DNA from: Levilactobacillus namurensis
GTDB taxonomy: Bacteria > Bacillota > Bacilli > Lactobacillales > Lactobacillaceae
Direction: 5' to 3'
Assembly: GCF_032197885.1 (NCBI RefSeq)
Contig: NZ_CP134159.1
Location: 1,364,001-1,428,000 of the forward strand
Length of the DNA: 64,000 bases
Shown: piece after piece, positions 1 through 64,000 of the stretch
Layout of the letters: every line of letters starts with the position of its first letter
Position numbering within the stretch: the stretch's first letter is position 1
The notes under the pieces: generated by a model
What the model saw: the letters and a program-made list of their open reading frames with translations, nothing else
Told to the model about the DNA's origin: nothing
Databases searched by the model: none
Made by a program: the position numbers and the translations under genes

Positions 1-1
1 G

Positions 2-874
2 AATTCCGCGGCTGAGTACTTTACCACGGAAATGCTCAAACAACTCAAACGGGCGGGGTACCATACGATTCTGATGAATACTAACCCTAACGCTATCGGC
101 ATCGCTCCGGAATTCTCGGACAAGCAATACGTGGATCCCATCCAATTGGGGGACGTCCTCAACGTGATTCAGGTCGAGCATCCCGATATCGTGATCGTAC
201 CGGGGAACCGGCATTACCTGACGCGGGAGCTGAAGAAACTCGACTTGAACTTGCACGTCTTACCACCGGATCAAGAAACGGGGGAGCCGGCGCCCAAGAT
301 GGCCACGATTGGCGTGAGCCTGTTCGTACATCAGCAGCAAAAAGTGGCTGTCGGGGTCATGGATATGCTGGCACCTGGGATGAACAAGTCGCTCTCCCAA
401 GTCACGGCTTTCCGGATGCCCGCCGAACTACCTAAGGCCAAGCGTAACAATCTGGTCGAGCAGGCCAAGCAAGCCGTTAGCGAACGGCAGTTAACGGGGA
501 TGGTCCAAGTCCTCTTCGCGCCGAAGGGGGATACCAAGCAGCTGGAAGTCGTGGGGGTCCGCCCAACCCGGTTGACCGAAATGGCCTTCTTGAGCAAGGT
601 CACGGGGATCAACTGGGTCCGCATGTTGACCCGGCAGCACATCCAAACACTGGATGCGGCCGAGTTGGCTAAGATTACGGTCGACATTAACAGCACGCGG
701 GTCGCTCTGATGAACGCGGCCTTCCCGTTCCGCCAACTACACGTTTTGAATCGGCCGGGGTCGACCAATCAAGAAGTGGGGGCAACGATTGCGTTTGGGT
801 CCAGTGAAGCGTTGACCTTAAGTAATTTGAGCGATACAGAAGAGTTAGATCAAATTATTAACCGTACGATTTAG
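2..874 (+). CDS. Carbamoyl-phosphate-synthase-large-subunit-like protein, 5' end outside window
   Basis: The frame is open to the left edge, so this is the C-terminal ~291 residues of a longer protein. The first visible part resembles the pre-ATP-grasp region of CarB: a GY-TI-MNTNP stretch, then a segment about a substrate 'SDK-YVDP' and 'PDIVIVPGN'. A later segment (around 'EVVGVRPTRLTEMAFLSKVTGI') lines up with the CarB ATP-grasp block 'EVNPRASRTVPFLSKATGI', but the metal/ATP-binding Glu-x-Asn is replaced by Val-x-Val. No intact glycine-rich ATP loop is seen between the two blocks. I infer a degenerate, probably non-catalytic CPSase relative. It ends just before a strong terminator and converges with rqcH. 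A true pyrimidine or arginine CarB is unlikely because of the short length and the lost residues. Confidence 0.6.
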   Translation, partial: NSAAEYFTTEMLKQLKRAGYHTILMNTNPNAIGIAPEFSDKQYVDPIQLGDVLNVIQVEHPDIVIVPGNRHYLTRELKKLDLNLHVLPPDQETGEPAPKMATIGVSLFVHQQQKVAVGVMDMLAPGMNKSLSQVTAFRMPAELPKAKRNNLVEQAKQAVSERQLTGMVQVLFAPKGDTKQLEVVGVRPTRLTEMAFLSKVTGINWVRMLTRQHIQTLDAAELAKITVDINSTRVALMNAAFPFRQLHVLNRPGSTNQEVGATIAFGSSEALTLSNLSDTEELDQIINRTI

Positions 875-918
875 CACCCATGCGCAACTTCGAAACTTTT
901 AAATTAGTTGTGCTGACC

Positions 919-957
919 AAAAAGGACACCATCAGTCTTCCTGATGGTGTCCTTTTC
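919..957. terminator. Bidirectional rho-independent terminator
   Basis: A 12-bp perfect stem (GGACACCATCAG, 924-935, with its complement at 941-952) has an A run on the left and TTTT on the right. It sits between the convergent CPSase-like gene and rqcH, so it can stop both. Confidence 0.9.
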
Positions 958-974
958 AAACCTGTATCTACCAA

Positions 975-2690
975 TTAAGGGTTGTTTGCCGCTAATTGAT
1001 CAACAATTTTAGCTTCCGGCGTGACGAAAACGGTCTTTTGCCCCGTAAAGATGACAAATCCTGGCTTAGCGCCATTGGGTTTGTGAATCCGTTTAACGGG
1101 CACATAGTCGACCGGTACTGTACTTGAATCCCGTGCCTTGGAGAAGTAGGCTGCTAGGTTCGCCGCCTCTAAAATCGTGTCTTCGCTAGGATCCGCGGCG
1201 TGAATAATCACGTGCGACCCCGGCATGTCTTTAACGTGCAACCAGATGTCCGTCCGCTTGGCCGTGTGCAACGTGAGCTTATCGTTCTGCAGGTTATTCT
1301 TCCCCACGGAAATCTTAGTCCCGTCGCTAGCGGTAAAGCGGTCTGGTTGACTAATCTTCTGTTTTCGCTGTTTCTTGGCCTTCTTCATATGGTCATGGTC
1401 GCGCAGGTAGCCGCCTTGCTTCAGCTCCAACTTAATGTCGATGAGGTCCTTAGGGGCAGCCAGCTCGATTTGGGCCATAATGTTTTCGAAGTAGTCAATG
1501 TTCGCCTTGGTCTGGGCCAGTTGTTCCGTCACGTAAACTACCGCGTTCTTCGCCTTTTGGTACCGTTTGAAGTACTTCTGGGCGTTTTGGTTAGGGGACA
1601 GCTGGTTGGACAACGCAATCTTTAAAGGTTTCTCGTTGTCGTAGAAGTTCGGCAGGCTCACGGACGTTTCGCCTCGTTTGACCTGGTAGAGGTACGTGGT
1701 CAGAACTTCTCCCTTAATCCGGTACTCGTCCGCATTTTCCGTCTCCGCCATGGTCCGTTGCAGCTTCTTGTACTTGTTGCGATTCTTCTTCAGCTCGTTA
1801 CGGACGACCCGAATCAAGACGCTTCCCTGCTGTTGGACCCGGTCACGTTCAGCTTTATCCTGATAGTACGTGTCCAAGAGGCTACTGAGGGTGGTCGCGG
1901 ACTGATTCTGCCCATCCGTGGGGTAAGGGAAGGCGGTAAAGCTGGTCTTGCCCTTCGCCGAGATAGCTAAAGTGGGTTGCGGCGTGTCGAACTTGGCGAA
2001 GAAGGCCGTGAAGTGAGCCGCAACGTCGCCCGGCTCATGCAGGGCCGTAGCGAGGGCTGCCGCCGTATCTTTACCCAATCCTTGATACTGATGTTGCAAC
2101 GTCGTGGCCAAGACGTCGCGGTTAGGGTAGTCCCGAACCGTTTCCGCCAGGTCGGGACGCGGACCCGCAAAGGGGTTATCCAGATCTTGCTTCGGCGGGG
2201 TGATGTACAACGCCCCTGGTAAGAGGAGGCGGTAGCGGTTCTGGTCAGACCCCACGTGTTTAATGGCGTCGAGAATCTTGCCACTACCTTGATCCACTAA
2301 GATGACGTTACTGTGCCGCGCCATGATCTCAATAATCAGGTGGAGTTCTTGCTGGTCTCCCAGTTCGTTACGGGAGGTGAAATGGAGGTGGACCACCCGG
2401 TCATTGGCCGCCTGGGTCACGTCCTTCAGGATGGCCCCCTGCAGGTACTTCCGTAGAATCATCGTAAAGTTCGTGGGTACCGGCGGATTAACGTACGGAA
2501 TGGTCGTAATTTGAATTCGCGCATAGGTTGGGTTCGCAGATAACAGAACGGGGTAGTTATGCCCGTTGGCCCGAATCGTCAGAACGATTTCGTTGGCGTA
2601 GGGCTGATTGATCTTGCTGACTCGGCCCGTTGCCACCGTTTGACTAAGCTCGTGGACCATTGCATGGGTGAAAGAACCGTCAAAGGACAT
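975..2690 (-). CDS. rqcH: RqcH (NFACT family, FbpA/Rqc2 homologue), ribosome quality control factor
   Basis: At 571 residues this has the length and layout of bacterial RqcH, which binds stalled 50S-peptidyl-tRNA and adds C-terminal alanine tails that mark the chain for proteolysis. Visible parts are an NFACT-N domain starting MSFDGSFTHAMV, a long charged coiled coil (roughly 270-430, rich in K/E/Q), and the C-terminal NFACT-R domain with DIWLHVKDMPGSHV at about residue 481. The family was first named fibronectin-binding protein FbpA; the intracellular role is better supported. The ATG has an AAAGGTG ribosome site. It is a single-gene unit with its own promoter (2749-2777) and the shared terminator downstream. 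Nothing is truncated. Confidence 0.93.
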   Translation of the reverse strand: MSFDGSFTHAMVHELSQTVATGRVSKINQPYANEIVLTIRANGHNYPVLLSANPTYARIQITTIPYVNPPVPTNFTMILRKYLQGAILKDVTQAANDRVVHLHFTSRNELGDQQELHLIIEIMARHSNVILVDQGSGKILDAIKHVGSDQNRYRLLLPGALYITPPKQDLDNPFAGPRPDLAETVRDYPNRDVLATTLQHQYQGLGKDTAAALATALHEPGDVAAHFTAFFAKFDTPQPTLAISAKGKTSFTAFPYPTDGQNQSATTLSSLLDTYYQDKAERDRVQQQGSVLIRVVRNELKKNRNKYKKLQRTMAETENADEYRIKGEVLTTYLYQVKRGETSVSLPNFYDNEKPLKIALSNQLSPNQNAQKYFKRYQKAKNAVVYVTEQLAQTKANIDYFENIMAQIELAAPKDLIDIKLELKQGGYLRDHDHMKKAKKQRKQKISQPDRFTASDGTKISVGKNNLQNDKLTLHTAKRTDIWLHVKDMPGSHVIIHAADPSEDTILEAANLAAYFSKARDSSTVPVDYVPVKRIHKPNGAKPGFVIFTGQKTVFVTPEAKIVDQLAANNP

Positions 2691-2748
2691 GGAATCACAC
2701 CTTTCAATTTAAAATTTATCTTCGTTAAAAAAAGACAACACAATTTAA

Positions 2749-2777
2749 ATTATAACGATTGCCCCGGGGATGTGCAA
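2749..2777 (-). promoter_or_regulatory. rqcH promoter (sigma-A type)
   Basis: On the minus strand TTGCAC (2772-2777) and a perfect TATAAT (2749-2754) are separated by 17 bp, about 60 bases upstream of the rqcH ATG. Confidence 0.8.
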
Positions 2778-2809
2778 AGAAGTTTCCTCACGACTTAGGC
2801 AACTGCAAC

Positions 2810-2828
2810 TTGCGAGCGAATCTCGCAA
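2810..2828. promoter_or_regulatory. Inverted repeat, candidate MarR operator
   Basis: A perfect 7-bp inverted repeat, TTGCGAG-N5-CTCGCAA, lies just upstream of the marR promoter and between the divergent rqcH and marR start points. A second short dyad, GCTTG-N7-CAAGC (2834-2850), overlaps the marR -35 region. MarR proteins often repress their own promoters through such sites; assigning it to this MarR is inference. Confidence 0.4.
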
Positions 2829-2835
2829 TTCACGC

Positions 2836-2865
2836 TTGTGACCAGCAAGCATGTCGTTGTATAAT
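2836..2865 (+). promoter_or_regulatory. Promoter of the marR operon
   Basis: TTGTGA (2836-2841), an 18-bp spacer and a perfect TATAAT (2860-2865) stand 22 bases before the marR start. Confidence 0.7.
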
Positions 2866-2887
2866 GCAACTAAAGGAGTGAGGCCCG

Positions 2888-3322
2888 TTGAAATCAAGTT
2901 TAGCAGCGTTAATGACGGTCACTAAGGCCGAACAGACCCTCTTACGCCGGCTGACCAAAGCCCACCATTTGACGGTCGCCGAATGGCAACTGTTGGACCA
3001 TATTGGTGGGGGTGCCAACACCCAAGAGAGTCTCGCCGAAGCAACTCGGCTGGACACCTCTACTTTAAGTCGGCAACTAAAAGGATTGGTGACCAAGGAA
3101 CTGATTAGCAAAAAGGCCGTTGGTCGGGATAAACGGCAGTTGATTTATACCGTGACGGATCAGGGGGCCGTCACCGCTTCGGCGATGAATCGCGATTTCG
3201 AAGACTTAGCCGATCAGATTTTTGAACATTGGTCAGACGATGAACGCAATCTTTTACAGATTCTGTTGAACCGACTCGCTAAAAGCATGGATCGTCAACG
3301 CACCTTTTCAGAACATTCTTAG
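2888..3322 (+). CDS. MarR family transcriptional regulator
   Basis: At 144 residues this is typical of MarR proteins. The winged-helix core is recognisable: 'HLTVAEWQLLDHIGGGANTQ' leads into the recognition helix 'LAEATRLDTSTLSRQLKGLV' (about 55-75) and the wing 'KKAVGRDKRQLIYTVTDQG'. The start is a TTG preceded by AAAGGAGTGAGG. It opens a probable operon with the phosphodiesterase-like gene, whose ribosome site begins at the marR stop codon, and with the broken MFS gene after it. Likely auto-repressed through the inverted repeats at 2810-2850 (inference). The ligand is unknown. Confidence 0.88.
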   Translation: MKSSLAALMTVTKAEQTLLRRLTKAHHLTVAEWQLLDHIGGGANTQESLAEATRLDTSTLSRQLKGLVTKELISKKAVGRDKRQLIYTVTDQGAVTASAMNRDFEDLADQIFEHWSDDERNLLQILLNRLAKSMDRQRTFSEHS

Positions 3323-3338
3323 TAAGGAGTGACTCACC

Positions 3339-4625
3339 ATTCAATCACGTTTAATTGTTATCTCGCTAGACGCTCTAGGGAGTCGAGACCTCGATGAACA
3401 CCTGGACGATTTGCCGAATTTACGCCGACTGCTGGCCACCGGAACCCGGGTCAAGCGGGTGCGGGGCATCTATCCCACACTAACTTATCCCTCCCATACC
3501 ACCATTATCACGGGGCAGTATCCGCGAGAACACGGAATCGTGAACAACACCAAGCGCCAACCCCAACGCCAGTCTCCTGATTGGTATTGGTACCAGCGCG
3601 ATGTTAAAGTCCCAACGCTGTACGACTTAGTTCGGCAGCATCATCAAAAAACTGCTGCCTTTCTATGGCCCGTCACGGCAGGAAGCAAGATTACGTACAA
3701 TCTAGCCGAGATTTTTCCGAACCGCATCTGGACGAACCAGGTTCTGGTATCCCTTAAGGCTAGCAGTCCGGCATTTCTGTTACGCATGAATCAGAAGTAT
3801 GGCCACCTTCGCCGTGGGATTCAACAACCGGAATTAGACGACTTCATCACAGCGTGTGCGGTCGACACGATTACCCATAAGAAACCGCAGTTAACCCTTA
3901 TCCACCTGGTCGACATGGACAGTATGCGTCACCGGTACGGTGTACGGTCACCGCAAGCCATGGCCGCCTTACGCCGCTTGGACAAACGGGTGGGCCAATT
4001 GATCGACGCCACGATCGAAGCGGGGACCTTTGCGGAGACCAACTTTGCGATCCTGGGCGACCACTACCAGATCAACGTGGACCACATGATTCACCTGAAC
4101 CAAGCCTTCGCCCAACGGGGATGGTTAACCGCCACGAAAGAGGGTACGGTGAAGAACGACTGGCACGTCTGGGCCAAGACCTGTGACGGGTGTACCTACG
4201 TCTACACGCGCAACTTTGCGGACAACCAGGCGCTTAAGACCCTGCTGGAACAGACCGAAGGGGTCGAACGGGTCATTTCCGGTGACGCGGCAGCTAGTCG
4301 GGGCGCCGACCCGCAGTGCCAGTGGCTGGTCGAAGCCCAAGCGGGGTATTACTTTACGGATGAGACCCACCGGCCAGCCGTCGTGGAAGCCGTCGACCCT
4401 GAGACCCTGGGGCAACCAGACCGGTACCATGGCGTTCACGGGTATGATCCCGATAAGCCGGATTACTTCACTACCTTGGTACTTGCGGGACCAGCCATTA
4501 AGTCGGGACACGTCATTGACACCGCTGAATTGGTCGATGAAGCGCCAACGTTTGCACACTTGTTAGGTGTTCATTTCCCTGAACCCTTACCAGGGCACGC
4601 GTTAACGGATGCCTTTAAGGATTAG
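3339..4625 (+). CDS. Alkaline phosphatase superfamily protein (nucleotide pyrophosphatase/phosphodiesterase-like), apparent ATT start
   Basis: The product is a type I phosphodiesterase/alkaline phosphatase fold enzyme of 428 residues. The motif LIVISLDALGS holds the first metal-binding Asp (residue 11). YPSHTTIITGQYPREHG carries the nucleophile Thr (about 54), and later come 'HLVDMDSMRHRYG', 'LGDHYQIN' and 'YHGVHGYDP', the remaining metal-ligand region. The start needs care: the first ordinary start codon in frame is a TTG at 3411, which would delete the strand with the metal-binding Asp. The family N-terminus begins exactly at an ATT (3339) with AAGGAG nine bases before it and an in-frame TGA at 3330. 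I therefore place the start at ATT. It follows marR by 16 bases. Substrate unknown. Confidence 0.85.
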   Translation: MQSRLIVISLDALGSRDLDEHLDDLPNLRRLLATGTRVKRVRGIYPTLTYPSHTTIITGQYPREHGIVNNTKRQPQRQSPDWYWYQRDVKVPTLYDLVRQHHQKTAAFLWPVTAGSKITYNLAEIFPNRIWTNQVLVSLKASSPAFLLRMNQKYGHLRRGIQQPELDDFITACAVDTITHKKPQLTLIHLVDMDSMRHRYGVRSPQAMAALRRLDKRVGQLIDATIEAGTFAETNFAILGDHYQINVDHMIHLNQAFAQRGWLTATKEGTVKNDWHVWAKTCDGCTYVYTRNFADNQALKTLLEQTEGVERVISGDAAASRGADPQCQWLVEAQAGYYFTDETHRPAVVEAVDPETLGQPDRYHGVHGYDPDKPDYFTTLVLAGPAIKSGHVIDTAELVDEAPTFAHLLGVHFPEPLPGHALTDAFKD

Positions 4626-4635
4626 GAGTGTGCAC

Positions 4636-5875
4636 ATGAAGTTAAACAAAGAACAGTGGAGTTGGGTCTTCTATGACTGGGCGAACTCCGGCTACGGCAT
4701 TATCGTCACTACGGCGGTATTACCCATTTACTTTAAAACCATCGCGCAAGCCAACGGGGTCACCGCCGCCAACGCCACGGCCTTTTGGGCTATGCCAACA
4801 GTATCGGGACGTTACTGGTCGCCTTACTGGCGCCGTTTCTGGGGGCACTGGCAGATTACCAAGGGTTCAAGAAACGCCTCTTAGTGGGCTTCACCACGCT
4901 GGGGATGTTGATGACGTTAGGCTTAGCGGTGTTGCCTACCACGCAATGGCGCTGGCTACTAGTGATCTACGTGCTATCCGTTTTAGGCTATTCCGGTGGG
5001 AACCTCTTCTACGATAGTTTCTTGACCGACGTGAGTGCCGACAACCAAATGGATAAAATCTCCAGTACGGGTTCGGTTACCTGGGCGGGGTCATTGCGTT
5101 TATCCTGTTCATGGTCCTCGAATTCACCCACGGCTTTGGTCATCTGTCCAGTCTCGCTGTGGCCCGGTGGGGCTTTGCCCTGGCAGCCATCTGGTGGGTC
5201 ATCTTCTTCATCCCGTTAGTCCGTAACGTTCGGCAACGCCACGCGCTGACCACCACGACCCGGCCGTTGCGGCAAAGCTGGTCTCGCGTCTGGCAAACGA
5301 TTCGCCATTTACGGCAACACAAGTACTTAGCCTGGTTTTTGATCGCCTACTTCTGTTACATCGACGGGGTCGACACCATCTTCACCATGGCGACGTCGAT
5401 TGGCCTCGATATCGGGATTACCAGCACGACCCTAATCATGGTGCTTCTGGTGGTTCAACTGGTGGCCTTTCCGTGCTCACTGTTTTACGGGTGGTTAGCC
5501 GCGAAAACCAGTACGCGTACGGGGATTTTAGTGGCCATCGTGGTCTACCTCTTGATCTGCTTGGATGCGTTACGCCTCCACACTGCCGCGGACTTTTGGC
5601 TGTTGGCCGTATTGGTCGGAACCAGTCAGGGTGGTATTCAGGCCCTTTCGCGATCCTACTTCGGTCGAATCGTCCCAAAGGAACGTTCCAGTGAATTCTT
5701 TGGATTCTACAATATCCTGGGTAAATTTTCGGTCGTGCTGGGTCCCATCCTGGTTGGGGTGGTTACCCAAATCACGGGACAATCCCGAATTGGGGCAGCT
5801 TCCTTGTCCATTCTCTTTATTCTCGGGTTAGTTATTTTTGGGACGCTTCCGCACGATGCCACAGACAAATCCTAG
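4636..5875 (+). pseudogene. UMF1-type MFS transporter, two frameshifts
   Basis: Three consecutive reading frames together give one MFS permease of the UMF1 family: it begins MKLNKEQWSWVFYDWANSGY and has about 12 hydrophobic segments. The first break is in a G run at 4787-4789 (TTTTGGGC reads FW then leaves frame; one more G would restore FWGYANSIGTLL). The second is at 5070-5074, where the frame for '...DKISSTG' must slip to continue 'FGYLGGVIAFILF'. Both behave as single-base losses modulo three. Protein-level conservation on both sides is good, so the decay is recent or the breaks are sequencing errors. It lies 10 bases after the phosphodiesterase-like gene in the marR operon, with its own site AGGAGTG. 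Vacuole-effluxer-like transporters of this family have no settled substrate. Confidence 0.82.
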
Positions 5876-5938
5876 TGGTTTCTAGGTTTTTATGGTATTC
5901 TGGTTGTTACAATGAATGAAAGAAGTAGGTGTAAGAAC

Positions 5939-6805
5939 ATGAAGATTGCTGTGGTCACCGATAGTACCAGCTATTTGTCCGCAGAAGAGGTCGAGCGGTA
6001 TCATATCCATGTCGTGCCCATTCCAGTGATCATCGATGGGCGCTCTTATGACGAAGGCGTTGATATCTCCACGGGTGAATTCTACGATTGGTTGCGTAAC
6101 TCCAAGTCTTTTCCAAGTACATCGCAACCGCCATTGGGTGAGATGATCAATCTCTACAACCAATTGGCCGACGAAGGTTACGATACGGTTATCAGTATCC
6201 ACCTTGCCAGCACTATCTCGGGGTTTGTCAATCAACTTAAAAACATCGCACCCACGATTGAAAATATCCGGGTCATCCCGTATGACTCTCAGATTACGGT
6301 CAAGCTAATGGGGTATCTGGCCATTGAAGCTTCGCGGATGGCGGACAAGGGGGCGACCCCCGAAGAGATCATTGCGCGTCTGGACGACTTACGGTCCACG
6401 ATCGGTGAATACTTCGTGGTGGACGACCTCCAAAACCTGGTTCGCGGGGGACGCTTATCCAACGCTTCGGCCTTCATTGGCAGTGTTCTGCGAATCAAAC
6501 CGCTGTTAACGTTTGATGATGACACCCACGAAATCGTGGCCTTTGAGAAAGTCCGGTCACGCAAGAAGGCCTTAGCCCGAGTGGAACAGCTCTTTGTGGA
6601 AGCCCAGGCCAAGGTCGATTATCCGCTGCGGGCCTTAGTGATCGATGCCAACGACCCCGAGGGGGGGCAGAACTGGGCAGATAAAATTTCCGCGCAGTAT
6701 CCTGACCTGCCGATTGAACGGTCCTACTTTGGTCCCGTTATTGGGGCTCACCTAGGGGAAAAAGCATTAGCGCTAGCCTGGTTGAAGGACTACGAACGTG
6801 CTTAG
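5939..6805 (+). CDS. DegV family fatty-acid-binding protein
   Basis: The 288-residue product starts MKIAVVTDSTSYLS, the DegV hallmark DSTS/DSTAD near the N-terminus, followed by VVPIPVIIDGRSYDEGVDI and a TSQPP motif. The central 'VVDDLQNLVRGGRLS' is also typical. DegV proteins (e.g. FakB) bind a fatty acid and present it to the kinase FakA for phosphorylation and entry into phospholipid synthesis. No fakA is in the window. An earlier in-frame ATG at 5912 exists, but AGTAGGTG (5925-5932) points to 5939. It is a single gene ended by the 6851-6886 terminator. Confidence 0.92.
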   Translation: MKIAVVTDSTSYLSAEEVERYHIHVVPIPVIIDGRSYDEGVDISTGEFYDWLRNSKSFPSTSQPPLGEMINLYNQLADEGYDTVISIHLASTISGFVNQLKNIAPTIENIRVIPYDSQITVKLMGYLAIEASRMADKGATPEEIIARLDDLRSTIGEYFVVDDLQNLVRGGRLSNASAFIGSVLRIKPLLTFDDDTHEIVAFEKVRSRKKALARVEQLFVEAQAKVDYPLRALVIDANDPEGGQNWADKISAQYPDLPIERSYFGPVIGAHLGEKALALAWLKDYERA

Positions 6806-6850
6806 TTCCGGTGATCAATGCCATTATCTTATGAAAATTATTCAATTAGT

Positions 6851-6886
6851 CGACGTACCGGAAATTTCCAGTACATCGGCTTTTTT
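6851..6886 (+). terminator. Terminator of the degV-like gene
   Basis: A long imperfect palindrome (GTACCGGAAA / TTTCCAGTAC with flanking CGA...TCG) is followed by GGC and six T. It lies about 45 bases after the DegV stop. Confidence 0.75.
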
Positions 6887-7156
6887 CGCTAGCTTGAAAC
6901 CCCGTCCAGGCAGTGGCTCGACCGGAACTTAAGTGAAATCACTGTTCAAGCGACAATCGTCTTTTGCTTACTGGCGACCGTCTTTCATGACCAATTCTTA
7001 ACTTTTGGTCCCCAGTCTTCAGGCGTATAATTGAGTACGCGGTCGTGTCCTGGACAACAGGGATACGTGGGGGACCGACTGATTGACCCAATGATTCGGT
7101 TCTGCCGACCAGTAAACCTACCCACTTTCATTTTTTTCAACAACGGGGAATCAAAC

Positions 7157-7185
7157 TTGTCTTTTAGTCCGGGGTTCGCTATAAC
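7157..7185 (+). promoter_or_regulatory. Probable promoter of the GtrA-family gene; gap 6887-7240 otherwise without gene
   Basis: TTGTCT (7157-7162), a 17-bp spacer and TATAAC (7180-7185) lie about 55 bases before the GtrA ATG. Further upstream a second -10-like TATAAT (7026-7031) has only a poor -35. Between them is sequence able to fold through GGTC...GACC pairings (about 7041-7079) but with no recognisable RNA family. I see no credible ORF in the gap. Confidence 0.5.
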
Positions 7186-7240
7186 TGCTAATAAGGACGA
7201 TTAGAGGTCGGGATTTTTAACTCAGGGGGATACACACGTA

Positions 7241-7672
7241 ATGAAACGACTCATAAAACTTTTTGATCACTATAAAGACGTCATTGCTTATCTGTTTTTC
7301 GGGGGGATGACGACCCTGGTTAACATGGTGGTCTTCTTCATCACCAACGATTTATGGCACTGGAATTACCAGGTGGGGAACGCCATGGCCTGGTTCCTAT
7401 CGGTGCTCTTTGCTTATTTGACTAACCGGGTGTGGGTCTTCCATTCCCACTTTACAACGTTTCGGGCCTTAGAACAGGAAACCGTTAAGTTCTTTGGCGC
7501 CCGGGCAGCCACGTTGGTGATTGACGCCGGCATCATGTGGATCGGAATCTCTTTGCTTCAGCAAAACGCCATGTTGACCAAGTTGGTCGACCAAGTCGTG
7601 GTGGTCGTTGCCAACTACTTCTTAAGCAAATGGTTCGTCTTCCGTAAGGCGAAGGCCATGGTTAAGGATTAA
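7241..7672 (+). CDS. GtrA family membrane protein
   Basis: The product is 143 residues with four hydrophobic segments: 'VIAYLFFGGMTTLVNMVVFF', 'QVGNAMAWFLSVLFAYLTNRVWVF', 'AATLVIDAGIMWIGISLL' and 'VVVVVANYFLSKWFVFR'. The motifs GGMTTLVN, LTNRVWVF and NYFLSKWFVFR are those of GtrA/DPMS-type proteins, which act in the membrane with glycosyltransferases to move or use lipid-linked sugars in cell-envelope glycosylation. No glycosyltransferase is adjacent. GGGGGAT stands about 10 bases before the ATG. It is monocistronic: its own promoter, and a very strong terminator right after the stop. Confidence 0.9.
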   Translation: MKRLIKLFDHYKDVIAYLFFGGMTTLVNMVVFFITNDLWHWNYQVGNAMAWFLSVLFAYLTNRVWVFHSHFTTFRALEQETVKFFGARAATLVIDAGIMWIGISLLQQNAMLTKLVDQVVVVVANYFLSKWFVFRKAKAMVKD

Positions 7673-7727
7673 TGCTCATCAAAGTGGCGTCTTCCTAGGA
7701 AGACGCCATTTTTGATGAGCATTTTTT
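7672..7727 (+). terminator. Strong terminator after the GtrA gene
   Basis: A two-part stem, ATGCTCATCAAA / TTGATGAGCAT outside and TGGCGTCTTCC / GGAAGACGCCA inside, ends in a T run. Confidence 0.92.
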
Positions 7728-7852
7728 CAACCGTCGTCGGTTCGATTATGGTCTAATTCGCAATTTTTTTAGAAGCGTGCCGAACCCTGCTGGCCGGGGC
7801 ATCCCGGCAACTGATTATCCGCTAGATCAAGGGGCCGACTTCCCAGAATGAC

Positions 7853-7881
7853 TTGCAAGATGTTAAAAGATGTTGTAGGGT
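7853..7881 (+). promoter_or_regulatory. Riboflavin operon promoter
   Basis: TTGCAA (7853-7858), a 17-bp spacer and TAGGGT (7876-7881) put the transcript start near 7889, shortly before the FMN aptamer. Confidence 0.55.
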
Positions 7882-7903
7882 AAAACCTGTTAACTGAATA
7901 GAT

Positions 7904-8034
7904 TTCTTCGGGGCAGGGTGCAATTCCCGACCGACGGTGACAACGGCAATGACCGTTGAAGTCCGTGACCCGCTTCACGCGGTGGACCCAGTGAGAGTCT
8001 GGGACCGACAGTATAGTCTGGATGGGAGAAGAAA
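7904..8034 (+). ncRNA. FMN riboswitch (RFN element)
   Basis: The aptamer consensus is nearly complete. P1 is TTTCTTC pairing with GAAGAAA. In between come GGGGCAGGGTG-AATTCCCGACCG, CGGTGAC, AGTCCGTGACCCGC, a GTGAGA-containing hairpin, and ACCGACAGTATAGTCTGGATGGGAG. It lies in the leader of ribD-ribE-ribBA-ribH. By established knowledge, FMN binding favours the downstream terminator (8118-8148) and shuts off riboflavin synthesis. An ORF frame runs through it from 8022, but that part is leader RNA, not protein. Confidence 0.97.
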
Positions 8035-8117
8035 CAACTGGTTTATTTCACACCGTTAGTGGCGGCTTTTTTGGCGACCACTCACTCGATGGGATCTTAT
8101 TTAGCTTTCAAATTTTT

Positions 8118-8148
8118 GCCCCGCAAATCATTTTGCGGGGCTTTTTTT
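8118..8148 (+). terminator. Riboswitch-controlled terminator of the rib operon
   Basis: A ten-base stem GCCCCGCAAA / TTTGCGGGGC with a TCAT loop is followed by seven T. It stands between the FMN aptamer and ribD and is the expected expression platform. Confidence 0.92.
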
Positions 8149-8159
8149 GTGGGGTGAGT

Positions 8160-9233
8160 TTGATCAACGATTCAGTTTATTTAGCCATGGCAGCCGACCA
8201 AGCCCGGTTAGGTCAGGGACATACCTGGACGAACCCGGTCGTCGGCGCCGTCATTGTCAAGCACCATCAAGTCTTAGCACGGGGGTACCATCACCGTTTT
8301 GGAGAACCCCATGCGGAAATTGACGCTTTGAATCACCTGGCCGACCTTGACCAGGCCCGAGGCGCCACCATCTATGTCACGTTAGAACCCTGCAGCCACT
8401 ATGGTAAGACCCCGCCGTGCGCGGATCGCTTGATTCAGGTGGGAATTCAGCGCGTAGTCATCGGCCAACTGGACCCTAATCCGTTAGTCGCCGGCCGTGG
8501 TGTCGCTAAACTCAAGGCTGCGGGCGTCCAAGTCACCGTTCTGGGGACCACCAGTGCACTGAATAGGGCGTACAACTTCTTTTACCAGCATCACCGGCCG
8601 TTCGTCACGGTCAAGTACGCGATGAGCATTGACGGCAAATTAAACGCTGCCGGTTCCCAACGAACACACCTAACCAGCCAAGCCGCCTACCACGATAGCC
8701 AGGCTCTGCGCGCCACACAACAGGCGATTCTAATTGGCGAGCATACCGTTCAACAGGATGATCCCCAGCTAACGGTGCGCACGCAACCAGTAGATTTTGC
8801 ACCTTGGCGGATCGTCCTGATGCAAGACGCCGACCAACTGGCGGAGACAGCGGCCATCTTACAGACGCCAACGCCGGTATACCTCCTGGTTCGCCAGCCC
8901 AGTCAGCGGCAATGGCCAGATTTCGTTCACGTCGTGGTCCAACCGGAGTGGACGCCGCAACAGATCTTAGACTGGTTGAGCACGCAGGGCATCCAATCCT
9001 TATTGATTGAGGGAGGCAGCCAGGTCCAAGCCACTTGGTTGGCTTCTGGCGCCGTGGATCAGCTGATTACGTACCTAGCGCCTTTGACTTTAGGCGGTAC
9101 CGGCTTACCCGTCGCCCAAGGCGTTCCCGGAACCGTTCAACGGTCCTGGGGATTGGTCCAAACCCAAGCTTTACAGCCGGATATTAAGCTCACGTATAGG
9201 AGGTCTGCAGATTATGTTTACCGGAATCATTAA
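8160..9233 (+). CDS. ribD: RibD, bifunctional pyrimidine deaminase/reductase
   Basis: RibD carries out the second and third steps from GTP to the ribityl-aminouracil: deamination then reduction. The N-terminal cytidine-deaminase-like domain (about 1-145) has HAEIDAL and the zinc site EPCSHYGKTPPC. The C-terminal reductase domain begins at FVTVKYAMSIDGKL and includes 'LLIEGGSQVQATWL'. I chose the TTG at 8160 (357 residues) because the GGGGTGAG before it is the only ribosome-site-like sequence, and the family N-terminus 'DSVYLAMAADQA' follows immediately. A GTG at 8154 is possible. The start is only 11 bases after the regulated terminator. The 3' end overlaps ribE by 20 bases. Confidence 0.96.
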   Translation: MINDSVYLAMAADQARLGQGHTWTNPVVGAVIVKHHQVLARGYHHRFGEPHAEIDALNHLADLDQARGATIYVTLEPCSHYGKTPPCADRLIQVGIQRVVIGQLDPNPLVAGRGVAKLKAAGVQVTVLGTTSALNRAYNFFYQHHRPFVTVKYAMSIDGKLNAAGSQRTHLTSQAAYHDSQALRATQQAILIGEHTVQQDDPQLTVRTQPVDFAPWRIVLMQDADQLAETAAILQTPTPVYLLVRQPSQRQWPDFVHVVVQPEWTPQQILDWLSTQGIQSLLIEGGSQVQATWLASGAVDQLITYLAPLTLGGTGLPVAQGVPGTVQRSWGLVQTQALQPDIKLTYRRSADYVYRNH

Positions 9234-9810
9234 GGGACAGGGAACCATTGCTCAAAGCGTTCGCACCGCTACCCAGCAACGACTGACCATCCATACCCCG
9301 CTAGCGCACCGTTGGCACAGCCAGATTGGCGATAGCCTCGCCATTAACGGTGTCTGCCTGACCATTATTGCCATGACCGACCAAGACTTCACGGTAGATG
9401 TCATGCCCGAAACCTATCACCGAACGACGCTGGGCGACCAAGCCATCGGTGATGCAGTCAACTTAGAACCGGCATTGCGCGTCGGGGATCGGTTAGGCGG
9501 TCACCTGGTCTTAGGCCACGTCGATACGGTTGCCCAACTGGTCGACCGGACACCAGACACCAACGCCGAGATTCTCACCTTCGAGTACCCAACGGCCTAC
9601 TACGCCGAATTAGCGGAGAAGGGGTCCGTCACACTTGATGGCGTCAGTCTGACCCTGGTGACGGTCTCTCCAACCCAGTTCAGTGTCAGTCTAATTCCCC
9701 AGACCCTCCACGAGACCAGCCTGGGACGGCGTCAACCGGGTGACAACGTGAACTTAGAAACCGATGTTTTAACTAAATATTTATTGCATCAACGGGAGGC
9801 AAAATCATGA
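9214..9810 (+). CDS. ribE: RibE, riboflavin synthase alpha subunit
   Basis: Catalyses dismutation of two 6,7-dimethyl-8-ribityllumazine molecules to riboflavin. The 198 residues fall into two similar lumazine-binding halves. The N-terminal half begins MFTGIIKGQG and has SLAINGVCLTI; the second half has the matching VTLDGVSLTLV. 'GGHLVLGHVDT' (about 95-105) is a family signature. The start has a clear AGGAGG and lies within the ribD 3' end. Its stop overlaps the ribBA start (ATGA), suggesting coupled translation within the FMN-controlled operon. Confidence 0.97.
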   Translation: MFTGIIKGQGTIAQSVRTATQQRLTIHTPLAHRWHSQIGDSLAINGVCLTIIAMTDQDFTVDVMPETYHRTTLGDQAIGDAVNLEPALRVGDRLGGHLVLGHVDTVAQLVDRTPDTNAEILTFEYPTAYYAELAEKGSVTLDGVSLTLVTVSPTQFSVSLIPQTLHETSLGRRQPGDNVNLETDVLTKYLLHQREAKS

Positions 9811-11015
9811 AAAATCTAGATACACCCATCGAAACGGCGCTGAAGCAGCTTAAAGCTGGCGGATTAGTCGTGGTCATGGACGATGAAGACCGCGAAGCCG
9901 AAGGGGATTTAGTCGGCCTCGCCGAGTTCGCGACCCCCGAGACCGTCAATACCATGGTCACCCATGCGCGGGGACTCTTATGTGCGCCCATGGCACCTGC
10001 CGTGGCCACTCGGCTGGGGTTACACCCCATGGTCGCCCACGGGACCGACGCGTTCGGCACGGCCTTTACCGTGAGCGCGGATGCCACCACGACCAGTACG
10101 GGAATCTCCGTCTTTGACCGTGCGGATACCCTCCAGCAATTGGCGGATCCTCAATCTCAGCCGGCGGCCTTTTACCACCCCGGCCACGTCTTTCCCCTGA
10201 TTGCCCAGGAACACGGCGTTCTCGCACGGGGCGGCCACACGGAAGCGGCCGTTGATCTCGCACGCTTGGCGGGCGCGCAACCCGTAGCCTACATCTGCGA
10301 GGTCCTTCAAAAATCCGGAAAGATGGCGCGGCGGCCCCAGCTGAAGGCCTTGGCTGAGGGGATGCAGCTTCCCTTGATCTCGATTCAACAGATTCGGGAT
10401 TACCGGTACCGGCACGCCATTGACGTGGTCACGCCAATCCCCGCCGTAGCACTGCCTACGCAACACGGTGATTTCCAGTTAGAGGCCTTTACCACGCATG
10501 ACGGGGCCCAACCAGCACTCCTGTTGTCCAAGGGGCCCATCACGCCCGACCAACCACTCCTGTTACGGGTCCACTCGGAGTGCTTGACCGGTGACGTCTT
10601 CGGTTCCAAGCGATGCGACTGTGGCGAACAGCTCAACATGGCCATGGACCGGATCCAGCAAAATGGTTCTGGCGCCGTACTCTACCTGCGCCAAGAGGGG
10701 CGGGGAATCGGCCTGATCAACAAGCTCAAGGCCTACCACCTTCAAGAAAACGGCTTAGACACCGTCGAAGCCAATCAAGAATTAGGCTTTCAGCCCGATG
10801 AGCGCCACTATGGCCTGGTTGCGGCAATCCTGCACCTAAAGCACATCACGCAGGTCCGGTTATTGACCAACAACCCGGACAAAGTCGACCAACTAACCAA
10901 TTTGGGACTGGACGTGCTCCAGCGCGTTCCCCTCGAAACGCAACCTTTACCGGAAAATCGCCAGTATTTAGCCACTAAAAAAGCAAAGTTCCATCACCAA
11001 CTCAAGGAGGTTTAA
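9807..11015 (+). CDS. ribBA: RibBA, DHBP synthase / GTP cyclohydrolase II
   Basis: A 402-residue fusion that supplies both branches of riboflavin synthesis. The N-terminal half (1-~205) is 3,4-dihydroxy-2-butanone-4-phosphate synthase, with DDEDREAEGD (metal and substrate binding) and RGGHTEAAVDLARLAG. The C-terminal half is GTP cyclohydrolase II: VHSECLTGDVFGSKRCDCG gives the three zinc cysteines and RQEGRGIGLINKLKAY the catalytic Tyr/Arg region. Both halves look complete. It overlaps ribE by four bases and is followed six bases later by ribH. Confidence 0.97.
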   Translation: MKNLDTPIETALKQLKAGGLVVVMDDEDREAEGDLVGLAEFATPETVNTMVTHARGLLCAPMAPAVATRLGLHPMVAHGTDAFGTAFTVSADATTTSTGISVFDRADTLQQLADPQSQPAAFYHPGHVFPLIAQEHGVLARGGHTEAAVDLARLAGAQPVAYICEVLQKSGKMARRPQLKALAEGMQLPLISIQQIRDYRYRHAIDVVTPIPAVALPTQHGDFQLEAFTTHDGAQPALLLSKGPITPDQPLLLRVHSECLTGDVFGSKRCDCGEQLNMAMDRIQQNGSGAVLYLRQEGRGIGLINKLKAYHLQENGLDTVEANQELGFQPDERHYGLVAAILHLKHITQVRLLTNNPDKVDQLTNLGLDVLQRVPLETQPLPENRQYLATKKAKFHHQLKEV

Positions 11016-11020
11016 TTCAA

Positions 11021-11488
11021 ATGACGCAAACAAACACATCCCTTAAAACCCGTCGAATCGGTATCGTAGTCGCCCAATTCAACCAGGTCGTGACCGACCG
11101 TCTTCTGGCAGGCGCACAAGAGGCCTTAGAACAGGCGGGTATCTCCCGGGACAGGCAACTCGTAGTCAGTGTCCCCGGTGCCTTCGAGCTTGCCCGGACG
11201 GCCAAGCTCATGGCCGACCAGCACCAGGTCGACGGCATCATCGCCTTAGGCGCGGTCATTCGCGGTGCGACCAGCCATTACGACTATGTCTGTGCCGAAA
11301 CGGCTCACGGGTTAGCCGAAGTGTCCCTAAATGGTCCGGTCCCCGTGATGTTCGGGGTCTTGACCACCGATGACCTTTACCAAGCCTTAGATCGTGCTGG
11401 CGGCAAGGTCGGCAACAAGGGCCGCGACTGTGCGGCTGGTGTGTTGACCATGCTAGACGTCCAAGACCAGTTGGCGACTTCCAAGTAA
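11021..11488 (+). CDS. ribH: RibH, 6,7-dimethyl-8-ribityllumazine synthase
   Basis: At 155 residues this is the beta subunit that condenses the RibD/RibA product with dihydroxybutanone phosphate. Visible motifs are VVAQFNQVVTDRLLAGA, VPGAFELA, and GAVIRGATSHYDYV with the catalytic His. The C-terminal block GVLTTDDLYQALDRAGGKVGNKG is the usual ribityl/phosphate contact region. AAGGAGG precedes the ATG. It is the last gene of the operon; a hairpin follows. Confidence 0.97.
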   Translation: MTQTNTSLKTRRIGIVVAQFNQVVTDRLLAGAQEALEQAGISRDRQLVVSVPGAFELARTAKLMADQHQVDGIIALGAVIRGATSHYDYVCAETAHGLAEVSLNGPVPVMFGVLTTDDLYQALDRAGGKVGNKGRDCAAGVLTMLDVQDQLATSK

Positions 11489-11501
11489 AAAACACTAAAC
11501 T

Positions 11502-11547
11502 TAGAGGCATAGAAGTTACCCAACGGGGTGCTCCTATGCCTCTATTA
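11502..11547 (+). terminator. Probable terminator of the rib operon
   Basis: An 11-bp stem TAGAGGCATAG / CTATGCCTCTA with a 21-base loop is followed by TTACTTTAT, a moderately U-rich tail. Confidence 0.6.
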
Positions 11548-11718
11548 CTTTATAGTGGTAGTGAGGACCAGTCGTGGGGGGGGGCCGTGAGACCGTACAC
11601 TAAAATGGCCGCTTCGCTGGTTTTAGTCAATTGATCAAAGTATTGGGTCTCTTGAAATCGCGTTTTGAAAACGAGATGACTAAAGCTGACGTGAAGACTT
11701 CGGAAAGATAGGTATCTG

Positions 11719-11917
11719 ATGATGCGAACAATTATCGGAATCGAGGTCAGTAAGAATAAAGCTAACGTTGCGGTGGCAACAAATTTAGTCGTCGTCAAAG
11801 AATTGACCATCTCTCTAGGTGCACTAGGATTTAATGAACTGACTTATTTTGCGCATCCTTACACGTCTAGTGAGCGTGGGACCAACGAAGTCCATAACCG
11901 GATGATTCAGCAGTTGG
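11719..11917 (+). mobile_element. Hybrid transposase remnant: IS110 N-terminus joined to IS30 C-terminus
   Basis: One open frame encodes two unrelated transposase pieces. Residues 1-~42 (MRTIIGIEVSKNKANVAVAT, then KELTISLGALGFNEL) match the start of IS110-family DEDD transposases, with the usual first catalytic Asp of GIDVSK changed to Glu. From about 11848 the frame continues FAHPYTSSERGTNEVHNRMI, the IS30-family segment around the catalytic Glu of its DDE triad (normally AHPYSSWERGTNE-HN). Neither piece is complete and no terminal inverted repeats were found. The frame runs on to 11973 but the last residues match nothing I know. It is a scar of nested or adjacent insertions and not an active element. 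Confidence 0.7.
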
Positions 11918-12182
11918 TTAGACTAGTGTCAGTAAAAAGAGCTCGATGTTGCGTTTGGCTAAGAAAATGTTAAATGCACATGATGAATCAGCAGATTCCT
12001 CGCTGACTAGTTGGCATAGATTTTTAAATGTCATGAATAAGGCTATAAACATATCATCAATTCTTGGCAAGTATAAAGAACTAAAATATGTAAAACCGCG
12101 GTTTAAGACATCATGTGTTCCTTTAAAAGCCTATACTCGAGACGTTTTTAAGAGGACGTTAAATGCTTTGGGGGTAAGTATT

Positions 12183-12435
12183 GTGAAAAGTTTGAAGAAG
12201 AGTTTTAATCTTAGCGGCATCTGTATTTGCGTTACCAGTGGGTGCGAGTGCTGCGGAGACGCCACAAGATAGTCATAATACGATTTCGAATCCAGCTATT
12301 AGTAAAGACATTGATTCTGAATTGTCGAGTACCGGCTTAAATTCATCAAATTCAATTACAGCAGCCCAACCGGTAATTATTCAGGATATCGTTCATACAC
12401 CAACCATAATAGTCAATGGTGAAAGGATGACTTAA
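12183..12435 (+). pseudogene. Small secreted protein, frameshifted in the signal peptide
   Basis: A GTG with GGGGG eight bases upstream starts KSLKKS. After a T run (12203-12206) the downstream frame continues LILAASVFALPVGASAA-ETPQDS, a textbook signal peptide with an A-S-A-A cleavage region. The mature part is about 58 residues, Ser/Thr/Asn rich, ending VNGERMT. One extra T seems to have broken the reading frame, and no alternative start exists in the second frame. The family is unknown. It may be a decayed peptide or surface protein; a short membrane-segment ORF follows 17 bases later. Lower GC than the neighbouring rib operon. Confidence 0.5.
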
Positions 12436-12451
12436 AATTTTTACGTTAAGT

Positions 12452-12553
12452 ATGTTTTTTAGTGACACCATCTTTTGGTGTTTAATTTTAGCTTTCTTGA
12501 TTCTGATAGGTTTAGTAGTGTGGCTAATTATTAGATCCTTTATAAAGAAGTAG
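12452..12553 (+). CDS. Possible 33-residue membrane peptide
   Basis: The ORF MFFSDTIFWCLILAFLILIG continues into a second hydrophobic run and ends in RSFIKK. It is a single transmembrane helix with a positive tail. There is no good ribosome site, so it may be the displaced C-terminal anchor of the broken secreted protein just upstream, or a small membrane peptide translated by coupling. I do not recognise a family. Confidence 0.3.
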   Translation: MFFSDTIFWCLILAFLILIGLVVWLIIRSFIKK

Positions 12554-12561
12554 TGTTTTAG

Positions 12562-12606
12562 ATTCATTAAGGTCTGGTCAATAACAGGCTTTAATGAATT
12601 CTTTGT
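12562..12606 (+). terminator. Possible terminator after the broken secreted-protein region
   Basis: A 9-bp stem ATTCATTAA / TTAATGAAT is followed by TCTTTGT. A second hairpin (AAGTGCC 12611-12617 / GGCACTT 12635-12641) with an A run on its left follows at once. From there to 12880 I see nothing recognisable. Confidence 0.4.
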
Positions 12607-12879
12607 AAAAAAGTGCCTCGAATTGTTAGTTTGCGGCACTTCGTGGGAGTGTGTGTAAGACAAATTATGGTTCAAAATGGTAACAGTAGTTGTTAATGAC
12701 AACCGTAAATAAGATTCCCCTTCTAATAATTTTGACAAGTCGATGGGGCGATTTACTGTTTGTTACTAAGCCACAGATTTTGAGGCAGCAATAAATTTCC
12801 TAAATTCACGCCTAATAACCGATTGAGAATTATAAGAACATAGAATAGTTGACTCGATATGTCGAAAGGTAAATCCGTA

Positions 12880-12921
12880 GAAAAAACACCCACAACTGCC
12901 GGTCATCAGTCGTGAGTGTTC
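12880..12921 (-). terminator. Terminator of the VanZ-family gene
   Basis: On the minus strand AACACTCACGACTG pairs with CAGTTGTGGGTGTT (two mismatches), followed by a T run. Confidence 0.8.
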
Positions 12922-12929
12922 AGCCAGGG

Positions 12930-13451
12930 TTAACTCATGGAAACGCGAGTTAGTTTCTGCTGGTGCGTTGTTTGTAAGTGCTGTAGGGCCAAGGCCACTA
13001 AGCCGCCCATCAGAACGCCCAACGCGTTGGCCAGGACGTCGTTGAGATCACTGCTCCGGTTGATCAGCCAGTGGTGGGACAAGATGTACTGCGCGATTTC
13101 AATAAAACTCCCAGCACTCAGTCCCAGGAAGCCAACGCCCCAAAGTGACAGGGAAGGCCAGAAGCGTTTAAACAGAAAGCCCAACGGTAGGGTCATCAAA
13201 ATATTTTCAAAAAAGCCGAGGTTCCAGACATCGAGTTGCGTCAAATTCACTCGCCCGATACCGGCGGGCATCACGTAAACGGCGGTGCCGGAGAAGGACA
13301 GTGGGGTGAAGACGATGGCCCCAAGTCCGGTCAGATAGGCCAAAGTCCCGAGGGCTATCCAACGATGTCGCCGGTTGGTCATTGTTAACAATATCATGAG
13401 TCCAACTAAACTCGCCGTCAATGCAATCAGTACTAAGGGTTCCCAACGCAT
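12930..13451 (-). CDS. VanZ family membrane protein
   Basis: The product has 173 residues with about five hydrophobic segments. The VanZ-type signature is the block 'NLGFFENILMTLPLGFLF' followed by 'GSFIEIAQYILSHHWLINRSSDLNDVLANALGVLMGG', i.e. the conserved E near a helix and the R-x-x-D-x-x-D-x-x-x-N-x-x-G motif. Some VanZ proteins give low-level teicoplanin resistance; most in lactobacilli have no assigned role. GGAGGTGG precedes the ATG. A single gene with its own terminator. Confidence 0.85.
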   Translation of the reverse strand: MRWEPLVLIALTASLVGLMILLTMTNRRHRWIALGTLAYLTGLGAIVFTPLSFSGTAVYVMPAGIGRVNLTQLDVWNLGFFENILMTLPLGFLFKRFWPSLSLWGVGFLGLSAGSFIEIAQYILSHHWLINRSSDLNDVLANALGVLMGGLVALALQHLQTTHQQKLTRVSMS

Positions 13452-13630
13452 TCAACCACCTCCATCATTATTTTGGTTCAGCGGGTAACTTGGTGCTAGC
13501 TTACCGCGAAATCGGGACTAATGGGGGATTATCCGCGGAGCTTAATGTTTTCTTCGGGGCCTTAGGAAAATCATAAGGGTATCCTCATACTCTGGTCACA
13601 TTTCATCGACTGAAGCCATTTGCATAGTCA

Positions 13631-13673
13631 AAAGCAGCTCCTCAATCTCAACTGGATTGGGGAGCTGCTTTTT
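13631..13673. terminator. Terminator of the AI-2E-type transporter gene
   Basis: The stem AAGCAGCTCC-CAATC / GATTG-GGAGCTGCTT is flanked by T runs on both sides, directly after the stop of the minus-strand gene. Confidence 0.85.
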
Positions 13674-13674
13674 C

Positions 13675-14718
13675 TTAATGACCGTTAGGCTGCGTGACAC
13701 GGGGATGTCCCGTTTTTAGGTTTACGTCAAAGACTTGCAGGAAGAAGGCGACTAACGGCACGCCGACGATCAAGCCCCAAGCCCCAAAAATCTGTTCACT
13801 GACAATCAACGTGATGAAGGTGACAAAGATGGGCAGGTTGGTGGCGTTGGCCATTAACCGGGGATGCAGGAAGTAGGATTCGAACATGTGAATCAAGGCC
13901 ACCAGCACCAGGACCGCCAGGAGCCGCCAGAGGCCACCCGTCATAAAGGCGATGATCGATAGGGGAATCAGGGAAATCAATACCCCGGCCACCGGAATCA
14001 GTCCTAAGAAGAAGACCATGATCCCTAAGATGAGTAGGCTCGGCATATGCAGGATCCAGAGTCCCAGAACCATTAAAGCGGTGTTGATCGTGCAAATGAT
14101 CAATTGGGTCTCGATAACGGTGCCGAAAATCTGAACGAAACTAGCGATGAGGTTCCCCATAGGTACGAAGAGTCGCGCAAAACGACTCTGGGTAAACGCA
14201 TGGACGAACCGTTGTAACTGCGCCTTGGTCAAGTTAAAGATGAAGCTAAAGAAGAAGGCCAACACGATGGTCTCTACGCCGGAACTAAAGCGGGACAATT
14301 TCCCGATTCCCGACGTGAGGAGGTTTTTCCCATTGCTGATGACGGAAGCGTTTTGCGATAAGTCTTCCATCAACTTCTTAGCCGAACTTTCTAGTTGTGG
14401 ATAGGTTTGAATCAGTTGGTCTAGCGCGCGGGGCAGATTCGACGCCTCGCTGACCAGCGGCGGGATAATCTGGGCGAAAGCCGCCACTAGAATTCCTAAG
14501 AACAATAAGTACACCAGAATCGTAATCAGCCAGTGATGCAAGGGCGTATGGCGTTCGATTCCCATAATGGCAGCGTTGCCTAAGTAGATAAAGATGATGG
14601 TGAACAGGGCCAGGGAAAGAAAGCCCCGGGCGAACCAGGCAATCAAAATCAACAGTACCAAAGCTAAGTAGTAAGCTGTCAATGGATTTTGCCAAAGCCG
14701 TTTAACACTTGTGAACAT
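13675..14718 (-). CDS. AI-2E family transporter (PerM/YtvI-like)
   Basis: A 347-residue polytopic membrane protein. Features are two N-terminal helices ('YYLALVLLILIAWFARGFLSLALFTIIFIYLG'), a long extracytoplasmic or cytoplasmic stretch (about 85-150), and a C-terminal bundle with 'LGLIPVAGVLISLIPLSIIAFMTGG' and 'SEQIFGAWGLIVGVPLVAFFLQ'. The P-x-x-G-x-x-I and E-x-x-x-G-x-x-G-x-x-x-x-P blocks define the family. Members have been linked to AI-2 export or ion transport; the substrate here is unknown. The ATG follows AAGGAGG. Monocistronic. Confidence 0.9.
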   Translation of the reverse strand: MFTSVKRLWQNPLTAYYLALVLLILIAWFARGFLSLALFTIIFIYLGNAAIMGIERHTPLHHWLITILVYLLFLGILVAAFAQIIPPLVSEASNLPRALDQLIQTYPQLESSAKKLMEDLSQNASVISNGKNLLTSGIGKLSRFSSGVETIVLAFFFSFIFNLTKAQLQRFVHAFTQSRFARLFVPMGNLIASFVQIFGTVIETQLIICTINTALMVLGLWILHMPSLLILGIMVFFLGLIPVAGVLISLIPLSIIAFMTGGLWRLLAVLVLVALIHMFESYFLHPRLMANATNLPIFVTFITLIVSEQIFGAWGLIVGVPLVAFFLQVFDVNLKTGHPRVTQPNGH

Positions 14719-14819
14719 GAAACGCCTCCTTAAAAGGTTATGACATTAGTCTACGCTAGGGAGGCAACGTTGTAAATTAAGTCTCAATCAGGCTTGGCTT
14801 AACGGTCCTTAGATGCGAA

Positions 14820-15269
14820 TTATCCCCGTTTGATGCGCTCATTAATCTTAGCAATCTGGTGACGGTCTCTCACAACGTTTATCAACCACATGAGCAAGTA
14901 GATGAGTAGAAACGTGATGGTGAACGTGCTGAGAGACTTGAGGGTCATTGGAACCCAACCCGCCAACATGGCTAACGGCGTAAATCCTAGATAGTAGATC
15001 CAAAAATTAACGATGGTACATTTGAGAAGCGACCAGTTCTTGATTTTAAAAATAAGCGCCCCTAGGCTAAACACCACCCCAATAGTGGCCCATAAGATTA
15101 GAGAGACAAGGACCGCATTTAAAGGATGGGTGAAGTGTGCCATGAATTGCGGCGATGACGGGTAGTACTGAGCGGTCCCATACACATAATTAAACATCAG
15201 GGAAATCACCAGGCCCAAGACGACGCCCAACGCCATCCCCTGAACAGCATTTTTTAAGACCTTTTTCAT
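14820..15269 (-). CDS. DUF3021 family membrane protein
   Basis: A 149-residue protein with four hydrophobic helices; it starts MKKVLKNAVQGMALGVVLGL and ends in a basic tail. This is the usual small partner of single-domain LytTR regulators in Firmicutes. Its ATG overlaps the stop of the LytTR gene by four bases, so the two are co-translated. In characterised pairs the membrane partner modulates the regulator; that role here is inference. Confidence 0.85.
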   Translation of the reverse strand: MKKVLKNAVQGMALGVVLGLVISLMFNYVYGTAQYYPSSPQFMAHFTHPLNAVLVSLILWATIGVVFSLGALIFKIKNWSLLKCTIVNFWIYYLGFTPLAMLAGWVPMTLKSLSTFTITFLLIYLLMWLINVVRDRHQIAKINERIKRG

Positions 15270-15700
15270 ATGCCTAATTTCTCCTTTAAGTTTTTGATTT
15301 TTCGCCGAGACATCTGAACCCGTTGTTGATTGATCATGAGGACGTCGATTTTCCCGTTACCTAACAACTCCAAGTGATCAATCTTTTGGTAATTGATCAC
15401 CGTTCCCCGCGAAGCTTCAATGAACTCGGCCGGCAATTGATCGATAACGTGGGCCAGCCGGGCATGGTAAGCGTAAGTTTTGTCCGTTGTATCGACCTGA
15501 ATCCGGTTACCAACCGCTTGCAAGACAACGATATCGGCGTAAGCGACCGGCCTAATTTCGTTATCTTGATAGCACCATAGGACTTCATTTTTCTGATTCA
15601 ATTGCGTGATGATAGTCGCTAAGTGATCGGTCAGTTCTCGTAACCAAAAGTCGGCATGTTCAGCTTTTAGCTTCGGATCAATGTGAAAATTAATTTTCAT
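15266..15700 (-). CDS. LytTR-domain DNA-binding regulator
   Basis: A stand-alone LytTR protein of 144 residues. The C-terminal half has the domain pattern: 'DIVVLQAVGNRIQVDTTDKTY' then 'LPAEFIEASRGTVINYQKIDHLELLGNGKIDVLMINQQRVQMSRRKIKNLKEKLG', with the S-R-K contacts near residue 132. There is no receiver domain, so it is not a classical response regulator. First gene of a two-gene unit with DUF3021. GGAGGTTGTC precedes the start. Probably autoregulated like its relatives. Confidence 0.88.
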   Translation of the reverse strand: MKINFHIDPKLKAEHADFWLRELTDHLATIITQLNQKNEVLWCYQDNEIRPVAYADIVVLQAVGNRIQVDTTDKTYAYHARLAHVIDQLPAEFIEASRGTVINYQKIDHLELLGNGKIDVLMINQQRVQMSRRKIKNLKEKLGI

Positions 15701-15781
15701 TAGCCGACAACCTCCCTCCGCATTAGAAATAGTACCACGTCCCTTGAACAGAAACGCTCAGTAGGCGTCTAATGGTCCTTT

Positions 15782-16333
15782 TTGAACGTTGAGTGGCTCA
15801 AGTTAGACGATGAATGGGCCAGAATAATCACTAAAATCAAATCGGATGTAGCAGTGGTGGATATCGACCAGCAACGCCTATCTTTCGCTAAGCAGTTAGG
15901 CGCCCAAGTGATTAATGTGCAATCCGAGGACCTACATACGGCTTTGATTAGGCTCTTTGGAACCGGTCACGGCCTGATGGACGATGACCGCGTTGGGGCC
16001 GATGCCTATATTGATTGTGTAGGGCTCCCCGAGTATATGACCGACTTCATCAACTGGGGTAAGTTTGGCGCTAAATTTGTCGTTGTGGCTTTAGGGGCAA
16101 CCCCGGTGACCTATAAACCGCAATTCCTAGCCATGAATGAACTTAGTTTTCTGGGCTCCGCTATCTATACCGCCGCGGACATCAAGGAAGCTATTCACAA
16201 TATTACGAATCTCGATAATCACTTTCCGGAAATTGTTTCGGCTCACTACCCGTTGGAACAGACACAAGCCGCCTTTGAAAGAGCGAATACCGATAAAGAA
16301 GCGGTTAAGGTCGTCATTGACGTCAATGACTAA
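15782..16333 (+). pseudogene. Zinc-type alcohol dehydrogenase, C-terminal remnant
   Basis: The open frame holds only the Rossmann-domain half of a medium-chain zinc-dependent dehydrogenase. 'VAVVDIDQQRLSFAKQLGAQVIN' is the second strand and NAD-binding acid region. 'GADAYIDCVGLPEYMTDFINWGKFGAKFVVVALG' and a C-terminal 'EIVSAHYPLEQTQAAFERANTDKEAVKVVID' follow. The catalytic zinc domain and the glycine-rich loop are missing, and there is no ribosome site or plausible start. A deletion of the 5' half next to the LytTR operon is the simplest reading. Confidence 0.75.
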
Positions 16334-16364
16334 TTCGAACAGTAAAAAACTAAACTTAAACAAT

Positions 16365-16404
16365 AATCCCCTAAGACTGGCTATCCAATCTTAGGGGATT
16401 AGGT
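16365..16404. terminator. Terminator-like hairpin between the ADH remnant and the HIT gene
   Basis: A 12-bp perfect stem AATCCCCTAAGA / TCTTAGGGGATT with a 12-base loop. The flanks are only moderately T/A rich. It can serve both converging units. Confidence 0.65.
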
Positions 16405-16420
16405 TTATCCGTGAATACTT

Positions 16421-16894
16421 TTAGGCTAAATGTTGGTCTAGATAGCATTTAAGCTGTTGGCGTAAAGCGGCATGTTTTGCTGGTTGGTAAGCCGTTTCGG
16501 GATCATGCCAATTTTCTGCGGGATACTGCCAAACGGGCATTTTTCGTCGTTCAGGTGGTTCCCAAGCGTACCTAGGGAAAATGTGCGCATGTAAAAACTC
16601 ATCCGTGTTGCCTAAAATATCATAATTAATTCGTTGGGGATGACAGACTGCCAACAGGGCATCCCCAACGTAAGCCATGCTGGTTAAAAAGTCGGCGCGT
16701 TCAGACCATGACAGTTCATTTAAAGAGCCGACTTGCCGTTTGGGTAACAGGACACAGTATCCCGGTAAGAATTGCACATCCCCCAGGGCGACAAAGCCGC
16801 CTGGTAACGCAGTCAGCACCATCGGGTTCGTTCCGGCTAGGGCGCTTTCAATCCGGTGAGTTTGCCAAAATGGGGTGGCCCTTTCCTTAGGCAT
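16421..16894 (-). CDS. HIT-superfamily protein (diadenosine tetraphosphate hydrolase-like)
   Basis: A 157-residue protein whose core reads 'GDVQFLPGYCVLLPKRQVGSLNEL' and 'INYDILGNTDEFLHAHIFPRY'. The latter corresponds to the histidine triad, but only H-x-H is present and the third His is replaced by the FPRY segment. HIT enzymes cleave nucleotide-phosphate bonds; activity here is uncertain. The start overlaps the end of the cytidine-deaminase-like gene by eight bases, so the two form an operon. Confidence 0.75.
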   Translation of the reverse strand: MPKERATPFWQTHRIESALAGTNPMVLTALPGGFVALGDVQFLPGYCVLLPKRQVGSLNELSWSERADFLTSMAYVGDALLAVCHPQRINYDILGNTDEFLHAHIFPRYAWEPPERRKMPVWQYPAENWHDPETAYQPAKHAALRQQLKCYLDQHLA

Positions 16895-17306
16895 CCGTCT
16901 TCACGCTCCCCCACCAATTAGGGAAGATTTTGCCTAAGGTCACGGTCTGGCGTTGTGCGTAGTCGACCATGATTTCCGTTTGCGCGTTTTTGTCAGAAAA
17001 TTCCATGAGGGTTTCCCGGCAAACACCGCACGGCATCCCGTTCAATCCGCTGGGGGCGGCGTCGCGAAAGGCGATGATGCGCTGAACCTCAGTTTCACCA
17101 CTAGTCGTGTACATGTTTAATAGCGCAACCCGTTCGGCACACAGGTTCATGGTGCCACAGAGGCCCTCAATGCAAAATCCCGTAAAGATTTTGCCGGACT
17201 TACTATGCAAAGCACAGACCACGTGATGCGCGTAAAGAAAGTCGTTGACTTCTTCCGGGTGATAGAGTGGTTGGGCCGCCGTATAGAGTTGTTCCCAGAT
17301 ATCCAT
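16887..17306 (-). CDS. cdd: Cytidine deaminase-like protein
   Basis: A 139-residue zinc deaminase that would convert (deoxy)cytidine to (deoxy)uridine for pyrimidine salvage. The zinc site is complete: 'NLCAERVALLNM' has Cys plus the proton-shuttle Glu (normally H/C-A-E), and 'MPCGVCRETLMEF' gives the P-C-x-x-C pair. Relative to classical Cdd the substrate loops differ, so a related nucleoside or blasticidin-type specificity cannot be excluded. First gene of an operon with the HIT-like gene. Confidence 0.78.
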   Translation of the reverse strand: MDIWEQLYTAAQPLYHPEEVNDFLYAHHVVCALHSKSGKIFTGFCIEGLCGTMNLCAERVALLNMYTTSGETEVQRIIAFRDAAPSGLNGMPCGVCRETLMEFSDKNAQTEIMVDYAQRQTVTLGKIFPNWWGSVKTDA

Positions 17307-17411
17307 AAGTGCAAGCTCCTCGTTTGATTAATATTTTTTAATTATTTTCTCATTTTACGCTAATCAAGCAGCCCCCACAAGTCCCGTTTTACCTACCATT
17401 TGGAAATGGTT

Positions 17412-17440
17412 TTGACAACTGACTACTTTTCCCGTAACAT
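17412..17440 (+). promoter_or_regulatory. Promoter upstream of the leader ORF and Bcr/CflA MFS gene
   Basis: A consensus TTGACA (17412-17417), a 17-bp spacer and TAACAT (17435-17440). Confidence 0.8.
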
Positions 17441-17468
17441 GACGCTATCAGAAACGAGGTGACGGCAC

Positions 17469-17537
17469 ATGGCATACGATCAAATTCTTGTGTGCGTAGC
17501 CGTAGAGGGGCCCGGACGTTTTTCCCTAAATTCTTAA
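17469..17537 (+). CDS. 22-codon leader ORF upstream of the MFS gene
   Basis: ATG preceded by AACGAGGTGAC, encoding MAYDQILVCVAVEGPGRF and four more residues. It lies wholly between a consensus promoter and the MFS start, 19 bases before the latter. Two readings are open. It may be a leader peptide that couples or attenuates expression of the drug-efflux-like gene. Or it may be the stub of a deleted universal stress protein, since UspA proteins begin 'M-Y-KILVAVDGS', with its promoter now driving the transporter. No alternative hairpins strong enough to prove attenuation were seen. Confidence 0.4.
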   Translation: MAYDQILVCVAVEGPGRFSLNS

Positions 17538-17556
17538 ACTTACAGGAGAATGACAC

Positions 17557-18738
17557 ATGAAAAACGTCCAAAAACAACGGCCATCCTTAGGCTTACTCAT
17601 CACCCTGGTTGGGTTTCCCCAAATCAGTGAATCCATTTTTACCCCCATCTTGCCCGCCCTCAGTCACGCACTACGCGTTAGTGCGGGGCGTAGTCAGCTA
17701 ACCTTAAGCGTCTACTTTGTGGCGTTCGCGCTGGGCGTGCTTTGCTGGGGACAATTCGCCGACAGTCAAGGGCGCCGCCCCGCCATGCTGGGGGGACTCA
17801 GCATTTACTTGATTGGCAACTTAGGCCTCCTAATCAGTCCTAACTTCTCGTGGCTTCTGGGGTGCCGGTTGATTCAAGCCTTCGGGGCGAGCGCTGGCTC
17901 CGTGGTCACCCAGACCATCATGCGCGAAAGTTTTACCGGCATAACCGGCGCGAAAGTCTTTGCTAACGTTAGCGCCGCTATGGCACTCTCACCCGCACTA
18001 GGGCCACTGATTGGTGGGGCGGTCCAGACCCATTTCGGGTACCACCACGTCTTTTCCGTACTGGTTATCTTGGCGATAGCCTGCCTCCTTTATGCGGGAG
18101 CCCGGTTACCGGAAACGCGTCCCACAACGGTCCAGGTTGCCTCGTGGCGTCAACAGGCCCAGGTCCTCAAGCGACTGGGGACCGATTCCACTGTATGGGT
18201 CTACGGCTTATTGATCAGTGGCATCAACGGCATTCTATTTAGTTACTACGCGGAAGCCCCGTTCATCTTCGAAAGCCATTTCGGCTTCTCCGCGTTAGCC
18301 TATGGTCGCTTAGGCCTATTACTGGCTGCGGCTAGTCTGCTGGGGGCCATCTTGGTTAATCGGTTGGTGACGTATTGGTCGTCCATGCAAATCGCACTGG
18401 GCGGGTTAGGGGTTAGTTGCCTCGCGTCACTAGGGTTGGTAGCCACGGCCCATTTCGCCCTGGTACCCGGAATGCTGAGCTGCATCTTCTTGGTCTTCCT
18501 GGGACTAAACGTCACGTTACCCACGGCCTTAAACCGGGCCTTGATTGGGTATGAATCGGTCATGGGCAGCGCCAGCGGTTGGTTTAGTCTGGCCTACTAT
18601 TTAGCTATCAGTGCGTTGACCTACTTGATGAGCTGGTTGCACAACGGCCAGATCACCACGCTCCCCATCTATATCTTAGGAGTCACGTTGGTCATGACCA
18701 GCGCCTATCTGGGACTGTATCGGCGAACTCGTCAGTAA
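17557..18738 (+). CDS. Bcr/CflA-type MFS drug efflux transporter
   Basis: A 393-residue, 12-helix proton antiporter. The 14-residue N-terminus leads into 'LGLLITLVGFPQISESIFTPILPAL'. The MFS motif A region is 'LCWGQFADSQGRRPAMLGG', and 'RLIQAFGASAGSVVTQTIMRE' is the motif C-like antiporter segment typical of Bcr/CflA proteins. The ribosome site ACAGGAG precedes the ATG. Multidrug export is the family role; the actual substrate is unknown. Transcribed from the promoter at 17412-17440 through the short leader ORF. Confidence 0.9.
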   Translation: MKNVQKQRPSLGLLITLVGFPQISESIFTPILPALSHALRVSAGRSQLTLSVYFVAFALGVLCWGQFADSQGRRPAMLGGLSIYLIGNLGLLISPNFSWLLGCRLIQAFGASAGSVVTQTIMRESFTGITGAKVFANVSAAMALSPALGPLIGGAVQTHFGYHHVFSVLVILAIACLLYAGARLPETRPTTVQVASWRQQAQVLKRLGTDSTVWVYGLLISGINGILFSYYAEAPFIFESHFGFSALAYGRLGLLLAAASLLGAILVNRLVTYWSSMQIALGGLGVSCLASLGLVATAHFALVPGMLSCIFLVFLGLNVTLPTALNRALIGYESVMGSASGWFSLAYYLAISALTYLMSWLHNGQITTLPIYILGVTLVMTSAYLGLYRRTRQ

Positions 18739-18752
18739 CTTAAACTCAATGG

Positions 18753-18784
18753 GGACCCCGCTCGTGATTGAGAGGGGTCCTCTT
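18753..18784 (+). terminator. Possible terminator after the MFS gene
   Basis: A seven-base stem GGACCCC / GGGGTCC followed by TCTTT; the tail is weak. Confidence 0.45.
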
Positions 18785-18810
18785 TGATGTGCGCTTAACT
18801 TGTAATGGGT

Positions 18811-19317
18811 CTAGTCCGGCTGATTTTGGGAGGTAGACTGGTCCGGTAAATCGATCAGTTGGTGCAGATCCGTAGCATTCTGACGGGCTCGTTGGTATTG
18901 CGCCTTGGTCTCAGGGTCGACCGCATGAGTCTGTGGCAGAAAGTGAACCGCTTCGGTGCCCGCCTCCACGGCCGTCTTGTAGTACCACTTTTTGTACCGT
19001 AGAAAATCAAGCTGCGCCTGCATGGCTTGAATCTTATCCGTCAGCACGGCCTCCTGGTGGTCGAGGTAGTCGTAACGTTCCTTTAGCGTGCCGTCACCCG
19101 CCATACAAAGCTGGATGAAACTGGCAATGTTTTTAACCGGAACCCCGCTTTTCTTCAGACAATCAATGACCTCAATAAAGTTTAAGTCGTTGGGCTTAAA
19201 GGTTCGTCGGCCTGCCTGGTTCCGTTCGACAAAGGGGAGTAGGCCCTGGCGATCGTAGAACCGTAGTGCTGAAGTACTAATGTTCATCATCTTGGCAACG
19301 TCTCCGATACTATACAT
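18811..19317 (-). CDS. MerR family transcriptional regulator
   Basis: At 168 residues it starts MYSIGDVAKMMNISTSALRFYDRQGLLPF, the MerR helix-turn-helix, followed by the wing 'RNQAGRRTFKPNDLNFIEVIDCLKKSGV' and a C-terminal dimerisation coiled coil (about 75-125). No metal-binding cysteine cluster is visible, so it probably senses an organic or redox signal. The ATG shares its A with the stop of the acetyltransferase gene (TAATG), so both are made together. It is the natural candidate to bind the two MerR-type sites at 20133-20155 and 20171-20193. Confidence 0.9.
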   Translation of the reverse strand: MYSIGDVAKMMNISTSALRFYDRQGLLPFVERNQAGRRTFKPNDLNFIEVIDCLKKSGVPVKNIASFIQLCMAGDGTLKERYDYLDHQEAVLTDKIQAMQAQLDFLRYKKWYYKTAVEAGTEAVHFLPQTHAVDPETKAQYQRARQNATDLHQLIDLPDQSTSQNQPD

Positions 19318-19892
19318 TAGGCTTCCTCCTGATCAGGACTAAGGGGCCGAATGATTCTTGCGGGCACGCCCCCAACTAAAACGTTATCGGGGATGTCCTT
19401 AGTCACAACGGCTCCCGAGGCCACCACCACGTTATTGCCGATGGTCACTCCAGGATTGATCGTGACTTTACCGCCGATCCACACGTCATTGCCAATGGTG
19501 ACCGGGTGGCCTTGGGCCAGATTCTGGCGCCGACCAGCAACGCTGAGCGCGTGGTTGACCGTATAGATATCTACGTTAGGACCAATCATCACGTTGCGCC
19601 CAATTCGCACTGGCGCAATATCGAGAATGGTCAGGTTGTAATTACTAAGGAAATTTTCCCCAACGTGGATGTTGCGACCATTATCGCAATTGAAGGTCGC
19701 TTGGACCGATACGTTTTGCCCAGTTGACCCCAGGATTTCCTTAATTTTGGCCGTCTGACGTGCGGGCTCCGTTGCTGGAATCGCATTAAATTCTTGGCAA
19801 AGTTGGGCTGCACGCGCCTTACGTTTCGCCACACCGGCGTCAAGAAAATGATACCATTCGCCCCGGTCTAGTTTCTCGAGTTCTGTTGTCAT
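19317..19892 (-). CDS. Maltose/galactoside-type O-acetyltransferase (left-handed beta-helix)
   Basis: A 191-residue member of the Maa/LacA family. The N-terminal helical part (about 1-60) begins with 'EKLDRGEWYHFLDAG'. Hexapeptide repeats follow, with 'NCDNGRNIHVGENFLSNYN', the catalytic His in 'IYTVNHALSV', and the C-terminal 'IGNDVWIGGKVTINPGVTIG' and 'VASGAVVTKDIPDNVLVGGVPARII'. It transfers acetyl from acetyl-CoA to a sugar hydroxyl; the acceptor is unknown. First gene of the operon with the MerR regulator. The transcript from the MerR-type promoter would have a leader of about 225 bases. Confidence 0.92.
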   Translation of the reverse strand: MTTELEKLDRGEWYHFLDAGVAKRKARAAQLCQEFNAIPATEPARQTAKIKEILGSTGQNVSVQATFNCDNGRNIHVGENFLSNYNLTILDIAPVRIGRNVMIGPNVDIYTVNHALSVAGRRQNLAQGHPVTIGNDVWIGGKVTINPGVTIGNNVVVASGAVVTKDIPDNVLVGGVPARIIRPLSPDQEEA

Positions 19893-20124
19893 ATTGTTTA
19901 GGTCCTTTCTTTGACTTTACGTTAGCTTTAACTCGACCGCAGAAAATTGTCCCATAGCTAAGGGATTGGGCTGTCCATAGCGAGCGAGTTGCTCAACCTC
20001 TCGTGTTCTGACCACTAAGCAAACGTCTACTTCCCGTACTGGCAACCGCGCCGAATCCCACGGAAGTTTCAGTACTTAGTCAAGTTTTAGTCACCGCTAA
20101 ATACCTTTCGTTGAACACAAGTCT

Positions 20125-20201
20125 ATTTTAGGACTTGAACATAGGTTTAAGTCAAGTCTCAAATTGATGGTTGACTTAAACCAATGTTCAAGTTGTACGT
20201 T
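20125..20201. promoter_or_regulatory. Back-to-back MerR-type promoters with mirrored operators
   Basis: Two 23-bp copies (20133-20155 and 20171-20193) are inverted repeats of each other with one central mismatch, separated by 15 bp. Each copy is itself a near-palindrome, ACTT(G/A)AAC-N4-GTTTAAGT. Rightward: TTGACT (20171-20176), 19-bp spacer, TACGTT (20196-20201), serving the SDR gene. Leftward: TTGACT (20150-20155), 19-bp spacer, TAAAAT (20125-20130), serving the acetyltransferase-merR operon. The 19-bp spacing with the dyad between -35 and -10 is the hallmark of MerR-activated promoters. The rest of 19893-20124 holds no gene. Confidence 0.85.
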
Positions 20202-20222
20202 TGAAGAAAGGAGTGAATGCTA

Positions 20223-20951
20223 ATGACTCATCAAGATTCGAAAGTTGCTTTGATTACGGGAGCTAGTTCTGGCTTTGGCTGGGGAACGGCGCTTGCGATG
20301 GCCCAAGCCGGATATCGCATCGTGGTGACCGCCCGGCGGGAAGCCCGGCTTCAGCAACTCGTCGCCGAATGTCAAAAGCTAGGGACTTCAGCGGCCTACT
20401 ATGTGGGGGATGCCCGTAAGACCGCGACGGCGCAGGGGGCCGTCGCCTTTACTTTAGAACAATTTGGTCGTTTAGATATTTTAGTCAACAATGCGGGAAT
20501 CGGACGGGTCCAAAAACTCGTGGATACGCCCATGACGGATTTTGACCTGGTTATGGATACCAACGTCCGAAGTGCCTTTGCCTTTACTAAGTTTGCGGTA
20601 CCCCAGATGATCAAGCAACATTCGGGGCAACTGATTCTGGTGTCCTCGGTCACGGGGATCAAGGGCCACGCTGAAGAAGCGGCGTACACCTGCAGCAAGT
20701 TTGCCTTACGTGGGTTGGGCCAAGCGCTAGACCACGAACTCCTGCCGCAGGGGATTCGAACCTGTGTCTTCTGCCCCCATGCCGGCGCAACTGAATTCGA
20801 GGTGGGCCATGGTCGGACGTCCGCCGAAGTTGCCCAATCGGGGTTCTTAACTCCTGAAGACGTGGGGGCGGCCCTGGTCAGCGTCTGTGAACAACCCAAA
20901 CACTCTCGCATTGTGGAACTCCGGTTAGCTTCTAATAACGTTCCTTATTAA
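20223..20951 (+). CDS. Short-chain dehydrogenase/reductase (SDR)
   Basis: A 242-residue classical SDR: the cofactor loop is 'ITGASSGFGWGTALA' near the start, with NNAGIG at about 86-91. The catalytic Ser lies in 'ILVSSVTGIKGH' and Y-x-x-x-K in 'AAYTCSKFAL'. The Arg-rich 'VVTARREARL' suggests NADP preference. Two ATGs are close together; the second (20223) sits nine bases after AAAGGAG and is chosen. It is driven by the rightward MerR-type promoter, so it is probably induced together with the divergent acetyltransferase. Substrate unknown. Confidence 0.9.
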   Translation: MTHQDSKVALITGASSGFGWGTALAMAQAGYRIVVTARREARLQQLVAECQKLGTSAAYYVGDARKTATAQGAVAFTLEQFGRLDILVNNAGIGRVQKLVDTPMTDFDLVMDTNVRSAFAFTKFAVPQMIKQHSGQLILVSSVTGIKGHAEEAAYTCSKFALRGLGQALDHELLPQGIRTCVFCPHAGATEFEVGHGRTSAEVAQSGFLTPEDVGAALVSVCEQPKHSRIVELRLASNNVPY

Positions 20952-21046
20952 CTCGCGATGCGGGAAGCGCTTGAGCACGGGTTACCTTCGGGCCTAACAC
21001 GGGTTACCATCTCTGTTATACTGAGGCGTATAAGGAAGGTGAGCTT

Positions 21047-21508
21047 ATGGGATACGTCACAAACTTACGAAAGACGGTGGGGTCGCAACCGCTGGTGGTC
21101 ATTGGGGCCGCTGCGGTGGTCTTACGGCAAAATCAATTGCTCCTGGTCGACCGGCGTGACAACCACCTCTGGGGACTACCGGCAGGGTCTAAGGAACTCA
21201 ATGAATCATTGGAAACCACCGCGATACGCGAACTCCATGAGGAAACGGGACTGATTGGTCAACGACCAGAACTGTTAACGATTGTGAGCGGACCGGGATG
21301 CCAGTACCAATACCCGAACGGCGACCAAATCGACTCGTCAACGGCTGTTTATCGCTTGCAGGCGACGGGGACTCCGGGTGGCAGTAACGAGACCCGTACG
21401 AGTCGCTTCTTTGACCTCACCGCGTTACCCGCACAAATGACGCCCATTACGCAAGAAATTCTGCGCCGCCTAACACGCAATCATCAGCTAGTAGGGGATG
21501 TCCATTAA
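21047..21508 (+). CDS. Nudix hydrolase
   Basis: A 153-residue protein with a full Nudix box: G at the start of 'GSKELNESLETTAIREL', then HEETGL (G-x5-E-x7-R-E-x2-E-E-x-G-L). The preceding 'VVLRQNQLLLVDRRDNHLWGLPAG' is the usual N-terminal beta-strand and substrate-loop region. It hydrolyses a nucleoside diphosphate linked to another moiety; the specificity cannot be read. AAGGTGAGC is the ribosome site. It has a -10-like TATACT at 21017-21022 without a good -35, and a strong terminator follows. Confidence 0.9.
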   Translation: MGYVTNLRKTVGSQPLVVIGAAAVVLRQNQLLLVDRRDNHLWGLPAGSKELNESLETTAIRELHEETGLIGQRPELLTIVSGPGCQYQYPNGDQIDSSTAVYRLQATGTPGGSNETRTSRFFDLTALPAQMTPITQEILRRLTRNHQLVGDVH

Positions 21509-21538
21509 CTAAATTAGAAACTTACCACGACCTCTTTA

Positions 21539-21597
21539 AACGAACCAGTCCCCAGTAAAGGCTTGAAACACACTTTACCGGGGACTGGTTCGTTTTT
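21539..21597 (+). terminator. Strong terminator between the Nudix gene and the Jet operon
   Basis: A very long stem, AACGAACCAGTCCCC-GTAAAG / CTTTAC-GGGGACTGGTTCGTT, followed by TTTT, with A's on the left. Confidence 0.93.
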
Positions 21598-21722
21598 GCC
21601 ATTTTTTTCTAGAATTTTAGGCCGTTCTGGCAAAAAGAGGCAGTTTTTACGGAACTAACCTAGAAGCTGCCGTCATTATAAAATATACTAGATGTATTCT
21701 AATCCAAGAAAGGTCACAGACG

Positions 21723-23228
21723 ATGAACTCCAATACTAAGCTAACCCAATTGCTGATGGCAATGAACCTCGGCCGTAGTCGTGATCACCCCTTAGCTGGG
21801 TGGAATGTTCTTAAAATTTTATACGGCGATCATGGGAACACCGGCGCAACGCCCACCTTCAACTACCTTAGTCAGCAATACAATACGAATTATCTGGATA
21901 CTGCGACCAACGAGAGTCCCATATCCGACGTGATTCTCAAGAACGTCTTAGCCGTTTTAAGTGATTCGGCCCACCTCATCGAAGTCTCACCGCGTAAGAT
22001 ACGGATGCGGATGCAAAGTGGGGCGTTCCACCTACAGCAGGCGCCCGTTTACCGAATCACACCGAGTGGCATTGAATATTTGACCTTAATGCCCAAGGTA
22101 CTGGATGCTGAAAGCACGGTGACGGCTAACATCGCCCGCATCGATGAATACTGTACCTTGGTCCAAAAATTGGGACGCCCAGATTTAGATAGCACTGATA
22201 CCCAACTGTATAACGACTTCAATAACATGCTAACGGCCTATAGTGATGTGATGAAGGGGATGCATAAGCTCGACCAAGACCTAGACGAGTTAGCCAACGA
22301 CCTAGCCTTCAATCACGGGAGTGGGGCCGCTGATCAGCTACAGCAGATGTTAAAGACCAAAGCGATTCCCGCTTTTCAACGACTGACGGATCAAGGGCCG
22401 TTAGTCCAAGAACTAGCGAATTCAACGACCTTTTTTGAACAGGTTGCTCGCAGCCGGCAGGGGCGCGATAGTCTGGAAGTGGAACGGGCCATCGACGATC
22501 AAGCGGCTTTGACCGTCCAGTTCCAACAAGACCGGGCGTACGTTCAGGCCCACTTACAGACGCTATCAGCCAGCTTTGAACCGACGGCCAGCGCAATTGA
22601 TAGCAGTTATGATTCAATCTACATGGTCCTAGAGACCATTTTAGCCGCCATTCAATTGCTTGGCCGAGAATACGACCATATTCAGAGCCAAACCGTGGAT
22701 ATTCAGCAACTGACCGCCCAACTAGACGACCTGTTGGCACATTACCAGACGCTGACGTTGCCCCGTCCGATTCCACACCATCTGGCGCAAGACCGGCTGG
22801 TATCGGATCCCAGCGATCTTTTGAACGCGACCACCATGGGGCCAGTCAAGTACCTGGCGAGTACGCACCAACGATCGGTCGCTACTGCAGCAGATAACCC
22901 GCTCGTAGCGGAAGATGACCACCCGGATGAGCGACGTCAGGCAGGACTCTTAGAATTCCAGCACCTGGTCATGCACGACGCCTTGCACGGAACGGTCGAC
23001 CACGACCTTGAACTAACCACCCGGGTGGCCCGCGATGAGATTGCGCGGCTGTATAGTGCCACCGGATACGACCATTATCAGAGTTTCGCGCCGTTTGGCC
23101 GCCCCGTTGAGGCCGTAACGGCATTGCCGAAGACCGGTCCGATCTGGTTACATTGTGCCGATGAACGGTTCAGTGTCCAACTCCCCAGTGGTTTTCAGGT
23201 CACTTTCCAAAGTCAGGAGGAAGCGTAA
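21723..23228 (+). CDS. jetA: JetA-like (kleisin/MksF-like) subunit of a Wadjet-type SMC system
   Basis: A 501-residue, acidic, helix-rich protein at the first position of a four-gene SMC-like operon. The N-terminal ~120 residues look like a winged-helix block ('HLIEVSPRKIRMRMQSGAFHLQQAPVYRITPSGIEYL'); the middle (about 130-370) is long alpha-helix and coiled coil. By position, size and architecture it matches JetA, the kleisin-like bridge of Wadjet complexes. No single catalytic motif is expected. GAAAGG precedes the ATG and the stop overlaps the next start by one base (TAATG). The naming rests on context more than on this sequence alone. Confidence 0.72.
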   Translation: MNSNTKLTQLLMAMNLGRSRDHPLAGWNVLKILYGDHGNTGATPTFNYLSQQYNTNYLDTATNESPISDVILKNVLAVLSDSAHLIEVSPRKIRMRMQSGAFHLQQAPVYRITPSGIEYLTLMPKVLDAESTVTANIARIDEYCTLVQKLGRPDLDSTDTQLYNDFNNMLTAYSDVMKGMHKLDQDLDELANDLAFNHGSGAADQLQQMLKTKAIPAFQRLTDQGPLVQELANSTTFFEQVARSRQGRDSLEVERAIDDQAALTVQFQQDRAYVQAHLQTLSASFEPTASAIDSSYDSIYMVLETILAAIQLLGREYDHIQSQTVDIQQLTAQLDDLLAHYQTLTLPRPIPHHLAQDRLVSDPSDLLNATTMGPVKYLASTHQRSVATAADNPLVAEDDHPDERRQAGLLEFQHLVMHDALHGTVDHDLELTTRVARDEIARLYSATGYDHYQSFAPFGRPVEAVTALPKTGPIWLHCADERFSVQLPSGFQVTFQSQEEA

Positions 23229-24274
23229 TGGTGACAAAATTACACGCGAGCGAACGCTTCGTCATCAATCAACTAATTGACCGCGGAGTCTTCACCAGTA
23301 CCCTGACGCCAAGAACCCCACAAGCCACGGTGGAGGCCGTCATGGCCCTAAAACGAACGGTGACGCAACAACGAATCAACGGTTACCTGAAAAATTTGGT
23401 AGGAACGATTCCGGAAAATTATCAAGAAAATCTGGTCTGGTTACTGGGACCACTAAAGGAAGATGCCGAAACGGTCCATGTCTTACTAGCCACGCTAAAA
23501 GCGGTGATCAACATCCCCGAATTACAGGGAAACCGGGCGGACCGCGCCGTGTTGACCCAGACCGTCGTCCGCCAGGTGCATAGTGAGGTGACTACGCTCG
23601 ACGAACGTGAAATTCACCGGCTCATCACGGCTCTGTTTGTCGATCGGTTTAAATTATTCATCCCCGACGTACCCGAATATACTCCCGTCGATCAAGACCA
23701 AGAAATCACCGAGTACTGGGACATCGACCCCGAGATCAATCGCTTCGCCCAGACGGTGGTCACGCATTTTAGGCAAAAGCAGGCCATGCCGCCGCTGAGC
23801 GCTATCCAACGACTGAATCGCGCCCTGCTGATCAAGCGCTCGCTGAACCGTGCCACCACATCTCCCCAATTATGGCAAGTGCTCCAAGACAACCGCCAAG
23901 CAATCGCCCAGCAGTGGGCCGAGCTGGACCGGTTTGATTTAGAAATTGGGGATGACTACGCCTTACTTTTGGACCACACACGTACGCCTAGTCGGGCTAA
24001 ACCAACCGTCGTGGCCATCGCATTGGCCCGTCAGATTGGCGTTGGCATTCCCTTGGAGAAATTGAATCAGAAGATCAAACAAGTCGCGGCGGTTCTGCTC
24101 CCCAACTATCCCATTAACTTAACCCTGGTCAAACAAGCCCTGACCGACTTAGGACTCGTCACGATTCAATCCGACTTTGTGACCCCGACGCCCTTAGCGA
24201 CCCGCTTCATGGCTAAAACCCAATCAGAGGAGGAAACTGAATATGACTCAGTCAACGACCCTAAGACCCGTTAG
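23228..24274 (+). CDS. jetB: JetB-like (KITE/MksE-like) subunit
   Basis: A 348-residue protein in the second position. The C-terminal ~150 residues carry winged-helix-like segments ('SRAKPTVVAIALARQIGVGIPLEKLNQ' and 'YPINLTLVKQALTDLGLVTIQSDFVTPTPLATRF'), fitting the tandem-WH KITE subunit that sits on the kleisin in MukBEF, MksBEF and Wadjet. Its 3' end overlaps the start of the SMC gene by 32 bases, indicating tight co-translation. By itself it is not distinctive; the assignment relies on the operon. Confidence 0.7.
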   Translation: MVTKLHASERFVINQLIDRGVFTSTLTPRTPQATVEAVMALKRTVTQQRINGYLKNLVGTIPENYQENLVWLLGPLKEDAETVHVLLATLKAVINIPELQGNRADRAVLTQTVVRQVHSEVTTLDEREIHRLITALFVDRFKLFIPDVPEYTPVDQDQEITEYWDIDPEINRFAQTVVTHFRQKQAMPPLSAIQRLNRALLIKRSLNRATTSPQLWQVLQDNRQAIAQQWAELDRFDLEIGDDYALLLDHTRTPSRAKPTVVAIALARQIGVGIPLEKLNQKIKQVAAVLLPNYPINLTLVKQALTDLGLVTIQSDFVTPTPLATRFMAKTQSEEETEYDSVNDPKTR

Positions 24275-27200
24275 TTTTCACCTACGTAATTTCAATAAAT
24301 ATTTACACTTGGATCTGGAGGCTTCAGCTAAAGGAAATTTAACTCTGGTGGGGGAAAATGCCGCCGGGAAGACCACCTTAGCCAACTGCTTCTTTCCTAT
24401 GCTAGTGGATGGTTCCATCGCCACACCTTCGTTCAATCCGGCAAAGGGGACGGACCGTCTCGACAAAACGGGAAGTGCCCGCAATAGCTCCCGGGAGTCG
24501 CGGAACTTCGATAGCATGTTACTGGGGTGGGGCCCAAGCGCGATGCTGGTACGTACTGGTTATACCTATATGGTCCTCCAATCCGCAACGCGTCAAGTCA
24601 TCATGGGATTGGGGGCTCACCGGGCAGTGGGGGAACACCGCAAACCGACTTGGTGGTTTATCGCCATTAACCCCGATCTCCAAACGCCCATGACTTTAAA
24701 CACCACGGATGAGCAAGGCAACAGCCTGGAAAAAGATGCCTTCATCGCGGCCAACGCTGCCTGGGGCGACCAACTACACGTCTTCACGCAGGTCGAGGGG
24801 TACCGTAGCTATGCCGCGGAACACGTTTATGGGTTCACCCGCCTGGAGAGTCTGAATCAGTTAGCAACGGCTTATCGGTTATTAGCTTCCCCCATCTTGA
24901 CTGCCGGTAACGCCCGCTTTACGCCCATCCAGGCGGCGCTAAAGAACGCCCAGGAGGGGATTGACCGGCACGTGATTGAGAACGTCGCCGCGACCCAACG
25001 CCAACTCAACCAAACCAATGCGTTGCACGAACGGATCGTCCGGGGACAAGACCGGTTAAAACGCTTAAAAGCCCAAATTTTCTGGCGAAATCTGAATCGG
25101 TTTCAGGAAATCATCTTAAAACCATACAGCCAGGCCGTTACGCAATTGACCCACCTTAAGCAACAGCGCGAAGAGATTCAACGACAGTTGCAAGCTGCCC
25201 AACAACAGTTGCACCACCTCGAGCCCTTAATGGCACAAGCAGATGCCGACGTTAGCCACTACGTTCAGGCTAAGGCCGTTCAAGATGATCTCAAGGCACG
25301 GCGGAAAAGCCTGCAAAATGAGTTCAACCTGCTTACGGAACGGTTGCAGCACTATCGCCGACTAACGGACCGATTGGCCCAACAGCAGGCGTCCCTCCAG
25401 ACGTTCAAGGACCAGCAGGCGACGTTGACGCAACAGCAAGCCACGATTAGGCAGACCCAACTAGAGCCTTTACGCGCTAAATTAGCCGCCAAAACGGCGG
25501 GGATGCCAACACTATTAGATGTCATGACGGCGACGGATGACCAGCAACTAAGCCAAGACCTCAAACATTACCTCCGGGATGTGGCACGGCTTGTAACACA
25601 GTACCAAGACATCCAGGAAAATCAGCAACACCTTAGCGAAGACGTTCAAATCGTGGGGGACATGCAAACGAGTCTTGATCAGCGAATCGATCACCGGGCT
25701 CAGGGTCCCCTGGTGAGTCGCTTCCGCGAAGGCCTCCACGCGGACAACCGGGAGGTCCACGCAGCCGGGGCGGCGAAGATGAATGCCCGCTTCGATGAGT
25801 TAGAACGGCAACGAGTCGCCTTATTGCGGGACCATCCGGACTTAAAAGCTTATCTGGCGGATATTCACCTAATCGACGCGTTACGGGCGAATTCGCATGC
25901 CCTGGCCGATTGCTTAGACCAGTTGGCAACGTGCCACCGCCAACTAGAAGCCCTAGCGATTCATCTAAAGAACGCGACTGATCAGGTTCACCAAACCAAA
26001 TCGACCTTAGCCACCGATTTCCGTGATTTCGTCATGGCAACGGTTCAAGCCGACCTGCAACACCTTCAACAGCAATTGACTGAATTAGTTTTAGATCCCC
26101 AAATTGATCAAAAGTTGGCCACCGCCCGGGCAACCTTCCAGAAGTATCGGGCAGAAGAACAACACTTAAGCCAGCAACTGGCGACTTATCAAGCCAACCT
26201 CACGACCAATCACCAACAGTTAACGACCCATACACAAGCCTTGGATCAGTTAACCGCGAATGGTCAGGCCGGTCTAGCCGATTTAAGACCTTACGCGTCA
26301 GACGCCGAACCACTGGCCGACCTCACAGCCGCCTTAGCCTTTGTCAAGAGTCATGGGAGTGAGGTGCGCAGTCATAGCTATAGTGATTTGACCAATCAAA
26401 TTGGTCATTTGATTCATCGCAACGACGAGAACGGGGTGGACCGCTATGCCCTCGACAGTCTATTTGAAGAACGGGGCCACGATGCTATTGCCAGCGCCAT
26501 GCGGCAACAACATGCCGTGGAACGGGGAAACTTAGGGTTCCGGGTGGTCGCGTTCGACCTTAACCAGGCTCAAGAGTTCCTAGCAACTGACGAACAAGCT
26601 GTCGCCAATGCCTTAGCCCAAACGGTCTCCGGTAATGACGTGGCCCAACGCGCTTACTTGGGGGCGGCCATTCACCAGATTGCGGATCAATATCGCCTTA
26701 TCGATGGTTATAACGACATCTTGGCGCGGGGCGTTCGTGGCGACCAAGAAATTCGGCTCAAGATTTCGTTAGCCCCCGTCAACGTGGACCAAGCCGTCAT
26801 TGATGAAGCTTGCGATGCCCACCTGACGGAACGGCCAGCACTGACCGCAGAAGTCGAAAAGCGGTTGACCAAGCTAGCCAGTGACGTGGCGATTGCGAAT
26901 GATGATGACCAGTTCATGGATGAAGCTTACCAGTTGCTGGATATTCGGCAGTGGTCCGAGTTCAAGATTTGGATTCATCGTCGTCAGAGTCCCGTGGATG
27001 CATTCGAAGAAGTCGACGATAAGTTCGTTCAATCTGGCGGATTCGGGGCGGAAAAAGCTCAGGCGATGGTGTTGCCATTGCTACTGGTTCCCAAGATGAT
27101 CCTGCAACGGTCTCGCCAAGCCGACGTGCCGCACCTGGTCATGTTTGACGAATTTGCGGACAAATTGGATCCCGAAACAGCTAAATCGTTTGCGCAGACC

Positions 27201-27383
27201 ATCGACCACTTTGGCTTCAACTTTATCGCGACCATGCCTAGTGGCGCCCAGAATAAGGTTTTAGCCGACGGCGTTGAGAACATCGCGTATGACGTCATTG
27301 CACCGACTACGCAAGAAGACGGGCGCTTCCATAAAAACATCGTTCGCCCGGCCTTAGTTTGGCAGGCGAGAACCCATGACTGA
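24243..27383 (+). CDS. jetC: JetC-like SMC ATPase (MksB-like) of a Wadjet-type system
   Basis: A 1046-residue SMC-like ATPase. The N-terminal head has 'GNLTLVGENAAGKTTLANCF', Walker A at about residues 37-45. Long Gln/Leu-rich coiled coils run from about 250 to 440 and 540 to 700, separated by a less helical, hinge-like part. The C-terminal head has an ABC signature-like 'QSGGFGAEKAQA' (about 930) and Walker B 'HLVMFDEFADKLD' with D969-E970. It is the loop-extruding motor of Wadjet: in studied systems it pulls circular plasmid DNA until JetD cuts it. A tight operon with overlaps on both sides. Confidence 0.85.
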   Translation: MTQSTTLRPVSFHLRNFNKYLHLDLEASAKGNLTLVGENAAGKTTLANCFFPMLVDGSIATPSFNPAKGTDRLDKTGSARNSSRESRNFDSMLLGWGPSAMLVRTGYTYMVLQSATRQVIMGLGAHRAVGEHRKPTWWFIAINPDLQTPMTLNTTDEQGNSLEKDAFIAANAAWGDQLHVFTQVEGYRSYAAEHVYGFTRLESLNQLATAYRLLASPILTAGNARFTPIQAALKNAQEGIDRHVIENVAATQRQLNQTNALHERIVRGQDRLKRLKAQIFWRNLNRFQEIILKPYSQAVTQLTHLKQQREEIQRQLQAAQQQLHHLEPLMAQADADVSHYVQAKAVQDDLKARRKSLQNEFNLLTERLQHYRRLTDRLAQQQASLQTFKDQQATLTQQQATIRQTQLEPLRAKLAAKTAGMPTLLDVMTATDDQQLSQDLKHYLRDVARLVTQYQDIQENQQHLSEDVQIVGDMQTSLDQRIDHRAQGPLVSRFREGLHADNREVHAAGAAKMNARFDELERQRVALLRDHPDLKAYLADIHLIDALRANSHALADCLDQLATCHRQLEALAIHLKNATDQVHQTKSTLATDFRDFVMATVQADLQHLQQQLTELVLDPQIDQKLATARATFQKYRAEEQHLSQQLATYQANLTTNHQQLTTHTQALDQLTANGQAGLADLRPYASDAEPLADLTAALAFVKSHGSEVRSHSYSDLTNQIGHLIHRNDENGVDRYALDSLFEERGHDAIASAMRQQHAVERGNLGFRVVAFDLNQAQEFLATDEQAVANALAQTVSGNDVAQRAYLGAAIHQIADQYRLIDGYNDILARGVRGDQEIRLKISLAPVNVDQAVIDEACDAHLTERPALTAEVEKRLTKLASDVAIANDDDQFMDEAYQLLDIRQWSEFKIWIHRRQSPVDAFEEVDDKFVQSGGFGAEKAQAMVLPLLLVPKMILQRSRQADVPHLVMFDEFADKLDPETAKSFAQTIDHFGFNFIATMPSGAQNKVLADGVENIAYDVIAPTTQEDGRFHKNIVRPALVWQARTHD

Positions 27384-28203
27384 CTTTCTAGCGGCCTACC
27401 AGCACGCCACACACCGCCCAGCCCCGCTGGATGCCAATCGGTTAGCACCGTTGTTTGCTCAAATCGCGGCGGACCACTTGTTACCGCCGCGTGGGCAACA
27501 AGCCGTCAATGCTGGCTTTACAGCGCACACTCTCAGCGATGCACACGAGAATCCGCCCATTTATCACTACTACCAGTGGGCGCTGGCCAACTGTTTAGCC
27601 GAGCATCCGGTTCACGAACTTAGCGCACAACTTGTGGGGAACTCATTTGTTTGTGTTAATCTCTTCCAGACGGATCTCCCACAACCACTAACACTTAACC
27701 CCTGGCAGGTCTCGGCCATGGCCGATTTCCCTTTAATGACCAATTGCGCGGTTATGATCGAAAATAATGGGGTCTTTGCGTGGCTCCATCACCGGCATCC
27801 GAACTGGCCACTAATCGACCAAGCCGGTAATGACTTTAACAGTACCGCCAACCGCTTATTACAGCGGTTAGTTCATCGCGGGGTGGCTGTGACGTATCTG
27901 GGCGACCTAGATAGTCCCGGAATTCAAATTGCGGAGCGGGTCCAACGGCTCATCCCCCAAGTCCCGGCTGACGAACTCTTCGCGTTACAACTGCCGCAAC
28001 GGGTCTTCGCATGGCTGGTTCAATATGGCAAGCCGGATACCAAGCGAACTAAGCAGCAGACTGTCCAAACGCCGCTCCTACAGGAAGCCCTGACTTCCAT
28101 TCACACGCTCGGTAAGTTCGTGGAACAAGAACAGTTGATAGCCGCTTACGAAGACTTGATTCCTGCTTGGTTGGCCCAACACGCACCTAAACTTGAGTCC
28201 TAA
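27376..28203 (+). CDS. jetD: JetD-like Toprim nuclease (DUF2399-like)
   Basis: A 275-residue last gene of the operon, starting eight bases inside jetC. The C-terminal half contains a Toprim-like core: 'TNCAVMIENNGVFAWL' with E129 and 'VAVTYLGDLDSPGIQIAERV' with D177 and D179, the E...D-x-D set used by topoisomerase VI-type nucleases. The G-D-x-D-x-x-G-x-x-I-A arrangement is that of DUF2399 proteins. In Wadjet systems JetD cleaves the extruded plasmid. It is shorter than many JetD proteins, so the N-terminal DNA-binding part may be reduced. A terminator follows the stop directly. Confidence 0.8.
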   Translation: MTDFLAAYQHATHRPAPLDANRLAPLFAQIAADHLLPPRGQQAVNAGFTAHTLSDAHENPPIYHYYQWALANCLAEHPVHELSAQLVGNSFVCVNLFQTDLPQPLTLNPWQVSAMADFPLMTNCAVMIENNGVFAWLHHRHPNWPLIDQAGNDFNSTANRLLQRLVHRGVAVTYLGDLDSPGIQIAERVQRLIPQVPADELFALQLPQRVFAWLVQYGKPDTKRTKQQTVQTPLLQEALTSIHTLGKFVEQEQLIAAYEDLIPAWLAQHAPKLES

Positions 28204-28243
28204 AAGTAGCGTTCCTCATTTAAATTGAGGGACGCTACTTTTA
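28202..28243. terminator. Terminator of the Jet operon
   Basis: The stem AAAAGTAGCGT-CCTCA / TGAGG-ACGCTACTTTT has A's on the left and T's on the right. Confidence 0.9.
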
Positions 28244-28433
28244 GAGAATCCGATTACTTGTTCTCCCAATCGATTAGGTCGCGAGACTGCCCTGGTTTAT
28301 TGTAAACTGAGCATCCCCGCTACGCCGAACTTGGTCAAACCGCGATGACCTGGAAAAACTAGTAATGAGTTATCATGGAAGAAAAGCTCATCGCAAATAG
28401 GCCAAAATCAGATACTGTTTAAGGGGAGATAAC

Positions 28434-29285
28434 ATGCGATTTAAAAAGGGGATTTGGTTCAGTCTCATCATGGGACTATTGATATTAAGTGGGTGTAGCC
28501 GGGCTAGCACTCAACCGGCCAAAGATGTCCACCAGAGCTATGGCGCCAGCTACGTTCCCACACTTTTCTTTCACGGGTACGGTAGCAGTGCCAATGCCGA
28601 AATGCATATGATCAACGCTGCTAAGTCGGCCGGAGTAACCCGTACCGTTCTGCGGGCTACCGTAGCCAAAGACGGCCACGTCACTTGGCGCGGCCAGTTT
28701 AAGCCGGGAGATCATCATCCCCTGGTCGCCGTTCAATTCACGGACAACCGCAACAGCGATTACCCCCAGGATGCTACCTGGGCCAAACACGTGATTACTG
28801 GCCTGCAGAAGTCCTACCACGTGACGAAATTTAACGTCGTCGGCCATTCGATGGGGAACATGGCCATCGTCTACTACCTACTGGCGAACGGTCAAAATCG
28901 GCATTTACCCCAACTCCAAAAAGAGATCGACATTGCCGGCCACTTCAACGGCATTCTGGGGGTCAACGACGAACCTAACCGGATGACGTTATCGGCGACG
29001 GGGAAACCCAACAAAATGGACCATAACTATCAACAATTGCTGGCACTTCGCCAACGATTCCCGCGGCAGGTTCAAGTACTCAACATCTTCGGGGATTTAA
29101 ATAATGGCACCCATTCTGATGGACGCGTCAGCAACGCCTCGTCTCAGTCGCTTAAGTACCTGGTTAAGCAGCGTGCGGCGACCTACCAAGAGCACCGAAT
29201 CGTGGGCGCCAAGGCCCAACATAGCAAGCTCCACGATAACGCGCAGGTCGATCGCCTGTTGATTCAATTTCTCTGGGACCGTTAA
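28434..29285 (+). CDS. DUF915 alpha/beta-hydrolase lipoprotein
   Basis: A 283-residue extracytoplasmic hydrolase common in lactobacilli. The lipobox is LILSGC (Cys about 21), predicting a lipid-anchored protein. The fold markers are 'YVPTLFFHGYGSSANAEMHMI' with the oxyanion region and the nucleophile elbow GHSMGN (Ser in 'FNVVGHSMGNMAIVYYL'). 'IFGDLNNGTHSDGRVSNAS' gives the acidic residue and 'AQHSKLHDN' the catalytic His. Substrate unknown, perhaps an envelope ester. AAGGGGAG precedes the ATG. Stands alone between jetD and tex. Confidence 0.88.
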   Translation: MRFKKGIWFSLIMGLLILSGCSRASTQPAKDVHQSYGASYVPTLFFHGYGSSANAEMHMINAAKSAGVTRTVLRATVAKDGHVTWRGQFKPGDHHPLVAVQFTDNRNSDYPQDATWAKHVITGLQKSYHVTKFNVVGHSMGNMAIVYYLLANGQNRHLPQLQKEIDIAGHFNGILGVNDEPNRMTLSATGKPNKMDHNYQQLLALRQRFPRQVQVLNIFGDLNNGTHSDGRVSNASSQSLKYLVKQRAATYQEHRIVGAKAQHSKLHDNAQVDRLLIQFLWDR

Positions 29286-29358
29286 ACGTCAAAGCCAAGG
29301 GGGATGTTGCGATTAACGGTCGTATCCAGCCAGCTAGACGCCCTAACCTAAAACATCA

Positions 29359-29367
29359 TGGTATACT
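29359..29367 (+). promoter_or_regulatory. Extended -10 promoter of tex
   Basis: TG-G-TATACT (TG at 29359-29360, TATACT at 29362-29367), about 55 bases before the start. No good -35, as is common with an extended -10. Confidence 0.6.
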
Positions 29368-29422
29368 TTTAGATGTCGTATCACCACAAGAATTAACCAA
29401 CATTTCAACCATGGAGGACTGT

Positions 29423-31621
29423 ATGGCAACCACACAAGCAGAAAATCGCCTGGTCAATTTGGCCGGGCCAGTTCACCAACAACTCGGTCAATACCGGGTC
29501 CAACAGATTCAAGCCGTTTTGACGCTACTCGATGAGGGCAACACGGTTCCGTTTATCGCGCGTTACCGAAAAGAACGGACCGGAACCTTGGACGAAGTGG
29601 CCATTCGCGACATCGAAGATGAGGCCCAGCGCTTGATGAAGCTCAATCAACGGCGCCAAGACGTCTTAAAGTTGATTCAAGAGCAGGGGAAGTTAACGGC
29701 CCAGCTCAAGCAACGGCTCACCCAAGTGACGACCTTACAACAAGTCGAAGACCTTTATCTGCCGTATAAGCAAAAACGACGGACTAAGGCAACCATTGCC
29801 CGGGAAGCGGGACTGACGCCACTGGCTAAGTGGCTGTTAACGTACCCGGCTAGTGGACTAGACACCAAAGCCACGACGTTCATCGCGCCAGACAAGGGAT
29901 TACCCGACCTGACTGCCGTTTGGGATGGGGTCCACGAGATTTTAGCCGAAACGTTCAGTGAACAGGTGGCCTTTCGGGAATGGATCCGGCACTACACCCG
30001 GCAACATGGTGAGTTGACCAGCAAACGCAAACGTGGCGCCCAGACGGCTGACGAGCAACAGGTCTATGCCACGTATTACGACTTCAAGCAAGCCCTCAAA
30101 CAGGTGCCACCATACCGAATTCTGGCTATGAACCGGGGCGAACGCGAAAAGGTCTTATCGGTCGGCATCGCCGTTGATCCTACATCCATCTTGCAGTACG
30201 GTCATTTTCGGTTAGTCGGTCAGCACCAAGGACCCGCCGTGGCGAAAATCACCGCTGCATTCGCCGACGCTTACAAACGCTTCTTGGGTCCCGCCATCGA
30301 ACGGGAACTACGCCGGCAACTTTCCGAACAGGCCGACGACCACGCCATTCAAGTCTTTGGGAACAACCTCTACCACCTCTTAATGCAGGCCCCACTAAAG
30401 GGTAAAGTCGTCATGGGATTCGATCCCGCTTACCGAACGGGGTGCAAATTAGCCATTATGGATGCCAACGGCCGGTTTTTAGCCAAGCAGGTCATCTATC
30501 CCCATAAGCCGGCTAGTCAAAAGCAACGCGCCGCGGCCGGTCCCGCCTTCAAACAGCTCCTAGAAGACTACCACGTCCAAATGATTGCGATCGGTAACGG
30601 GACCGCTAGCCGTGAATCTGAAGAATTCGTCAGTGAAATTCTAAAGACGCTGAATCACCCCGTCTACTACGTCATTGTTAACGAAGCGGGGGCTTCCGTT
30701 TATTCCGCAAGTGAGAACGCGCGGGCAGAATTTGCGAACCTCCACGTGGAAGAACGGTCAGCGGTTAGTATTGGGCGGCGCCTGCAGGACCCGCTGGCGG
30801 AATTGATCAAAGTCGACCCGAAAGCCATCGGCGTCGGCCAATACCAACACGACGTTCCCGAAAAGGCCCTCGACGCCCAATTGGACCGCGTCGTCGAAAC
30901 GGCGGTCAACCAAGTCAGGGTCAACGTCAACACGGCCAGTCCCGAGTTGCTCACCCACATCTCAGGACTGACTGCGACCACTGCGAAAAACATCGTGACG
31001 TACCGTAACCAAAACGGCGCTTTTGCGGACCGTCAAGCACTCAAAGCCGTCCCACGCTTGGGTCCCAAGGCCTACCAACAAGCAGTTGGCTTCCTTCGGA
31101 TCTTAACGGGACGCAATCCCCTAGACAATACGGACATCCATCCGGAAAGCTACCCCGTCACCCAACGCCTGTTAGCGGACCTACAAGCGACTCCCGCTGA
31201 TATTGGGACGCCGACCTTGCGCCACTACTTACAGCAGTTGAACCGGCAACAGTGGGCCCAACGCTTGGGTATCGGTGAGGCGACCCTCGCAGATATTTTG
31301 GACGGCCTGAGTAAGCCAGGACGGGATCTGCGGGATAGTATGCCGGCACCGCTGTTGCGCCAAGACGTCTTGACGATGGCCGACCTGAAACCGGGGATGG
31401 AACTCCAGGGAACCGTTCGGAACGTGGTCGACTTCGGGGCGTTCGTGGATATTGGGGTTAAACAGGATGGTTTGGTGCACATCTCACAACTGGCCGATCA
31501 CTTTGTGAGTGACCCCAGCACCGTGGTGACCATTGGGGACATCGTAACTGTTTGGGTCCTTAGCGTGGATGAACAGCGTCAACGAATCCAGCTGACCATG
31601 CGCCAAGCGCAGCAGGACTAG
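29423..31621 (+). CDS. tex: Tex family RNA/nucleic-acid-binding protein
   Basis: A 732-residue S1-domain protein with the full Tex layout. The N-terminal helical domain includes 'DEGNTVPFIARYRKERTGTLDEV'. The YqgF/RNase-H-like domain is 'GKVVMGFDPAYRTGCKLAIMD' (about 325-350). The helix-hairpin-helix region is 'VNVNTASPELLTHISGLTATTAKNIV', and the C-terminal S1 domain is 'LQGTVRNVVDFGAFVDIGVKQDGLVHIS'. Tex affects transcription, toxin expression or stress survival in various bacteria. An upstream ATG at 29411 is in frame, but its own GGAGG lies between the two and serves 29423. Confidence 0.95.
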   Translation: MATTQAENRLVNLAGPVHQQLGQYRVQQIQAVLTLLDEGNTVPFIARYRKERTGTLDEVAIRDIEDEAQRLMKLNQRRQDVLKLIQEQGKLTAQLKQRLTQVTTLQQVEDLYLPYKQKRRTKATIAREAGLTPLAKWLLTYPASGLDTKATTFIAPDKGLPDLTAVWDGVHEILAETFSEQVAFREWIRHYTRQHGELTSKRKRGAQTADEQQVYATYYDFKQALKQVPPYRILAMNRGEREKVLSVGIAVDPTSILQYGHFRLVGQHQGPAVAKITAAFADAYKRFLGPAIERELRRQLSEQADDHAIQVFGNNLYHLLMQAPLKGKVVMGFDPAYRTGCKLAIMDANGRFLAKQVIYPHKPASQKQRAAAGPAFKQLLEDYHVQMIAIGNGTASRESEEFVSEILKTLNHPVYYVIVNEAGASVYSASENARAEFANLHVEERSAVSIGRRLQDPLAELIKVDPKAIGVGQYQHDVPEKALDAQLDRVVETAVNQVRVNVNTASPELLTHISGLTATTAKNIVTYRNQNGAFADRQALKAVPRLGPKAYQQAVGFLRILTGRNPLDNTDIHPESYPVTQRLLADLQATPADIGTPTLRHYLQQLNRQQWAQRLGIGEATLADILDGLSKPGRDLRDSMPAPLLRQDVLTMADLKPGMELQGTVRNVVDFGAFVDIGVKQDGLVHISQLADHFVSDPSTVVTIGDIVTVWVLSVDEQRQRIQLTMRQAQQD

Positions 31622-31664
31622 GCAGGCGTGGCTGATCATCGTCACCGGTTACCAGGACTTCCCA

Positions 31665-31692
31665 TTGCAAGGATTCTTTAATCTGTTATGAT
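31665..31692 (+). promoter_or_regulatory. Promoter of the 42-residue basic protein gene
   Basis: TTGCAA (31665-31670), 16-bp spacer, TATGAT (31687-31692). Confidence 0.65.
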
Positions 31693-31774
31693 GGGAAGCA
31701 CCCTGTAAATTTAGCGTCTTCGATTGATGTTTACAGAATCACTCTCGATAACTCCATAAGGCGGTGACAATTAC

Positions 31775-31903
31775 ATGACTCAAAAGGAAAAAATGATGGC
31801 CCTCATCGAAAAGAAGAAACAAAACGGCCACAACCAGCAAAAGACCGTTGCAAAAAACGATCGTAAGAACATGCGCAAGGGACCAAAAATCTTCAATAAG
31901 TAA
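31775..31903 (+). CDS. Small basic protein, 42 residues
   Basis: MTQKEKMMALIEKKKQNGHN continues to a basic C-terminus 'RKNMRKGPKIFNK'. About a third of the residues are Lys or Arg, with no hydrophobic segment, so it is probably cytosolic and nucleic-acid- or ribosome-associated (inference). It has its own promoter, an AAGGCGGTGA ribosome site eight bases before the ATG, and a terminator. That signal set makes it a real gene although I do not recognise the family. Confidence 0.75.
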   Translation: MTQKEKMMALIEKKKQNGHNQQKTVAKNDRKNMRKGPKIFNK

Positions 31904-31979
31904 GCCGTCCTAAGCCCTGATCAGACGGGGGACCCCGGGCTACTCGAAAAAAGGGGTCGCCAATTCAATAATTCGTCAC

Positions 31980-32021
31980 TAAAAATCGCCCGGTTCTCTG
32001 TGAAGAGAAGCGAGCGATTTT
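31980..32021. terminator. Bidirectional terminator between the small basic gene and xerS
   Basis: AAAAATCGC / GCGATTTTT plus an inner CG/CG pair, with a 20-base loop. A run and T run on either side. Confidence 0.8.
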
Positions 32022-32107
32022 TGATCATGCTTGAAATTTTAAGATGCCTTTACTTTACGATTTTTAAATTCGCTTAGACGCTTGGGCACTATAAGTGACG
32101 ATTCACA

Positions 32108-33172
32108 TCAAAGTTTCTTCAACCCGTTACGCTGTTCTTCGTCAATCATGTGCGTGTATAGCCCCGTGGCGGTGGTTGAGTTTTGTCCTAACTGGGTGGC
32201 TACCAACTGCTCGTTTTTCGTCGCTAGGTACAGCTTAGACGCTAACGTATGCCGTAACTTATGCGGGGTGATTCGTACCTTGAATGCCGCTGAGTATTTG
32301 GCAACCATTTTTTCCATGGTGTTCGCCTGCATGCGTGAGGCTTGTCCCCGGTAAATGGTTAAGAAGAGGGCCCGGTCATCCTTGGCGGCGTGGTAGAGCG
32401 CTTGGCGCTGCGTGACGTACGCTTGGATATAGGGGATGGTCCAAGGTGCGATGGGCACTGTATCGCGTTGGCCACCTTTTCGAACGACCCCAATCGTCTG
32501 CGTTTTTAGGTTTAGGTGGCGAAGGTCGGCATTCGCCGCTTCAGAGACCCGTAGACCGCTTCCCAGTAATAGGGCGTTGATGGCCAGGTCCCGGAGCTTA
32601 TCACGCTTAAAGTAGCGCCGTTGGGCGGGTGTCAGCCGTTTCTCGTATTTGTGGTCAATGAAGTCTAAGTAGTCGTGATCCGTATTTCCCAGCATCAACT
32701 TAGTCTTTAGGTTGGCTGCTCGGGTCGCGTAGGTCTCATTGGTGCGAACCAGTGCAATCTTGTGCATCACGTTACGGTCAAAGTAGGCTTCGCCGTGCTC
32801 GTCTTCCGTATCCTCAGTGAGGTACTTAAAAAGCGACGAGAGGGCGTTTAACGAGCGGTTAATGGTCGGGTGGGACCGACTACCGGGCGCACCGGTTAGC
32901 TTAGTCTGGTTTAACAGCGCCGATTTGTATAACTCGACCGTTTCTTTCTTTAAATGGGCCAATAGCTCTAGCGGAATATCGGCCGGTCGACTAACGGATG
33001 CGATACCTTCGCTAATCAGCCAGTTAAAGAAGCGGCGAAACTCCGTCAGATATTGATACAGCGTAGCGGGGGATAGGGGGATCGTCGCCTTGGCCTGGTA
33101 ATATTCCTGAACGAACCAGGGGGCACTGGCGAGTTCCTCGTCAATGAGCTTTAAATAGTGTTGCTTCTCCAT
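32108..33172 (-). CDS. xerS: XerS-type tyrosine recombinase
   Basis: A 354-residue recombinase that in streptococci and lactococci works alone on difSL to resolve chromosome dimers. The N-terminal SAM-like DNA-binding domain (about 1-140) begins with 'YLKLIDEELASAPWFVQEYY', typical of XerS. The catalytic residues are visible: Arg I in 'LGSGLRVSEAAN', H-x-x-R in 'TPHKLRHTLASKLY', and the nucleophile Tyr in 'TTATGLYTHMIDEEQRNGL'. The usual His/Trp of the 'LGHSS' motif is Gln here (LGQNS). The genome also has XerC (54.6 kb), so XerS may act on a separate site. GGAGG precedes the ATG; the promoter carries a LexA-like box. Confidence 0.88.
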   Translation of the reverse strand: MEKQHYLKLIDEELASAPWFVQEYYQAKATIPLSPATLYQYLTEFRRFFNWLISEGIASVSRPADIPLELLAHLKKETVELYKSALLNQTKLTGAPGSRSHPTINRSLNALSSLFKYLTEDTEDEHGEAYFDRNVMHKIALVRTNETYATRAANLKTKLMLGNTDHDYLDFIDHKYEKRLTPAQRRYFKRDKLRDLAINALLLGSGLRVSEAANADLRHLNLKTQTIGVVRKGGQRDTVPIAPWTIPYIQAYVTQRQALYHAAKDDRALFLTIYRGQASRMQANTMEKMVAKYSAAFKVRITPHKLRHTLASKLYLATKNEQLVATQLGQNSTTATGLYTHMIDEEQRNGLKKL

Positions 33173-33185
33173 CGATGCAGGCCTC

Positions 33186-33239
33186 CAAACATATGTTCTG
33201 ATTACTCTCTATCATACCGAATAATGTCTGATGATGCAA
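33186..33239 (-). promoter_or_regulatory. xerS promoter with LexA-like (SOS) box
   Basis: On the minus strand TTGCAT (33234-33239), a 17-bp spacer and TATGAT (33211-33216). Just downstream of the expected start point lies AGAACATATGTTTG (33186-33199), 12 of 14 positions matching the Gram-positive LexA box CGAACATATGTTCG. Confidence 0.6.
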
Positions 33240-33314
33240 TCGCTTAGCTGTGTCCTGCAAAAGATAGCGACTATCGTTAACTAGAAAAATTACCAATAAA
33301 CATCATAAAAGGGG

Positions 33315-33343
33315 TTGACTTTTGCCAACCATCCCTGTATAGT
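33315..33343 (+). promoter_or_regulatory. Strong orphan promoter on the plus strand
   Basis: TTGACT (33315-33320), exactly 17 bp, TATAGT (33338-33343). No protein gene lies downstream on this strand before the terminator at 33421-33460. Confidence 0.75.
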
Positions 33344-33349
33344 CATTCA

Positions 33350-33461
33350 TTAGAGTTTAAGAGATGCTAATAACCTGATTCAGAGAAATTGATTAGCAAG
33401 CCGGAGTTTCTTAGATTTTAAAAACGCTCGCCCATTCGTAGGAATGGCGGGCATTTTTTGT
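33350..33461 (+). ncRNA. Candidate small RNA, about 110 nt
   Basis: A near-consensus promoter (33315-33343) fires into a stretch that has no ORF longer than a few codons and ends at a clear rho-independent terminator. That terminator has a stem around CGCCCATTC / GAATGGCG and six T at 33453-33458. The 5' part can form a GCTAAT / ATTAGC hairpin. Both neighbours (xerS and the ABC permease) are on the other strand. The same hairpin, with its A run, also ends the minus-strand ABC operon. I know no RNA family that matches. Confidence 0.5.
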
Positions 33462-33473
33462 TAGCCAATGAGG

Positions 33474-34235
33474 CTAGACTAAAGCTTTCTTATTCAACAA
33501 GACCACGCTACTGACGATTAAAATTAAGGTCAGGCCTAGCGCTACGCCCATAGCAGGAAACAGCTTTGTTAGAGACAAATTCCCCTGAAGAATGGCGACA
33601 TTATCACCAATTAAGGAGACAGGGTTAAAGTTATGGGCTCGTTTTAAAAGCTTCACCAGGAATAAGATTGCCATCACTAGGCAAGTAAATAGCAATCCCT
33701 CATAGGTGTGGCGTCCCCAAGTAGAACCGAACAGGACAACTGCTAAAAAGAAGGCCCCAAAGACTAATAACGGTAAGCAGGCCGCAACTGGATGGGGACT
33801 TTGACGATTGGAAAAGTAAAAGGTCGTGTATCCCCAGGTGGTAAAGAATGCGCCAGCCATAACGACTAGCCACTGACTGAGTAAGCACAAATACTTGGCG
33901 ATAATGACTGCCCACCGGGGAAGCCCTTTAGTCACCAGGTTTACTAAGGTTTTGCCGGCGAGTTCACGGCTCACGGTTCCCCCAAACAAAATTGCGATGA
34001 TATAGATGCCCATTTGAGAAATATTCTTATAAAATTGGGTCCAAGAATCAACCGACGTTGGGGGCGGTAGCTTAACGGCCGTTCCTAGGCTTAATCGTAA
34101 AAGATCAGGAGTTAGCTTGGCAGCTAGCGGACTCATTAACGCAAATAGGAGAAACACTACGGTCAAGATCCCAAATCGCCGGGTCCGCCAGGTCTCCAAG
34201 AGTTCTTTCTTAAAGAACACGGATAGGGGTCTCAT
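33474..34235 (-). CDS. ABC-2 type transporter permease
   Basis: A 253-residue membrane protein with six hydrophobic segments: 'FGILTVVFLLFALMSPLAAKL', 'MGIYIIAILFGGTVSRELAGKTLV', 'WLVVMAGAFFTTWGYTTFYF', 'LPLLVFGAFFLAVVLFGSTWG', 'LLFTCLVMAILFLVKLL' and 'GVALGLTLILIVSSVVLL'. The 'SRELAGKTLVNLVTKGLPRW' loop is the ATPase-coupling region of ABC-2 permeases. It overlaps the ATPase gene by 26 bases. Last gene of the XRE-PLDc_N-ATPase-permease operon. Likely export of, or immunity to, a peptide or lipid-active compound (inference). Confidence 0.85.
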   Translation of the reverse strand: MRPLSVFFKKELLETWRTRRFGILTVVFLLFALMSPLAAKLTPDLLRLSLGTAVKLPPPTSVDSWTQFYKNISQMGIYIIAILFGGTVSRELAGKTLVNLVTKGLPRWAVIIAKYLCLLSQWLVVMAGAFFTTWGYTTFYFSNRQSPHPVAACLPLLVFGAFFLAVVLFGSTWGRHTYEGLLFTCLVMAILFLVKLLKRAHNFNPVSLIGDNVAILQGNLSLTKLFPAMGVALGLTLILIVSSVVLLNKKALV

Positions 34236-35136
34236 TTTGCGTCACCTCCATAAAGATTTGGTCGAGCGTCGGGTCAACCCGCCGCAGACTTACCGGCATC
34301 AATTTTACTGCCAGTAAGTCTTGAAAAACCTGGTGAGCCTCAGCAACATAACTTCCCTGATACGTTATGGTGACCGTACAATCGTGCCATGGCGCCTGGA
34401 AGTGCGTGGCACACCGGCGGGTTTCCGCTACAGTCGCAAACGTTAACGCCATTTGATGTCGGCCGTACGTTGCGTGTAAATGGGCTGGGGTATCGCAAGC
34501 AGCCAGACGCCCATGGTGTAAGATTCCGACATAATCACTAATACGTTCAACGTCACTAAGAATGTGAGTTGAAAAGAGCACGGTCACTCGGCCCTTCAGC
34601 GAATAAAGGAGGTTTAAAAATGCCGCTCGTCCAGCCGGATCTAACGCACTAGTTGGCTCATCGCAGATTAAAAGTTCGGGATCGTTAAGCAACGCTTGGG
34701 CAATCCCCAAACGTTGCCGCATCCCCCGAGAAAAGCCATGGATTCTGTGATGCACCTCTTCTAAACCAACTAGGGCTAACGTGTTCTCTATCTTGACCGT
34801 GGCATTAGTGACGTGTGTCAGGTCGGCACATAGGCGTAAATATTCTCGTGAGGTCATATAGTCGTAAAAGGCAGGGACGTCCGGTAAATACCCGGTCATT
34901 CGGTTCGTTTTGGTTTGACCGTAGTGGACCTTTTCACCATTAATCAAGATAGTCCCAGCATCGGCCTTCTCCAGTCCTAGAATCAGCCGCATGGTGGTCG
35001 TCTTACCAGCACCGTTAGCGCCCACCAACCCAAAGATTGAACCACGTGGAATCTTAAAGTTTAAATCTTGCAATACGGTTCGCGAGCCGTAACGTTTTTG
35101 AAGATGGTGCAGCGTTAAGAGATCACTATCACTCAT
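34210..35136 (-). CDS. ABC transporter ATP-binding protein
   Basis: A 308-residue ATPase. Walker A is 'GLVGANGAGKTTTMRLILGLE', the signature is 'HGFSRGMRQRLGIAQALL' (SRGMRQR in place of the usual LSGGQ), Walker B is 'PELLICDEPTSALDPAGR', and the H-loop 'VTVLFSTHILSDVERI'. The ~90-residue C-terminal extension is as in BcrA/CcmA-type exporters. The start is set at the ATG followed by SDSDLL, with AAAGGAA upstream; a longer frame exists but lacks a ribosome site. It overlaps both the PLDc_N gene and the permease gene. Confidence 0.9.
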   Translation of the reverse strand: MSDSDLLTLHHLQKRYGSRTVLQDLNFKIPRGSIFGLVGANGAGKTTTMRLILGLEKADAGTILINGEKVHYGQTKTNRMTGYLPDVPAFYDYMTSREYLRLCADLTHVTNATVKIENTLALVGLEEVHHRIHGFSRGMRQRLGIAQALLNDPELLICDEPTSALDPAGRAAFLNLLYSLKGRVTVLFSTHILSDVERISDYVGILHHGRLAACDTPAHLHATYGRHQMALTFATVAETRRCATHFQAPWHDCTVTITYQGSYVAEAHQVFQDLLAVKLMPVSLRRVDPTLDQIFMEVTQNETPIRVL

Positions 35137-35353
35137 CGCTCGTAGTTCCTTTCCCCCAGGTAAAGTAAGTAACGGGACCAATAATCTGGAAGACAACCAC
35201 AATAACCACCCACATCACGCGATTACCGAAGCGGTACCGTGCGTGTTGAAAGATATGCTTTAACGCGGCAAACATCAAGCCTAATTCCAAGATGGCGACG
35301 GGTAGTAAGGTTGGCCAATAATCGATTAAGAATTGTGTTTCATTGAGGTCCAT
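35129..35353 (-). CDS. PLDc_N-domain small membrane protein
   Basis: A 74-residue protein with two hydrophobic helices; the first is 'YWPTLLPVAILELGLMFAAL' and the second 'VMWVVIVVVFQIIGPVTYFTWG'. The W/I-G-P-x-x-Y-F pattern is that of the phospholipase D nuclease N-terminal family, which in Gram-positives usually occurs alone beside ABC exporters and is thought to be an accessory or immunity component. Overlaps both the XRE regulator gene and the ATPase gene. Confidence 0.82.
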   Translation of the reverse strand: MDLNETQFLIDYWPTLLPVAILELGLMFAALKHIFQHARYRFGNRVMWVVIVVVFQIIGPVTYFTWGKGTTSDE

Positions 35354-36473
35354 GTTGACCTACCTCCTTTAATTTTCGGGCTAAAGGGAGCCAACGCTCG
35401 TCATTCCGGTAAGCTGCTAGAGTGGGATCCTGCTGAATAATGTCAACTAATTGCTGTTGCACCATCGTAGCATTCCGCGGCGTCTGGTGCCCACTATCGA
35501 GGTTGTCCAGCCAATCATCAATCTGGTCGAAGTACGCATCCCCATGCAAGATTGGTGGAAACTCTGTGCGGCTTAAGACGTTAACGTAGTGCGTCAGTAC
35601 CCGAAAAAGCATGGTGGTCTGCTGCTGTTGGGCTAATCCCATAATGGTTGCCAGCAGAAAGTTCAGGTAAACCAAGGGATTCAGCGTGGCCATTTTAAAG
35701 ACCTCCGCATAGGCTTGTCCCCGACGGTACGTCTCAGTAAACTTAGCCGAATCTGCGGTCAACAATGTCAAGTAATTCGTAAAGTAATTCATTCCCACGC
35801 TAGCGTGCTGATACATGGCACTTTGGTAGACCGCCTGAGCTTTCTCGGTATCATGCTGCATCTGATACGCCGTTGCAATCAAATTCTCTGCGGGAAGGTA
35901 CGTAGGGGTTGCCGTTCCCAGTAAAGTTAAAACCTCTTGGGGCTTGTGTAATAAAATGAGGGTGTAAGCTTCTAAGTTACGCGCATTAAGTTTCAGGGTG
36001 GTATCATCCGTATTTTCACGGACGTGAATAAAAAGCTGACGAGCCTCCGCAACGTAGCGTGCTTGCTTATCTGCCGCATCCTTACCCGGTAGGGATGTAA
36101 AATGATTAAGAATCAATAACCCCATTTGTTGAATAAAGGGATAGCAGGCGTAGTACCGTCGAATCAGGCTACGTAGTTTCGTCAAAACTTCCTCGCCAGA
36201 TTCTGTGGTAAACGACTTTTTCAAGGTATTGTAGATGTTTTGAATCTCTGAAGTGGAGAGTTGTGGTTCATAGTCTAGTAAATCATCAATCTGCAGATTG
36301 AAATACGCTGCTAAACTGGGGAGAAGCGTAATGTCGGGATAGCTTTGACCGGTTTCCCATTTAGAGACTGCGGCTTTCGAGACCCCAACAAAGTCAGCTA
36401 ATTGTTGCTGCGTAATGTGATGCTGCTTACGCTGGTTAATCAAGACTGGTCCAATGTTGACCTCCATGATCAT
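35340..36473 (-). CDS. XRE-family regulator with TPR-like C-terminal domain
   Basis: At 377 residues, the N-terminal helix-turn-helix is 'KQHHITQQQLADFVGVSKAAVSKWETGQSYPDITLLPSLAAYF' (about 15-58), followed by 'QIDDLLDYEPQ'. The rest is helical repeat, like peptide-sensing XRE/TPR regulators. It is first in the operon with PLDc_N and the ABC exporter, and probably controls that export in response to the exported or an external compound (inference). AAAGGAG lies six bases before the chosen ATG; a second ATG two codons later is possible. Confidence 0.88.
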   Translation of the reverse strand: MIMEVNIGPVLINQRKQHHITQQQLADFVGVSKAAVSKWETGQSYPDITLLPSLAAYFNLQIDDLLDYEPQLSTSEIQNIYNTLKKSFTTESGEEVLTKLRSLIRRYYACYPFIQQMGLLILNHFTSLPGKDAADKQARYVAEARQLFIHVRENTDDTTLKLNARNLEAYTLILLHKPQEVLTLLGTATPTYLPAENLIATAYQMQHDTEKAQAVYQSAMYQHASVGMNYFTNYLTLLTADSAKFTETYRRGQAYAEVFKMATLNPLVYLNFLLATIMGLAQQQQTTMLFRVLTHYVNVLSRTEFPPILHGDAYFDQIDDWLDNLDSGHQTPRNATMVQQQLVDIIQQDPTLAAYRNDERWLPLARKLKEVGQHGPQ

Positions 36474-36495
36474 ACCAACTCCTTTCTTATCACTA

Positions 36496-36546
36496 ATTAT
36501 AGGGGAGTCTAGGGAAAAGTATATGGAGTGGTTGTCAACAAACCAC
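36496..36546 (-). promoter_or_regulatory. XRE operon -10 and candidate operator
   Basis: A perfect minus-strand TATAAT (36496-36501) stands about 25 bases before the XRE start, without a clear -35. Upstream is a six-base inverted repeat GTGGTT-N7-AACCAC (36528-36546) that contains a TTGACA. It may be the regulator's own site. Confidence 0.4.
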
Positions 36547-36976
36547 CGTATAAATCAACTAACACGATACTTTTCTAAATCTATCAATAAAACCTGGGGG
36601 TAGGAGAGACGTTTAGGTCAATAAGGTCAGCATGCTTAGATGATTCTCAAAAAGGTCAGAGAGCCTATCGCAATCCCTAAATTCATACAGAGGCCAGGGA
36701 GATGTGTAAATTCTGGTTGATAAGGGCTGGACTACCAGAGGAACGGTACTGACGTAAACTGGATTGTTGGTAACATTAAGCCAGTCCGTATCGCATTTAT
36801 TTTTCAATATAGAAGTATCTTTAAAATCCACATTTTAATGAAAGTAGTCTTAAAGAGAACTTCTATCCAAAATCCAAGAGAACCCGGCATCATTATTTTT
36901 TTGAGTCAGCAGCCCAACGCCCTAAATACAATCCAAATTTACGCCGATTTAATTACCGCCCAGCAAGTAATCGTCA

Positions 36977-37027
36977 TGGATAAACGCTCGAAATCGCCGG
37001 AATAATACGGTTTCGAGCGTTTATCCA
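36977..37027. repeat. 17-bp perfect inverted repeat in a 1.5-kb gene-free, AT-rich stretch
   Basis: TGGATAAACGCTCGAAA (36977-36993) is repeated exactly inverted at 37011-37027, with a 17-base loop. Neither side has a terminator-like T run. It lies within 36547-38047, where I find no convincing gene. A 55-codon plus-strand ORF (36838-37005) runs into the left arm without a ribosome site, and two minus-strand ORFs of 65-67 residues lack start signals. The stretch looks like decayed or acquired DNA. Confidence 0.6.
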
Positions 37028-38047
37028 GCCCCGAATCCAGGCTATTTTAATGCAGAACAAGCCGTAGCAAGCCAGTTTTAACACGGCTTTCGAGCTTAAA
37101 TCGAATAGCCATGACCACGTCGTAGCAGTTATCAGCGCTTGATCACTAAGCAACTCATCCGCAACCATCACAACTAATCGTTATCAGGTCGTACGTACAT
37201 GATTCCCAAAGACGAGTCTTCAAAAATAAGTATCGACCAACCAATTGGGTACTTGTGCCAGTTACTATAAATTGCCCCAAATTGAACGTCAATCCTAACG
37301 ACACGTTCAGTTGTTTGATGGGGAGTTATCCGTTTAAATGCGTTTAGCGACGCGCTTATTCTGTAACTACTGGTCACCAGTTAACCGCGTTTTAAGTACA
37401 TTGAAGCCGAGTCGGTGAGCTCTTAAAAAAGTTGAAGTCAAATTCACCACACAGGAATCACTGGTAATCATCAGCTACATCGAAACGCTAAATTTAAGAT
37501 TGCTCGCTACCATAGATCCCGATGGCTTACGGTCATCCAAAAAATTATGCCGTTTCGGCAAAGAGGGGTTAGCCCCAAAACTAGTCGAATACTATTTTAA
37601 TTCTCTACTTTACATAATATATATTATCGAAAGTGGACTTTGAATGTAAAGACTCGGGTTTTGGCTACATCCAATCTCCATATTTCTTCAATTTTCACTA
37701 TTGCCACTTTAACCACGGCTTATCCGTCGTCATTGCAACGACAAAATTGTTTCGCGTTTTTCTCCAAAATACTTTTTGGTTAACTTGCCGCTATCGATTG
37801 ATTAACCACACTCGGCTTGCAATTCAGATTTTCTCTAACTTTTTTGCCGCTTAGTCATCAGCAATCGCACATGCCTAAATCCTCGACAATCCATTTACAC
37901 TTTTGCCAGTCCCGTGGTCAATCTGACCTACAGCTCGAACTGGATTTATGGCTACTCACTTGATGATGACTTGATCCATGAATTTGCTGCTTCCCAGACG
38001 CACTTAGCACTTTTTCCACAAATCACACAGTTTCCAGCTTTCGGTCA

Positions 38048-38076
38048 CTGACAGTCACCGACTAGTCCACTATAAT
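38048..38076 (+). promoter_or_regulatory. Promoter of the CAP-domain protein gene
   Basis: CTGACA (38048-38053), 17-bp spacer, TATAAT (38071-38076). Confidence 0.75.
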
Positions 38077-38143
38077 TATTTTTAGAAATGGTTAATCTAA
38101 TTAATCACATTCTCTATATTCTACATAAGGAAGTCCTATATCT

Positions 38144-39034
38144 ATGTTTAATCATCGCTTTAGTTACTGGTTAGCCGCCTTGGTCCTGTGCGTCAGTCTC
38201 CTAGGCGTCACGACCACCGCGCAGGCCAAGCGCCACACCCACGCCGCAACCGTTTATTCCGCCTGGACTTGGCGTCCTAAGACCAAAGTCAAAGTCAAAA
38301 AAGGTACGCTCTACACCTCAATCCGCTTAACTAAGAAAAAAGCCAACCTCGCCAAGGCTAAGTACCGCAAGTTAACCTACATAACGGGTAAACAATACGC
38401 CGTAAAAAAAGCCAATGGAAAGCATGCCCGCTATAACTACATCCGTTCCACTAACGGCAAGGTTAAAGGCTACGTCTGGTCAGGCTACGTTCATCAGCTA
38501 AAACGGAAAGCCACCACCAAAAAGCGGTCAACCAAGGTAACCAAGACCCGCAAGGCTGGGAATAGCACGCCTAAATCCAGCGAACCCGCAACGCCCGTTC
38601 TCAGTACCGCGGCTTACCGTTCCGCCTTCTTACAGGCCCTGAATAACGAGCGGGCCAAGCGAAACATCCCGGCTGTGACTGAATCAGCGGCCTATGATAC
38701 CATTGCCCAGCACCGTTCAACCCAATTACTGACTAACTTCGCTCACGGCGATGACCAAAGCGACTTTATCGCGGATGATCTCTTTACCGCAGCTGGGGTT
38801 GCTGGCTTACGGGGTGAATGTATCTCCATGGACTACATGGATGATGCCGATGCCAACCCCAGCGCTTCCGTGGCCAAACGGGATATCCATGAATACATCT
38901 ACAACGATGCGGATTCCAACTGGGGCCACCGGGACATCTTACTGGATGCCGCGAACACCACAATTGGGATTGGTGCCACGCAAAAGCCTAGCTCTGAATA
39001 CGTTTATGGGGCCATCGACATGGGAAGCAATTAG
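38144..39034 (+). CDS. Secreted CAP-domain protein with N-terminal wall-binding-like region
   Basis: A 296-residue secreted protein. The signal peptide is 'YWLAALVLCVSLLGVTTTAQA' (about 8-28). A basic, Lys/Thr-rich segment (about 40-150) has 'YNYIRSTNGKVKGYVWSGYVHQL', resembling SH3/SLAP-like wall-attachment repeats of lactobacilli. The C-terminal ~140 residues form a CAP/SCP domain: 'FLQALNNERAKRNIPAV', 'ANFAHGDD'-like metal region (here TNFAHGDD) and 'SNWGHRDILLDAANTTIGIG'. AAGGAAG precedes the ATG. The function of bacterial CAP proteins is mostly unknown. Confidence 0.88.
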   Translation: MFNHRFSYWLAALVLCVSLLGVTTTAQAKRHTHAATVYSAWTWRPKTKVKVKKGTLYTSIRLTKKKANLAKAKYRKLTYITGKQYAVKKANGKHARYNYIRSTNGKVKGYVWSGYVHQLKRKATTKKRSTKVTKTRKAGNSTPKSSEPATPVLSTAAYRSAFLQALNNERAKRNIPAVTESAAYDTIAQHRSTQLLTNFAHGDDQSDFIADDLFTAAGVAGLRGECISMDYMDDADANPSASVAKRDIHEYIYNDADSNWGHRDILLDAANTTIGIGATQKPSSEYVYGAIDMGSN

Positions 39035-39051
39035 CCCGCTCCCTAAATAGA

Positions 39052-39107
39052 CCTAAAAGGCGGACAACCCGACTGGTAAACCAGCTGAGTTGTCCGCCTT
39101 TTAGGCG
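39052..39107. terminator. Strong bidirectional terminator
   Basis: CTAAAAGGCGGACAAC pairs with GTTGTCCGCCTTTTAG, with an inner CTGGT / ACCAG stem, between the CAP gene and the convergent small gene. Confidence 0.88.
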
Positions 39108-39108
39108 C

Positions 39109-39264
39109 TTAATTTGAGTTCTTGGTCTGTTTCTTTCGCTTCAGATACGCATCGATCAGGGCTTGTTTTTGGGCCTTGCCCGCCTGCTTACCCGCTTTAA
39201 CTTGTTTCTCCTGTCGCTTGGTCTGGGCGTTAACGTTGACGCTTTCGAACACTAATCTGCTCAA
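39109..39264 (-). CDS. Small basic protein, 51 residues, TTG start
   Basis: Starts MSRLVFESVNVNAQTKRQEK and goes on in a Lys/Gln/Ala-rich helix ending 'LKRKKQTKNSN'. GTGGAGG stands six bases before a TTG start. It is followed by the shared terminator. Highly basic and helical, with no membrane segment; probably cytosolic and nucleic-acid-associated (inference). I do not recognise the family. Confidence 0.65.
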   Translation of the reverse strand: MSRLVFESVNVNAQTKRQEKQVKAGKQAGKAQKQALIDAYLKRKKQTKNSN

Positions 39265-39363
39265 ATTGATTCCTCCACTCGGTTAGCTTTGCTAATCAAA
39301 TTTTAGCACACCTTCGCCAATCACCCCACCATAAATTGCGCCACTAGCGAATACATAACCGAT

Positions 39364-39885
39364 TTATTGCCAGTGTTCCTGAATGAAGGCCTCGCGCCCG
39401 CCCATCTCTTCAATCTGGTAACGGAAAGGATTACGCCGGTAGAAGTCCTGGTGTTCCTCTTCTGCAGGATAGAAAGGTTGCGCATCCTCAATCTGGGTCA
39501 CGATAGGCGCATCAAACTGGCCACTAGCCGCTAGTTTTTCCTTAGAGGCCGTCGCAATCCGCCGTTGTTCCGGACCGTTTACGTAGATAACGGGCCGGTA
39601 ACTGTCGCCTCGGTCCTGGAATTGACCACTGGCATCGGTCGGGTCCGTCTGGCGCCAGTAAATGCTAACGAGTTGGTCGTAAGTGATGATGCTGGGGTCA
39701 AAGGTAATCTTGACCGCTTCCGTATGCCCCGTGGTGTGGGACGCTACTTCAGCGTAGGTGGGATTGACCGTATGACCTCCCGTGTATCCGGAAACTACCG
39801 ACTGAATCCCTGGTTGCGTATCAAAGGGCTTCACCATGCACCAGAAGCATCCCCCAGCAAAAATTGCCGTTTCTGTCTTTGCCAA
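39364..39885 (-). CDS. msrA: Peptide methionine-S-sulfoxide reductase MsrA
   Basis: A 173-residue enzyme that repairs methionine-S-sulfoxide. The active site '[16 protein letters not shown]' has the nucleophilic Cys of GCFWC; 'VSGYTGG' and '[17 protein letters not shown]' are the other signatures. It follows msrB by 14 bases on the same strand, so the two form an oxidative-damage repair operon reducing both sulfoxide epimers. Confidence 0.96.
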
Positions 39886-39899
39886 TCCGACCGTCTCCT

Positions 39900-40352
39900 T
39901 TACTTGTTTTGGGTTGAAAATAACTGTGCGAATTCACCGTAGCCCTTAGCCGCTAAGTCACTTGCGGGAATAAACGTCAGAGCTGCCGAGTTGATGCAGT
40001 ACCGTACCCCGCCCCGGTCGGCTGGGCCGTCATTAAAGACGTGTCCTAGATGGGAATGAGCATCCTTGCTGATGACCTCTTGCCGAATCATACCAAACGA
40101 ATGGTCCGTGTGTTCAACGACACTCGCCGGGTCAATCGGCTTGGAAAAAGCGGGCCAACCACAGCCGGAATCGTACTTATCCGTTGAACTGAACAGCGGT
40201 TTACCACTGACCACATCAACGTAGATCCCAGGTTCAAAAAACTGATCATACTTCCCGGTAAAGGCCGGTTCAGTAGCCGCCTTTTGGGTCACCGCATAGG
40301 CTTCCGCAGACAAACGTTGCTTTAAGTCGGTTCTTGCTTCTTCAGACTTCAT
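39900..40352 (-). CDS. msrB: Peptide methionine-R-sulfoxide reductase MsrB
   Basis: A 150-residue enzyme for the R-epimer. '[14 protein letters not shown]' and '[11 protein letters not shown]' carry the resolving and catalytic cysteines; '[10 protein letters not shown]' is the substrate region. The two C-x-x-C zinc pairs of some MsrB proteins are absent, as in many Firmicute members. GTAAGGAGG precedes the ATG. First gene of the msrB-msrA operon. Confidence 0.96.
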
Positions 40353-40542
40353 TCAAACTCCTCCTTACACCGTAATCAGTTGTGCACAATTATTTTGTTT
40401 CAACTATTATTCTAACGAAAATCTCGTGGATAGCAAGCAGTTGGCTCCTAAAAGACGACTTTTCTGGCGAGCCAATTGACTGGCTTGCTTTTACCGGCCG
40501 CTAGTCGGTTCCACAAAAGTGTTTACTAAATCTATCAACATT

Positions 40543-40574
40543 TTGTTGACAGTTATCGTCAACAAGTCTAAGAT
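40543..40574 (+). promoter_or_regulatory. Promoter with overlapping operator for the DUF2087 operon
   Basis: TTGACA (40546-40551), 17 bp, TAAGAT (40569-40574). An 8-bp perfect inverted repeat TTGTTGAC-N7-GTCAACAA (40543-40565) covers the -35 and most of the spacer, a classic repressor position. Confidence 0.7.
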
Positions 40575-40608
40575 AGGGGCTAATCACGAACCTAGGAGGT
40601 TTCGTCTA

Positions 40609-41340
40609 ATGGATCTCACGACATTAACACTTACCGATTTAACACAGGGCTGGCATCAAACGGCAAATGCCTTAGTCTGCAACTACTGTGACGCACAGTT
40701 TCCCCTAGACACGCCGGCTATGACAATTGCCCACCATCTTCAGACTGCCCATGGTGGTAACCTCCACGCCTTAGTTCACCTGGATAGTCGGTATAACACA
40801 CTGACAACCAAGCAACAGGCCTTACTTACGGCCTTCGCGACCGGGATCAAGGACAAGGACCTAGCCGCCCAGACTGGGGTGACGGCCGCCACGATTCGCC
40901 ATCAGAAATTCACGTTTCGGGAAAAAGCTAAGCAGGCTAAACTTTACCTAGCCAGCTACCAAGCCGCCTTCGCTCAAGAGGATCCACACGAACGCCTCCT
41001 AGACGTTCCGCAACATCCCCAAGAGCCCGATGACCGTTGGTTAATCACCGAAGACGAGGCCGCCCAGACTCTCCAGCATTACTTCGATTTCACTCAGGAA
41101 CCACCCCGGCTCATTCGGTGGCCTAAGAAGCAAAAGGCCGTCATCGTGGTCTTAACCCGCATTATTGCCGAGATTCCTGACCAGCAACAGTTTACCGAAC
41201 CCCAGATCAACGCCTACCTTCGGCCCATCTATCCAGACTACACCATGGTGCGGCGCTTCTTGATCGAATACCACTTCTTACAACGAACACCGGACGGCAC
41301 CGCCTACTGGCGAACCGCTGCTCCCAGAAAGGACTCATAA
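40609..41340 (+). CDS. DUF2087 protein with Zn-ribbon-like and LuxR-type HTH segments
   Basis: A 243-residue protein. The N-terminal 'ALVCNYCDAQFPLDTPAMTIAHHLQTAH' looks like a C-x-x-C...H...H metal finger (about 20-47). 'LTTKQQALLTAFATGIKDKDLAAQTGVTAATIRHQKFTFREKAKQ' is a GerE/LuxR-like helix-turn-helix (about 65-110). The C-terminal DUF2087 domain ends 'HFLQRTPDGTAYWRTAAP'. CTAGGAGG precedes the ATG at 40609. First gene of an operon with a second DUF2087 gene, and the likely autoregulator acting on the palindrome at 40543-40565 (inference). Confidence 0.82.
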   Translation: MDLTTLTLTDLTQGWHQTANALVCNYCDAQFPLDTPAMTIAHHLQTAHGGNLHALVHLDSRYNTLTTKQQALLTAFATGIKDKDLAAQTGVTAATIRHQKFTFREKAKQAKLYLASYQAAFAQEDPHERLLDVPQHPQEPDDRWLITEDEAAQTLQHYFDFTQEPPRLIRWPKKQKAVIVVLTRIIAEIPDQQQFTEPQINAYLRPIYPDYTMVRRFLIEYHFLQRTPDGTAYWRTAAPRKDS

Positions 41341-41341
41341 T

Positions 41342-41593
41342 ATGACTCAAAACGCCCCGTTACACCTCGACCGGTTACCCCGAAAGCAAAAACGGCTACA
41401 ACGGGTTCTCGAACAAATCGTCACAACCATCCCCACTGATCACCGATTAACGGAAGCCGAGATCAATGCCTACTTAGAACCCATCTATGCCGATTACGCC
41501 CTCCTACGCCGCTCATTAATCGATTGGCATTATCTCGACCGCACACCAGATGGTACCGCCTATTGGCGAGTCGCCACCGAAAGGAATGCTTAA
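41342..41593 (+). CDS. Stand-alone DUF2087 protein
   Basis: An 83-residue protein that repeats the C-terminal DUF2087 domain of the preceding gene: 'LPRKQKRLQRVLEQIVTTIP', 'AEINAYLEPIYADYALLRRSLIDW' and 'LDRTPDGTAYWR' align with 'WPKKQKAVIVVLTRII', 'PQINAYLRPIYPDYTMVRRFLIEY' and 'LQRTPDGTAYWR'. It starts one base after the previous stop. Clearly a partial duplication. The domain is winged-helix-like; its role here may be to modulate the larger protein (inference). Confidence 0.82.
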   Translation: MTQNAPLHLDRLPRKQKRLQRVLEQIVTTIPTDHRLTEAEINAYLEPIYADYALLRRSLIDWHYLDRTPDGTAYWRVATERNA

Positions 41594-41594
41594 C

Positions 41595-41972
41595 ATGAAT
41601 GACCAACAAAAACGAAAACTACGGGCCGATTACAAATTTGCCCCCACGTATTACGGTGTGATTCAGATTGAAAACACACTGAACCACAAAATTTTTATCG
41701 AATCCGTCGCCAACCTCCATAACCGTTGGGGGTACTACCAACTGAATTTAAACCAAAACTTCTACCACGGCACACCATTACAAATCGACTGGTTACGTGA
41801 CGGCCCTGACGCCTTTGCCTATACCGTTCTTTGGCGGGCTGATGCCGCTGACGTGGTCAACATGCGTCAAACCCTGAAGACGTTGCAGGATAAATGGCTG
41901 AGAAAGCTCATGCCATTTGATGAACGCGGCTACAACCACCGACCCTTACGTTGGACCTACGACGCCCATTAA
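41595..41972 (+). CDS. GIY-YIG-like domain protein, degenerate motif
   Basis: At 125 residues it resembles GIY-YIG proteins often paired with DUF2087: 'YYGVIQIENTLNHKIFIESVANLHNRWGYYQLNLN'. The two defining tripeptides are altered (GVI for GIY and FIE for YIG), so nuclease activity is doubtful; an Arg after the second motif (HNRW) remains. AAAGGA at 41580-41585 supports the ATG at 41595; an ATG at 41586 overlaps the previous stop and is also possible. Third gene of the DUF2087 operon. Confidence 0.7.
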   Translation: MNDQQKRKLRADYKFAPTYYGVIQIENTLNHKIFIESVANLHNRWGYYQLNLNQNFYHGTPLQIDWLRDGPDAFAYTVLWRADAADVVNMRQTLKTLQDKWLRKLMPFDERGYNHRPLRWTYDAH

Positions 41973-41996
41973 TCTTTATTATCTAAGGAGCCTACC

Positions 41997-42665
41997 ATGT
42001 CAACTTTAAACACCCACTTTACGCCGATTGACCAATCAAACTGGGAACGCCGTGATTATTTTTACTATTTTACTCAGATGGCGCCTACGGGATTTTCATT
42101 GACGGCTAACCTCGATGTCACCGCCACTCGAGCTTGGGCTAAAACTCACCATCGCAAGTTCAACGCCATCTACCTGTACCTGGTTAGCCGAACCTTAACC
42201 CAGCATCCCGAAATGCGCATTGGTCGGGTGGATGACCAACTCGTCACCTTTGACGTCATCCATCCTTCTTACACGATTATTCACGCTGATCATACCATGG
42301 CCAACCTTTGGACGGCCTATGATGACAATTTTGACACCTTTTATCACCGCTATCTGGCTGACTTAGCCAACTATGGTCAAGTGCCAGGTCCCATGCCTAA
42401 GCCACCACTGGCCACCAACTTGTATCCAATCGGTAGTCTGCCTTGGTTGCACTTCACGAATTACACCCCCTTGCCATTTACGCCGCTGAAGACCTTTTTC
42501 CCCATCTTTCAGGCCGGCCAATTTGCGTTTGACGACCAGGGACGGTGCCAACTTCCCTTGTCGGTGACCATCCACCATGCCGTTGCGGATGGCTACCACG
42601 TGAGTACGTTGTTTCATGACCTGCAAGCCGCCTTTAACCACCCCGACCAATTGCTTAGTGCTTAA
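41997..42665 (+). CDS. Chloramphenicol acetyltransferase-family protein
   Basis: A 222-residue protein with the CAT trimer-fold signature. 'RRDYFYYFTQMAPTGFSLTANLDVT' is the usual N-terminus, 'LPWLHFTNYTPLP' the substrate region, and 'LSVTIHHAVADGYHVSTLFHDLQ' contains the catalytic H-H-x-x-x-D-G. All key residues are present, so it should be an active acyltransferase; the acceptor need not be chloramphenicol. AAGGAG precedes the ATG. Last gene of the DUF2087 operon, followed by a strong terminator. Confidence 0.88.
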   Translation: MSTLNTHFTPIDQSNWERRDYFYYFTQMAPTGFSLTANLDVTATRAWAKTHHRKFNAIYLYLVSRTLTQHPEMRIGRVDDQLVTFDVIHPSYTIIHADHTMANLWTAYDDNFDTFYHRYLADLANYGQVPGPMPKPPLATNLYPIGSLPWLHFTNYTPLPFTPLKTFFPIFQAGQFAFDDQGRCQLPLSVTIHHAVADGYHVSTLFHDLQAAFNHPDQLLSA

Positions 42666-42677
42666 CCCTGACCAACC

Positions 42678-42722
42678 TAAAAGGGGTGTGTTCTCCAATT
42701 CAGAGAACACATCCCTTTTTGA
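42678..42722. terminator. Bidirectional terminator
   Basis: AAAAGGG-TGTGTTCTC pairs with GAGAACACA-CCCTTTTT between the convergent CAT-like and metalloprotease genes. Confidence 0.88.
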
Positions 42723-42738
42723 TGTAACAAAATTCAAT

Positions 42739-43314
42739 CTAACTGGCTTCGCCAGCGGGAGTCAAATAGCGTTCGTAGACCCCTTCAACATCTACCTTTT
42801 GAATGCCTTCCGACCGGTTTTCATAGTACATCACACTCCGCCGAGACGGATTATGATCCAGCCCCATGGCATGGCCCAACTCGTGCTCCGCCACGTGGAT
42901 CTTATCCGCTCGACTGTACTGAAACTCATGCATTAAGCGTGGGTTCAGCGCACACAGGACCGCCACCATGTCATAGTGACGCGCCCAGTAATCCGTGAGG
43001 CCAACATCGTCTCCCATCGCCGCAGCACGTTGCCCGCGGTTCGTGTCCAACTCGATTTGAGCGTTCCGGGAATGACTCTTTTCGAACTTAAACACACCGG
43101 TCGCATTCCAAGCCTTAATCGCAGACTGCCAGACCCCCCGGTAATAAGCTGACTTCGTGGTAATCACGTACGTCGCATGTGCGTGCGCGAACCGTTCTTG
43201 ACCAAACGGGGTCATTGACGCAGCCGCAGCCGTTCCCGTCACGACTTGACTGAGAAAGATCCCTAAGGTGGTCACAACGATGACCAGATCCTTGACCCAT
43301 ACTCCTTTACGCAT
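42739..43314 (-). CDS. Secreted matrixin-like zinc metalloprotease
   Basis: A 191-residue secreted protein. The N-terminal 'DLVIVVTTLGIFLSQVVTGTAAAA' is a signal peptide (about 9-32). The zinc site is 'VAEHELGHAMGLDHNPSRRSVMYY': H-E-x-x-H-x-x-G-x-x-H with a Met-turn Met, as in metzincin M10/M57-like proteases. The small size means catalytic domain only. The GGGGGAG ribosome site lies inside a hairpin (43318-43342), suggesting restrained translation. Substrate unknown. Confidence 0.9.
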   Translation of the reverse strand: MRKGVWVKDLVIVVTTLGIFLSQVVTGTAAAASMTPFGQERFAHAHATYVITTKSAYYRGVWQSAIKAWNATGVFKFEKSHSRNAQIELDTNRGQRAAAMGDDVGLTDYWARHYDMVAVLCALNPRLMHEFQYSRADKIHVAEHELGHAMGLDHNPSRRSVMYYENRSEGIQKVDVEGVYERYLTPAGEAS

Positions 43315-43317
43315 GGA

Positions 43318-43342
43318 AACTCCCCCTCTTATGGGGAGAGTT
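43318..43342 (-). promoter_or_regulatory. Hairpin masking the metalloprotease ribosome binding site
   Basis: On the minus strand AACTCTCCCC pairs with GGGGGAGTT (nine pairs, one bulge, six-base loop). The right arm is the ribosome site three bases before the ATG. Confidence 0.5.
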
Positions 43343-43469
43343 GTTCTTCAACTACCATCACTTCCATTATAGCCAGACCCGCCGCTAGGGAAACTAAAAA
43401 GCTCTCAGTTAACCCCTTTAATCGCACCTTGGCGAACACGCATCTAAACAGGCAGCATCACTGGCATGC

Positions 43470-44093
43470 TCAGTGTGCCATGAGGTAAGCCTTTAACGTG
43501 TCTAAGTCTGCCGCCACCATTGGTCGAACTTTTTTGAACCGTCGCGCATACGAGGGATGAAATAACGGAAAAATAGGATAAGTGGTGGCGGTCAGCTTAA
43601 ACCGAGCCGAGTCGGCATCCCAGTACCGAATTGGCTGCTCTAAGAGTTGCCCGTGAACGGTCCCAATCTTGGCAGCACTGCCGAGCAACCGTTGAAGTCC
43701 CGTGTTGCCTAAAGGCACCAGCAAGTGTCCCGCGAGTAACTGAAGTTCCGCGTCCAACAGTGGCGCACTTGCAATCACTTCTGCCTGAGTGGGCTTGCGG
43801 TCCCGTTTCAATCCAGTGGGCCCCACCGTATACGGACGTGACCGCACGGCCCCCGTTAGGTACAACTGATCCCGGGTCACGCCTAGCTGGGCAAACCACT
43901 GGTCGAGAGTCGTCCCAGCTGGGCCTTGAAAGGGATGGCCAACGCGGGCCTCCACTTTACCGGGGGCTTCCGAGACCACCACAAAAATGGGATCAGGGGC
44001 GCCTTCTCCGGGGACAAATCCCTCTAGTTGACCGAACTGTAACGGTAAGTCACGACCACACTTAAGCTGGTCAGCCGTCAATAACGTTGCCAT
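43470..44093 (-). CDS. Uracil-DNA glycosylase-like protein
   Basis: A 207-residue UDG-superfamily protein. Motif 1 is 'FVVVSEAPGKVEARVGHPFQGPAGTTLDQWF' (compare family 4 GEAPG-x-x-E-x-x-x-G-x-P-F-x-G-x-A-G), and the last motif is 'IFPLFHPSYARRF' (HPS). The four Fe-S cysteines of family 4 are missing. It probably removes uracil or related bases from DNA, but the exact family is unsure. The ATG at 44093 with GAAAGGAAG is chosen; a longer frame upstream has no support. Confidence 0.82.
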   Translation of the reverse strand: MATLLTADQLKCGRDLPLQFGQLEGFVPGEGAPDPIFVVVSEAPGKVEARVGHPFQGPAGTTLDQWFAQLGVTRDQLYLTGAVRSRPYTVGPTGLKRDRKPTQAEVIASAPLLDAELQLLAGHLLVPLGNTGLQRLLGSAAKIGTVHGQLLEQPIRYWDADSARFKLTATTYPIFPLFHPSYARRFKKVRPMVAADLDTLKAYLMAH

Positions 44094-44157
44094 AGGTTCA
44101 TCTTCCTTTCTAATCGCGAAACGGGCTAGCACGCGGGGAGCATCCCCACGATACCGC

Positions 44158-44193
44158 AAAAGGGACCCCAACGTGATGATTGGGATCCCTTAG
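44158..44193 (-). terminator. Terminator of ppaC
   Basis: On the minus strand AAGGGATCCCAA pairs with TTGGGGTCCCTT, followed by TT(G). One mismatch in a 12-bp stem. Confidence 0.7.
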
Positions 44194-44214
44194 GGGTTTA
44201 ACTAATCGTTTAAA

Positions 44215-45144
44215 TTAAGCTTCAAAAGCATCGGTCAATGGTGGCACGACTTGCTTCTTCCGTGAAACCACGCCTGGCAGGCTAGCCCGGTTGTGGTCTA
44301 AGGTCACGTTAAAGGCCTTTTCAACCACGTCGAGGTTACTGCCGGCAACGATCAATTCGGAATCGCTAGTCAACACATTCGTGGCTAACGTGATGAACAG
44401 GTCGTAACCTTCAGCGGCGTTTTCATCTTGCATGGCCTTTTCCAAACCAGCTTGACGGTCGATGACTTCACTCAAGTCAACCGTGTTGATTTGGCCGATC
44501 CGAACGCTCTTGCCGCTCATGTCGAAGGACTTCGCATCGCCGTCGATTAATTCTTTGTCGCTCTTAGCAGACAGGTTCGTTCCCGCCTTTAACATCTCAA
44601 CACCGTAGCTTTGAACATCGATGTCGGCAATTTCGGCCAATTCACGAACGGCTTCACGGTCGATGTCGGTCGTCGTTGGGGATTGTAAGAGTAACGTGTC
44701 GGAGATAATCGCGGATAACATCAAGCCCGCCAATTTTGCTGGAATTTCAATCTTTTCTTCATTGAACATTTCCGTCAAAATCGTGCTGCAGCAGCCCACG
44801 GGTTCTGCCCGGTAGTACAGGGGCGCTGCCGTTTCGAAGTTACCGATCTTGTGGTGGTCGACCACGGCATCTACCGTGACCTGATCCCGGTCAGGAACAC
44901 TTTGTTGTGCTTCGTTGTGGTCCACTAACATGACATGGTCCGTTTCGTTAGCCGCCGTCTTGATGACCCGTGGTGCGGGTTCGTCAAAGTGGTTTAACAC
45001 GTAGTTGGTTTCCATATTGGGTTCACCCAAAGCAACGGCTTCAACGTCCAAGCCCTTCTTGCTTTGGTAGTAGGCAAACGCCTTAGCGGCAACGATGGCA
45101 TCCGTGTCCGGATTTTGGTGTCCGAAGATCAATACTTTACTCAT
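44215..45144 (-). CDS. ppaC: Manganese-dependent inorganic pyrophosphatase (DHH family)
   Basis: A 309-residue family II pyrophosphatase that drives biosynthesis by hydrolysing PPi in the cytosol. Motifs are '[20 protein letters not shown]' (metal ligands His/Asp), '[12 protein letters not shown]', '[13 protein letters not shown]' (the DHH) and the C-terminal '[22 protein letters not shown]' with the substrate-binding R-K-K. AAAGGAG precedes the ATG. Typical lactobacillus PpaC in length and motif order. Confidence 0.97.
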
Positions 45145-45184
45145 AGGTAAAAAACTCCTTTAACAAATAATTTAAGATTTGAGG

Positions 45185-46144
45185 TTACTTGTTACGCAAT
45201 TGTCTAAGCCGCGAAATGTAGTCATCGGTATGCAAGTACCGGTCGAACTGCGCCAAGAAATGGCTAATCCGCGGAATTTCGGCCTTACCCTTGCGGAAGA
45301 CAAAGGCTAAATCACACCGAATGTTGGGATTGAAGTGCGCCGTCCAGGTATTCGGCAAGTCGTCTTGACCCACCATATACGAGTTCGGCAACGCCGTTGA
45401 GACCTGCGTCTGCATCGAGAAGTGCAACAGTTGCGTCGGCGTGGTAAAGTTAGCGACCCCTTTAGGGAAATCGGCGAGCTGATTCTTATAAGCTTCGTGT
45501 AATGCCTGATTCAAGTAATAGCCATCCGGATAAAGGGCCCAAGGATCCGCCGTTGTGTCTTTGAACTTGATGCGGCGCTTCTTAGCTAATTGGGGATCAT
45601 GGTGAATGAACAACAGGTCATCCGAAATGATCTTCTTGGATTCATACGGTTTCCAGTTCTTGATCGAATCATCTGGCAAATACATAATCGCCAGATCGAT
45701 TCGGTTATTCTCCAACTGCTCCCAGATTTCTTTCCGGGTCAACATGTGGAAGGAGATCTTAATATCAGGATTGTTCTGGTAGGACAGAATGGCAAAATCC
45801 TCGAAGACGGCATCCTCAATGGAGGCCAATAAACCAATATTAATTTCCCCCTGGGTCGCACTGGTGGCCTGTTGAATCTCATCCGTGGCTTGGTTGAGAA
45901 TCGCATAAATCTTATGCGTTGCATCCAGCATGGTGTACCCCGCATCGGAAAGGCGTAATTTCTTACCCACCGAATAGAACAACGGGGCACCCACCGTCCG
46001 CTCCAGCTTTTTGATCTGTTGCGTTAAGGCGGGTTGCGTAATGCCTAGGATCTGCGCAGCTTGCGTATAGTTCATGGTTTCAGCCAACTGTAAAAAGTAC
46101 GTTAGCGTCTTTGAAGAAAAGATGCTTTCTTGTTTCGTCTTCAT
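45185..46144 (-). CDS. LysR family transcriptional regulator
   Basis: At 319 residues, the N-terminal HTH is 'TLTYFLQLAETMNYTQAAQILGITQPALTQQIKKLERTVGAPLFYSVGKKLRLSDAG' (about 13-70), followed by the two-lobed ligand domain ('QGEINIGLLASIEDAVFED'). It has its own promoter with a perfect palindrome at the start point, so autoregulation is likely. It lies between parC and ppaC on the same strand. The controlled genes and the ligand are unknown. Confidence 0.93.
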   Translation of the reverse strand: MKTKQESIFSSKTLTYFLQLAETMNYTQAAQILGITQPALTQQIKKLERTVGAPLFYSVGKKLRLSDAGYTMLDATHKIYAILNQATDEIQQATSATQGEINIGLLASIEDAVFEDFAILSYQNNPDIKISFHMLTRKEIWEQLENNRIDLAIMYLPDDSIKNWKPYESKKIISDDLLFIHHDPQLAKKRRIKFKDTTADPWALYPDGYYLNQALHEAYKNQLADFPKGVANFTTPTQLLHFSMQTQVSTALPNSYMVGQDDLPNTWTAHFNPNIRCDLAFVFRKGKAEIPRISHFLAQFDRYLHTDDYISRLRQLRNK

Positions 46145-46202
46145 TGCGTTTGCTCCTTATGATCAACGGTCGCTAAACTCTGCTTAGTTCGTGCATTGAC
46201 CT

Positions 46203-46251
46203 AATGGTTACCATTACTCTATATAATAAGCTGTTTAGCCTGAAAGCGCAA
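46203..46251 (-). promoter_or_regulatory. LysR gene promoter and palindrome
   Basis: Minus strand TTGCGC (46246-46251), 17 bp, TATTAT (46223-46228). Six bases downstream a perfect 15-bp palindrome TAATGGT-T-ACCATTA (46203-46217) covers the expected start point. Confidence 0.65.
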
Positions 46252-46292
46252 TTAATTCTGCTTATAAAATCATTAATAAAAAGTAACGCCAC

Positions 46293-48740
46293 CTAACTCA
46301 AAACCAGCTCGGTTGGCTTGAGTCGGAGTTGCACCGGCGTCCCCTCGCTATCGGTATCCACCACGAAGGACCCGTTGGAGTACCGGCCACTCAGGGGATG
46401 CTCTGCTGGTAGGATGTCGTGCGTTCGCATTCGGTCCGTAATGACTTCTAGCGCCGGATTCCCCGCTGGAATCGTCAAAAAGTCCACGATTCGGTGCGGC
46501 TCACGTTTGAGTTCACGAAGGACCATCACCCCACGGCGTGCGCGGCTGGTGACTGGCAGTTCCTTCATCGCTAAACGCTTGAAGGCTCCCCGTTGCGTCA
46601 CTAAAGCGATCGTATCGTGATCCGTGACCAGTGCTAAGTTCACCACGACATCATCGTCATGGAGGTTCATTGAACGGGAACCCGTCGTCCGAGCTCCGTT
46701 GACGGAGACCTCATCGACGGCATACCGCAGCGCGTAACCATCCCTGGACACCAAGAGGATTCCCTGATCAGCGGGTTCCTTAAGATACTTCACCGCTACA
46801 ACGCGGGCTTCCGGCGTCTTCAGTTTTTCATACATGGCCGCCCGGCGCTTATAGGTCCGTCCCGGCGTCAAATCAGCAAAGGCCGTCTGCTTGATGTACC
46901 CATCGCTGGTTGCGATTAAGAAGTGCCCTGGTTCCCTTAGGGACTTAAAGGCAAAGGTGGCCACGATTTCTTCGTCACTAGCCAACCCAATGGTCTGGGA
47001 GATATGTTCCCCCGTTTCCTTCCACTTCACATCCGTAATCTCGTGAACGGGACGGTAGATCAGGTTCCCCTTACTGGTGAACATCATCAGGTGGTCCAAC
47101 GTGCTAAGCTTTTCCATAAAAATCGGGTAGTCTTCATTCTTCAACCCGTTATCGGCTGGATCAGAAGCCGTGTAGGACCGAATTCCGGAACGCTTCAGGT
47201 AACCGTCATGACTGACCATCACGACCACGTCTTCATCGGGTACCGTGACCTCCGTCTTGATCTTCAAGTCCTCAATCTGGTCTTCAATTACGGTCCGCCG
47301 TGGATTACGGTAAGCCTTCGCCATGGCCTTGAGTTCCTTACGCATGACCGCGTTTAATTCCTTAGGTTCTGCTAAGATCTTATGGTCCTCTTCAATGGCC
47401 GCCGCCAACTTATCGGCTTCCGCTTGTAGCTGCGTCACGTCGGTGTTGGTCAACCGGTAAAGCTGCAACGCCACAATGGCGTCCGCTTGCTTCTGGGAAA
47501 AGTCGTAGGCTTGTACCAGGTTATTGCGGGCATCCTGCCGGTTCTTGCTGGCCCGAATCGTCTTGATAACTTGGTCCAGAATCGACAACGCCTTGATCAG
47601 TCCCATGACGATGTGTTGCCGGTCTAAGGCCTTCTGTAAGTCGTACTGGGTCCGACGCGTGATGACGCTTCGCCGGTGTTCGAGGTAGGCGGAGAGAATC
47701 GCCTTCAAGCCCACGTGTTCTGGTCGTTGATGGTTGATGGCCACCATGTTGAAATTGTAGGTGACCTGTAATTCGGTATTTTTGAACAAATAGTTCAAGA
47801 TTCCCTGTGCGTCAGCGTCACGCTTCAACTCAATCGCGATCCGGAGCCCGTCACGGTCAGTCTCATCCCGAATTTCTGCTAACCCTTCGACCTTTTTGCC
47901 CAGCCGAATCTCGTCGATCTTTTTAACCAACTGGGCCTTATTGACTTCGTAGGGAATCTCCGTCACGGTAATCTGGCTCTTATTCCCCCGAAGCTTCTCA
48001 ATCGCGGTCTTGGACCGTACCACGATGCGTCCTCGTCCGGTCTCATAGGCCTTAACGATGCCGTCTTTTCCTTGAATAATCCCGCCAGTTGGGAAATCCG
48101 GTCCCTGCACAAAGCCCATCAGGTCCTCAAGCGTGGCCTTAGGGTGGCTGAGCAGGTAGACGGCGGCGTCAATGGTCTCACCTAAGTTGTGCGGCGGAAT
48201 TTCCGTCGCGTACCCGGCTGAAATCCCGGTGGCACCGTTAACTAACAGGTTAGGGAACCGGGCCGGTAAGACGGTAGGTTCATACTCGGTATCGTCGAAG
48301 TTGAGGACCATATCGACCGTGTCCTTATCGATGTCGGCGAGCATTTCACCGGCCAGCTTACTAAGGCGGGCCTCGGTGTACCGCATCGCTGCGGCGGGAT
48401 CGCCGTCCATTGAGCCGTTGTTCCCGTGCATTTCGACTAACGGTTCGCGGACCTTCCAGTCCTGGCTCATCCGGGTCAGGGCTTCGTAGATGGAGCTATC
48501 CCCATGGGGGTGAAAGTTCCCCATCACGTTACCGACGGACTTCGCCGATTTACGAAAGCCTTTATCGTAGGTGTTACCATCCTTGTTCATCGCAAATAAA
48601 ATACGACGTTGTACGGGCTTTAAGCCGTCGCGAATATCTGGCAGGGCCCGTTCTTGAATGATGGATTTGGAATACCGGCCGAACCGGTCACCCATGACCT
48701 CTTCCAAGGTTAGTTCTTGAATTTTTTGTCCTTCACTCAC
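46293..48740 (-). CDS. parC: DNA topoisomerase IV subunit A
   Basis: An 815-residue breakage-reunion subunit that decatenates daughter chromosomes with ParE. 'MGDRFGRYSKSIIQERALPDIRDGLKPVQRRILFAM' is the N-terminal winged-helix start, 'HPHGDSSIYEALTRMSQDW' the quinolone-resistance region with the Ser/Asp-Glu pattern (HGDSSIYE), and 'AAAMRYTEARLSKLA' has the catalytic Tyr. The C-terminal third is a beta-pinwheel with repeated 'TSKGNLIYRPVHEI'-like blades. It lacks the GyrA box. 30 bases after parE in one operon. Confidence 0.97.
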   Translation of the reverse strand: MSEGQKIQELTLEEVMGDRFGRYSKSIIQERALPDIRDGLKPVQRRILFAMNKDGNTYDKGFRKSAKSVGNVMGNFHPHGDSSIYEALTRMSQDWKVREPLVEMHGNNGSMDGDPAAAMRYTEARLSKLAGEMLADIDKDTVDMVLNFDDTEYEPTVLPARFPNLLVNGATGISAGYATEIPPHNLGETIDAAVYLLSHPKATLEDLMGFVQGPDFPTGGIIQGKDGIVKAYETGRGRIVVRSKTAIEKLRGNKSQITVTEIPYEVNKAQLVKKIDEIRLGKKVEGLAEIRDETDRDGLRIAIELKRDADAQGILNYLFKNTELQVTYNFNMVAINHQRPEHVGLKAILSAYLEHRRSVITRRTQYDLQKALDRQHIVMGLIKALSILDQVIKTIRASKNRQDARNNLVQAYDFSQKQADAIVALQLYRLTNTDVTQLQAEADKLAAAIEEDHKILAEPKELNAVMRKELKAMAKAYRNPRRTVIEDQIEDLKIKTEVTVPDEDVVVMVSHDGYLKRSGIRSYTASDPADNGLKNEDYPIFMEKLSTLDHLMMFTSKGNLIYRPVHEITDVKWKETGEHISQTIGLASDEEIVATFAFKSLREPGHFLIATSDGYIKQTAFADLTPGRTYKRRAAMYEKLKTPEARVVAVKYLKEPADQGILLVSRDGYALRYAVDEVSVNGARTTGSRSMNLHDDDVVVNLALVTDHDTIALVTQRGAFKRLAMKELPVTSRARRGVMVLRELKREPHRIVDFLTIPAGNPALEVITDRMRTHDILPAEHPLSGRYSNGSFVVDTDSEGTPVQLRLKPTELVLS

Positions 48741-48770
48741 GAATGTTTAACTCCTTTCACCACGGTCGGG

Positions 48771-50738
48771 TTATTTCTTTCCCGGGGTTTCCCCGGTCAA
48801 AAAGTCTTGGTCTTCGTCTTCCAGCGTAAACTGGACGTTTTGTTCGATCCACTTACGGCGTGGTTCAACTTTATCGCCCATCAGGGTGGTCACCCGGCGT
48901 TCCGCCAAAGCCGCATCATCGATCTGTACCCGAATCAACGTCCGTTTGTCCGGATCCATGGTGGTGTCCCAGAGCTGTTCCGCATCCATTTCACCTAACC
49001 CCTTGAACCGTTGCAGGCTGTAGTTTCGGTTGCCTAACGCCTTGGTCTTATCGACCAATTCATCGTTGGTCCAAGCATATTCGATCTTAGCCTGCTTTCC
49101 GTTGGTCTTGATTCGATACAGAGGCGGCAACGCAATGTAGACCCGACCAGCATCGATCATTGGTCGCATGTACTTGTAGAAGAACGTCAACAAGAGGATC
49201 TGGATATGCGCACCATCGTCATCGGCATCGGTCATGATAATGATCTTGTCGTAGTTGGCGGAATCAATATCAAAGTCAGCGCCCACGCCCGCACCAATGG
49301 TGTAGATCATGGTACTAATTTCTTCGTTCTTCATAATGTCCGGTAGCTTGGCCTTCTCGGTGTTCAAGACCTTTCCCCGTAATGGTAGGATGGCTTGGAA
49401 CTTCCGATTCCGGCCCTGCTTAGCTGACCCACCGGCGGAATCCCCTTCGACTAAGAACAACTCGTTCTTAGCTGAATTTTTGGATTGGGCAGGGGTAAGC
49501 TTACCCGACAAGAGACGTTCGTGACGCTTGTGTTTCTTGCCGTTTCGGGTCTCGTCTCGGGCCTTCCGCGCAGCTTCCCGCGCCTGACGCGCCTGGGTCG
49601 CCTTGTGGATCAGCATCTTCCCGAAATCCCCGTTTTCCATTAAGAAGTAAGTCAGTTGTTCCGCAACAATCTGGTCAACGATGGTCCGGGCTTCCGGCGT
49701 GCCCAACTTTTCCTTGGTTTGACCTTCGAACTGCAACAGGTTTTCGGGAACCCGCAGTGAGATCACCGCAGAAAGGCCTTCACGGATATCCGACCCTTCG
49801 ATGTTTTTATCGCGGTCCTTCAATAAGCCGACTTTTCGTCCGTATTCGTTGAACGCCTTGGTCCAACCACTGCGCATCCCCGCTTCGTGGGTCCCGCCGT
49901 CCTTAGTCCGCACATTGTTGACAAAGGATAGCAGGTTTTCAGTATAGCCATCGTTATACTGAGCGGCAACTTCCACTTCGATTCCCGACTTTTTGCCGTC
50001 GAAGTACAGAATGTCCCCCAGCGTGTCCTTGTCTTCGTTCAGATAACTGACGAACTCCTTGATGCCTTCCTCGTAATGGTAGACTTCTTCGCGTTCTTGA
50101 CCTTGACGTTCGTCCGTTAACGTGATCTTTACGCCCTTCAGGAGAAAAGCGGATTCTCGTAAGCGCTCCGCTAAGGTCCCAAAGTTGTAGACCGTGGTCG
50201 TGAAAATCTGACTATCTGGTTTAAACGTTATCGTGGTCCCGTTATGGGCTCGGGTATTCCCTAACTTCTTAAGGGTGCCCTGTGGCTTTCCACCATCACG
50301 GAACTTTTCCTGGTAGCGCACACCGTCCCGTACGATTGTCACCGTCAGCGCACTGGATAACGCGTTCACGACGGACGCACCGACCCCGTGTAACCCACCG
50401 GAGGTCTTATAACCGCCTTGGCCGAACTTCCCACCGGCATGGAGGACCGTTAAGATGACTTCGGGCGTGGGAATCCCCGAAGCATGCATCCCCACGGGCA
50501 TTCCCCGTCCGTGGTCGACCACGGTAATACTATTATCCGGATGAATCGTCACGTTGATTTCTTTCCCATATCCGGCTAGGGCTTCGTCGACCGCGTTATC
50601 GACGATTTCGTAGACCAAATGATGTAAGCCCCGGCTGTCGGTCGATCCGATATACATCCCCGGACGTTTACGAACAGCTTCCAACCCCTGCAATACCTGA
50701 ATGGAGGAGTCGTCATACTTTGGTTTTGCTTTCGCCAT
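48771..50738 (-). CDS. parE: DNA topoisomerase IV subunit B
   Basis: A 655-residue GHKL-ATPase subunit. 'GLEAVRKRPGMYIGSTDSRGLHHLVYEIVDNAVDEALAG' carries the ATP-binding Asn, 'VDHGRGMPVGMH' the Mg/ATP region, and 'LFLVEGDSAGGSAKQGRNRKFQAILPLRGKVLNTEK' is the Toprim EGDSA motif, with 'IIIMTDADDDGAHIQILLLTFF' as D-x-D-x-D. GGAGATT precedes the ATG. Heads the parE-parC operon and has a LexA box over its -35. Confidence 0.97.
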   Translation of the reverse strand: MAKAKPKYDDSSIQVLQGLEAVRKRPGMYIGSTDSRGLHHLVYEIVDNAVDEALAGYGKEINVTIHPDNSITVVDHGRGMPVGMHASGIPTPEVILTVLHAGGKFGQGGYKTSGGLHGVGASVVNALSSALTVTIVRDGVRYQEKFRDGGKPQGTLKKLGNTRAHNGTTITFKPDSQIFTTTVYNFGTLAERLRESAFLLKGVKITLTDERQGQEREEVYHYEEGIKEFVSYLNEDKDTLGDILYFDGKKSGIEVEVAAQYNDGYTENLLSFVNNVRTKDGGTHEAGMRSGWTKAFNEYGRKVGLLKDRDKNIEGSDIREGLSAVISLRVPENLLQFEGQTKEKLGTPEARTIVDQIVAEQLTYFLMENGDFGKMLIHKATQARQAREAARKARDETRNGKKHKRHERLLSGKLTPAQSKNSAKNELFLVEGDSAGGSAKQGRNRKFQAILPLRGKVLNTEKAKLPDIMKNEEISTMIYTIGAGVGADFDIDSANYDKIIIMTDADDDGAHIQILLLTFFYKYMRPMIDAGRVYIALPPLYRIKTNGKQAKIEYAWTNDELVDKTKALGNRNYSLQRFKGLGEMDAEQLWDTTMDPDKRTLIRVQIDDAALAERRVTTLMGDKVEPRRKWIEQNVQFTLEDEDQDFLTGETPGKK

Positions 50739-50783
50739 GCGTAAATCTCCTTTACTGTTTAATCCTATCTGTGAATAACTTCT

Positions 50784-50812
50784 AGTTTACGCCAATACGA
50801 ACATATGTTCAA
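50784..50812 (-). promoter_or_regulatory. parE promoter with LexA (SOS) box
   Basis: Minus strand TTGAAC (50807-50812), 17 bp, TAAACT (50784-50789). A 14-bp near-palindrome TGAACATATGTTCG (50798-50811) overlaps the -35 and matches the Gram-positive LexA box CGAACATATGTTCG at 13 of 14 positions. Confidence 0.8.
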
Positions 50813-50900
50813 TAGAAGCGACGAAAAGGCGTGCTAGAGGTCTTCATAACTTCATAATCATACCACAGGGAACTAAAAAATGACCAGTTCCCCCAGATAA

Positions 50901-50929
50901 TTGGCGTTCATCAGAAAACATGCTAAAAT
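50901..50929 (+). promoter_or_regulatory. plsY promoter
   Basis: TTGGCG (50901-50906), 17 bp, TAAAAT (50924-50929) with an extended -10 TGC just before it. The leader then holds a small TGACGG / CCGTCA hairpin (50945-50962). Confidence 0.7.
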
Positions 50930-50987
50930 ATAGAGCAGCTTATTTGACGGTTTTTAGCCGTCACCACCAAGAGCGGAGGAATGTGTT

Positions 50988-51614
50988 TTGAAATTAGTCG
51001 GCTTACTTATCCTAGCCTATCTTTTAGGCGCCATTCCCAACGGCGTCTGGATTGGCAAATTCTTCTTTAAGACCGATATTCGCCAAGCCGGTTCCGGCAA
51101 CATCGGGACCACGAATACTTACCGGGTCCTCGGCCCCTACGCCGGGACCACCGTTATGGTCCTCGACATCGCTAAGGGAACGGTCGCTACGTTACTGCCC
51201 ACCTGGTTTCACGTGACCACGGGGCTGGGAACCGCGACGCCCTTGTTGTTCGGCCTCTTTGCCATTCTTGGTCACACGGTCTCCGTCTTCGACCACTTTA
51301 AGGGGGGCAAGGCCGTCGCCACGTCGGCGGGGATGCTGCTGGCTTACAACCCCATCATGTTCGTGATTGCTGCCGGCCTGTGGGTCAGCCTGATCTACTG
51401 GACCAGTATGGTCAGTCTGGCTAGCATGGTCGCCTTCAGCCTGGTCACGGTGATCTCGCTATTCTTCCGGGATCCATACTTGACCGGCATCGCCGTTGTC
51501 TTAACGATCTTTGTCTTCTACCGCCACCGGACGAACATCACGCGGATCCGTCAAGGGACCGAGTCCTTAGTCCCGTTTGGCCGCGGTTACCGGCGACACC
51601 GAACCAGTAAGTAA
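50988..51614 (+). CDS. plsY: Glycerol-3-phosphate acyltransferase PlsY
   Basis: A 208-residue, five-helix membrane enzyme that acylates glycerol-3-phosphate with acyl-phosphate, the first step of phospholipid synthesis. The three PlsY motifs are visible: 'GSGNIGTTNTYRVLG', 'GHTVSVFDHFKGGKAVATSAG' and, near the C-terminus, 'FYRHRTNITRIRQGTE'. The start is TTG with CGGAGG eight bases upstream. Divergent from parE, as is usual in lactobacilli. A strong terminator follows. Confidence 0.96.
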   Translation: MKLVGLLILAYLLGAIPNGVWIGKFFFKTDIRQAGSGNIGTTNTYRVLGPYAGTTVMVLDIAKGTVATLLPTWFHVTTGLGTATPLLFGLFAILGHTVSVFDHFKGGKAVATSAGMLLAYNPIMFVIAAGLWVSLIYWTSMVSLASMVAFSLVTVISLFFRDPYLTGIAVVLTIFVFYRHRTNITRIRQGTESLVPFGRGYRRHRTSK

Positions 51615-51632
51615 CTTGAGTCTCACACAGAG

Positions 51633-51677
51633 GAAAGACCACACCGTTGTGCATCACGACGGTGTGGTCTTTTTTCG
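51633..51677. terminator. Bidirectional terminator between plsY and the aldose-epimerase-like gene
   Basis: AAAGACCACACCGT-GT / AC-ACGGTGTGGTCTTTTTT. Confidence 0.92.
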
Positions 51678-52553
51678 TTAAAAGTAGGTAATCTGGTAGC
51701 CGACCTGGACATCCGCGCCGGGTGCTAACTGGTGAATCGCAACCTTGGTGCGGAGATCACCGGTGGCCTGCACATCATCGGCCAGACCCCACCAAGGTTC
51801 TAAGCAGACGAACGGCGCTTGCTTAGGGTAAGGTGACCAGATTCCTAAGTACGGCGCGGCGACCGTCAATGCTACCCCGTGGTCGTCCTTAGGCGTGCTC
51901 AGCATGACCGTTGTCTCGCGGTTATTGAGCGTCAAGATCTGGGCGTCATGGTCGAATAGCGCGTGCTTCAACGCCAATGGCTGCGTGAGATCCAACGGTA
52001 CCGCGTGTTGCGTGTCGCTGTATGGTCCGACTAAGGGGACCCGCTGATAGACTTGCTTCGGCGCAACGGTTACTTGGTAATCCGTAAAGTCGGCTGCTGC
52101 CTGGCCCAGTGGTAAGTTGAAGCCGGGATGGGCCCCAAACGACCAGGGCATGGTCTGCGTTCCTTGGTTTTGGATCGTTGCGGCGACCTGTAACCCGTGA
52201 TCCACCAAGGTGTAGTGCACCGTTAACTTAAACGCAAAGGGGTACTTTTCGCGACTCTGCGCATCCGCTTGTAGCTGTAAAGTCAGCGCCGTGGCGCTTT
52301 GATCCACGACCGTAAACGTCCGGTCCCGGGCAAACCCGTGCTGGGTCATCTGATACGTCTGGCCGTCGACCTGGTACTGGTTGTCCTGTAGCCGCCCCAC
52401 AATGGGGAACAGGAACGGTGCATGCCGCCCCCAAAACGCCTTATCAGCCTGCCACATGTACTCCAGGTGACTGTCATTGTCCGTGACACTAGTTAACTCC
52501 GCACCCAATGGATTGATTTTTACCGTTAAATACTGATTCTTTAAAGTGAACAT
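51678..52553 (-). CDS. Aldose 1-epimerase-like protein (LacX type)
   Basis: A 291-residue galactose-mutarotase-fold protein: 'LKNQYLTVKINPLGAELTSV', 'YMWQADKAFWGRHAPFLFPIVGRLQDNQY', 'MTQHGFARDRTF' with the conserved His, 'WSFGAHPGFNLPL' with the catalytic His, and 'FVCLEPWWGLADDVQ' with the catalytic Glu. It is of the LacX/YeaD-like branch, which interconverts sugar anomers; the sugar is not known. 76 bases after hslU, with a hairpin between, so probably its own transcript. Confidence 0.9.
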   Translation of the reverse strand: MFTLKNQYLTVKINPLGAELTSVTDNDSHLEYMWQADKAFWGRHAPFLFPIVGRLQDNQYQVDGQTYQMTQHGFARDRTFTVVDQSATALTLQLQADAQSREKYPFAFKLTVHYTLVDHGLQVAATIQNQGTQTMPWSFGAHPGFNLPLGQAAADFTDYQVTVAPKQVYQRVPLVGPYSDTQHAVPLDLTQPLALKHALFDHDAQILTLNNRETTVMLSTPKDDHGVALTVAAPYLGIWSPYPKQAPFVCLEPWWGLADDVQATGDLRTKVAIHQLAPGADVQVGYQITYF

Positions 52554-52596
52554 CGCGTACCTCCCATACTCAACTCATGTGAATCCTTATGTAAAA

Positions 52597-52622
52597 GCGC
52601 GTAGGCTCCCCCACGCGCTCCA
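52597..52622 (-). terminator. Possible terminator of the hslVU operon
   Basis: Minus strand AGCGCGT / ACGCGCT with a GC-rich loop, followed by TTTTA. Confidence 0.6.
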
Positions 52623-52629
52623 TAACCTG

Positions 52630-54042
52630 TTAAAGAATGTACCGGGAAAGGTCCTTGTTTTGAACAATATCCCCGATTTTATCGTTGACGTAGCTTTCCG
52701 TGATGGTCACGTCGCCGCCACCCATGTCAGGCCCTTCGTACAATAAGTCCTCCAAGAGTTTTTCTAAGACCGTCTGTAGGCGCCGAGCCCCAATATTTTG
52801 GTTCTCATGGTTCAGTTCAAAGGCTAACTCAGCGATCCGTTGAATGGCCTCCATGGTGAAGGTCACCTTGATATTGTCGGTCCCAATCAGCGCAATGTAT
52901 TGCTTGATCAGTGCGTTATTGGGCTCCGTTAAGATCCGCACGAAGTCTTCCTTGCTCAGGTCGTTCAATTCAACCCGAATCGGGAAGCGGCCCTGCAGTT
53001 CCGCAATCAGGTCACTAGGCTTGGACTCCGCAAACGCCCCGGCCGCAATGAACAGGATGTGGTCGGTATCGATGGTGCCGTACTTAGTCTTCACCTGAGT
53101 GCCTTCGACGATTGGCAGGATGTCGCGTTGCACCCCTTCACGGGAAACATCCCCGCTGTTTTGACTACTACCCTTCGCAATCTTATCGATTTCATCCAAG
53201 AAGATGATCCCGGTGTTTTCGGCTCGCTGAATGGCGTCGTGGTTGATGTCGGCATTGTTGACCAACTTCTCAGACTCTTCGGCGATCAGGATCTCCCGGG
53301 CTTCGGCGACCGTCACCGTCCGCTTGATGCGCTTCTTGGGCATGATGGACCCTAGAGTATCGTTGAGATCGATGCCCATCTGACCCAACATGTTATTATC
53401 CGTCGCGTTGGCCTGTTGCGGGTCGTCCATTTCGATTTCGACCTTGTGGTTTTCCAGCAGCCCCTTATTCAATTGTTCGGTCAGCGACAACCGTTCGTTA
53501 CGAATCTCGTCGGTGACTTCTTCTTGTTGGTCTGGTGCTGTTGGCGTCTGACCGCTTTGCATCTGGGAGAACATCTTCATCATGTTCGAAAAGTCGTTGT
53601 TGCTCGTGTCATTTTTCTTCTTAGCCGGCGCGAGCAGCTTAACTAACCGCTTGTTCGCCGCCTGTGCAGCATCGTTACGGACGTTCTTGAATTGGTCCTT
53701 CTTTTCCATCGTCACGGCCACTTCGACCAGGTCACGGACCATGGATTCAACGTCCCGACCAACGTACCCAACTTCGGTGAACTTGCTGGCTTCGACCTTT
53801 GTAAATGGAGCATGTACAATTTTCGCCAACCGCCGAGCAATTTCGGTTTTCCCGACCCCGGTCGGTCCAATCATTAGCATGTTCTTGGGCGAAATTTCTT
53901 CTTGCATGCTTGCATCGAGTTGCATCCGCCGGTACCGGTTGCGCAAGGCAATCGCAATGGCCTTCTTGGCATCGTCCTGACCAATGACGTATTGATTTAA
54001 GAGATTTACGATCTCTTTTGGTGTCTTATTAATCGCATCCAC
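52630..54042 (-). CDS. hslU: HslU, ATPase of the HslUV protease
   Basis: A 470-residue AAA+ unfoldase (also ClpY/CodX). 'TPKEIVNLLNQYVIGQDDAKKAIAIALRNRYRR' is the N-terminus, Walker A is 'LMIGPTGVGKTEIARRLAK', 'FTEVGYVGRDVESMVRDLV' is the pore GYVG loop, and Walker B 'GIIFLDEIDKIA'. An acidic/Gln-rich I-domain lies at about 110-230. It ends in 'DLSRYIL', the C-terminal tail that docks into HslV. Follows hslV by 21 bases. Confidence 0.97.
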   Translation of the reverse strand: MDAINKTPKEIVNLLNQYVIGQDDAKKAIAIALRNRYRRMQLDASMQEEISPKNMLMIGPTGVGKTEIARRLAKIVHAPFTKVEASKFTEVGYVGRDVESMVRDLVEVAVTMEKKDQFKNVRNDAAQAANKRLVKLLAPAKKKNDTSNNDFSNMMKMFSQMQSGQTPTAPDQQEEVTDEIRNERLSLTEQLNKGLLENHKVEIEMDDPQQANATDNNMLGQMGIDLNDTLGSIMPKKRIKRTVTVAEAREILIAEESEKLVNNADINHDAIQRAENTGIIFLDEIDKIAKGSSQNSGDVSREGVQRDILPIVEGTQVKTKYGTIDTDHILFIAAGAFAESKPSDLIAELQGRFPIRVELNDLSKEDFVRILTEPNNALIKQYIALIGTDNIKVTFTMEAIQRIAELAFELNHENQNIGARRLQTVLEKLLEDLLYEGPDMGGGDVTITESYVNDKIGDIVQNKDLSRYIL

Positions 54043-54063
54043 GACTAAATTCCTCCATTCGAG

Positions 54064-54606
54064 TTAGAGTTCTTCGGAAATAACATTTTCGTTGGTGAAG
54101 ATATCGATCCCACCCGCAATGTGAATGGCACTTTCGGCAATTTCCTTGGCCGTCATGTCAGGCGCGTGGTGGTGTAAGGCCGTGGCGGCCGCTAAGGCAA
54201 AGTTGCCCCCGGACCCAATAGCCAGGATATCGTCGTCGGGTGCGATGACTTCACCGGACCCGGAGACCAGTAACATCTCGTCCTTATCCATCACGATCAA
54301 CAGGGCTTCCAACTTCTGTAGAGCTTGGTCCGAACGCCATTGCTTGGCTAATTCGACCGCCGCACGTTGGAGGTTACCACTGTATTCGTTGAGTTGCGCT
54401 TCAAACTTCTCTTCGAGGTTAAAGGCATCCGCCACGCTACCGGCAAAGCCGACCACGACTTTATCGTTATAGATCCGGCGAATCTTGTGGGCGGTCCCCT
54501 TCATGATGACCTTTTCCCCCATCGTCACTTGTCCGTCACCCGCCATAGCATTATGGCCGTTATGACGCACAGCACAGATGGTCGTTGCTTCAAATTTTAC
54601 TGGCAT
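54064..54606 (-). CDS. hslV: HslV, peptidase of the HslUV protease, with N-terminal extension
   Basis: At 180 residues this is the ClpQ/HslV fold: '[55 protein letters not shown]' and '[33 protein letters not shown]'. In E. coli the Thr of TTI is the N-terminal nucleophile after Met removal. Here seven residues, MPVKFEA, precede it and no start codon lies next to the Thr; AAAGGAG clearly serves the upstream ATG. So either the extension is trimmed or the protein differs mechanistically (B. subtilis HslV has a comparable extension but with Ser at position 2). Between xerC and hslU, as in other Bacilli. Confidence 0.93.
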
Positions 54607-54622
54607 AACCGGATACTCCTTT

Positions 54623-55555
54623 TCAAGATGGTTTCTGAGTTGACTTTTCCGTGGCCCGCGGGAAGAACTGGCGATAGTCGCGCTGGAGATGTTCCCGGGT
54701 CACATGGGTATAGATTTGAGTCGTTGACAGGCTACTGTGACCTAGCAATTCCTGAACAGACCGGAGATCAGCCCCGCGGTTCAGGAGGTGCGTGGCAAAC
54801 GTGTGCCGCAGCATGTGGGGATGAATGTCGGTGGTCAAGCTACTGCGCTTGATGATCTGGTTCAACAGATACGTGACGCCGGCCGTGGTCAGCTGCTGTC
54901 CGCGGTAGTTCACGAACACGAACTCGTGGTGTTGATCATGGGCCGTCATCAGTGGCGTCCGAGCCACGGTAAAGTACTGCTGTAAGGCGTCCGCCGCGTA
55001 ATGGCCAAAGGGCACATACCGCTGCTTGTTGCCTTTTCCAGTAATCAGCATCAACCGGTTCTCAAAGTCGATGGCCCCTAACGTCAGGTTCACGCATTCA
55101 CTGACCCGCATCCCGGTCCCGTACAAGACTTCTAGCAACGCCGAATCACGGGTGGCTAACGTCTTATCCGAGTTAGCAGCCGCCGCGGTAAACAGCGCAG
55201 TCATCTCTCGCTCGTAAAAGAATCGCGGTAAGTGGTCCTGGTGCTTCTTCAATTGAACGTAAGCGAACGGGTCGTCTTGGGCCCACTGGTTACTCATTAA
55301 GAAGTGGTAGAACGACCGCATCGTTGACAGCTTACGCGCAATGCTGGTCCGTGCGTAGTGGTGGTCGTACAGATGACTCAAGTAGACCTCCACGTCCAAA
55401 TGATCGACTTGGTCCCAGGGCTTGGTCCCGCCGTTCTCCGCTAAGAACTGAGAAAACTCACTCAGGTCTTCGCGGTAGGCCTTCACCGTCTCCGCCGAGT
55501 ACTGTCGTTCACCACGCAGGTACGTCATAAATTCTGCAACGGCCTTATCCGCCAT
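54623..55555 (-). CDS. xerC: XerC tyrosine recombinase
   Basis: A 310-residue recombinase for dif-site dimer resolution. '[30 protein letters not shown]' is the SAM-like N-terminal domain. Catalytic residues are Arg in '[14 protein letters not shown]', His-x-x-Arg in '[15 protein letters not shown]', His in '[13 protein letters not shown]' and the nucleophile Tyr in 'IYTHVT'. All are present. Between topA and hslV in the usual order of lactobacilli. A terminator separates it from topA. Confidence 0.93.
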
Positions 55556-55633
55556 TTAACATCCCTCCCTGCACATCTGTAATGCTAGCAAACGATTTCT
55601 AAAAACTCAACTAACTCATCAAACGTAAGGACC

Positions 55634-55668
55634 AAAAAGACGCGAGCCGTGGGCTCCCGTCTTTTTAG
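55634..55668. terminator. Terminator after topA
   Basis: AAAAAGACG-GAGCC / GGCTC-CGTCTTTTT with one mismatch, before xerC. Confidence 0.88.
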
Positions 55669-55669
55669 C

Positions 55670-57781
55670 TTACTTTTGAGGTGCTTCTTCGTAATCTCCG
55701 TTAGGACATACGATCTGGCTGCCCCCACGAATCTTCTTTTGAACCAGGTAGTGCCCGTCCTTAGGGCAATCCCGACCAACTGGTTTGTCCCAGGAGACGA
55801 AGTCACAATCTGGGTACCGTGAACAACCGTAAAAGATCCGGTTCTTCTTGGATTTACGTTCGATGACTTGTCCTTGATGACAGACGGGACAAACTACCCC
55901 GATTTCCTTAACGATTGGCTTCGTATTCCGGCAATCTGGGAACCGTGAGCAGGCGTAGAACTTTCCGTAACGGCCCATCTTGATGACCATGGGGGCGCCA
56001 CAGATGTCACAGTCAAACCCAGCCGGTTCGTCACGAATTTGAATCTTTTCGATGGCGTCTTCGGCGTGAGCCACTTCCGTACTGAACGGCTTATAGAAGT
56101 CGTCGACGACCTTGACCCAGTCCTGCTTGCCGGCTTCGATCCCGTCCAACTCATCTTCCAGGTCAGCCGTAAAGCCAACGTTCACGATGTCTGGGAAGTA
56201 GTCCTTGATGATCTTATCGACGATTTCACCCAACTCAGTGGGCTCGAAGCGCCGACCGACAAGCTTCACGTAATACCGCCGCTGAATCGTATCCAGCGTT
56301 GGGGCGTAGGTCGATGGCCGGCCCACACCGTTTTCTTCCAAGGCCTTGATCAAGTTGGCTTCAGAATACCGTGCTGGCGGCTGCGTGAAGTGTTGAGCCG
56401 GGTCTGTCTTGGCCAGGTTGACCGCATCCCCGATCTCCAAGTCTGGTAACAGGTTATCCTTTTCCTTACCGTCCTTGTAGATCTTCAAGAACCCGTCGAA
56501 CTTCATCTTCGAACCGTTCGCCCGGAACGTGACACCGTTTTGTTCGATCGTAACCGCCATGGTGTCCATAATGGCGTTGGTCATCTGGCTGGCAACGAAC
56601 CGGTTCCAGATCAGCTGGTACAACCGGAACTGGTCCTTGTTCAACCGTTCCTTGAGACTCGCCGGTGTCCGGAAGACGGACGTTGGCCGGATGGCTTCGT
56701 GGGCGTCTTGCGCCCCTTCTGGCAACTTTCCCTTGATGGGTTTCGTCGCTGCATACTCAGCACCGTACTTTTCGTGCAGGAAGGTCGAGGCTTCATGCTT
56801 AGCCAAACTCGAGATTCGCGTCGAGTCGGTCCGCATATAGGTAATCAGCCCCTGGGTCCCTTCCTTTCCTAAGTTGATCCCTTCATACAGCTGTTGAGCA
56901 GCCATCATGGTCTTCCGCGTCCGGAAGTTCAACTTCCGGTTCGCGTCCTGTTGCATGGAACTGGTCGTAAACGGTGGTTGGGGTGAGCGCTTACGTTCTT
57001 TACGTACCACGTTGGTAATCGCAAACGGCGCGTTCTTATCAACCTGTTGCAGGATTGCTTGGACCGCGGCGTTATCCTTGAGCCCCTTCTTTTTCCCGTT
57101 TAGGCCATAGAAACTGGCCGCAAACTGGGAACGGCCCTTCTTGAAGTCGCCATCGATGGTCCAATACTCTTCCGGTTGAAAGGCCTTGATCTCATTTTCC
57201 CGCTGAATGATCAAAGCTAAGGCGATGGACTGTACCCGACCGGCACTAAGTCCCTTCTTAACTTTCTTCCACAGCAAGGGCGAGATCGAATACCCCACTA
57301 ACCGGTCCAGGATTCGCCGTGCTTGTTGGGCGTTGACCAGGTCCATATCGATGGTCCGAGGCGTCTTGAAGGCTTCCTTGACCGCATCCTTGGTGATTTC
57401 GTTGAACGTGACCCGGTTCTTGTCGGTCACATCCAGGTTCAAGAGGTGGGCTAGATGCCACGCAATGGACTCACCTTCCCGGTCAGGGTCAGATGCCAGA
57501 TAAACGGCCTTAGCCTTCTTGGCTTCGGACCGGAGCCCCTTGATGACGTCACCCTTTCCCCGAATCGAGATGTAATGGGGATCATAGTTGTGTTCAAAAT
57601 CAATTCCCATCGAACTCTTCGGCAAGTCCCGAACGTGTCCGAGACTAGGAACGACCTTGTAGGTCCGTCCGAGATACTTTTCAATCGTCTTGGCTTTCGC
57701 GGGTGATTCCACGATGACCAACTTTTTTTGTGTTTTTTTCCGCTTACGCGGGGTGGTTTTAGTTGTCGCCTTGGTTGGCAA
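55670..57781 (-). CDS. topA: DNA topoisomerase I
   Basis: A 703-residue type IA topoisomerase that relaxes negative supercoils. The Toprim part is '[20 protein letters not shown]' and '[19 protein letters not shown]' (D-x-D-x-E). The catalytic Tyr is in '[14 protein letters not shown]', and '[26 protein letters not shown]' is the later conserved block. The C-terminus has two complete four-Cys zinc ribbons ('[27 protein letters not shown]' and '[29 protein letters not shown]') and a third, partial one. A Lys/Thr-rich N-terminal tail of about 20 residues precedes the core. Confidence 0.97.
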
Positions 57782-57914
57782 TGCGCATTACTCCCTCAAA
57801 TGGTCAGCTCCTAAGCCCGATAAACCGGGCTTAGTGCCAATCACAAACTTATTCTATCGGCGAATTATTAGTTCGCGTAACGCTTCACTATAATCCAACT
57901 CATAATATTTCAAG

Positions 57915-58814
57915 TCAAGGGCGCTTGTCAACTAAAAGTTCTTCTATTATATGTTCGGAATTCAGGATTGGTTTCGCGCCAGCCAAGATTAATTCGTTGG
58001 TTCCCACCGAGTTCGGAACGTCGATGGCGCCCGGTATCGCAAGGACGTTGCGGTTTTCTTGCAAGGCAAAGTTAGCCGTGATCAACGACCCGGAACGCCG
58101 GGCCGCCTCGACCACCAACAAACTTTGGGACAACCCAGAAATCACACGATTCCGTTCTACGAAGTGAAACTTCGCCGGTCCCGCCGCCCACGGGTACTCC
58201 GAAACCACCAGCTGTTGACGGATCAACTGCGCCATTAACGGCCGATTAGCTGCCGGGTAACACCGCCCTAACCCAGTTCCGACCACCGCAATAGTGGTCC
58301 CGTGATGGGCCAATGCTACCTGATGGGCCAGGGTGTCCACCCCCTGAGCCATGCCGGAAACGATGGTCACGCCACACTGAACCACGGCCGGCAAGACCGC
58401 CTGCATCGCCCGAAAGGCATAGGCGGACGGATGCCGGGTCCCCACGACACCTAACTGCGGCGCGGATAAGTGGGCCAGATTCCCCAGGCAAAACAACACG
58501 ACTGGAGGCTCATAAATTTCTCGCAGGGCCACGGGATAAGCGGCATCGGCCAGCGTCAAGCACTGACTACGACTGGTATTTAAGGCGAACTGCTGCGTCA
58601 CCTGGTCGCTGAAGAGTCCTAATTGAATGGCTTGTCGCTGGCGGGCGGTCAAATCCCCGTGTGCCAGCAAGTCCGCCAGTCCGGGATCCGTCAGGCGAGT
58701 TACCTGGTGGTCTTGCATCCAACGCCAACAGATAAGGGCCACCTTACGACTCACCCCGGGAGTCAGAACCAGGCGAATCAAAAAATCACGGCAAGTCAGG
58801 TGCATTCGCACCAC
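57915..58814 (-). CDS. dprA: DprA DNA-processing protein
   Basis: A 299-residue protein that loads RecA on incoming single strands in transformation. After an N-terminal helical domain, the Rossmann core shows 'QLGVVGTRHPSAYAFRAM', 'VTIVSGMAQGVDTLAHQVALAHHGTTIAVVGTGL', 'VSEYPWAAGPAKFHFVERNRVISGLSQSLLVVEAA' and 'SGSLITANFALQENRNVLAIPG'. The upstream ATG has AGGAGGTGG. Between rnhB and topA, as in other Firmicutes; suggests at least remnants of competence. Confidence 0.96.
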   Translation of the reverse strand: MVRMHLTCRDFLIRLVLTPGVSRKVALICWRWMQDHQVTRLTDPGLADLLAHGDLTARQRQAIQLGLFSDQVTQQFALNTSRSQCLTLADAAYPVALREIYEPPVVLFCLGNLAHLSAPQLGVVGTRHPSAYAFRAMQAVLPAVVQCGVTIVSGMAQGVDTLAHQVALAHHGTTIAVVGTGLGRCYPAANRPLMAQLIRQQLVVSEYPWAAGPAKFHFVERNRVISGLSQSLLVVEAARRSGSLITANFALQENRNVLAIPGAIDVPNSVGTNELILAGAKPILNSEHIIEELLVDKRP

Positions 58815-58859
58815 CTCCTAAAGGGGTCTTTAGGGTTACTTCCGTGATTCATCTCATTT

Positions 58860-59639
58860 TTATTCGATTTGCATGACCTTTTTTACCGGTGCGAAACTCT
58901 TACGATGAATCGGAGTGATTCCTCGTTCCGCTAATCCGGCCAAGTGTTCAGCCGTTCCGTACCCCGCGTTTTGCGCAAAACCGTACCCGGGATACAGCCG
59001 ATCATAGCTGGCCATCAGATGGTCCCGAAAGACCTTCGCGACGATACTAGCGGCTGCGACACTGGCGCTCTTGGCATCCCCCTTGATCAACCGGATCTGC
59101 GGCAGATCAACCGGAATCTGCATGGCATCCACAATCAACTCCTGGGGAGCAACGCCCAATCCCAGCACCGCCCGTTGCATCGCCACCCGGGTCGCTTGGT
59201 AAATATTGAGCTGATCGATCAGCTGAGGACTCGCAGCACCGATGCTGACCGCCTCCGCGCGATCCAAGATAATGGGATATAGCCGTTCCCGTTCCTTAGC
59301 CGTTAATTGCTTAGAGTCGTTCACCAAGGGAACGTCAAAATCCGGTGGGAGGATCACCGCACAAGTCACCACGGGACCGGCCAGCGGTCCACGGCCCACT
59401 TCATCGATACCGGCGACCCGCTGTCCACGGGCCCAGAACGGTCGCTCGTAATGGAGCCGCTCCTGGAAAGCGGCCTCCGCTGCGGCTTGCTTTGCCAACC
59501 GGCGCTGAACCTGTTGGTAGAGTTGTTGGGCGCCTTTTCGCGGGTCGGTGGCTAACGTCTGGACTAACGGGTCGTCCAAGTTAGCCACCGTAGCCAATTC
59601 GCTTTTTAATTGTGCAAGACTAGGCCTTTTCTGGGTCAT
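58860..59639 (-). CDS. rnhB: Ribonuclease HII
   Basis: A 259-residue enzyme that cuts RNA in RNA/DNA hybrids and at single ribonucleotides. An N-terminal ~70-residue extension typical of Firmicutes precedes '[24 protein letters not shown]' (catalytic D-E). '[31 protein letters not shown]' has the third acid and '[22 protein letters not shown]' the fourth region. Its start overlaps the 3' end of rbgA by 20 bases, so they are co-translated. Confidence 0.96.
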
Positions 59640-60495
59640 GGTCCGTCGCTTCTTTCTGCGGTGCCCGATCGAGGGTGAAGCCCCCTAATTTCTGCCGGCG
59701 TGCGTCCAGGATGATTCGTTCACTCGCCCGCTCGTAATCGTCACGCATCCCCAGATTAGCCGTAATCTTCAAGAGGAGATCCACGTCACTGAGTTCCCGG
59801 TCGGCGGCCGTTAACCGGTACCGCTGTTCCAACTCGGGTAAGTGGTATTGCCGGAAGAAGTGTAACGCAAACAAGGCCACGTCGTCTTTGGCGTACAGCT
59901 TTTCCTTAATTGCGCCCGTCAAGGCTAATTTCTGGGCGGTCTCTTGATCCTTAAACTTAGGCCAGAGGATTCCGGGCGTGTCTAGCAATTCCAGGTGCTT
60001 ACTAGAACGCAGCCACTGTTGCCCCTTAGTGACCCCCGGGGTATTCCCGACCTGGGCCGCCCGTCGCTGGACTAAGTGGTTCAATAACGTCGACTTCCCC
60101 ACGTTAGGGACCCCGACCGTCATGGCCCGGACTGGCCGTTCCTTCAGGCCCTTCGCCTTTTCAGCCGCAAGCTTGTCACCCAAGATTTTCAACGCTAAGT
60201 TGGTAATCTGCTTAGGTGTGACGTTCGCCCGCGAATCGATGGCAATCGCCGGGATGTTCTGCGCGCGATAGGCGTTTAACCACGCCGCAGTCTGCTGGGG
60301 ATCGGCTAAGTCCTTTTTGGTTAAAATAATTAAATGCGGCTTGTCCCGACTGATCCGACTGACTTCTGGATTACGAGAAGCTGCGGGGATGCGGGCGTCG
60401 ACAAGTTCAAACACAATGTCGACCAGGTGAACGTTTTCTTCCATCTGGCGAATTGCTTTGGCCATATGGCCGGGAAACCATTGAATGGTACTCAT
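59620..60495 (-). CDS. rbgA: RbgA (YlqF), 50S ribosome assembly GTPase
   Basis: A 291-residue circularly permuted GTPase. G4 comes first: '[12 protein letters not shown]'. Then G1 '[18 protein letters not shown]', G2 '[12 protein letters not shown]' and G3 '[14 protein letters not shown]'. The N-terminal '[15 protein letters not shown]' with the catalytic His (FPGHM) is diagnostic. RbgA acts in late 50S assembly. AAAGGAG precedes the ATG. First gene of the rbgA-rnhB-dprA series. Confidence 0.96.
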
Positions 60496-60722
60496 AAGTT
60501 GTACTCCTTTATGATCGTTAAGTTTAGTCGCCCAGTGGGCCGGTTTCAGAGGAAATTTGGGCTATATTGGGTGTAGACGGTTACCAAACGGCAGCTGTAA
60601 GACTTACCGCCTTATAGATTCACCAGCACCGCATGGCATTAGTACTCCCATTCTATCATTTTCTGTTCCGTTTGCGGTAGTCCCCCTTCGCAACCTAAAA
60701 GTGCGTTCCTAATTACGAAACC
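60496..60722 (-). other. Leader of rbgA, 227-bp intergenic region
   Basis: On the minus strand a TAGAAT -10-like box (about 60651-60656) would start a leader of roughly 145 bases. It has short pairings such as GTAA-GTC-TTAC and GGCGG...CTGCC. No known riboswitch or ribosomal-protein leader could be matched by eye. Confidence 0.3.
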
Positions 60723-61928
60723 TTAATCTAGGGCCGTAGAAATCTTACCCGTTGCCAGAATCATCAGAGTCACACCTAGGTAAGCAATACCAGCAATCAG
60801 ACTAAACCTCCTAATGCCAGAAAGGTTAAGTAGAATTGGAATTCCCAGCAAACCAATTGGCTGTGTTAAATTAATCAGGGAAAAGTAGCTATTAGAGACG
60901 GTTGCCAATCTGGATTCAGGAATTACTCGTTGCAAGACTGTTTTAGATGAAATGTTAAAGAATGGCAAAGCCGCTCCCAAAAGCAATAATCCTAGAAGCG
61001 TGATCACAATGTTTTGAGACTCTCCAAACAACAGAAATGAAATCGGCACTTGTACAATTGCTATTTGTAGAAAGGTATGAATGTTTACCCGCTCAGATGT
61101 AAGCCGATAAATAATCGAGCCAATCAGAAAACCCATTGAGAAAAACGAATCCATGACGCCGATTAACTTCACGTTTCGAAAAACTTCACCCGATATTTGA
61201 GCAAAATAAACACTATTAGGTGCTAGTAGAATATTAAAAAGAAGTGCTGTAACCAGTACCGGCACCAATGGCGGAAAATCATGAAGCAATTGCTTAACAA
61301 AGCCGAAACTATTCCAAATATTGCTTTTGTATTCTTCTCCAGCACTGTCGTTTAGGGGGTGATTGACCTCACGATGTTCGTTCAATCCTAACAAAACTAA
61401 ACTAATAACGACATAGGAAAGAAAGTCGAATAAGAATAAATATTTAATTGGCACGAAGCCGGTAAAAACCGTTACTAAGACTCCCGAAAACAAGCCAGCG
61501 CTAGTTCGCGCCGTACTTATCGCAGCGTTGATTTTATTGTAATCGCCCTTTTCAAACAGCCGGACCGTCAACTTTACGATTATTGGATCGAAGAACCCTG
61601 AAAAAATATCGTAAATAATCGCACCTATCACTAAAAGAGCAAAACTTTTTACTTTGAAATAGACACAAAGGAAAATAGCAATTACCGAGATTGCAGAAGC
61701 TAGACTACTTTGCACCAGTAATCTTTTTAAATGCGACTTTTTATCTACAAAATAGCCAACAGGTGCTGCTAACAAAATCTCAGGCACGAAGACCCCAAAT
61801 GTTAAAATTCCAACGTATATTGGATTATGGAACCAATCTGTTACCAGAATAATTAACGCAATACGTGAAAAGCCACTACCAAATTCATTAATAAACTGGC
61901 TAAAAAGAATGATATTTTTATTACTCAC
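60723..61928 (-). CDS. MFS transporter, AT-rich
   Basis: A 401-residue membrane protein with about 12 helices. It begins 'SNKNIILFSQFINEFGSGFSRIALIILVTDWFHN', and the motif A-like loop is 'VGYFVDKKSHLKRLLVQS'. This resembles macrolide-efflux (MefA-like) and enterobactin-exporter-type MFS proteins. The GTG at 61926-61928 is used as start, with GGAAGAAG upstream; the frame stays open further. GC is clearly lower than in the core genes next door. Divergent from an Rgg-type regulator that probably controls it (inference). Confidence 0.85.
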   Translation of the reverse strand: MSNKNIILFSQFINEFGSGFSRIALIILVTDWFHNPIYVGILTFGVFVPEILLAAPVGYFVDKKSHLKRLLVQSSLASAISVIAIFLCVYFKVKSFALLVIGAIIYDIFSGFFDPIIVKLTVRLFEKGDYNKINAAISTARTSAGLFSGVLVTVFTGFVPIKYLFLFDFLSYVVISLVLLGLNEHREVNHPLNDSAGEEYKSNIWNSFGFVKQLLHDFPPLVPVLVTALLFNILLAPNSVYFAQISGEVFRNVKLIGVMDSFFSMGFLIGSIIYRLTSERVNIHTFLQIAIVQVPISFLLFGESQNIVITLLGLLLLGAALPFFNISSKTVLQRVIPESRLATVSNSYFSLINLTQPIGLLGIPILLNLSGIRRFSLIAGIAYLGVTLMILATGKISTALD

Positions 61929-62112
61929 AAGGCTCACTTCTTCCAAACATAAACAGCGCCACAATTAGGAAAGCACTACTCACCAGCACCTGTTTACGGT
62001 TGTCGGCAGTTGATTTAAGCTCCATTAGCACATCTAGATTATCGAACCATTTACCAAGATGGTCGTTAAAGTCATAGGGCCATTTAAGAAATAGTGCATT
62101 GGCTTCAGGCAA
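61921..62112 (-). CDS. Possible small membrane protein or remnant upstream of the MFS gene
   Basis: A 63-residue frame with a TTG at its first codon and no ribosome site. It contains 'WPYDFNDHLGKWFDNLDVLM' and a C-terminal hydrophobic stretch 'QVLVSSAFLIVALFMFGRSE'. The stop overlaps the MFS start region. It could be the 3' part of a frameshifted gene beginning at 62197, or a small co-expressed membrane peptide. No family recognised. Confidence 0.3.
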   Translation of the reverse strand: MPEANALFLKWPYDFNDHLGKWFDNLDVLMELKSTADNRKQVLVSSAFLIVALFMFGRSEPCE

Positions 62113-62116
62113 TTAT

Positions 62117-62197
62117 TCACAAAGCATTTATAACTGAGCCAAAATTTTCACGCTTCCCTAAGCTGGCGGCAAAATGGCTAATGGCCATCGTCATCAT
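62117..62197 (-). CDS. 26-residue ORF with good ribosome site, divergent from the Rgg gene
   Basis: MMTMAISHFAASLGKRENFG plus six residues; AAAGGAAG stands eight bases before the ATG. It lies where short signalling peptides of Rgg systems are often encoded, but it is not strongly hydrophobic. It may instead be the 5' piece of a broken gene continuing at 62112. Confidence 0.35.
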   Translation of the reverse strand: MMTMAISHFAASLGKRENFGSVINAL

Positions 62198-62287
62198 ATG
62201 ATCAACTTCCTTTGCCTACCCGTATAGTAACAAATTGAAAACGAATGACTTAAAATAATGCCATATAGGACAATTGGGGGGATTTTT

Positions 62288-63157
62288 ATGAAAACGATTG
62301 GTGAAACACTACGACAAATACGTAAAAGCAAGGGCCTAAAGCTAAAGGATTTGGCAATCAATGGTGTGTCAGCAACCTTTATTTCAAAGGTCGAAAGAAA
62401 CGAATCTAATATTGGCCTGAACAAGTTTGAAGCACTGCTCAACGGTTTACACGTCTCCTATGACGAGTTCAAATATCTTCAAAACAACTACTCACAAAAT
62501 TCACAAGAAGAGTTCTTAGAAAAATTAAATAATTTTGTTATCGATGAAAACTGATATGGCATACAAAGATTATACGAAGGCGAAAAAGTCCTCACCCCTG
62601 AAAATAGCCCAGAAAAATCGTCACATTTTTACAATATGACACTGGCTCTATGCCTGATGAGAAAAATCCAAGGGAAGCGTCTTCCTCAGAAGGATACTAA
62701 ATTGCTTGTAAAGTATCTGTTATCTATCGATTCGTGGGGTGTTTATGAACTCAGACTGTTTAACAATGCCATGTTTATATTTGATCACGCGTCCTTAATG
62801 GCACTTACACAAATAGCCATTGACCGCTCCAAGTACTATCTCCAGTTACCTGGGTATTCTGACTTATTGTCCTCTATACTTAGTAACGCGATTGAATTGC
62901 TAATAGAAAATCATGAGTTGGAATTCGCAAAGAAGCTGCTTGCTCAAAACGAAGGTAACTTAGACTTTGAGAAAATTACACAATCAAAGATTAAAATTAT
63001 CTTTTTAGCAGCATTAATTGCCGAGAAGCAACGTTCCCAATCATCGGTCCCTTCTAGCCCAGAAGCCATTATTGCTGCCTGTTATTCGCTCAAAGCGGTA
63101 AATTGGTCAAATGAGTTAAATAAATACTTACAAGACTGGCGTAAAACAACGAAGTAA
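62288..63157 (+). pseudogene. Rgg/GadR/MutR-family regulator interrupted by an in-frame TGA
   Basis: One frame of 290 codons, the normal Rgg length, with a single TGA at 62552-62554 (codon 89). N-terminal HTH: 'MKTIGETLRQIRKSKGLKLKDLAINGVSATFISKVERNESNIGLNKFEALLNGL'. After the stop the same frame continues through 'LVKYLLSIDSWGVYELRLFNNAMF', a typical Rgg C-terminal block, to 'LQDWRKTTK'. The truncated 88-residue product would keep only the DNA-binding part. Rgg proteins sense short peptides. The divergent MFS gene and short ORFs would be the natural targets. AT-rich like its neighbour. Confidence 0.8.
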
Positions 63158-63287
63158 CACCCTTTGGGGGACCATAGTCTCCCTGGAAATCACCCCCCAA
63201 TACCCATTCCCTTTAAAACTGGAAGACTGATTTAGTCCTAGGGGATGAATAGTAATCTGATTCAATAAGTCTAGTCCCCCCATTTTC

Positions 63288-63323
63288 TAAAAAAAAGAAG
63301 CTAGATTAGCTCTAGCTTCAACC
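63288..63323 (-). terminator. Terminator of the YpmS-YozE unit
   Basis: Minus strand GAAGCTAG-N7-CTAGCTTC followed by eight T. Confidence 0.85.
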
Positions 63324-63361
63324 CGGTGCTTAGTTTTCTAAAAGTCGTTTATGTCAATCGC

Positions 63362-63583
63362 TTATGCCAAGAAGTCTTGGTAGAGCCGCCAAGCGTCGTC
63401 AAAGATGGTCATTGAGGGCAGGTAACTGGCATTTTCTTCCAGATACTTCGAGAGACGCTCGAAATCCGTTTCTTGCTTGGGAAACGAACTGTCATAAAAC
63501 GCATTGTTGGCAAACTCGGCGACCGGATCATAACTCTCCGGATTCCGTTGGGTCATGAGAAATGTGTAAAATGTTTTAATCAT
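63362..63583 (-). CDS. YozE family protein (SAM-like)
   Basis: A 73-residue helical protein: '[45 protein letters not shown]' and '[19 protein letters not shown]'. The F-x-x-F-L-M, A-E-F-A-N-x-A-x-x-D-x-x-F-P-K and F-D-x-A-W-x-x-Y patterns define YozE_SAM_like proteins of Bacilli; their role is unknown. AAGGAG precedes the ATG. Twelve bases after the YpmS-like gene. Confidence 0.92.
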
Positions 63584-63594
63584 GTCAAAACTCC

Positions 63595-64000
63595 TTAATT
63601 CTGTGGAATCCGCGCTTGGAAGACAAACTTGCCCTTACCGGATAAGTCAATCGTCTTCGCCGCGTACGATAACTTCTTCCCGTTACCGATAGCCGTCAAG
63701 TGCAGGGTAACCGTGTGCTTCCCGCTATCCACGGCCACCCACTTAGGTAGCGGATAGTTCTTCGCGATGTAGTTCATGACGAAGCTGACCGGTACCGGTA
63801 AAGCACCGATGGACAGCTTCTGGGCCGTTAGCTTCACATCCCCTGACGGTAGAACCGTTGGCTGAAACATTAACGAGAAGTTCACGTGCGCCCCTAACAC
63901 CTGCGTTGAGCCGGTCAACATGGCGTGGTCGGCGACCTGAAAACGGTACTTCATGGACTGATTAGTCAACGATTTATTGACGTAGTAATCAGCCAGAGCA
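63595..64000 (-). CDS. YpmS family (DUF2140) protein, 5' end outside window
   Basis: The frame is open to the right edge, so only the C-terminal ~135 residues are seen; an internal TTG or ATG is not the true start. '[75 protein letters not shown]' is the YpmS core. Members have an N-terminal membrane anchor (not in the window) and an extracytoplasmic domain of unknown function. Operon with yozE. Confidence 0.9.

Follow-up and report, generated by a model that had tools for sequence, protein, structure and literature searches.

Wadjet type II corresponds to the families TIGR02677-02680, with the domains DUF2397, DUF2398 and DUF3323-DUF2399, and the JetD of type I (MksBEFG or EptABCD) is a DUF3322-JetD_C protein. 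How Wadjet systems sense DNA circles and restrain their nuclease is still being worked out. In an excerpt of PMC12647877 the hinge channel is linked to obstacle bypass, and the channel-less Wadjet-II and -III are described as tending toward longer arms, apart from a few type III cases.

The window analysed here, 64,000 nucleotides of a Levilactobacillus namurensis genome (contig NZ_CP134159.1), contains four intact open reading frames between 21723 and 28203 on the + strand, each adjoining or overlapping the next. The ORF list thereby confirmed the coordinates of the four tightly overlapping frames of 501, 348, 1046 and 275 residues noticed in the initial annotation. The gene order (kleisin-like, KITE, SMC ATPase, Toprim nuclease) is the JetABCD order of Wadjet. 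The locus is probably a plasmid-restriction system of the Wadjet kind belonging to a fourth, compact lineage.

21723..23228, + strand: jetA, kleisin-like subunit, 501 aa; homology to type II JetA over the last 130 residues
23228..24274, + strand: jetB, KITE/MukE-like subunit, 348 aa; matches to JetB2, JetB1 and the type II profile
24243..27383, + strand: jetC, predicted SMC ATPase, 1046 aa
27376..28203, + strand: jetD, predicted Toprim nuclease, 275 aa, without a DUF3322 or DUF3323 N-terminal domain in domain scans
28200..28244, + strand: inverted repeat of 22 nt (I2) at the end of jetD, arms 91% complementary with 1 nt between
21607..28333, + strand: whole cassette, missing from the sister genome (empty site)

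The cassette and its lineage

The alignment of the window to L291 of the sister genome G954 revealed flanks (17241-21533, 21534-21606 and 28334-32922) matching at 92.9-94.5%, while 21607-28333 had no counterpart and about 9 bases stood there instead. The 6.7 kb cassette is present or absent as a unit between these two genomes. The inverted repeat is likely the cassette terminator; the terminator scan did not include it among the sites listed, and ahead of jetA no + strand promoter was predicted. No conserved fifth gene was found among four neighbours per side, the two commonest families each occurring at 10 of 47 loci.

The compact lineage, as far as it was searched, is confined to Lactobacillaceae (49/49 named loci). 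Matches to the window JetC were obtained in 41 of 301 sampled genomes of the family, in 33 cases spanning almost the full protein, and the same four-gene order recurs across many species, with all four genes above the set length limits in 41/49 named loci. Compact JetC had no match in plasmid records or viral contigs, nor compact JetD in phage records. Across five pairs of relatives, dN/dS was 0.01-0.16 in each of the four genes, showing purifying selection on these genes in the relatives. Between the window and its nearest relative (L112) the value for JetB was 0.077, and synonymous sites were saturated in the other three genes. A chance cluster of reading frames was ruled out by the recurrence of the gene order and the purifying selection, and a pseudogene was set aside as all four frames are intact, although JetC residue 934 is changed.

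The four subunits compared with known types

The Wadjet profile search suggested in the initial annotation was carried out with PADLOC and gave JetB2 (0.011), JetC2 (3.6e-23) and JetD2 (1.7e-13) as best matches of the window proteins, JetD3 being matched weakly (4.3e-6). In hhalign, the profiles of the compact lineage were compared with canonical type II profiles of 37 rows per gene, and the values were 1.4e-34 for JetC, 2.8e-16 for JetD and 7.2e-4 for JetB, the last collinear over 304 columns. The lineage profiles left out the near-copies L113, L129 and L148 and rows outside the length ranges (broken or cut genes). The type II set was built without L211, L214 and L216, and of the 38 loci kept, L206 was left out for JetA/JetB and L102 for JetC/JetD; L302 was left out of type I JetA and JetB due to its differing gene order.

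24351..24374, + strand: JetC Walker A, residues 37-44
25623..25832, + strand: JetC apex, residues about 461-530, a short conserved stretch without a match to the type I or II hinge profiles
27042..27044, + strand: JetC residue 934, Phe for the ABC signature serine (S934F), in the window only
27147..27152, + strand: JetC Walker B, D969-E970
27760..27762, + strand: JetD Toprim E129
27904..27912, + strand: JetD Toprim D177-x-D179
28129..28131, + strand: JetD E252, fourth conserved acidic residue
22836..23225, + strand: JetA C-terminal region, putative kleisin C-terminal domain, by homology to type II JetA

On these matches JetC is an SMC-type ABC ATPase, and its nearest solved structures are those of Wadjet type II (9qe0/9qe1). 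The Walker A residues G37, G42, K43 and T44 and the Walker B pair, both pointed out earlier, proved invariant in 44/44 compact rows, a set that leaves out lineage JetC with broken frames. The earlier remark that JetC is shorter than some holds against type II (median 1391 residues, compared with 1040.5 for the compact lineage) and says less against type I, where JetC has a similar length of 1094-1227 aa in 12 loci. In types I and II a hinge of roughly 140-160 residues lies at the position of the compact apex stretch, and the hinges of the two types are homologous to each other (8.8e-8 in the profile comparison). With the hinge profiles of both types, no globular SMC hinge was detectable in compact JetC. 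Compact JetC is, as far as profiles reach, unusual in joining a short arm with no detectable hinge; the absence of the hinge, like that of the JetD N-terminal domain, is defined by failed homology detection and composition, which a very diverged part could escape.

JetD is, by its domain matches and conserved acidic residues, a Toprim nuclease. Its DUF2399 match reached 44.3 bits (Pfam cut-off 23.4), bearing out the compact, DUF2399-like core described before, while JetD_C was barely above its cut-off (24.3 bits, cut-off 22). The Toprim pattern E129/D177/D179 of the initial annotation recurred in 73/73 aligned JetD of all types, and E252, which had not been listed, can be added with the same count; all four residues are invariant in 48/48 compact rows, and type II has the same four acids. 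The compact JetD has a median of 269 residues against 438 in type II. Neither DUF3322 nor DUF3323 was found in the window JetD by the domain scan, and the N-terminal domain common to types I and II was undetectable in the compact lineage.

JetB is, by profile similarity, a KITE protein. The lineage rows reached 4.5e-6 against JetB2 and 3.5e-5 against JetB1, and 10 of the 14 families that they matched were JetB, the remaining four being at 5.4e-4 or worse. The evidence that JetA is a kleisin is modest and comes from its C-terminus, which matched type II JetA at 9.8e-4, with controls at 0.15 or worse; the comparable type I-II control gave 4.3e-4. A lack of kleisin or KITE hits for the first two genes would have refuted the initial annotation; such hits were obtained, modestly so for JetA. 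In the profile comparison with type II JetA, the whole-length protein scored 0.043, with a reversed decoy better at 0.027, and the N-terminal segments did no better than decoys. There was no convincing match for JetA among the family models searched. In the PDB profile search JetA matched only two chains, both of adenylosuccinate lyase, at 0.095 and 0.1, and this identity was rejected; JetB and JetD had no match.

Type I shares the four-part logic with the compact lineage, and its JetD core could be aligned to compact JetD (9.8e-9, hhalign). It differs in a JetB of 202-231 aa in 11 loci, against medians of 337 in the compact lineage and 393 in type II, and in having a hinge and, in the one type I JetD that was scanned, DUF3322, neither detectable in the compact lineage. 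A likeness to type III was seen in the weak JetD3 match; the single type III locus read (L314, typed by size and order) has a JetC of 1494 aa and a JetD of 369 aa. Judged from sequence, the compact locus does not fit type I or type II as these are now modelled, type III being barely tested.

State of the window copy

The SGGFGAEK signature reported earlier is real, and its phenylalanine replaces a serine present in 92/92 other JetC (43 compact, 37 type II and 12 type I). This substitution should hinder the ATP-dependent engagement of the heads, an expectation drawn from B. subtilis Smc, where the residue change was another one, S1090R, as given in a portion of PMC5526789. Since the signature serine is replaced, the window copy is probably inactive or weakened. 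The complete Wadjet-type system proposed in the initial annotation therefore stands in gene content, and the activity of this copy is doubtful. Full activity of the copy, with Phe934 either tolerated or misread in sequencing, is rather unlikely given the serine in three groups of JetC. The protein is otherwise undecayed, which favours activity: residue 934 is its sole departure where the other 42 rows all agree, and other compact rows have up to five departures from otherwise unanimous columns. Four small plasmid-like contigs of 5.4-40.7 kb in the host genome speak against activity, although they could reflect evasion instead.

Mechanism, rival readings and meaning

The proposed mechanism follows the Wadjet scheme as outlined in part of PMC10586767. 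By homology, JetA, JetB and JetC would assemble into a complex that uses ATP to reel in DNA; once a small circle was fully extruded, the stalled motor would pass the DNA to the Toprim nuclease JetD for cutting. The known systems are the basis for supposing that compact JetABCD assembles, extrudes DNA, is specific for circles and cleaves them. Because the CAP domains of type I JetD are thought to block its Toprim cleft, restraint of the compact nuclease must presumably differ, most simply by relying on JetA/JetB or on the short N-terminus of JetD. We tentatively propose, with nearly even confidence, that the lineage is a fourth Wadjet type, having a short-armed, hingeless SMC motor and a bare Toprim nuclease without the CAP domain.

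The same parts could instead belong to a fast-evolving branch of type II with an unchanged mechanism and shrunken arms, hinge and JetD, a reading that we consider unlikely. In PADLOC, JetB, JetC and JetD all match type II best; type II also has the same gene order and a JetA of similar length, and the N-terminal head of JetC scored 152.2 against type II, above the type II versus type I score of 128.6. The type II models of NCBIfam, however, stayed far under their cut-offs (TIGR02680 45.2 of 462.85 bits, TIGR02679 42.5 of 196 bits), TIGR02677 had no match in the genome that the window comes from, and DUF2397 and DUF2398, which scored 315.8 and 235.5 bits in one type II control locus, were not found in the window. 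The hinge and DUF3323 of type II are undetectable in the compact lineage. In the JetC and JetD trees this lineage lay outside types I and II, in agreement with the divergent type considered possible at first, and its distance to type II was about equal to that between types I and II. Support for the type II group was 87.7 and 92.6 (not starred), and the forks placing types I and II on one side had 85-93 (not starred), leaning that way short of proof; a long-branch warning applies to the JetC tree, and type III is one row on a long branch, not grouped with the compact rows in either tree. Plain type II membership was set aside on scores, domains and trees.

Two readings depart from plasmid restriction while accepting the same genes. 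That the locus encodes an MksBEF-like condensin organising the chromosome, with JetD as an accessory, is very unlikely. In favour of it, the genomes G009 and G106 (one genus) retain jetABC at dN/dS 0.08-0.13 without any match to the window JetD in either whole genome, and according to a section of the review PMC10586767 a P. aeruginosa MksBEF likely arose through loss of JetD. The dS of that pair is saturated, and jetD follows in 49/49 named loci, unlike the MksBEF and MukBEF condensins, which share the kleisin-KITE-SMC core and have no Toprim nuclease. The patchy occurrence and the empty site in the sister genome are also unlike a core condensin. Defence against phage or linear DNA, with small circles not the target, appears more improbable still: lack of the hinge and of the N-terminal domain of JetD could alter substrate choice, but the parts match circle-cutting families and the sequence holds no evidence for another target.

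The combination of short arms, no detectable hinge and a JetD without the N-terminal domain offers a direct test of the ideas on circle sensing and nuclease restraint. If the fourth type is true, circles could be sensed and cutting kept under control with neither the hinge nor the CAP domain, the reported longer-arm tendency of channel-less Wadjets would be broken, and the compact system would perhaps be the smallest such DNA-circle cutter. The window copy, if impaired as proposed, would amount to a naturally occurring mutant with a dead motor, and the JetD-less branch, if real, would mean that a condensin-like complex arose a second time. For lactobacilli, the compact lineage is a candidate barrier to plasmid work, one that type-specific models would score low.

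The operon and the families of its four proteins

The open reading frames of the initial annotation were confirmed on the forward strand, where neighbouring frames adjoin or overlap:

21723-23228, + strand: jetA, kleisin-like protein
23228-24274, + strand: jetB, KITE protein
24243-27383, + strand: jetC, SMC ATPase
27376-28203, + strand: jetD, Toprim nuclease

The window sits in a 2.67 Mb contig of a 2.78 Mb genome of five contigs. Comparison with the PADLOC profiles upheld the proposed Wadjet membership for JetC (JetC2, 3.6e-23) and JetD (JetD2, 1.7e-13; JetD3, 4.3e-6; JetD1, 5.8e-5); JetB reached just 0.011 at best and JetA had no match. In Pfam, JetD was matched by DUF2399 and, barely above the cut-off, by JetD_C. 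The NCBIfam type II models matched JetC and JetD far under their cut-offs. The JetB rows (n=45) of the compact lineage, the Wadjet group of the window's type with short JetC and JetD, matched JetB2 up to 4.5e-6 in 6 members and JetB1 (MukE-like) up to 3.5e-5 in 8; JetB made up 10 of the 14 matched families, the remaining four being unrelated and scoring 5.4e-4 or worse. The same scan of JetA rows (n=43) gave eight families with one member each, none convincing (best scores ZorA1 3.6e-4 and JetA3 0.023).

The profiles of the lineage were compared with those of type II using off-diagonal and reversed controls. JetC matched at 1.4e-34 (reversed coiled-coil control 3.3e-5), JetD at 2.8e-16 and JetB at 7.2e-4, with 304 columns collinear and no control better than 0.16. 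JetA gave 0.043 over 394 collinear columns at whole length, with one reversed control at 0.027, and its last 130 residues gave 9.8e-4 (controls 0.15 or worse), a score similar to the 4.3e-4 obtained between types I and II; no significant match came from the N-terminal part. HMMER ranked JetA first in both directions, at just 0.0045 and 0.048. Against the type I profiles, JetA (0.44) and JetB (0.1) were not significant. From these controlled comparisons the sequence assignment of JetB as a KITE protein is well supported, and JetA is likely a kleisin, judged by its C-terminal match and its place in the operon.

Compact JetC and JetD and the placement of the lineage

Of the 49 named loci, 41 carry the full four-gene set above the length limits set here. 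L135 is truncated where its contig stops, and in the remaining seven jetA, jetB or jetC is short or absent; one of these is L153, whose jetA falls just below the limit. Median lengths in the compact lineage versus canonical type II (37 rows for each gene) were 501 and 503 for JetA, 337 and 393 for JetB, 1040.5 and 1391 for JetC, and 269 and 438 for JetD. At L039 (G053), a 355-aa transposase-like frame, IS30-like by eye, occupies the expected place of jetA and the start of jetB (11616-12683). At L216 (G049; 5114-8160), jetA is followed by a single 512-aa frame joining parts of jetB (residues 9-290) and jetD (26-269), and no jetC match was found in the stretch read.

The central segments of type I and type II JetC matched each other (8.8e-8) and each other's full lengths (1.8e-8 and 9.1e-7). 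Against compact JetC, these hinge segments gave nothing convincing (best 0.021 over 17 columns). Composition, taken as the 60-residue arm-region stretch richest in V, I, F, Y, W, T, C, P and G, had a median of 0.33 (0.28-0.43) for compact JetC (n=44), 0.47 (0.37-0.57) for type II (n=37) and 0.45 (0.42-0.48) for type I (n=12); the ranges of compact and type I/II JetC overlap a little, and the result is in agreement with the missing hinge match. The only mark of the compact apex is a run of some 70 conserved residues (461-530), and a CxxC hook was found in the arm region of none of the 44 compact rows. The structure 9qe0 is presumably that of the N. vireti type II Wadjet. PMC12647877, which cites an N. 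vireti type II structure (Structure 2025), reports that a type II Wadjet has a channel-less hinge and that arms are longer in types lacking the channel, apart from a few type III cases. In the compact lineage the arms are not long and no hinge is detectable.

Type II JetD carried DUF3323 and DUF2399 (two scanned) and type I JetD carried DUF3322 and JetD_C (one scanned), whereas DUF3322/DUF3323 were missing from the window JetD and four other lineage JetD scanned (two compact, two divergent). At the N-terminus, the type I and type II profiles matched each other at 2.3e-5, and the compact profile matched neither (0.28-0.30). Type I JetD consists of CAP and Toprim, and the CAP domains are thought to block the cleft, according to PMC10586767. 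We infer from position that DUF3322/DUF3323 are the CAP domain.

In the JetD tree (73 rows: 23 compact from 48, 37 type II, 12 type I and one type III), the compact group had a support of 99.7, and types II and I were each split off from the remaining rows, with 87.7 and 86. The JetC-head tree (73 rows, 23 compact from 44) gave 100 for compact, 92.6 for type II and 85 for type I, with a program warning of long branches meeting (type I and the type III row; the divergent locus L065 and the rest). Mean paths over 900 random pairs were 7.65 for compact to type II versus 8.59 for type I to type II in JetC, and 5.8 versus 6.12 in JetD. A fourth Wadjet lineage is the best reading of the compact group, not a proved one, because the trees were quick and drawn with type I as outgroup. 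In the open-access PMC literature, no article describing a compact or fourth type of Wadjet came up, and the lineage looks new.

Distribution and genomic setting

Of 301 sampled Lactobacillaceae genomes, 41 had a JetC match, and these came from 13 of the 40 genera. The match was nearly whole-length at 40-100% identity in 32 of them (own genome included) and at 28% in G221; in eight it was split, partial or weak, among them G275, canonical type II by size. By JetC, the nearest named relatives (71-72%) are those of Levilactobacillus spicheri, L. acidifarinae and L. zymae; the host is thus very probably a Levilactobacillus, in line with the initial annotation. When a collection with one genome for each species was scanned with sequence patterns, 49 loci came up, every one lactobacillus by title; the patterns were specific to the compact lineage, and more distant relatives may have escaped the scan. 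The JetD profile, searched against genomes of the order and of the phylum, hit 20 of 295 and 22 of 398, respectively. Matches spanning nearly the whole profile were confined to Lactobacillaceae, where four of the five matched genomes had one and the match in the fifth, G049, began at position 41; the remaining 15 and 21 began at about position 103, in frames of 351-454 (order) and 425-514 residues (phylum). Plasmid records and viral contigs searched with JetC, and phage records searched with JetD, gave no match.

L065 and L066 (G221, G295) form a second, divergent compact branch, with JetC 25-28% identical to the window's and JetD of about 270 aa without DUF3322/DUF3323; jetC is broken in L066. 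Proteins resembling JetD_C, about 350 aa long, are encoded at three Bacillota loci (L310, L311, L312); the roughly 9 kb read at each has no frame of SMC size on the same strand, and the proteins are possibly stand-alone JetD relatives.

In the sister genome G954 the neighbouring genes are shared, with DNA identity of about 93%, and about 9 bases stand in place of the cassette (21607-28333), which contains just the four jet genes; this would fit gain in the window genome or loss in G954 equally. Beside a NUDIX gene, the G954 stretch (L291, reverse strand, 4360-4835) has about 476 extra bases, with a coding content YbaK-like by eye, which the window lacks next to the cassette. A search with the hydrolase gene that lies beside the cassette in the window (28434-29285) gave nine matches within its own genome, and relatives of the gene turned up in all 35 genomes of the genus searched. 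Genes flanking jet loci vary widely among relatives. All four jet genes had dN/dS of 0.01-0.16 in five pairs of relatives; between the window and L112, a relative's locus, synonymous sites were saturated except in JetB (dN/dS 0.077).

Loci without a JetD match and the copy in the window

Two loci (L047, 7318-10404, in G009; L048, 7576-10689, in G106) retain jetABC, and a search of both whole genomes with the window JetD gave no match. Their jetABC showed dN/dS of 0.08-0.13 with synonymous sites nearly saturated, so that a nuclease-free, condensin-like use is just suggested. A native Wadjet limits conjugation in Clostridium cellulovorans, as described in PMC12287153.

Two profile alignments and a separate C-head alignment all place JetC residue 934 at the ABC signature serine. 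The position is serine in 43/43 other compact, 37/37 type II and 12/12 type I JetC, and phenylalanine in the window only. It is the single departure of this JetC from columns where the other 42 rows all agree (median 0 per row, maximum 5); no such departure occurs in JetA or JetD, and one occurs in JetB. We take Ser1090 of B. subtilis Smc to be its counterpart. S1090R is used as a head-engagement mutant in PMC5526789. Given this mutant and the uniqueness of Phe934, the window JetC would be expected, from its sequence, to be a weak or dead motor.

Besides the main contig, the own genome comprises contigs of 40.7, 30.0, 25.6 and 5.4 kb. The parts of these four used as queries hit hundreds of plasmid records from lactobacilli, with no hit covering more than 80% of the query. 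The first 20 kb of the 40.7 kb contig (L317) resembles lactobacillus phage-plasmids: its matches, in 373 plasmid records, cover genes for a portal, a terminase and an S-layer protein. The sizes (5.4-40.7 kb) fall in the restricted-plasmid range given in PMC10586767; the four plasmid-like contigs are consistent with a weak or dead motor, not proof of it. The locus is a real Wadjet-kind operon of the compact lineage, and the window's copy is probably impaired.
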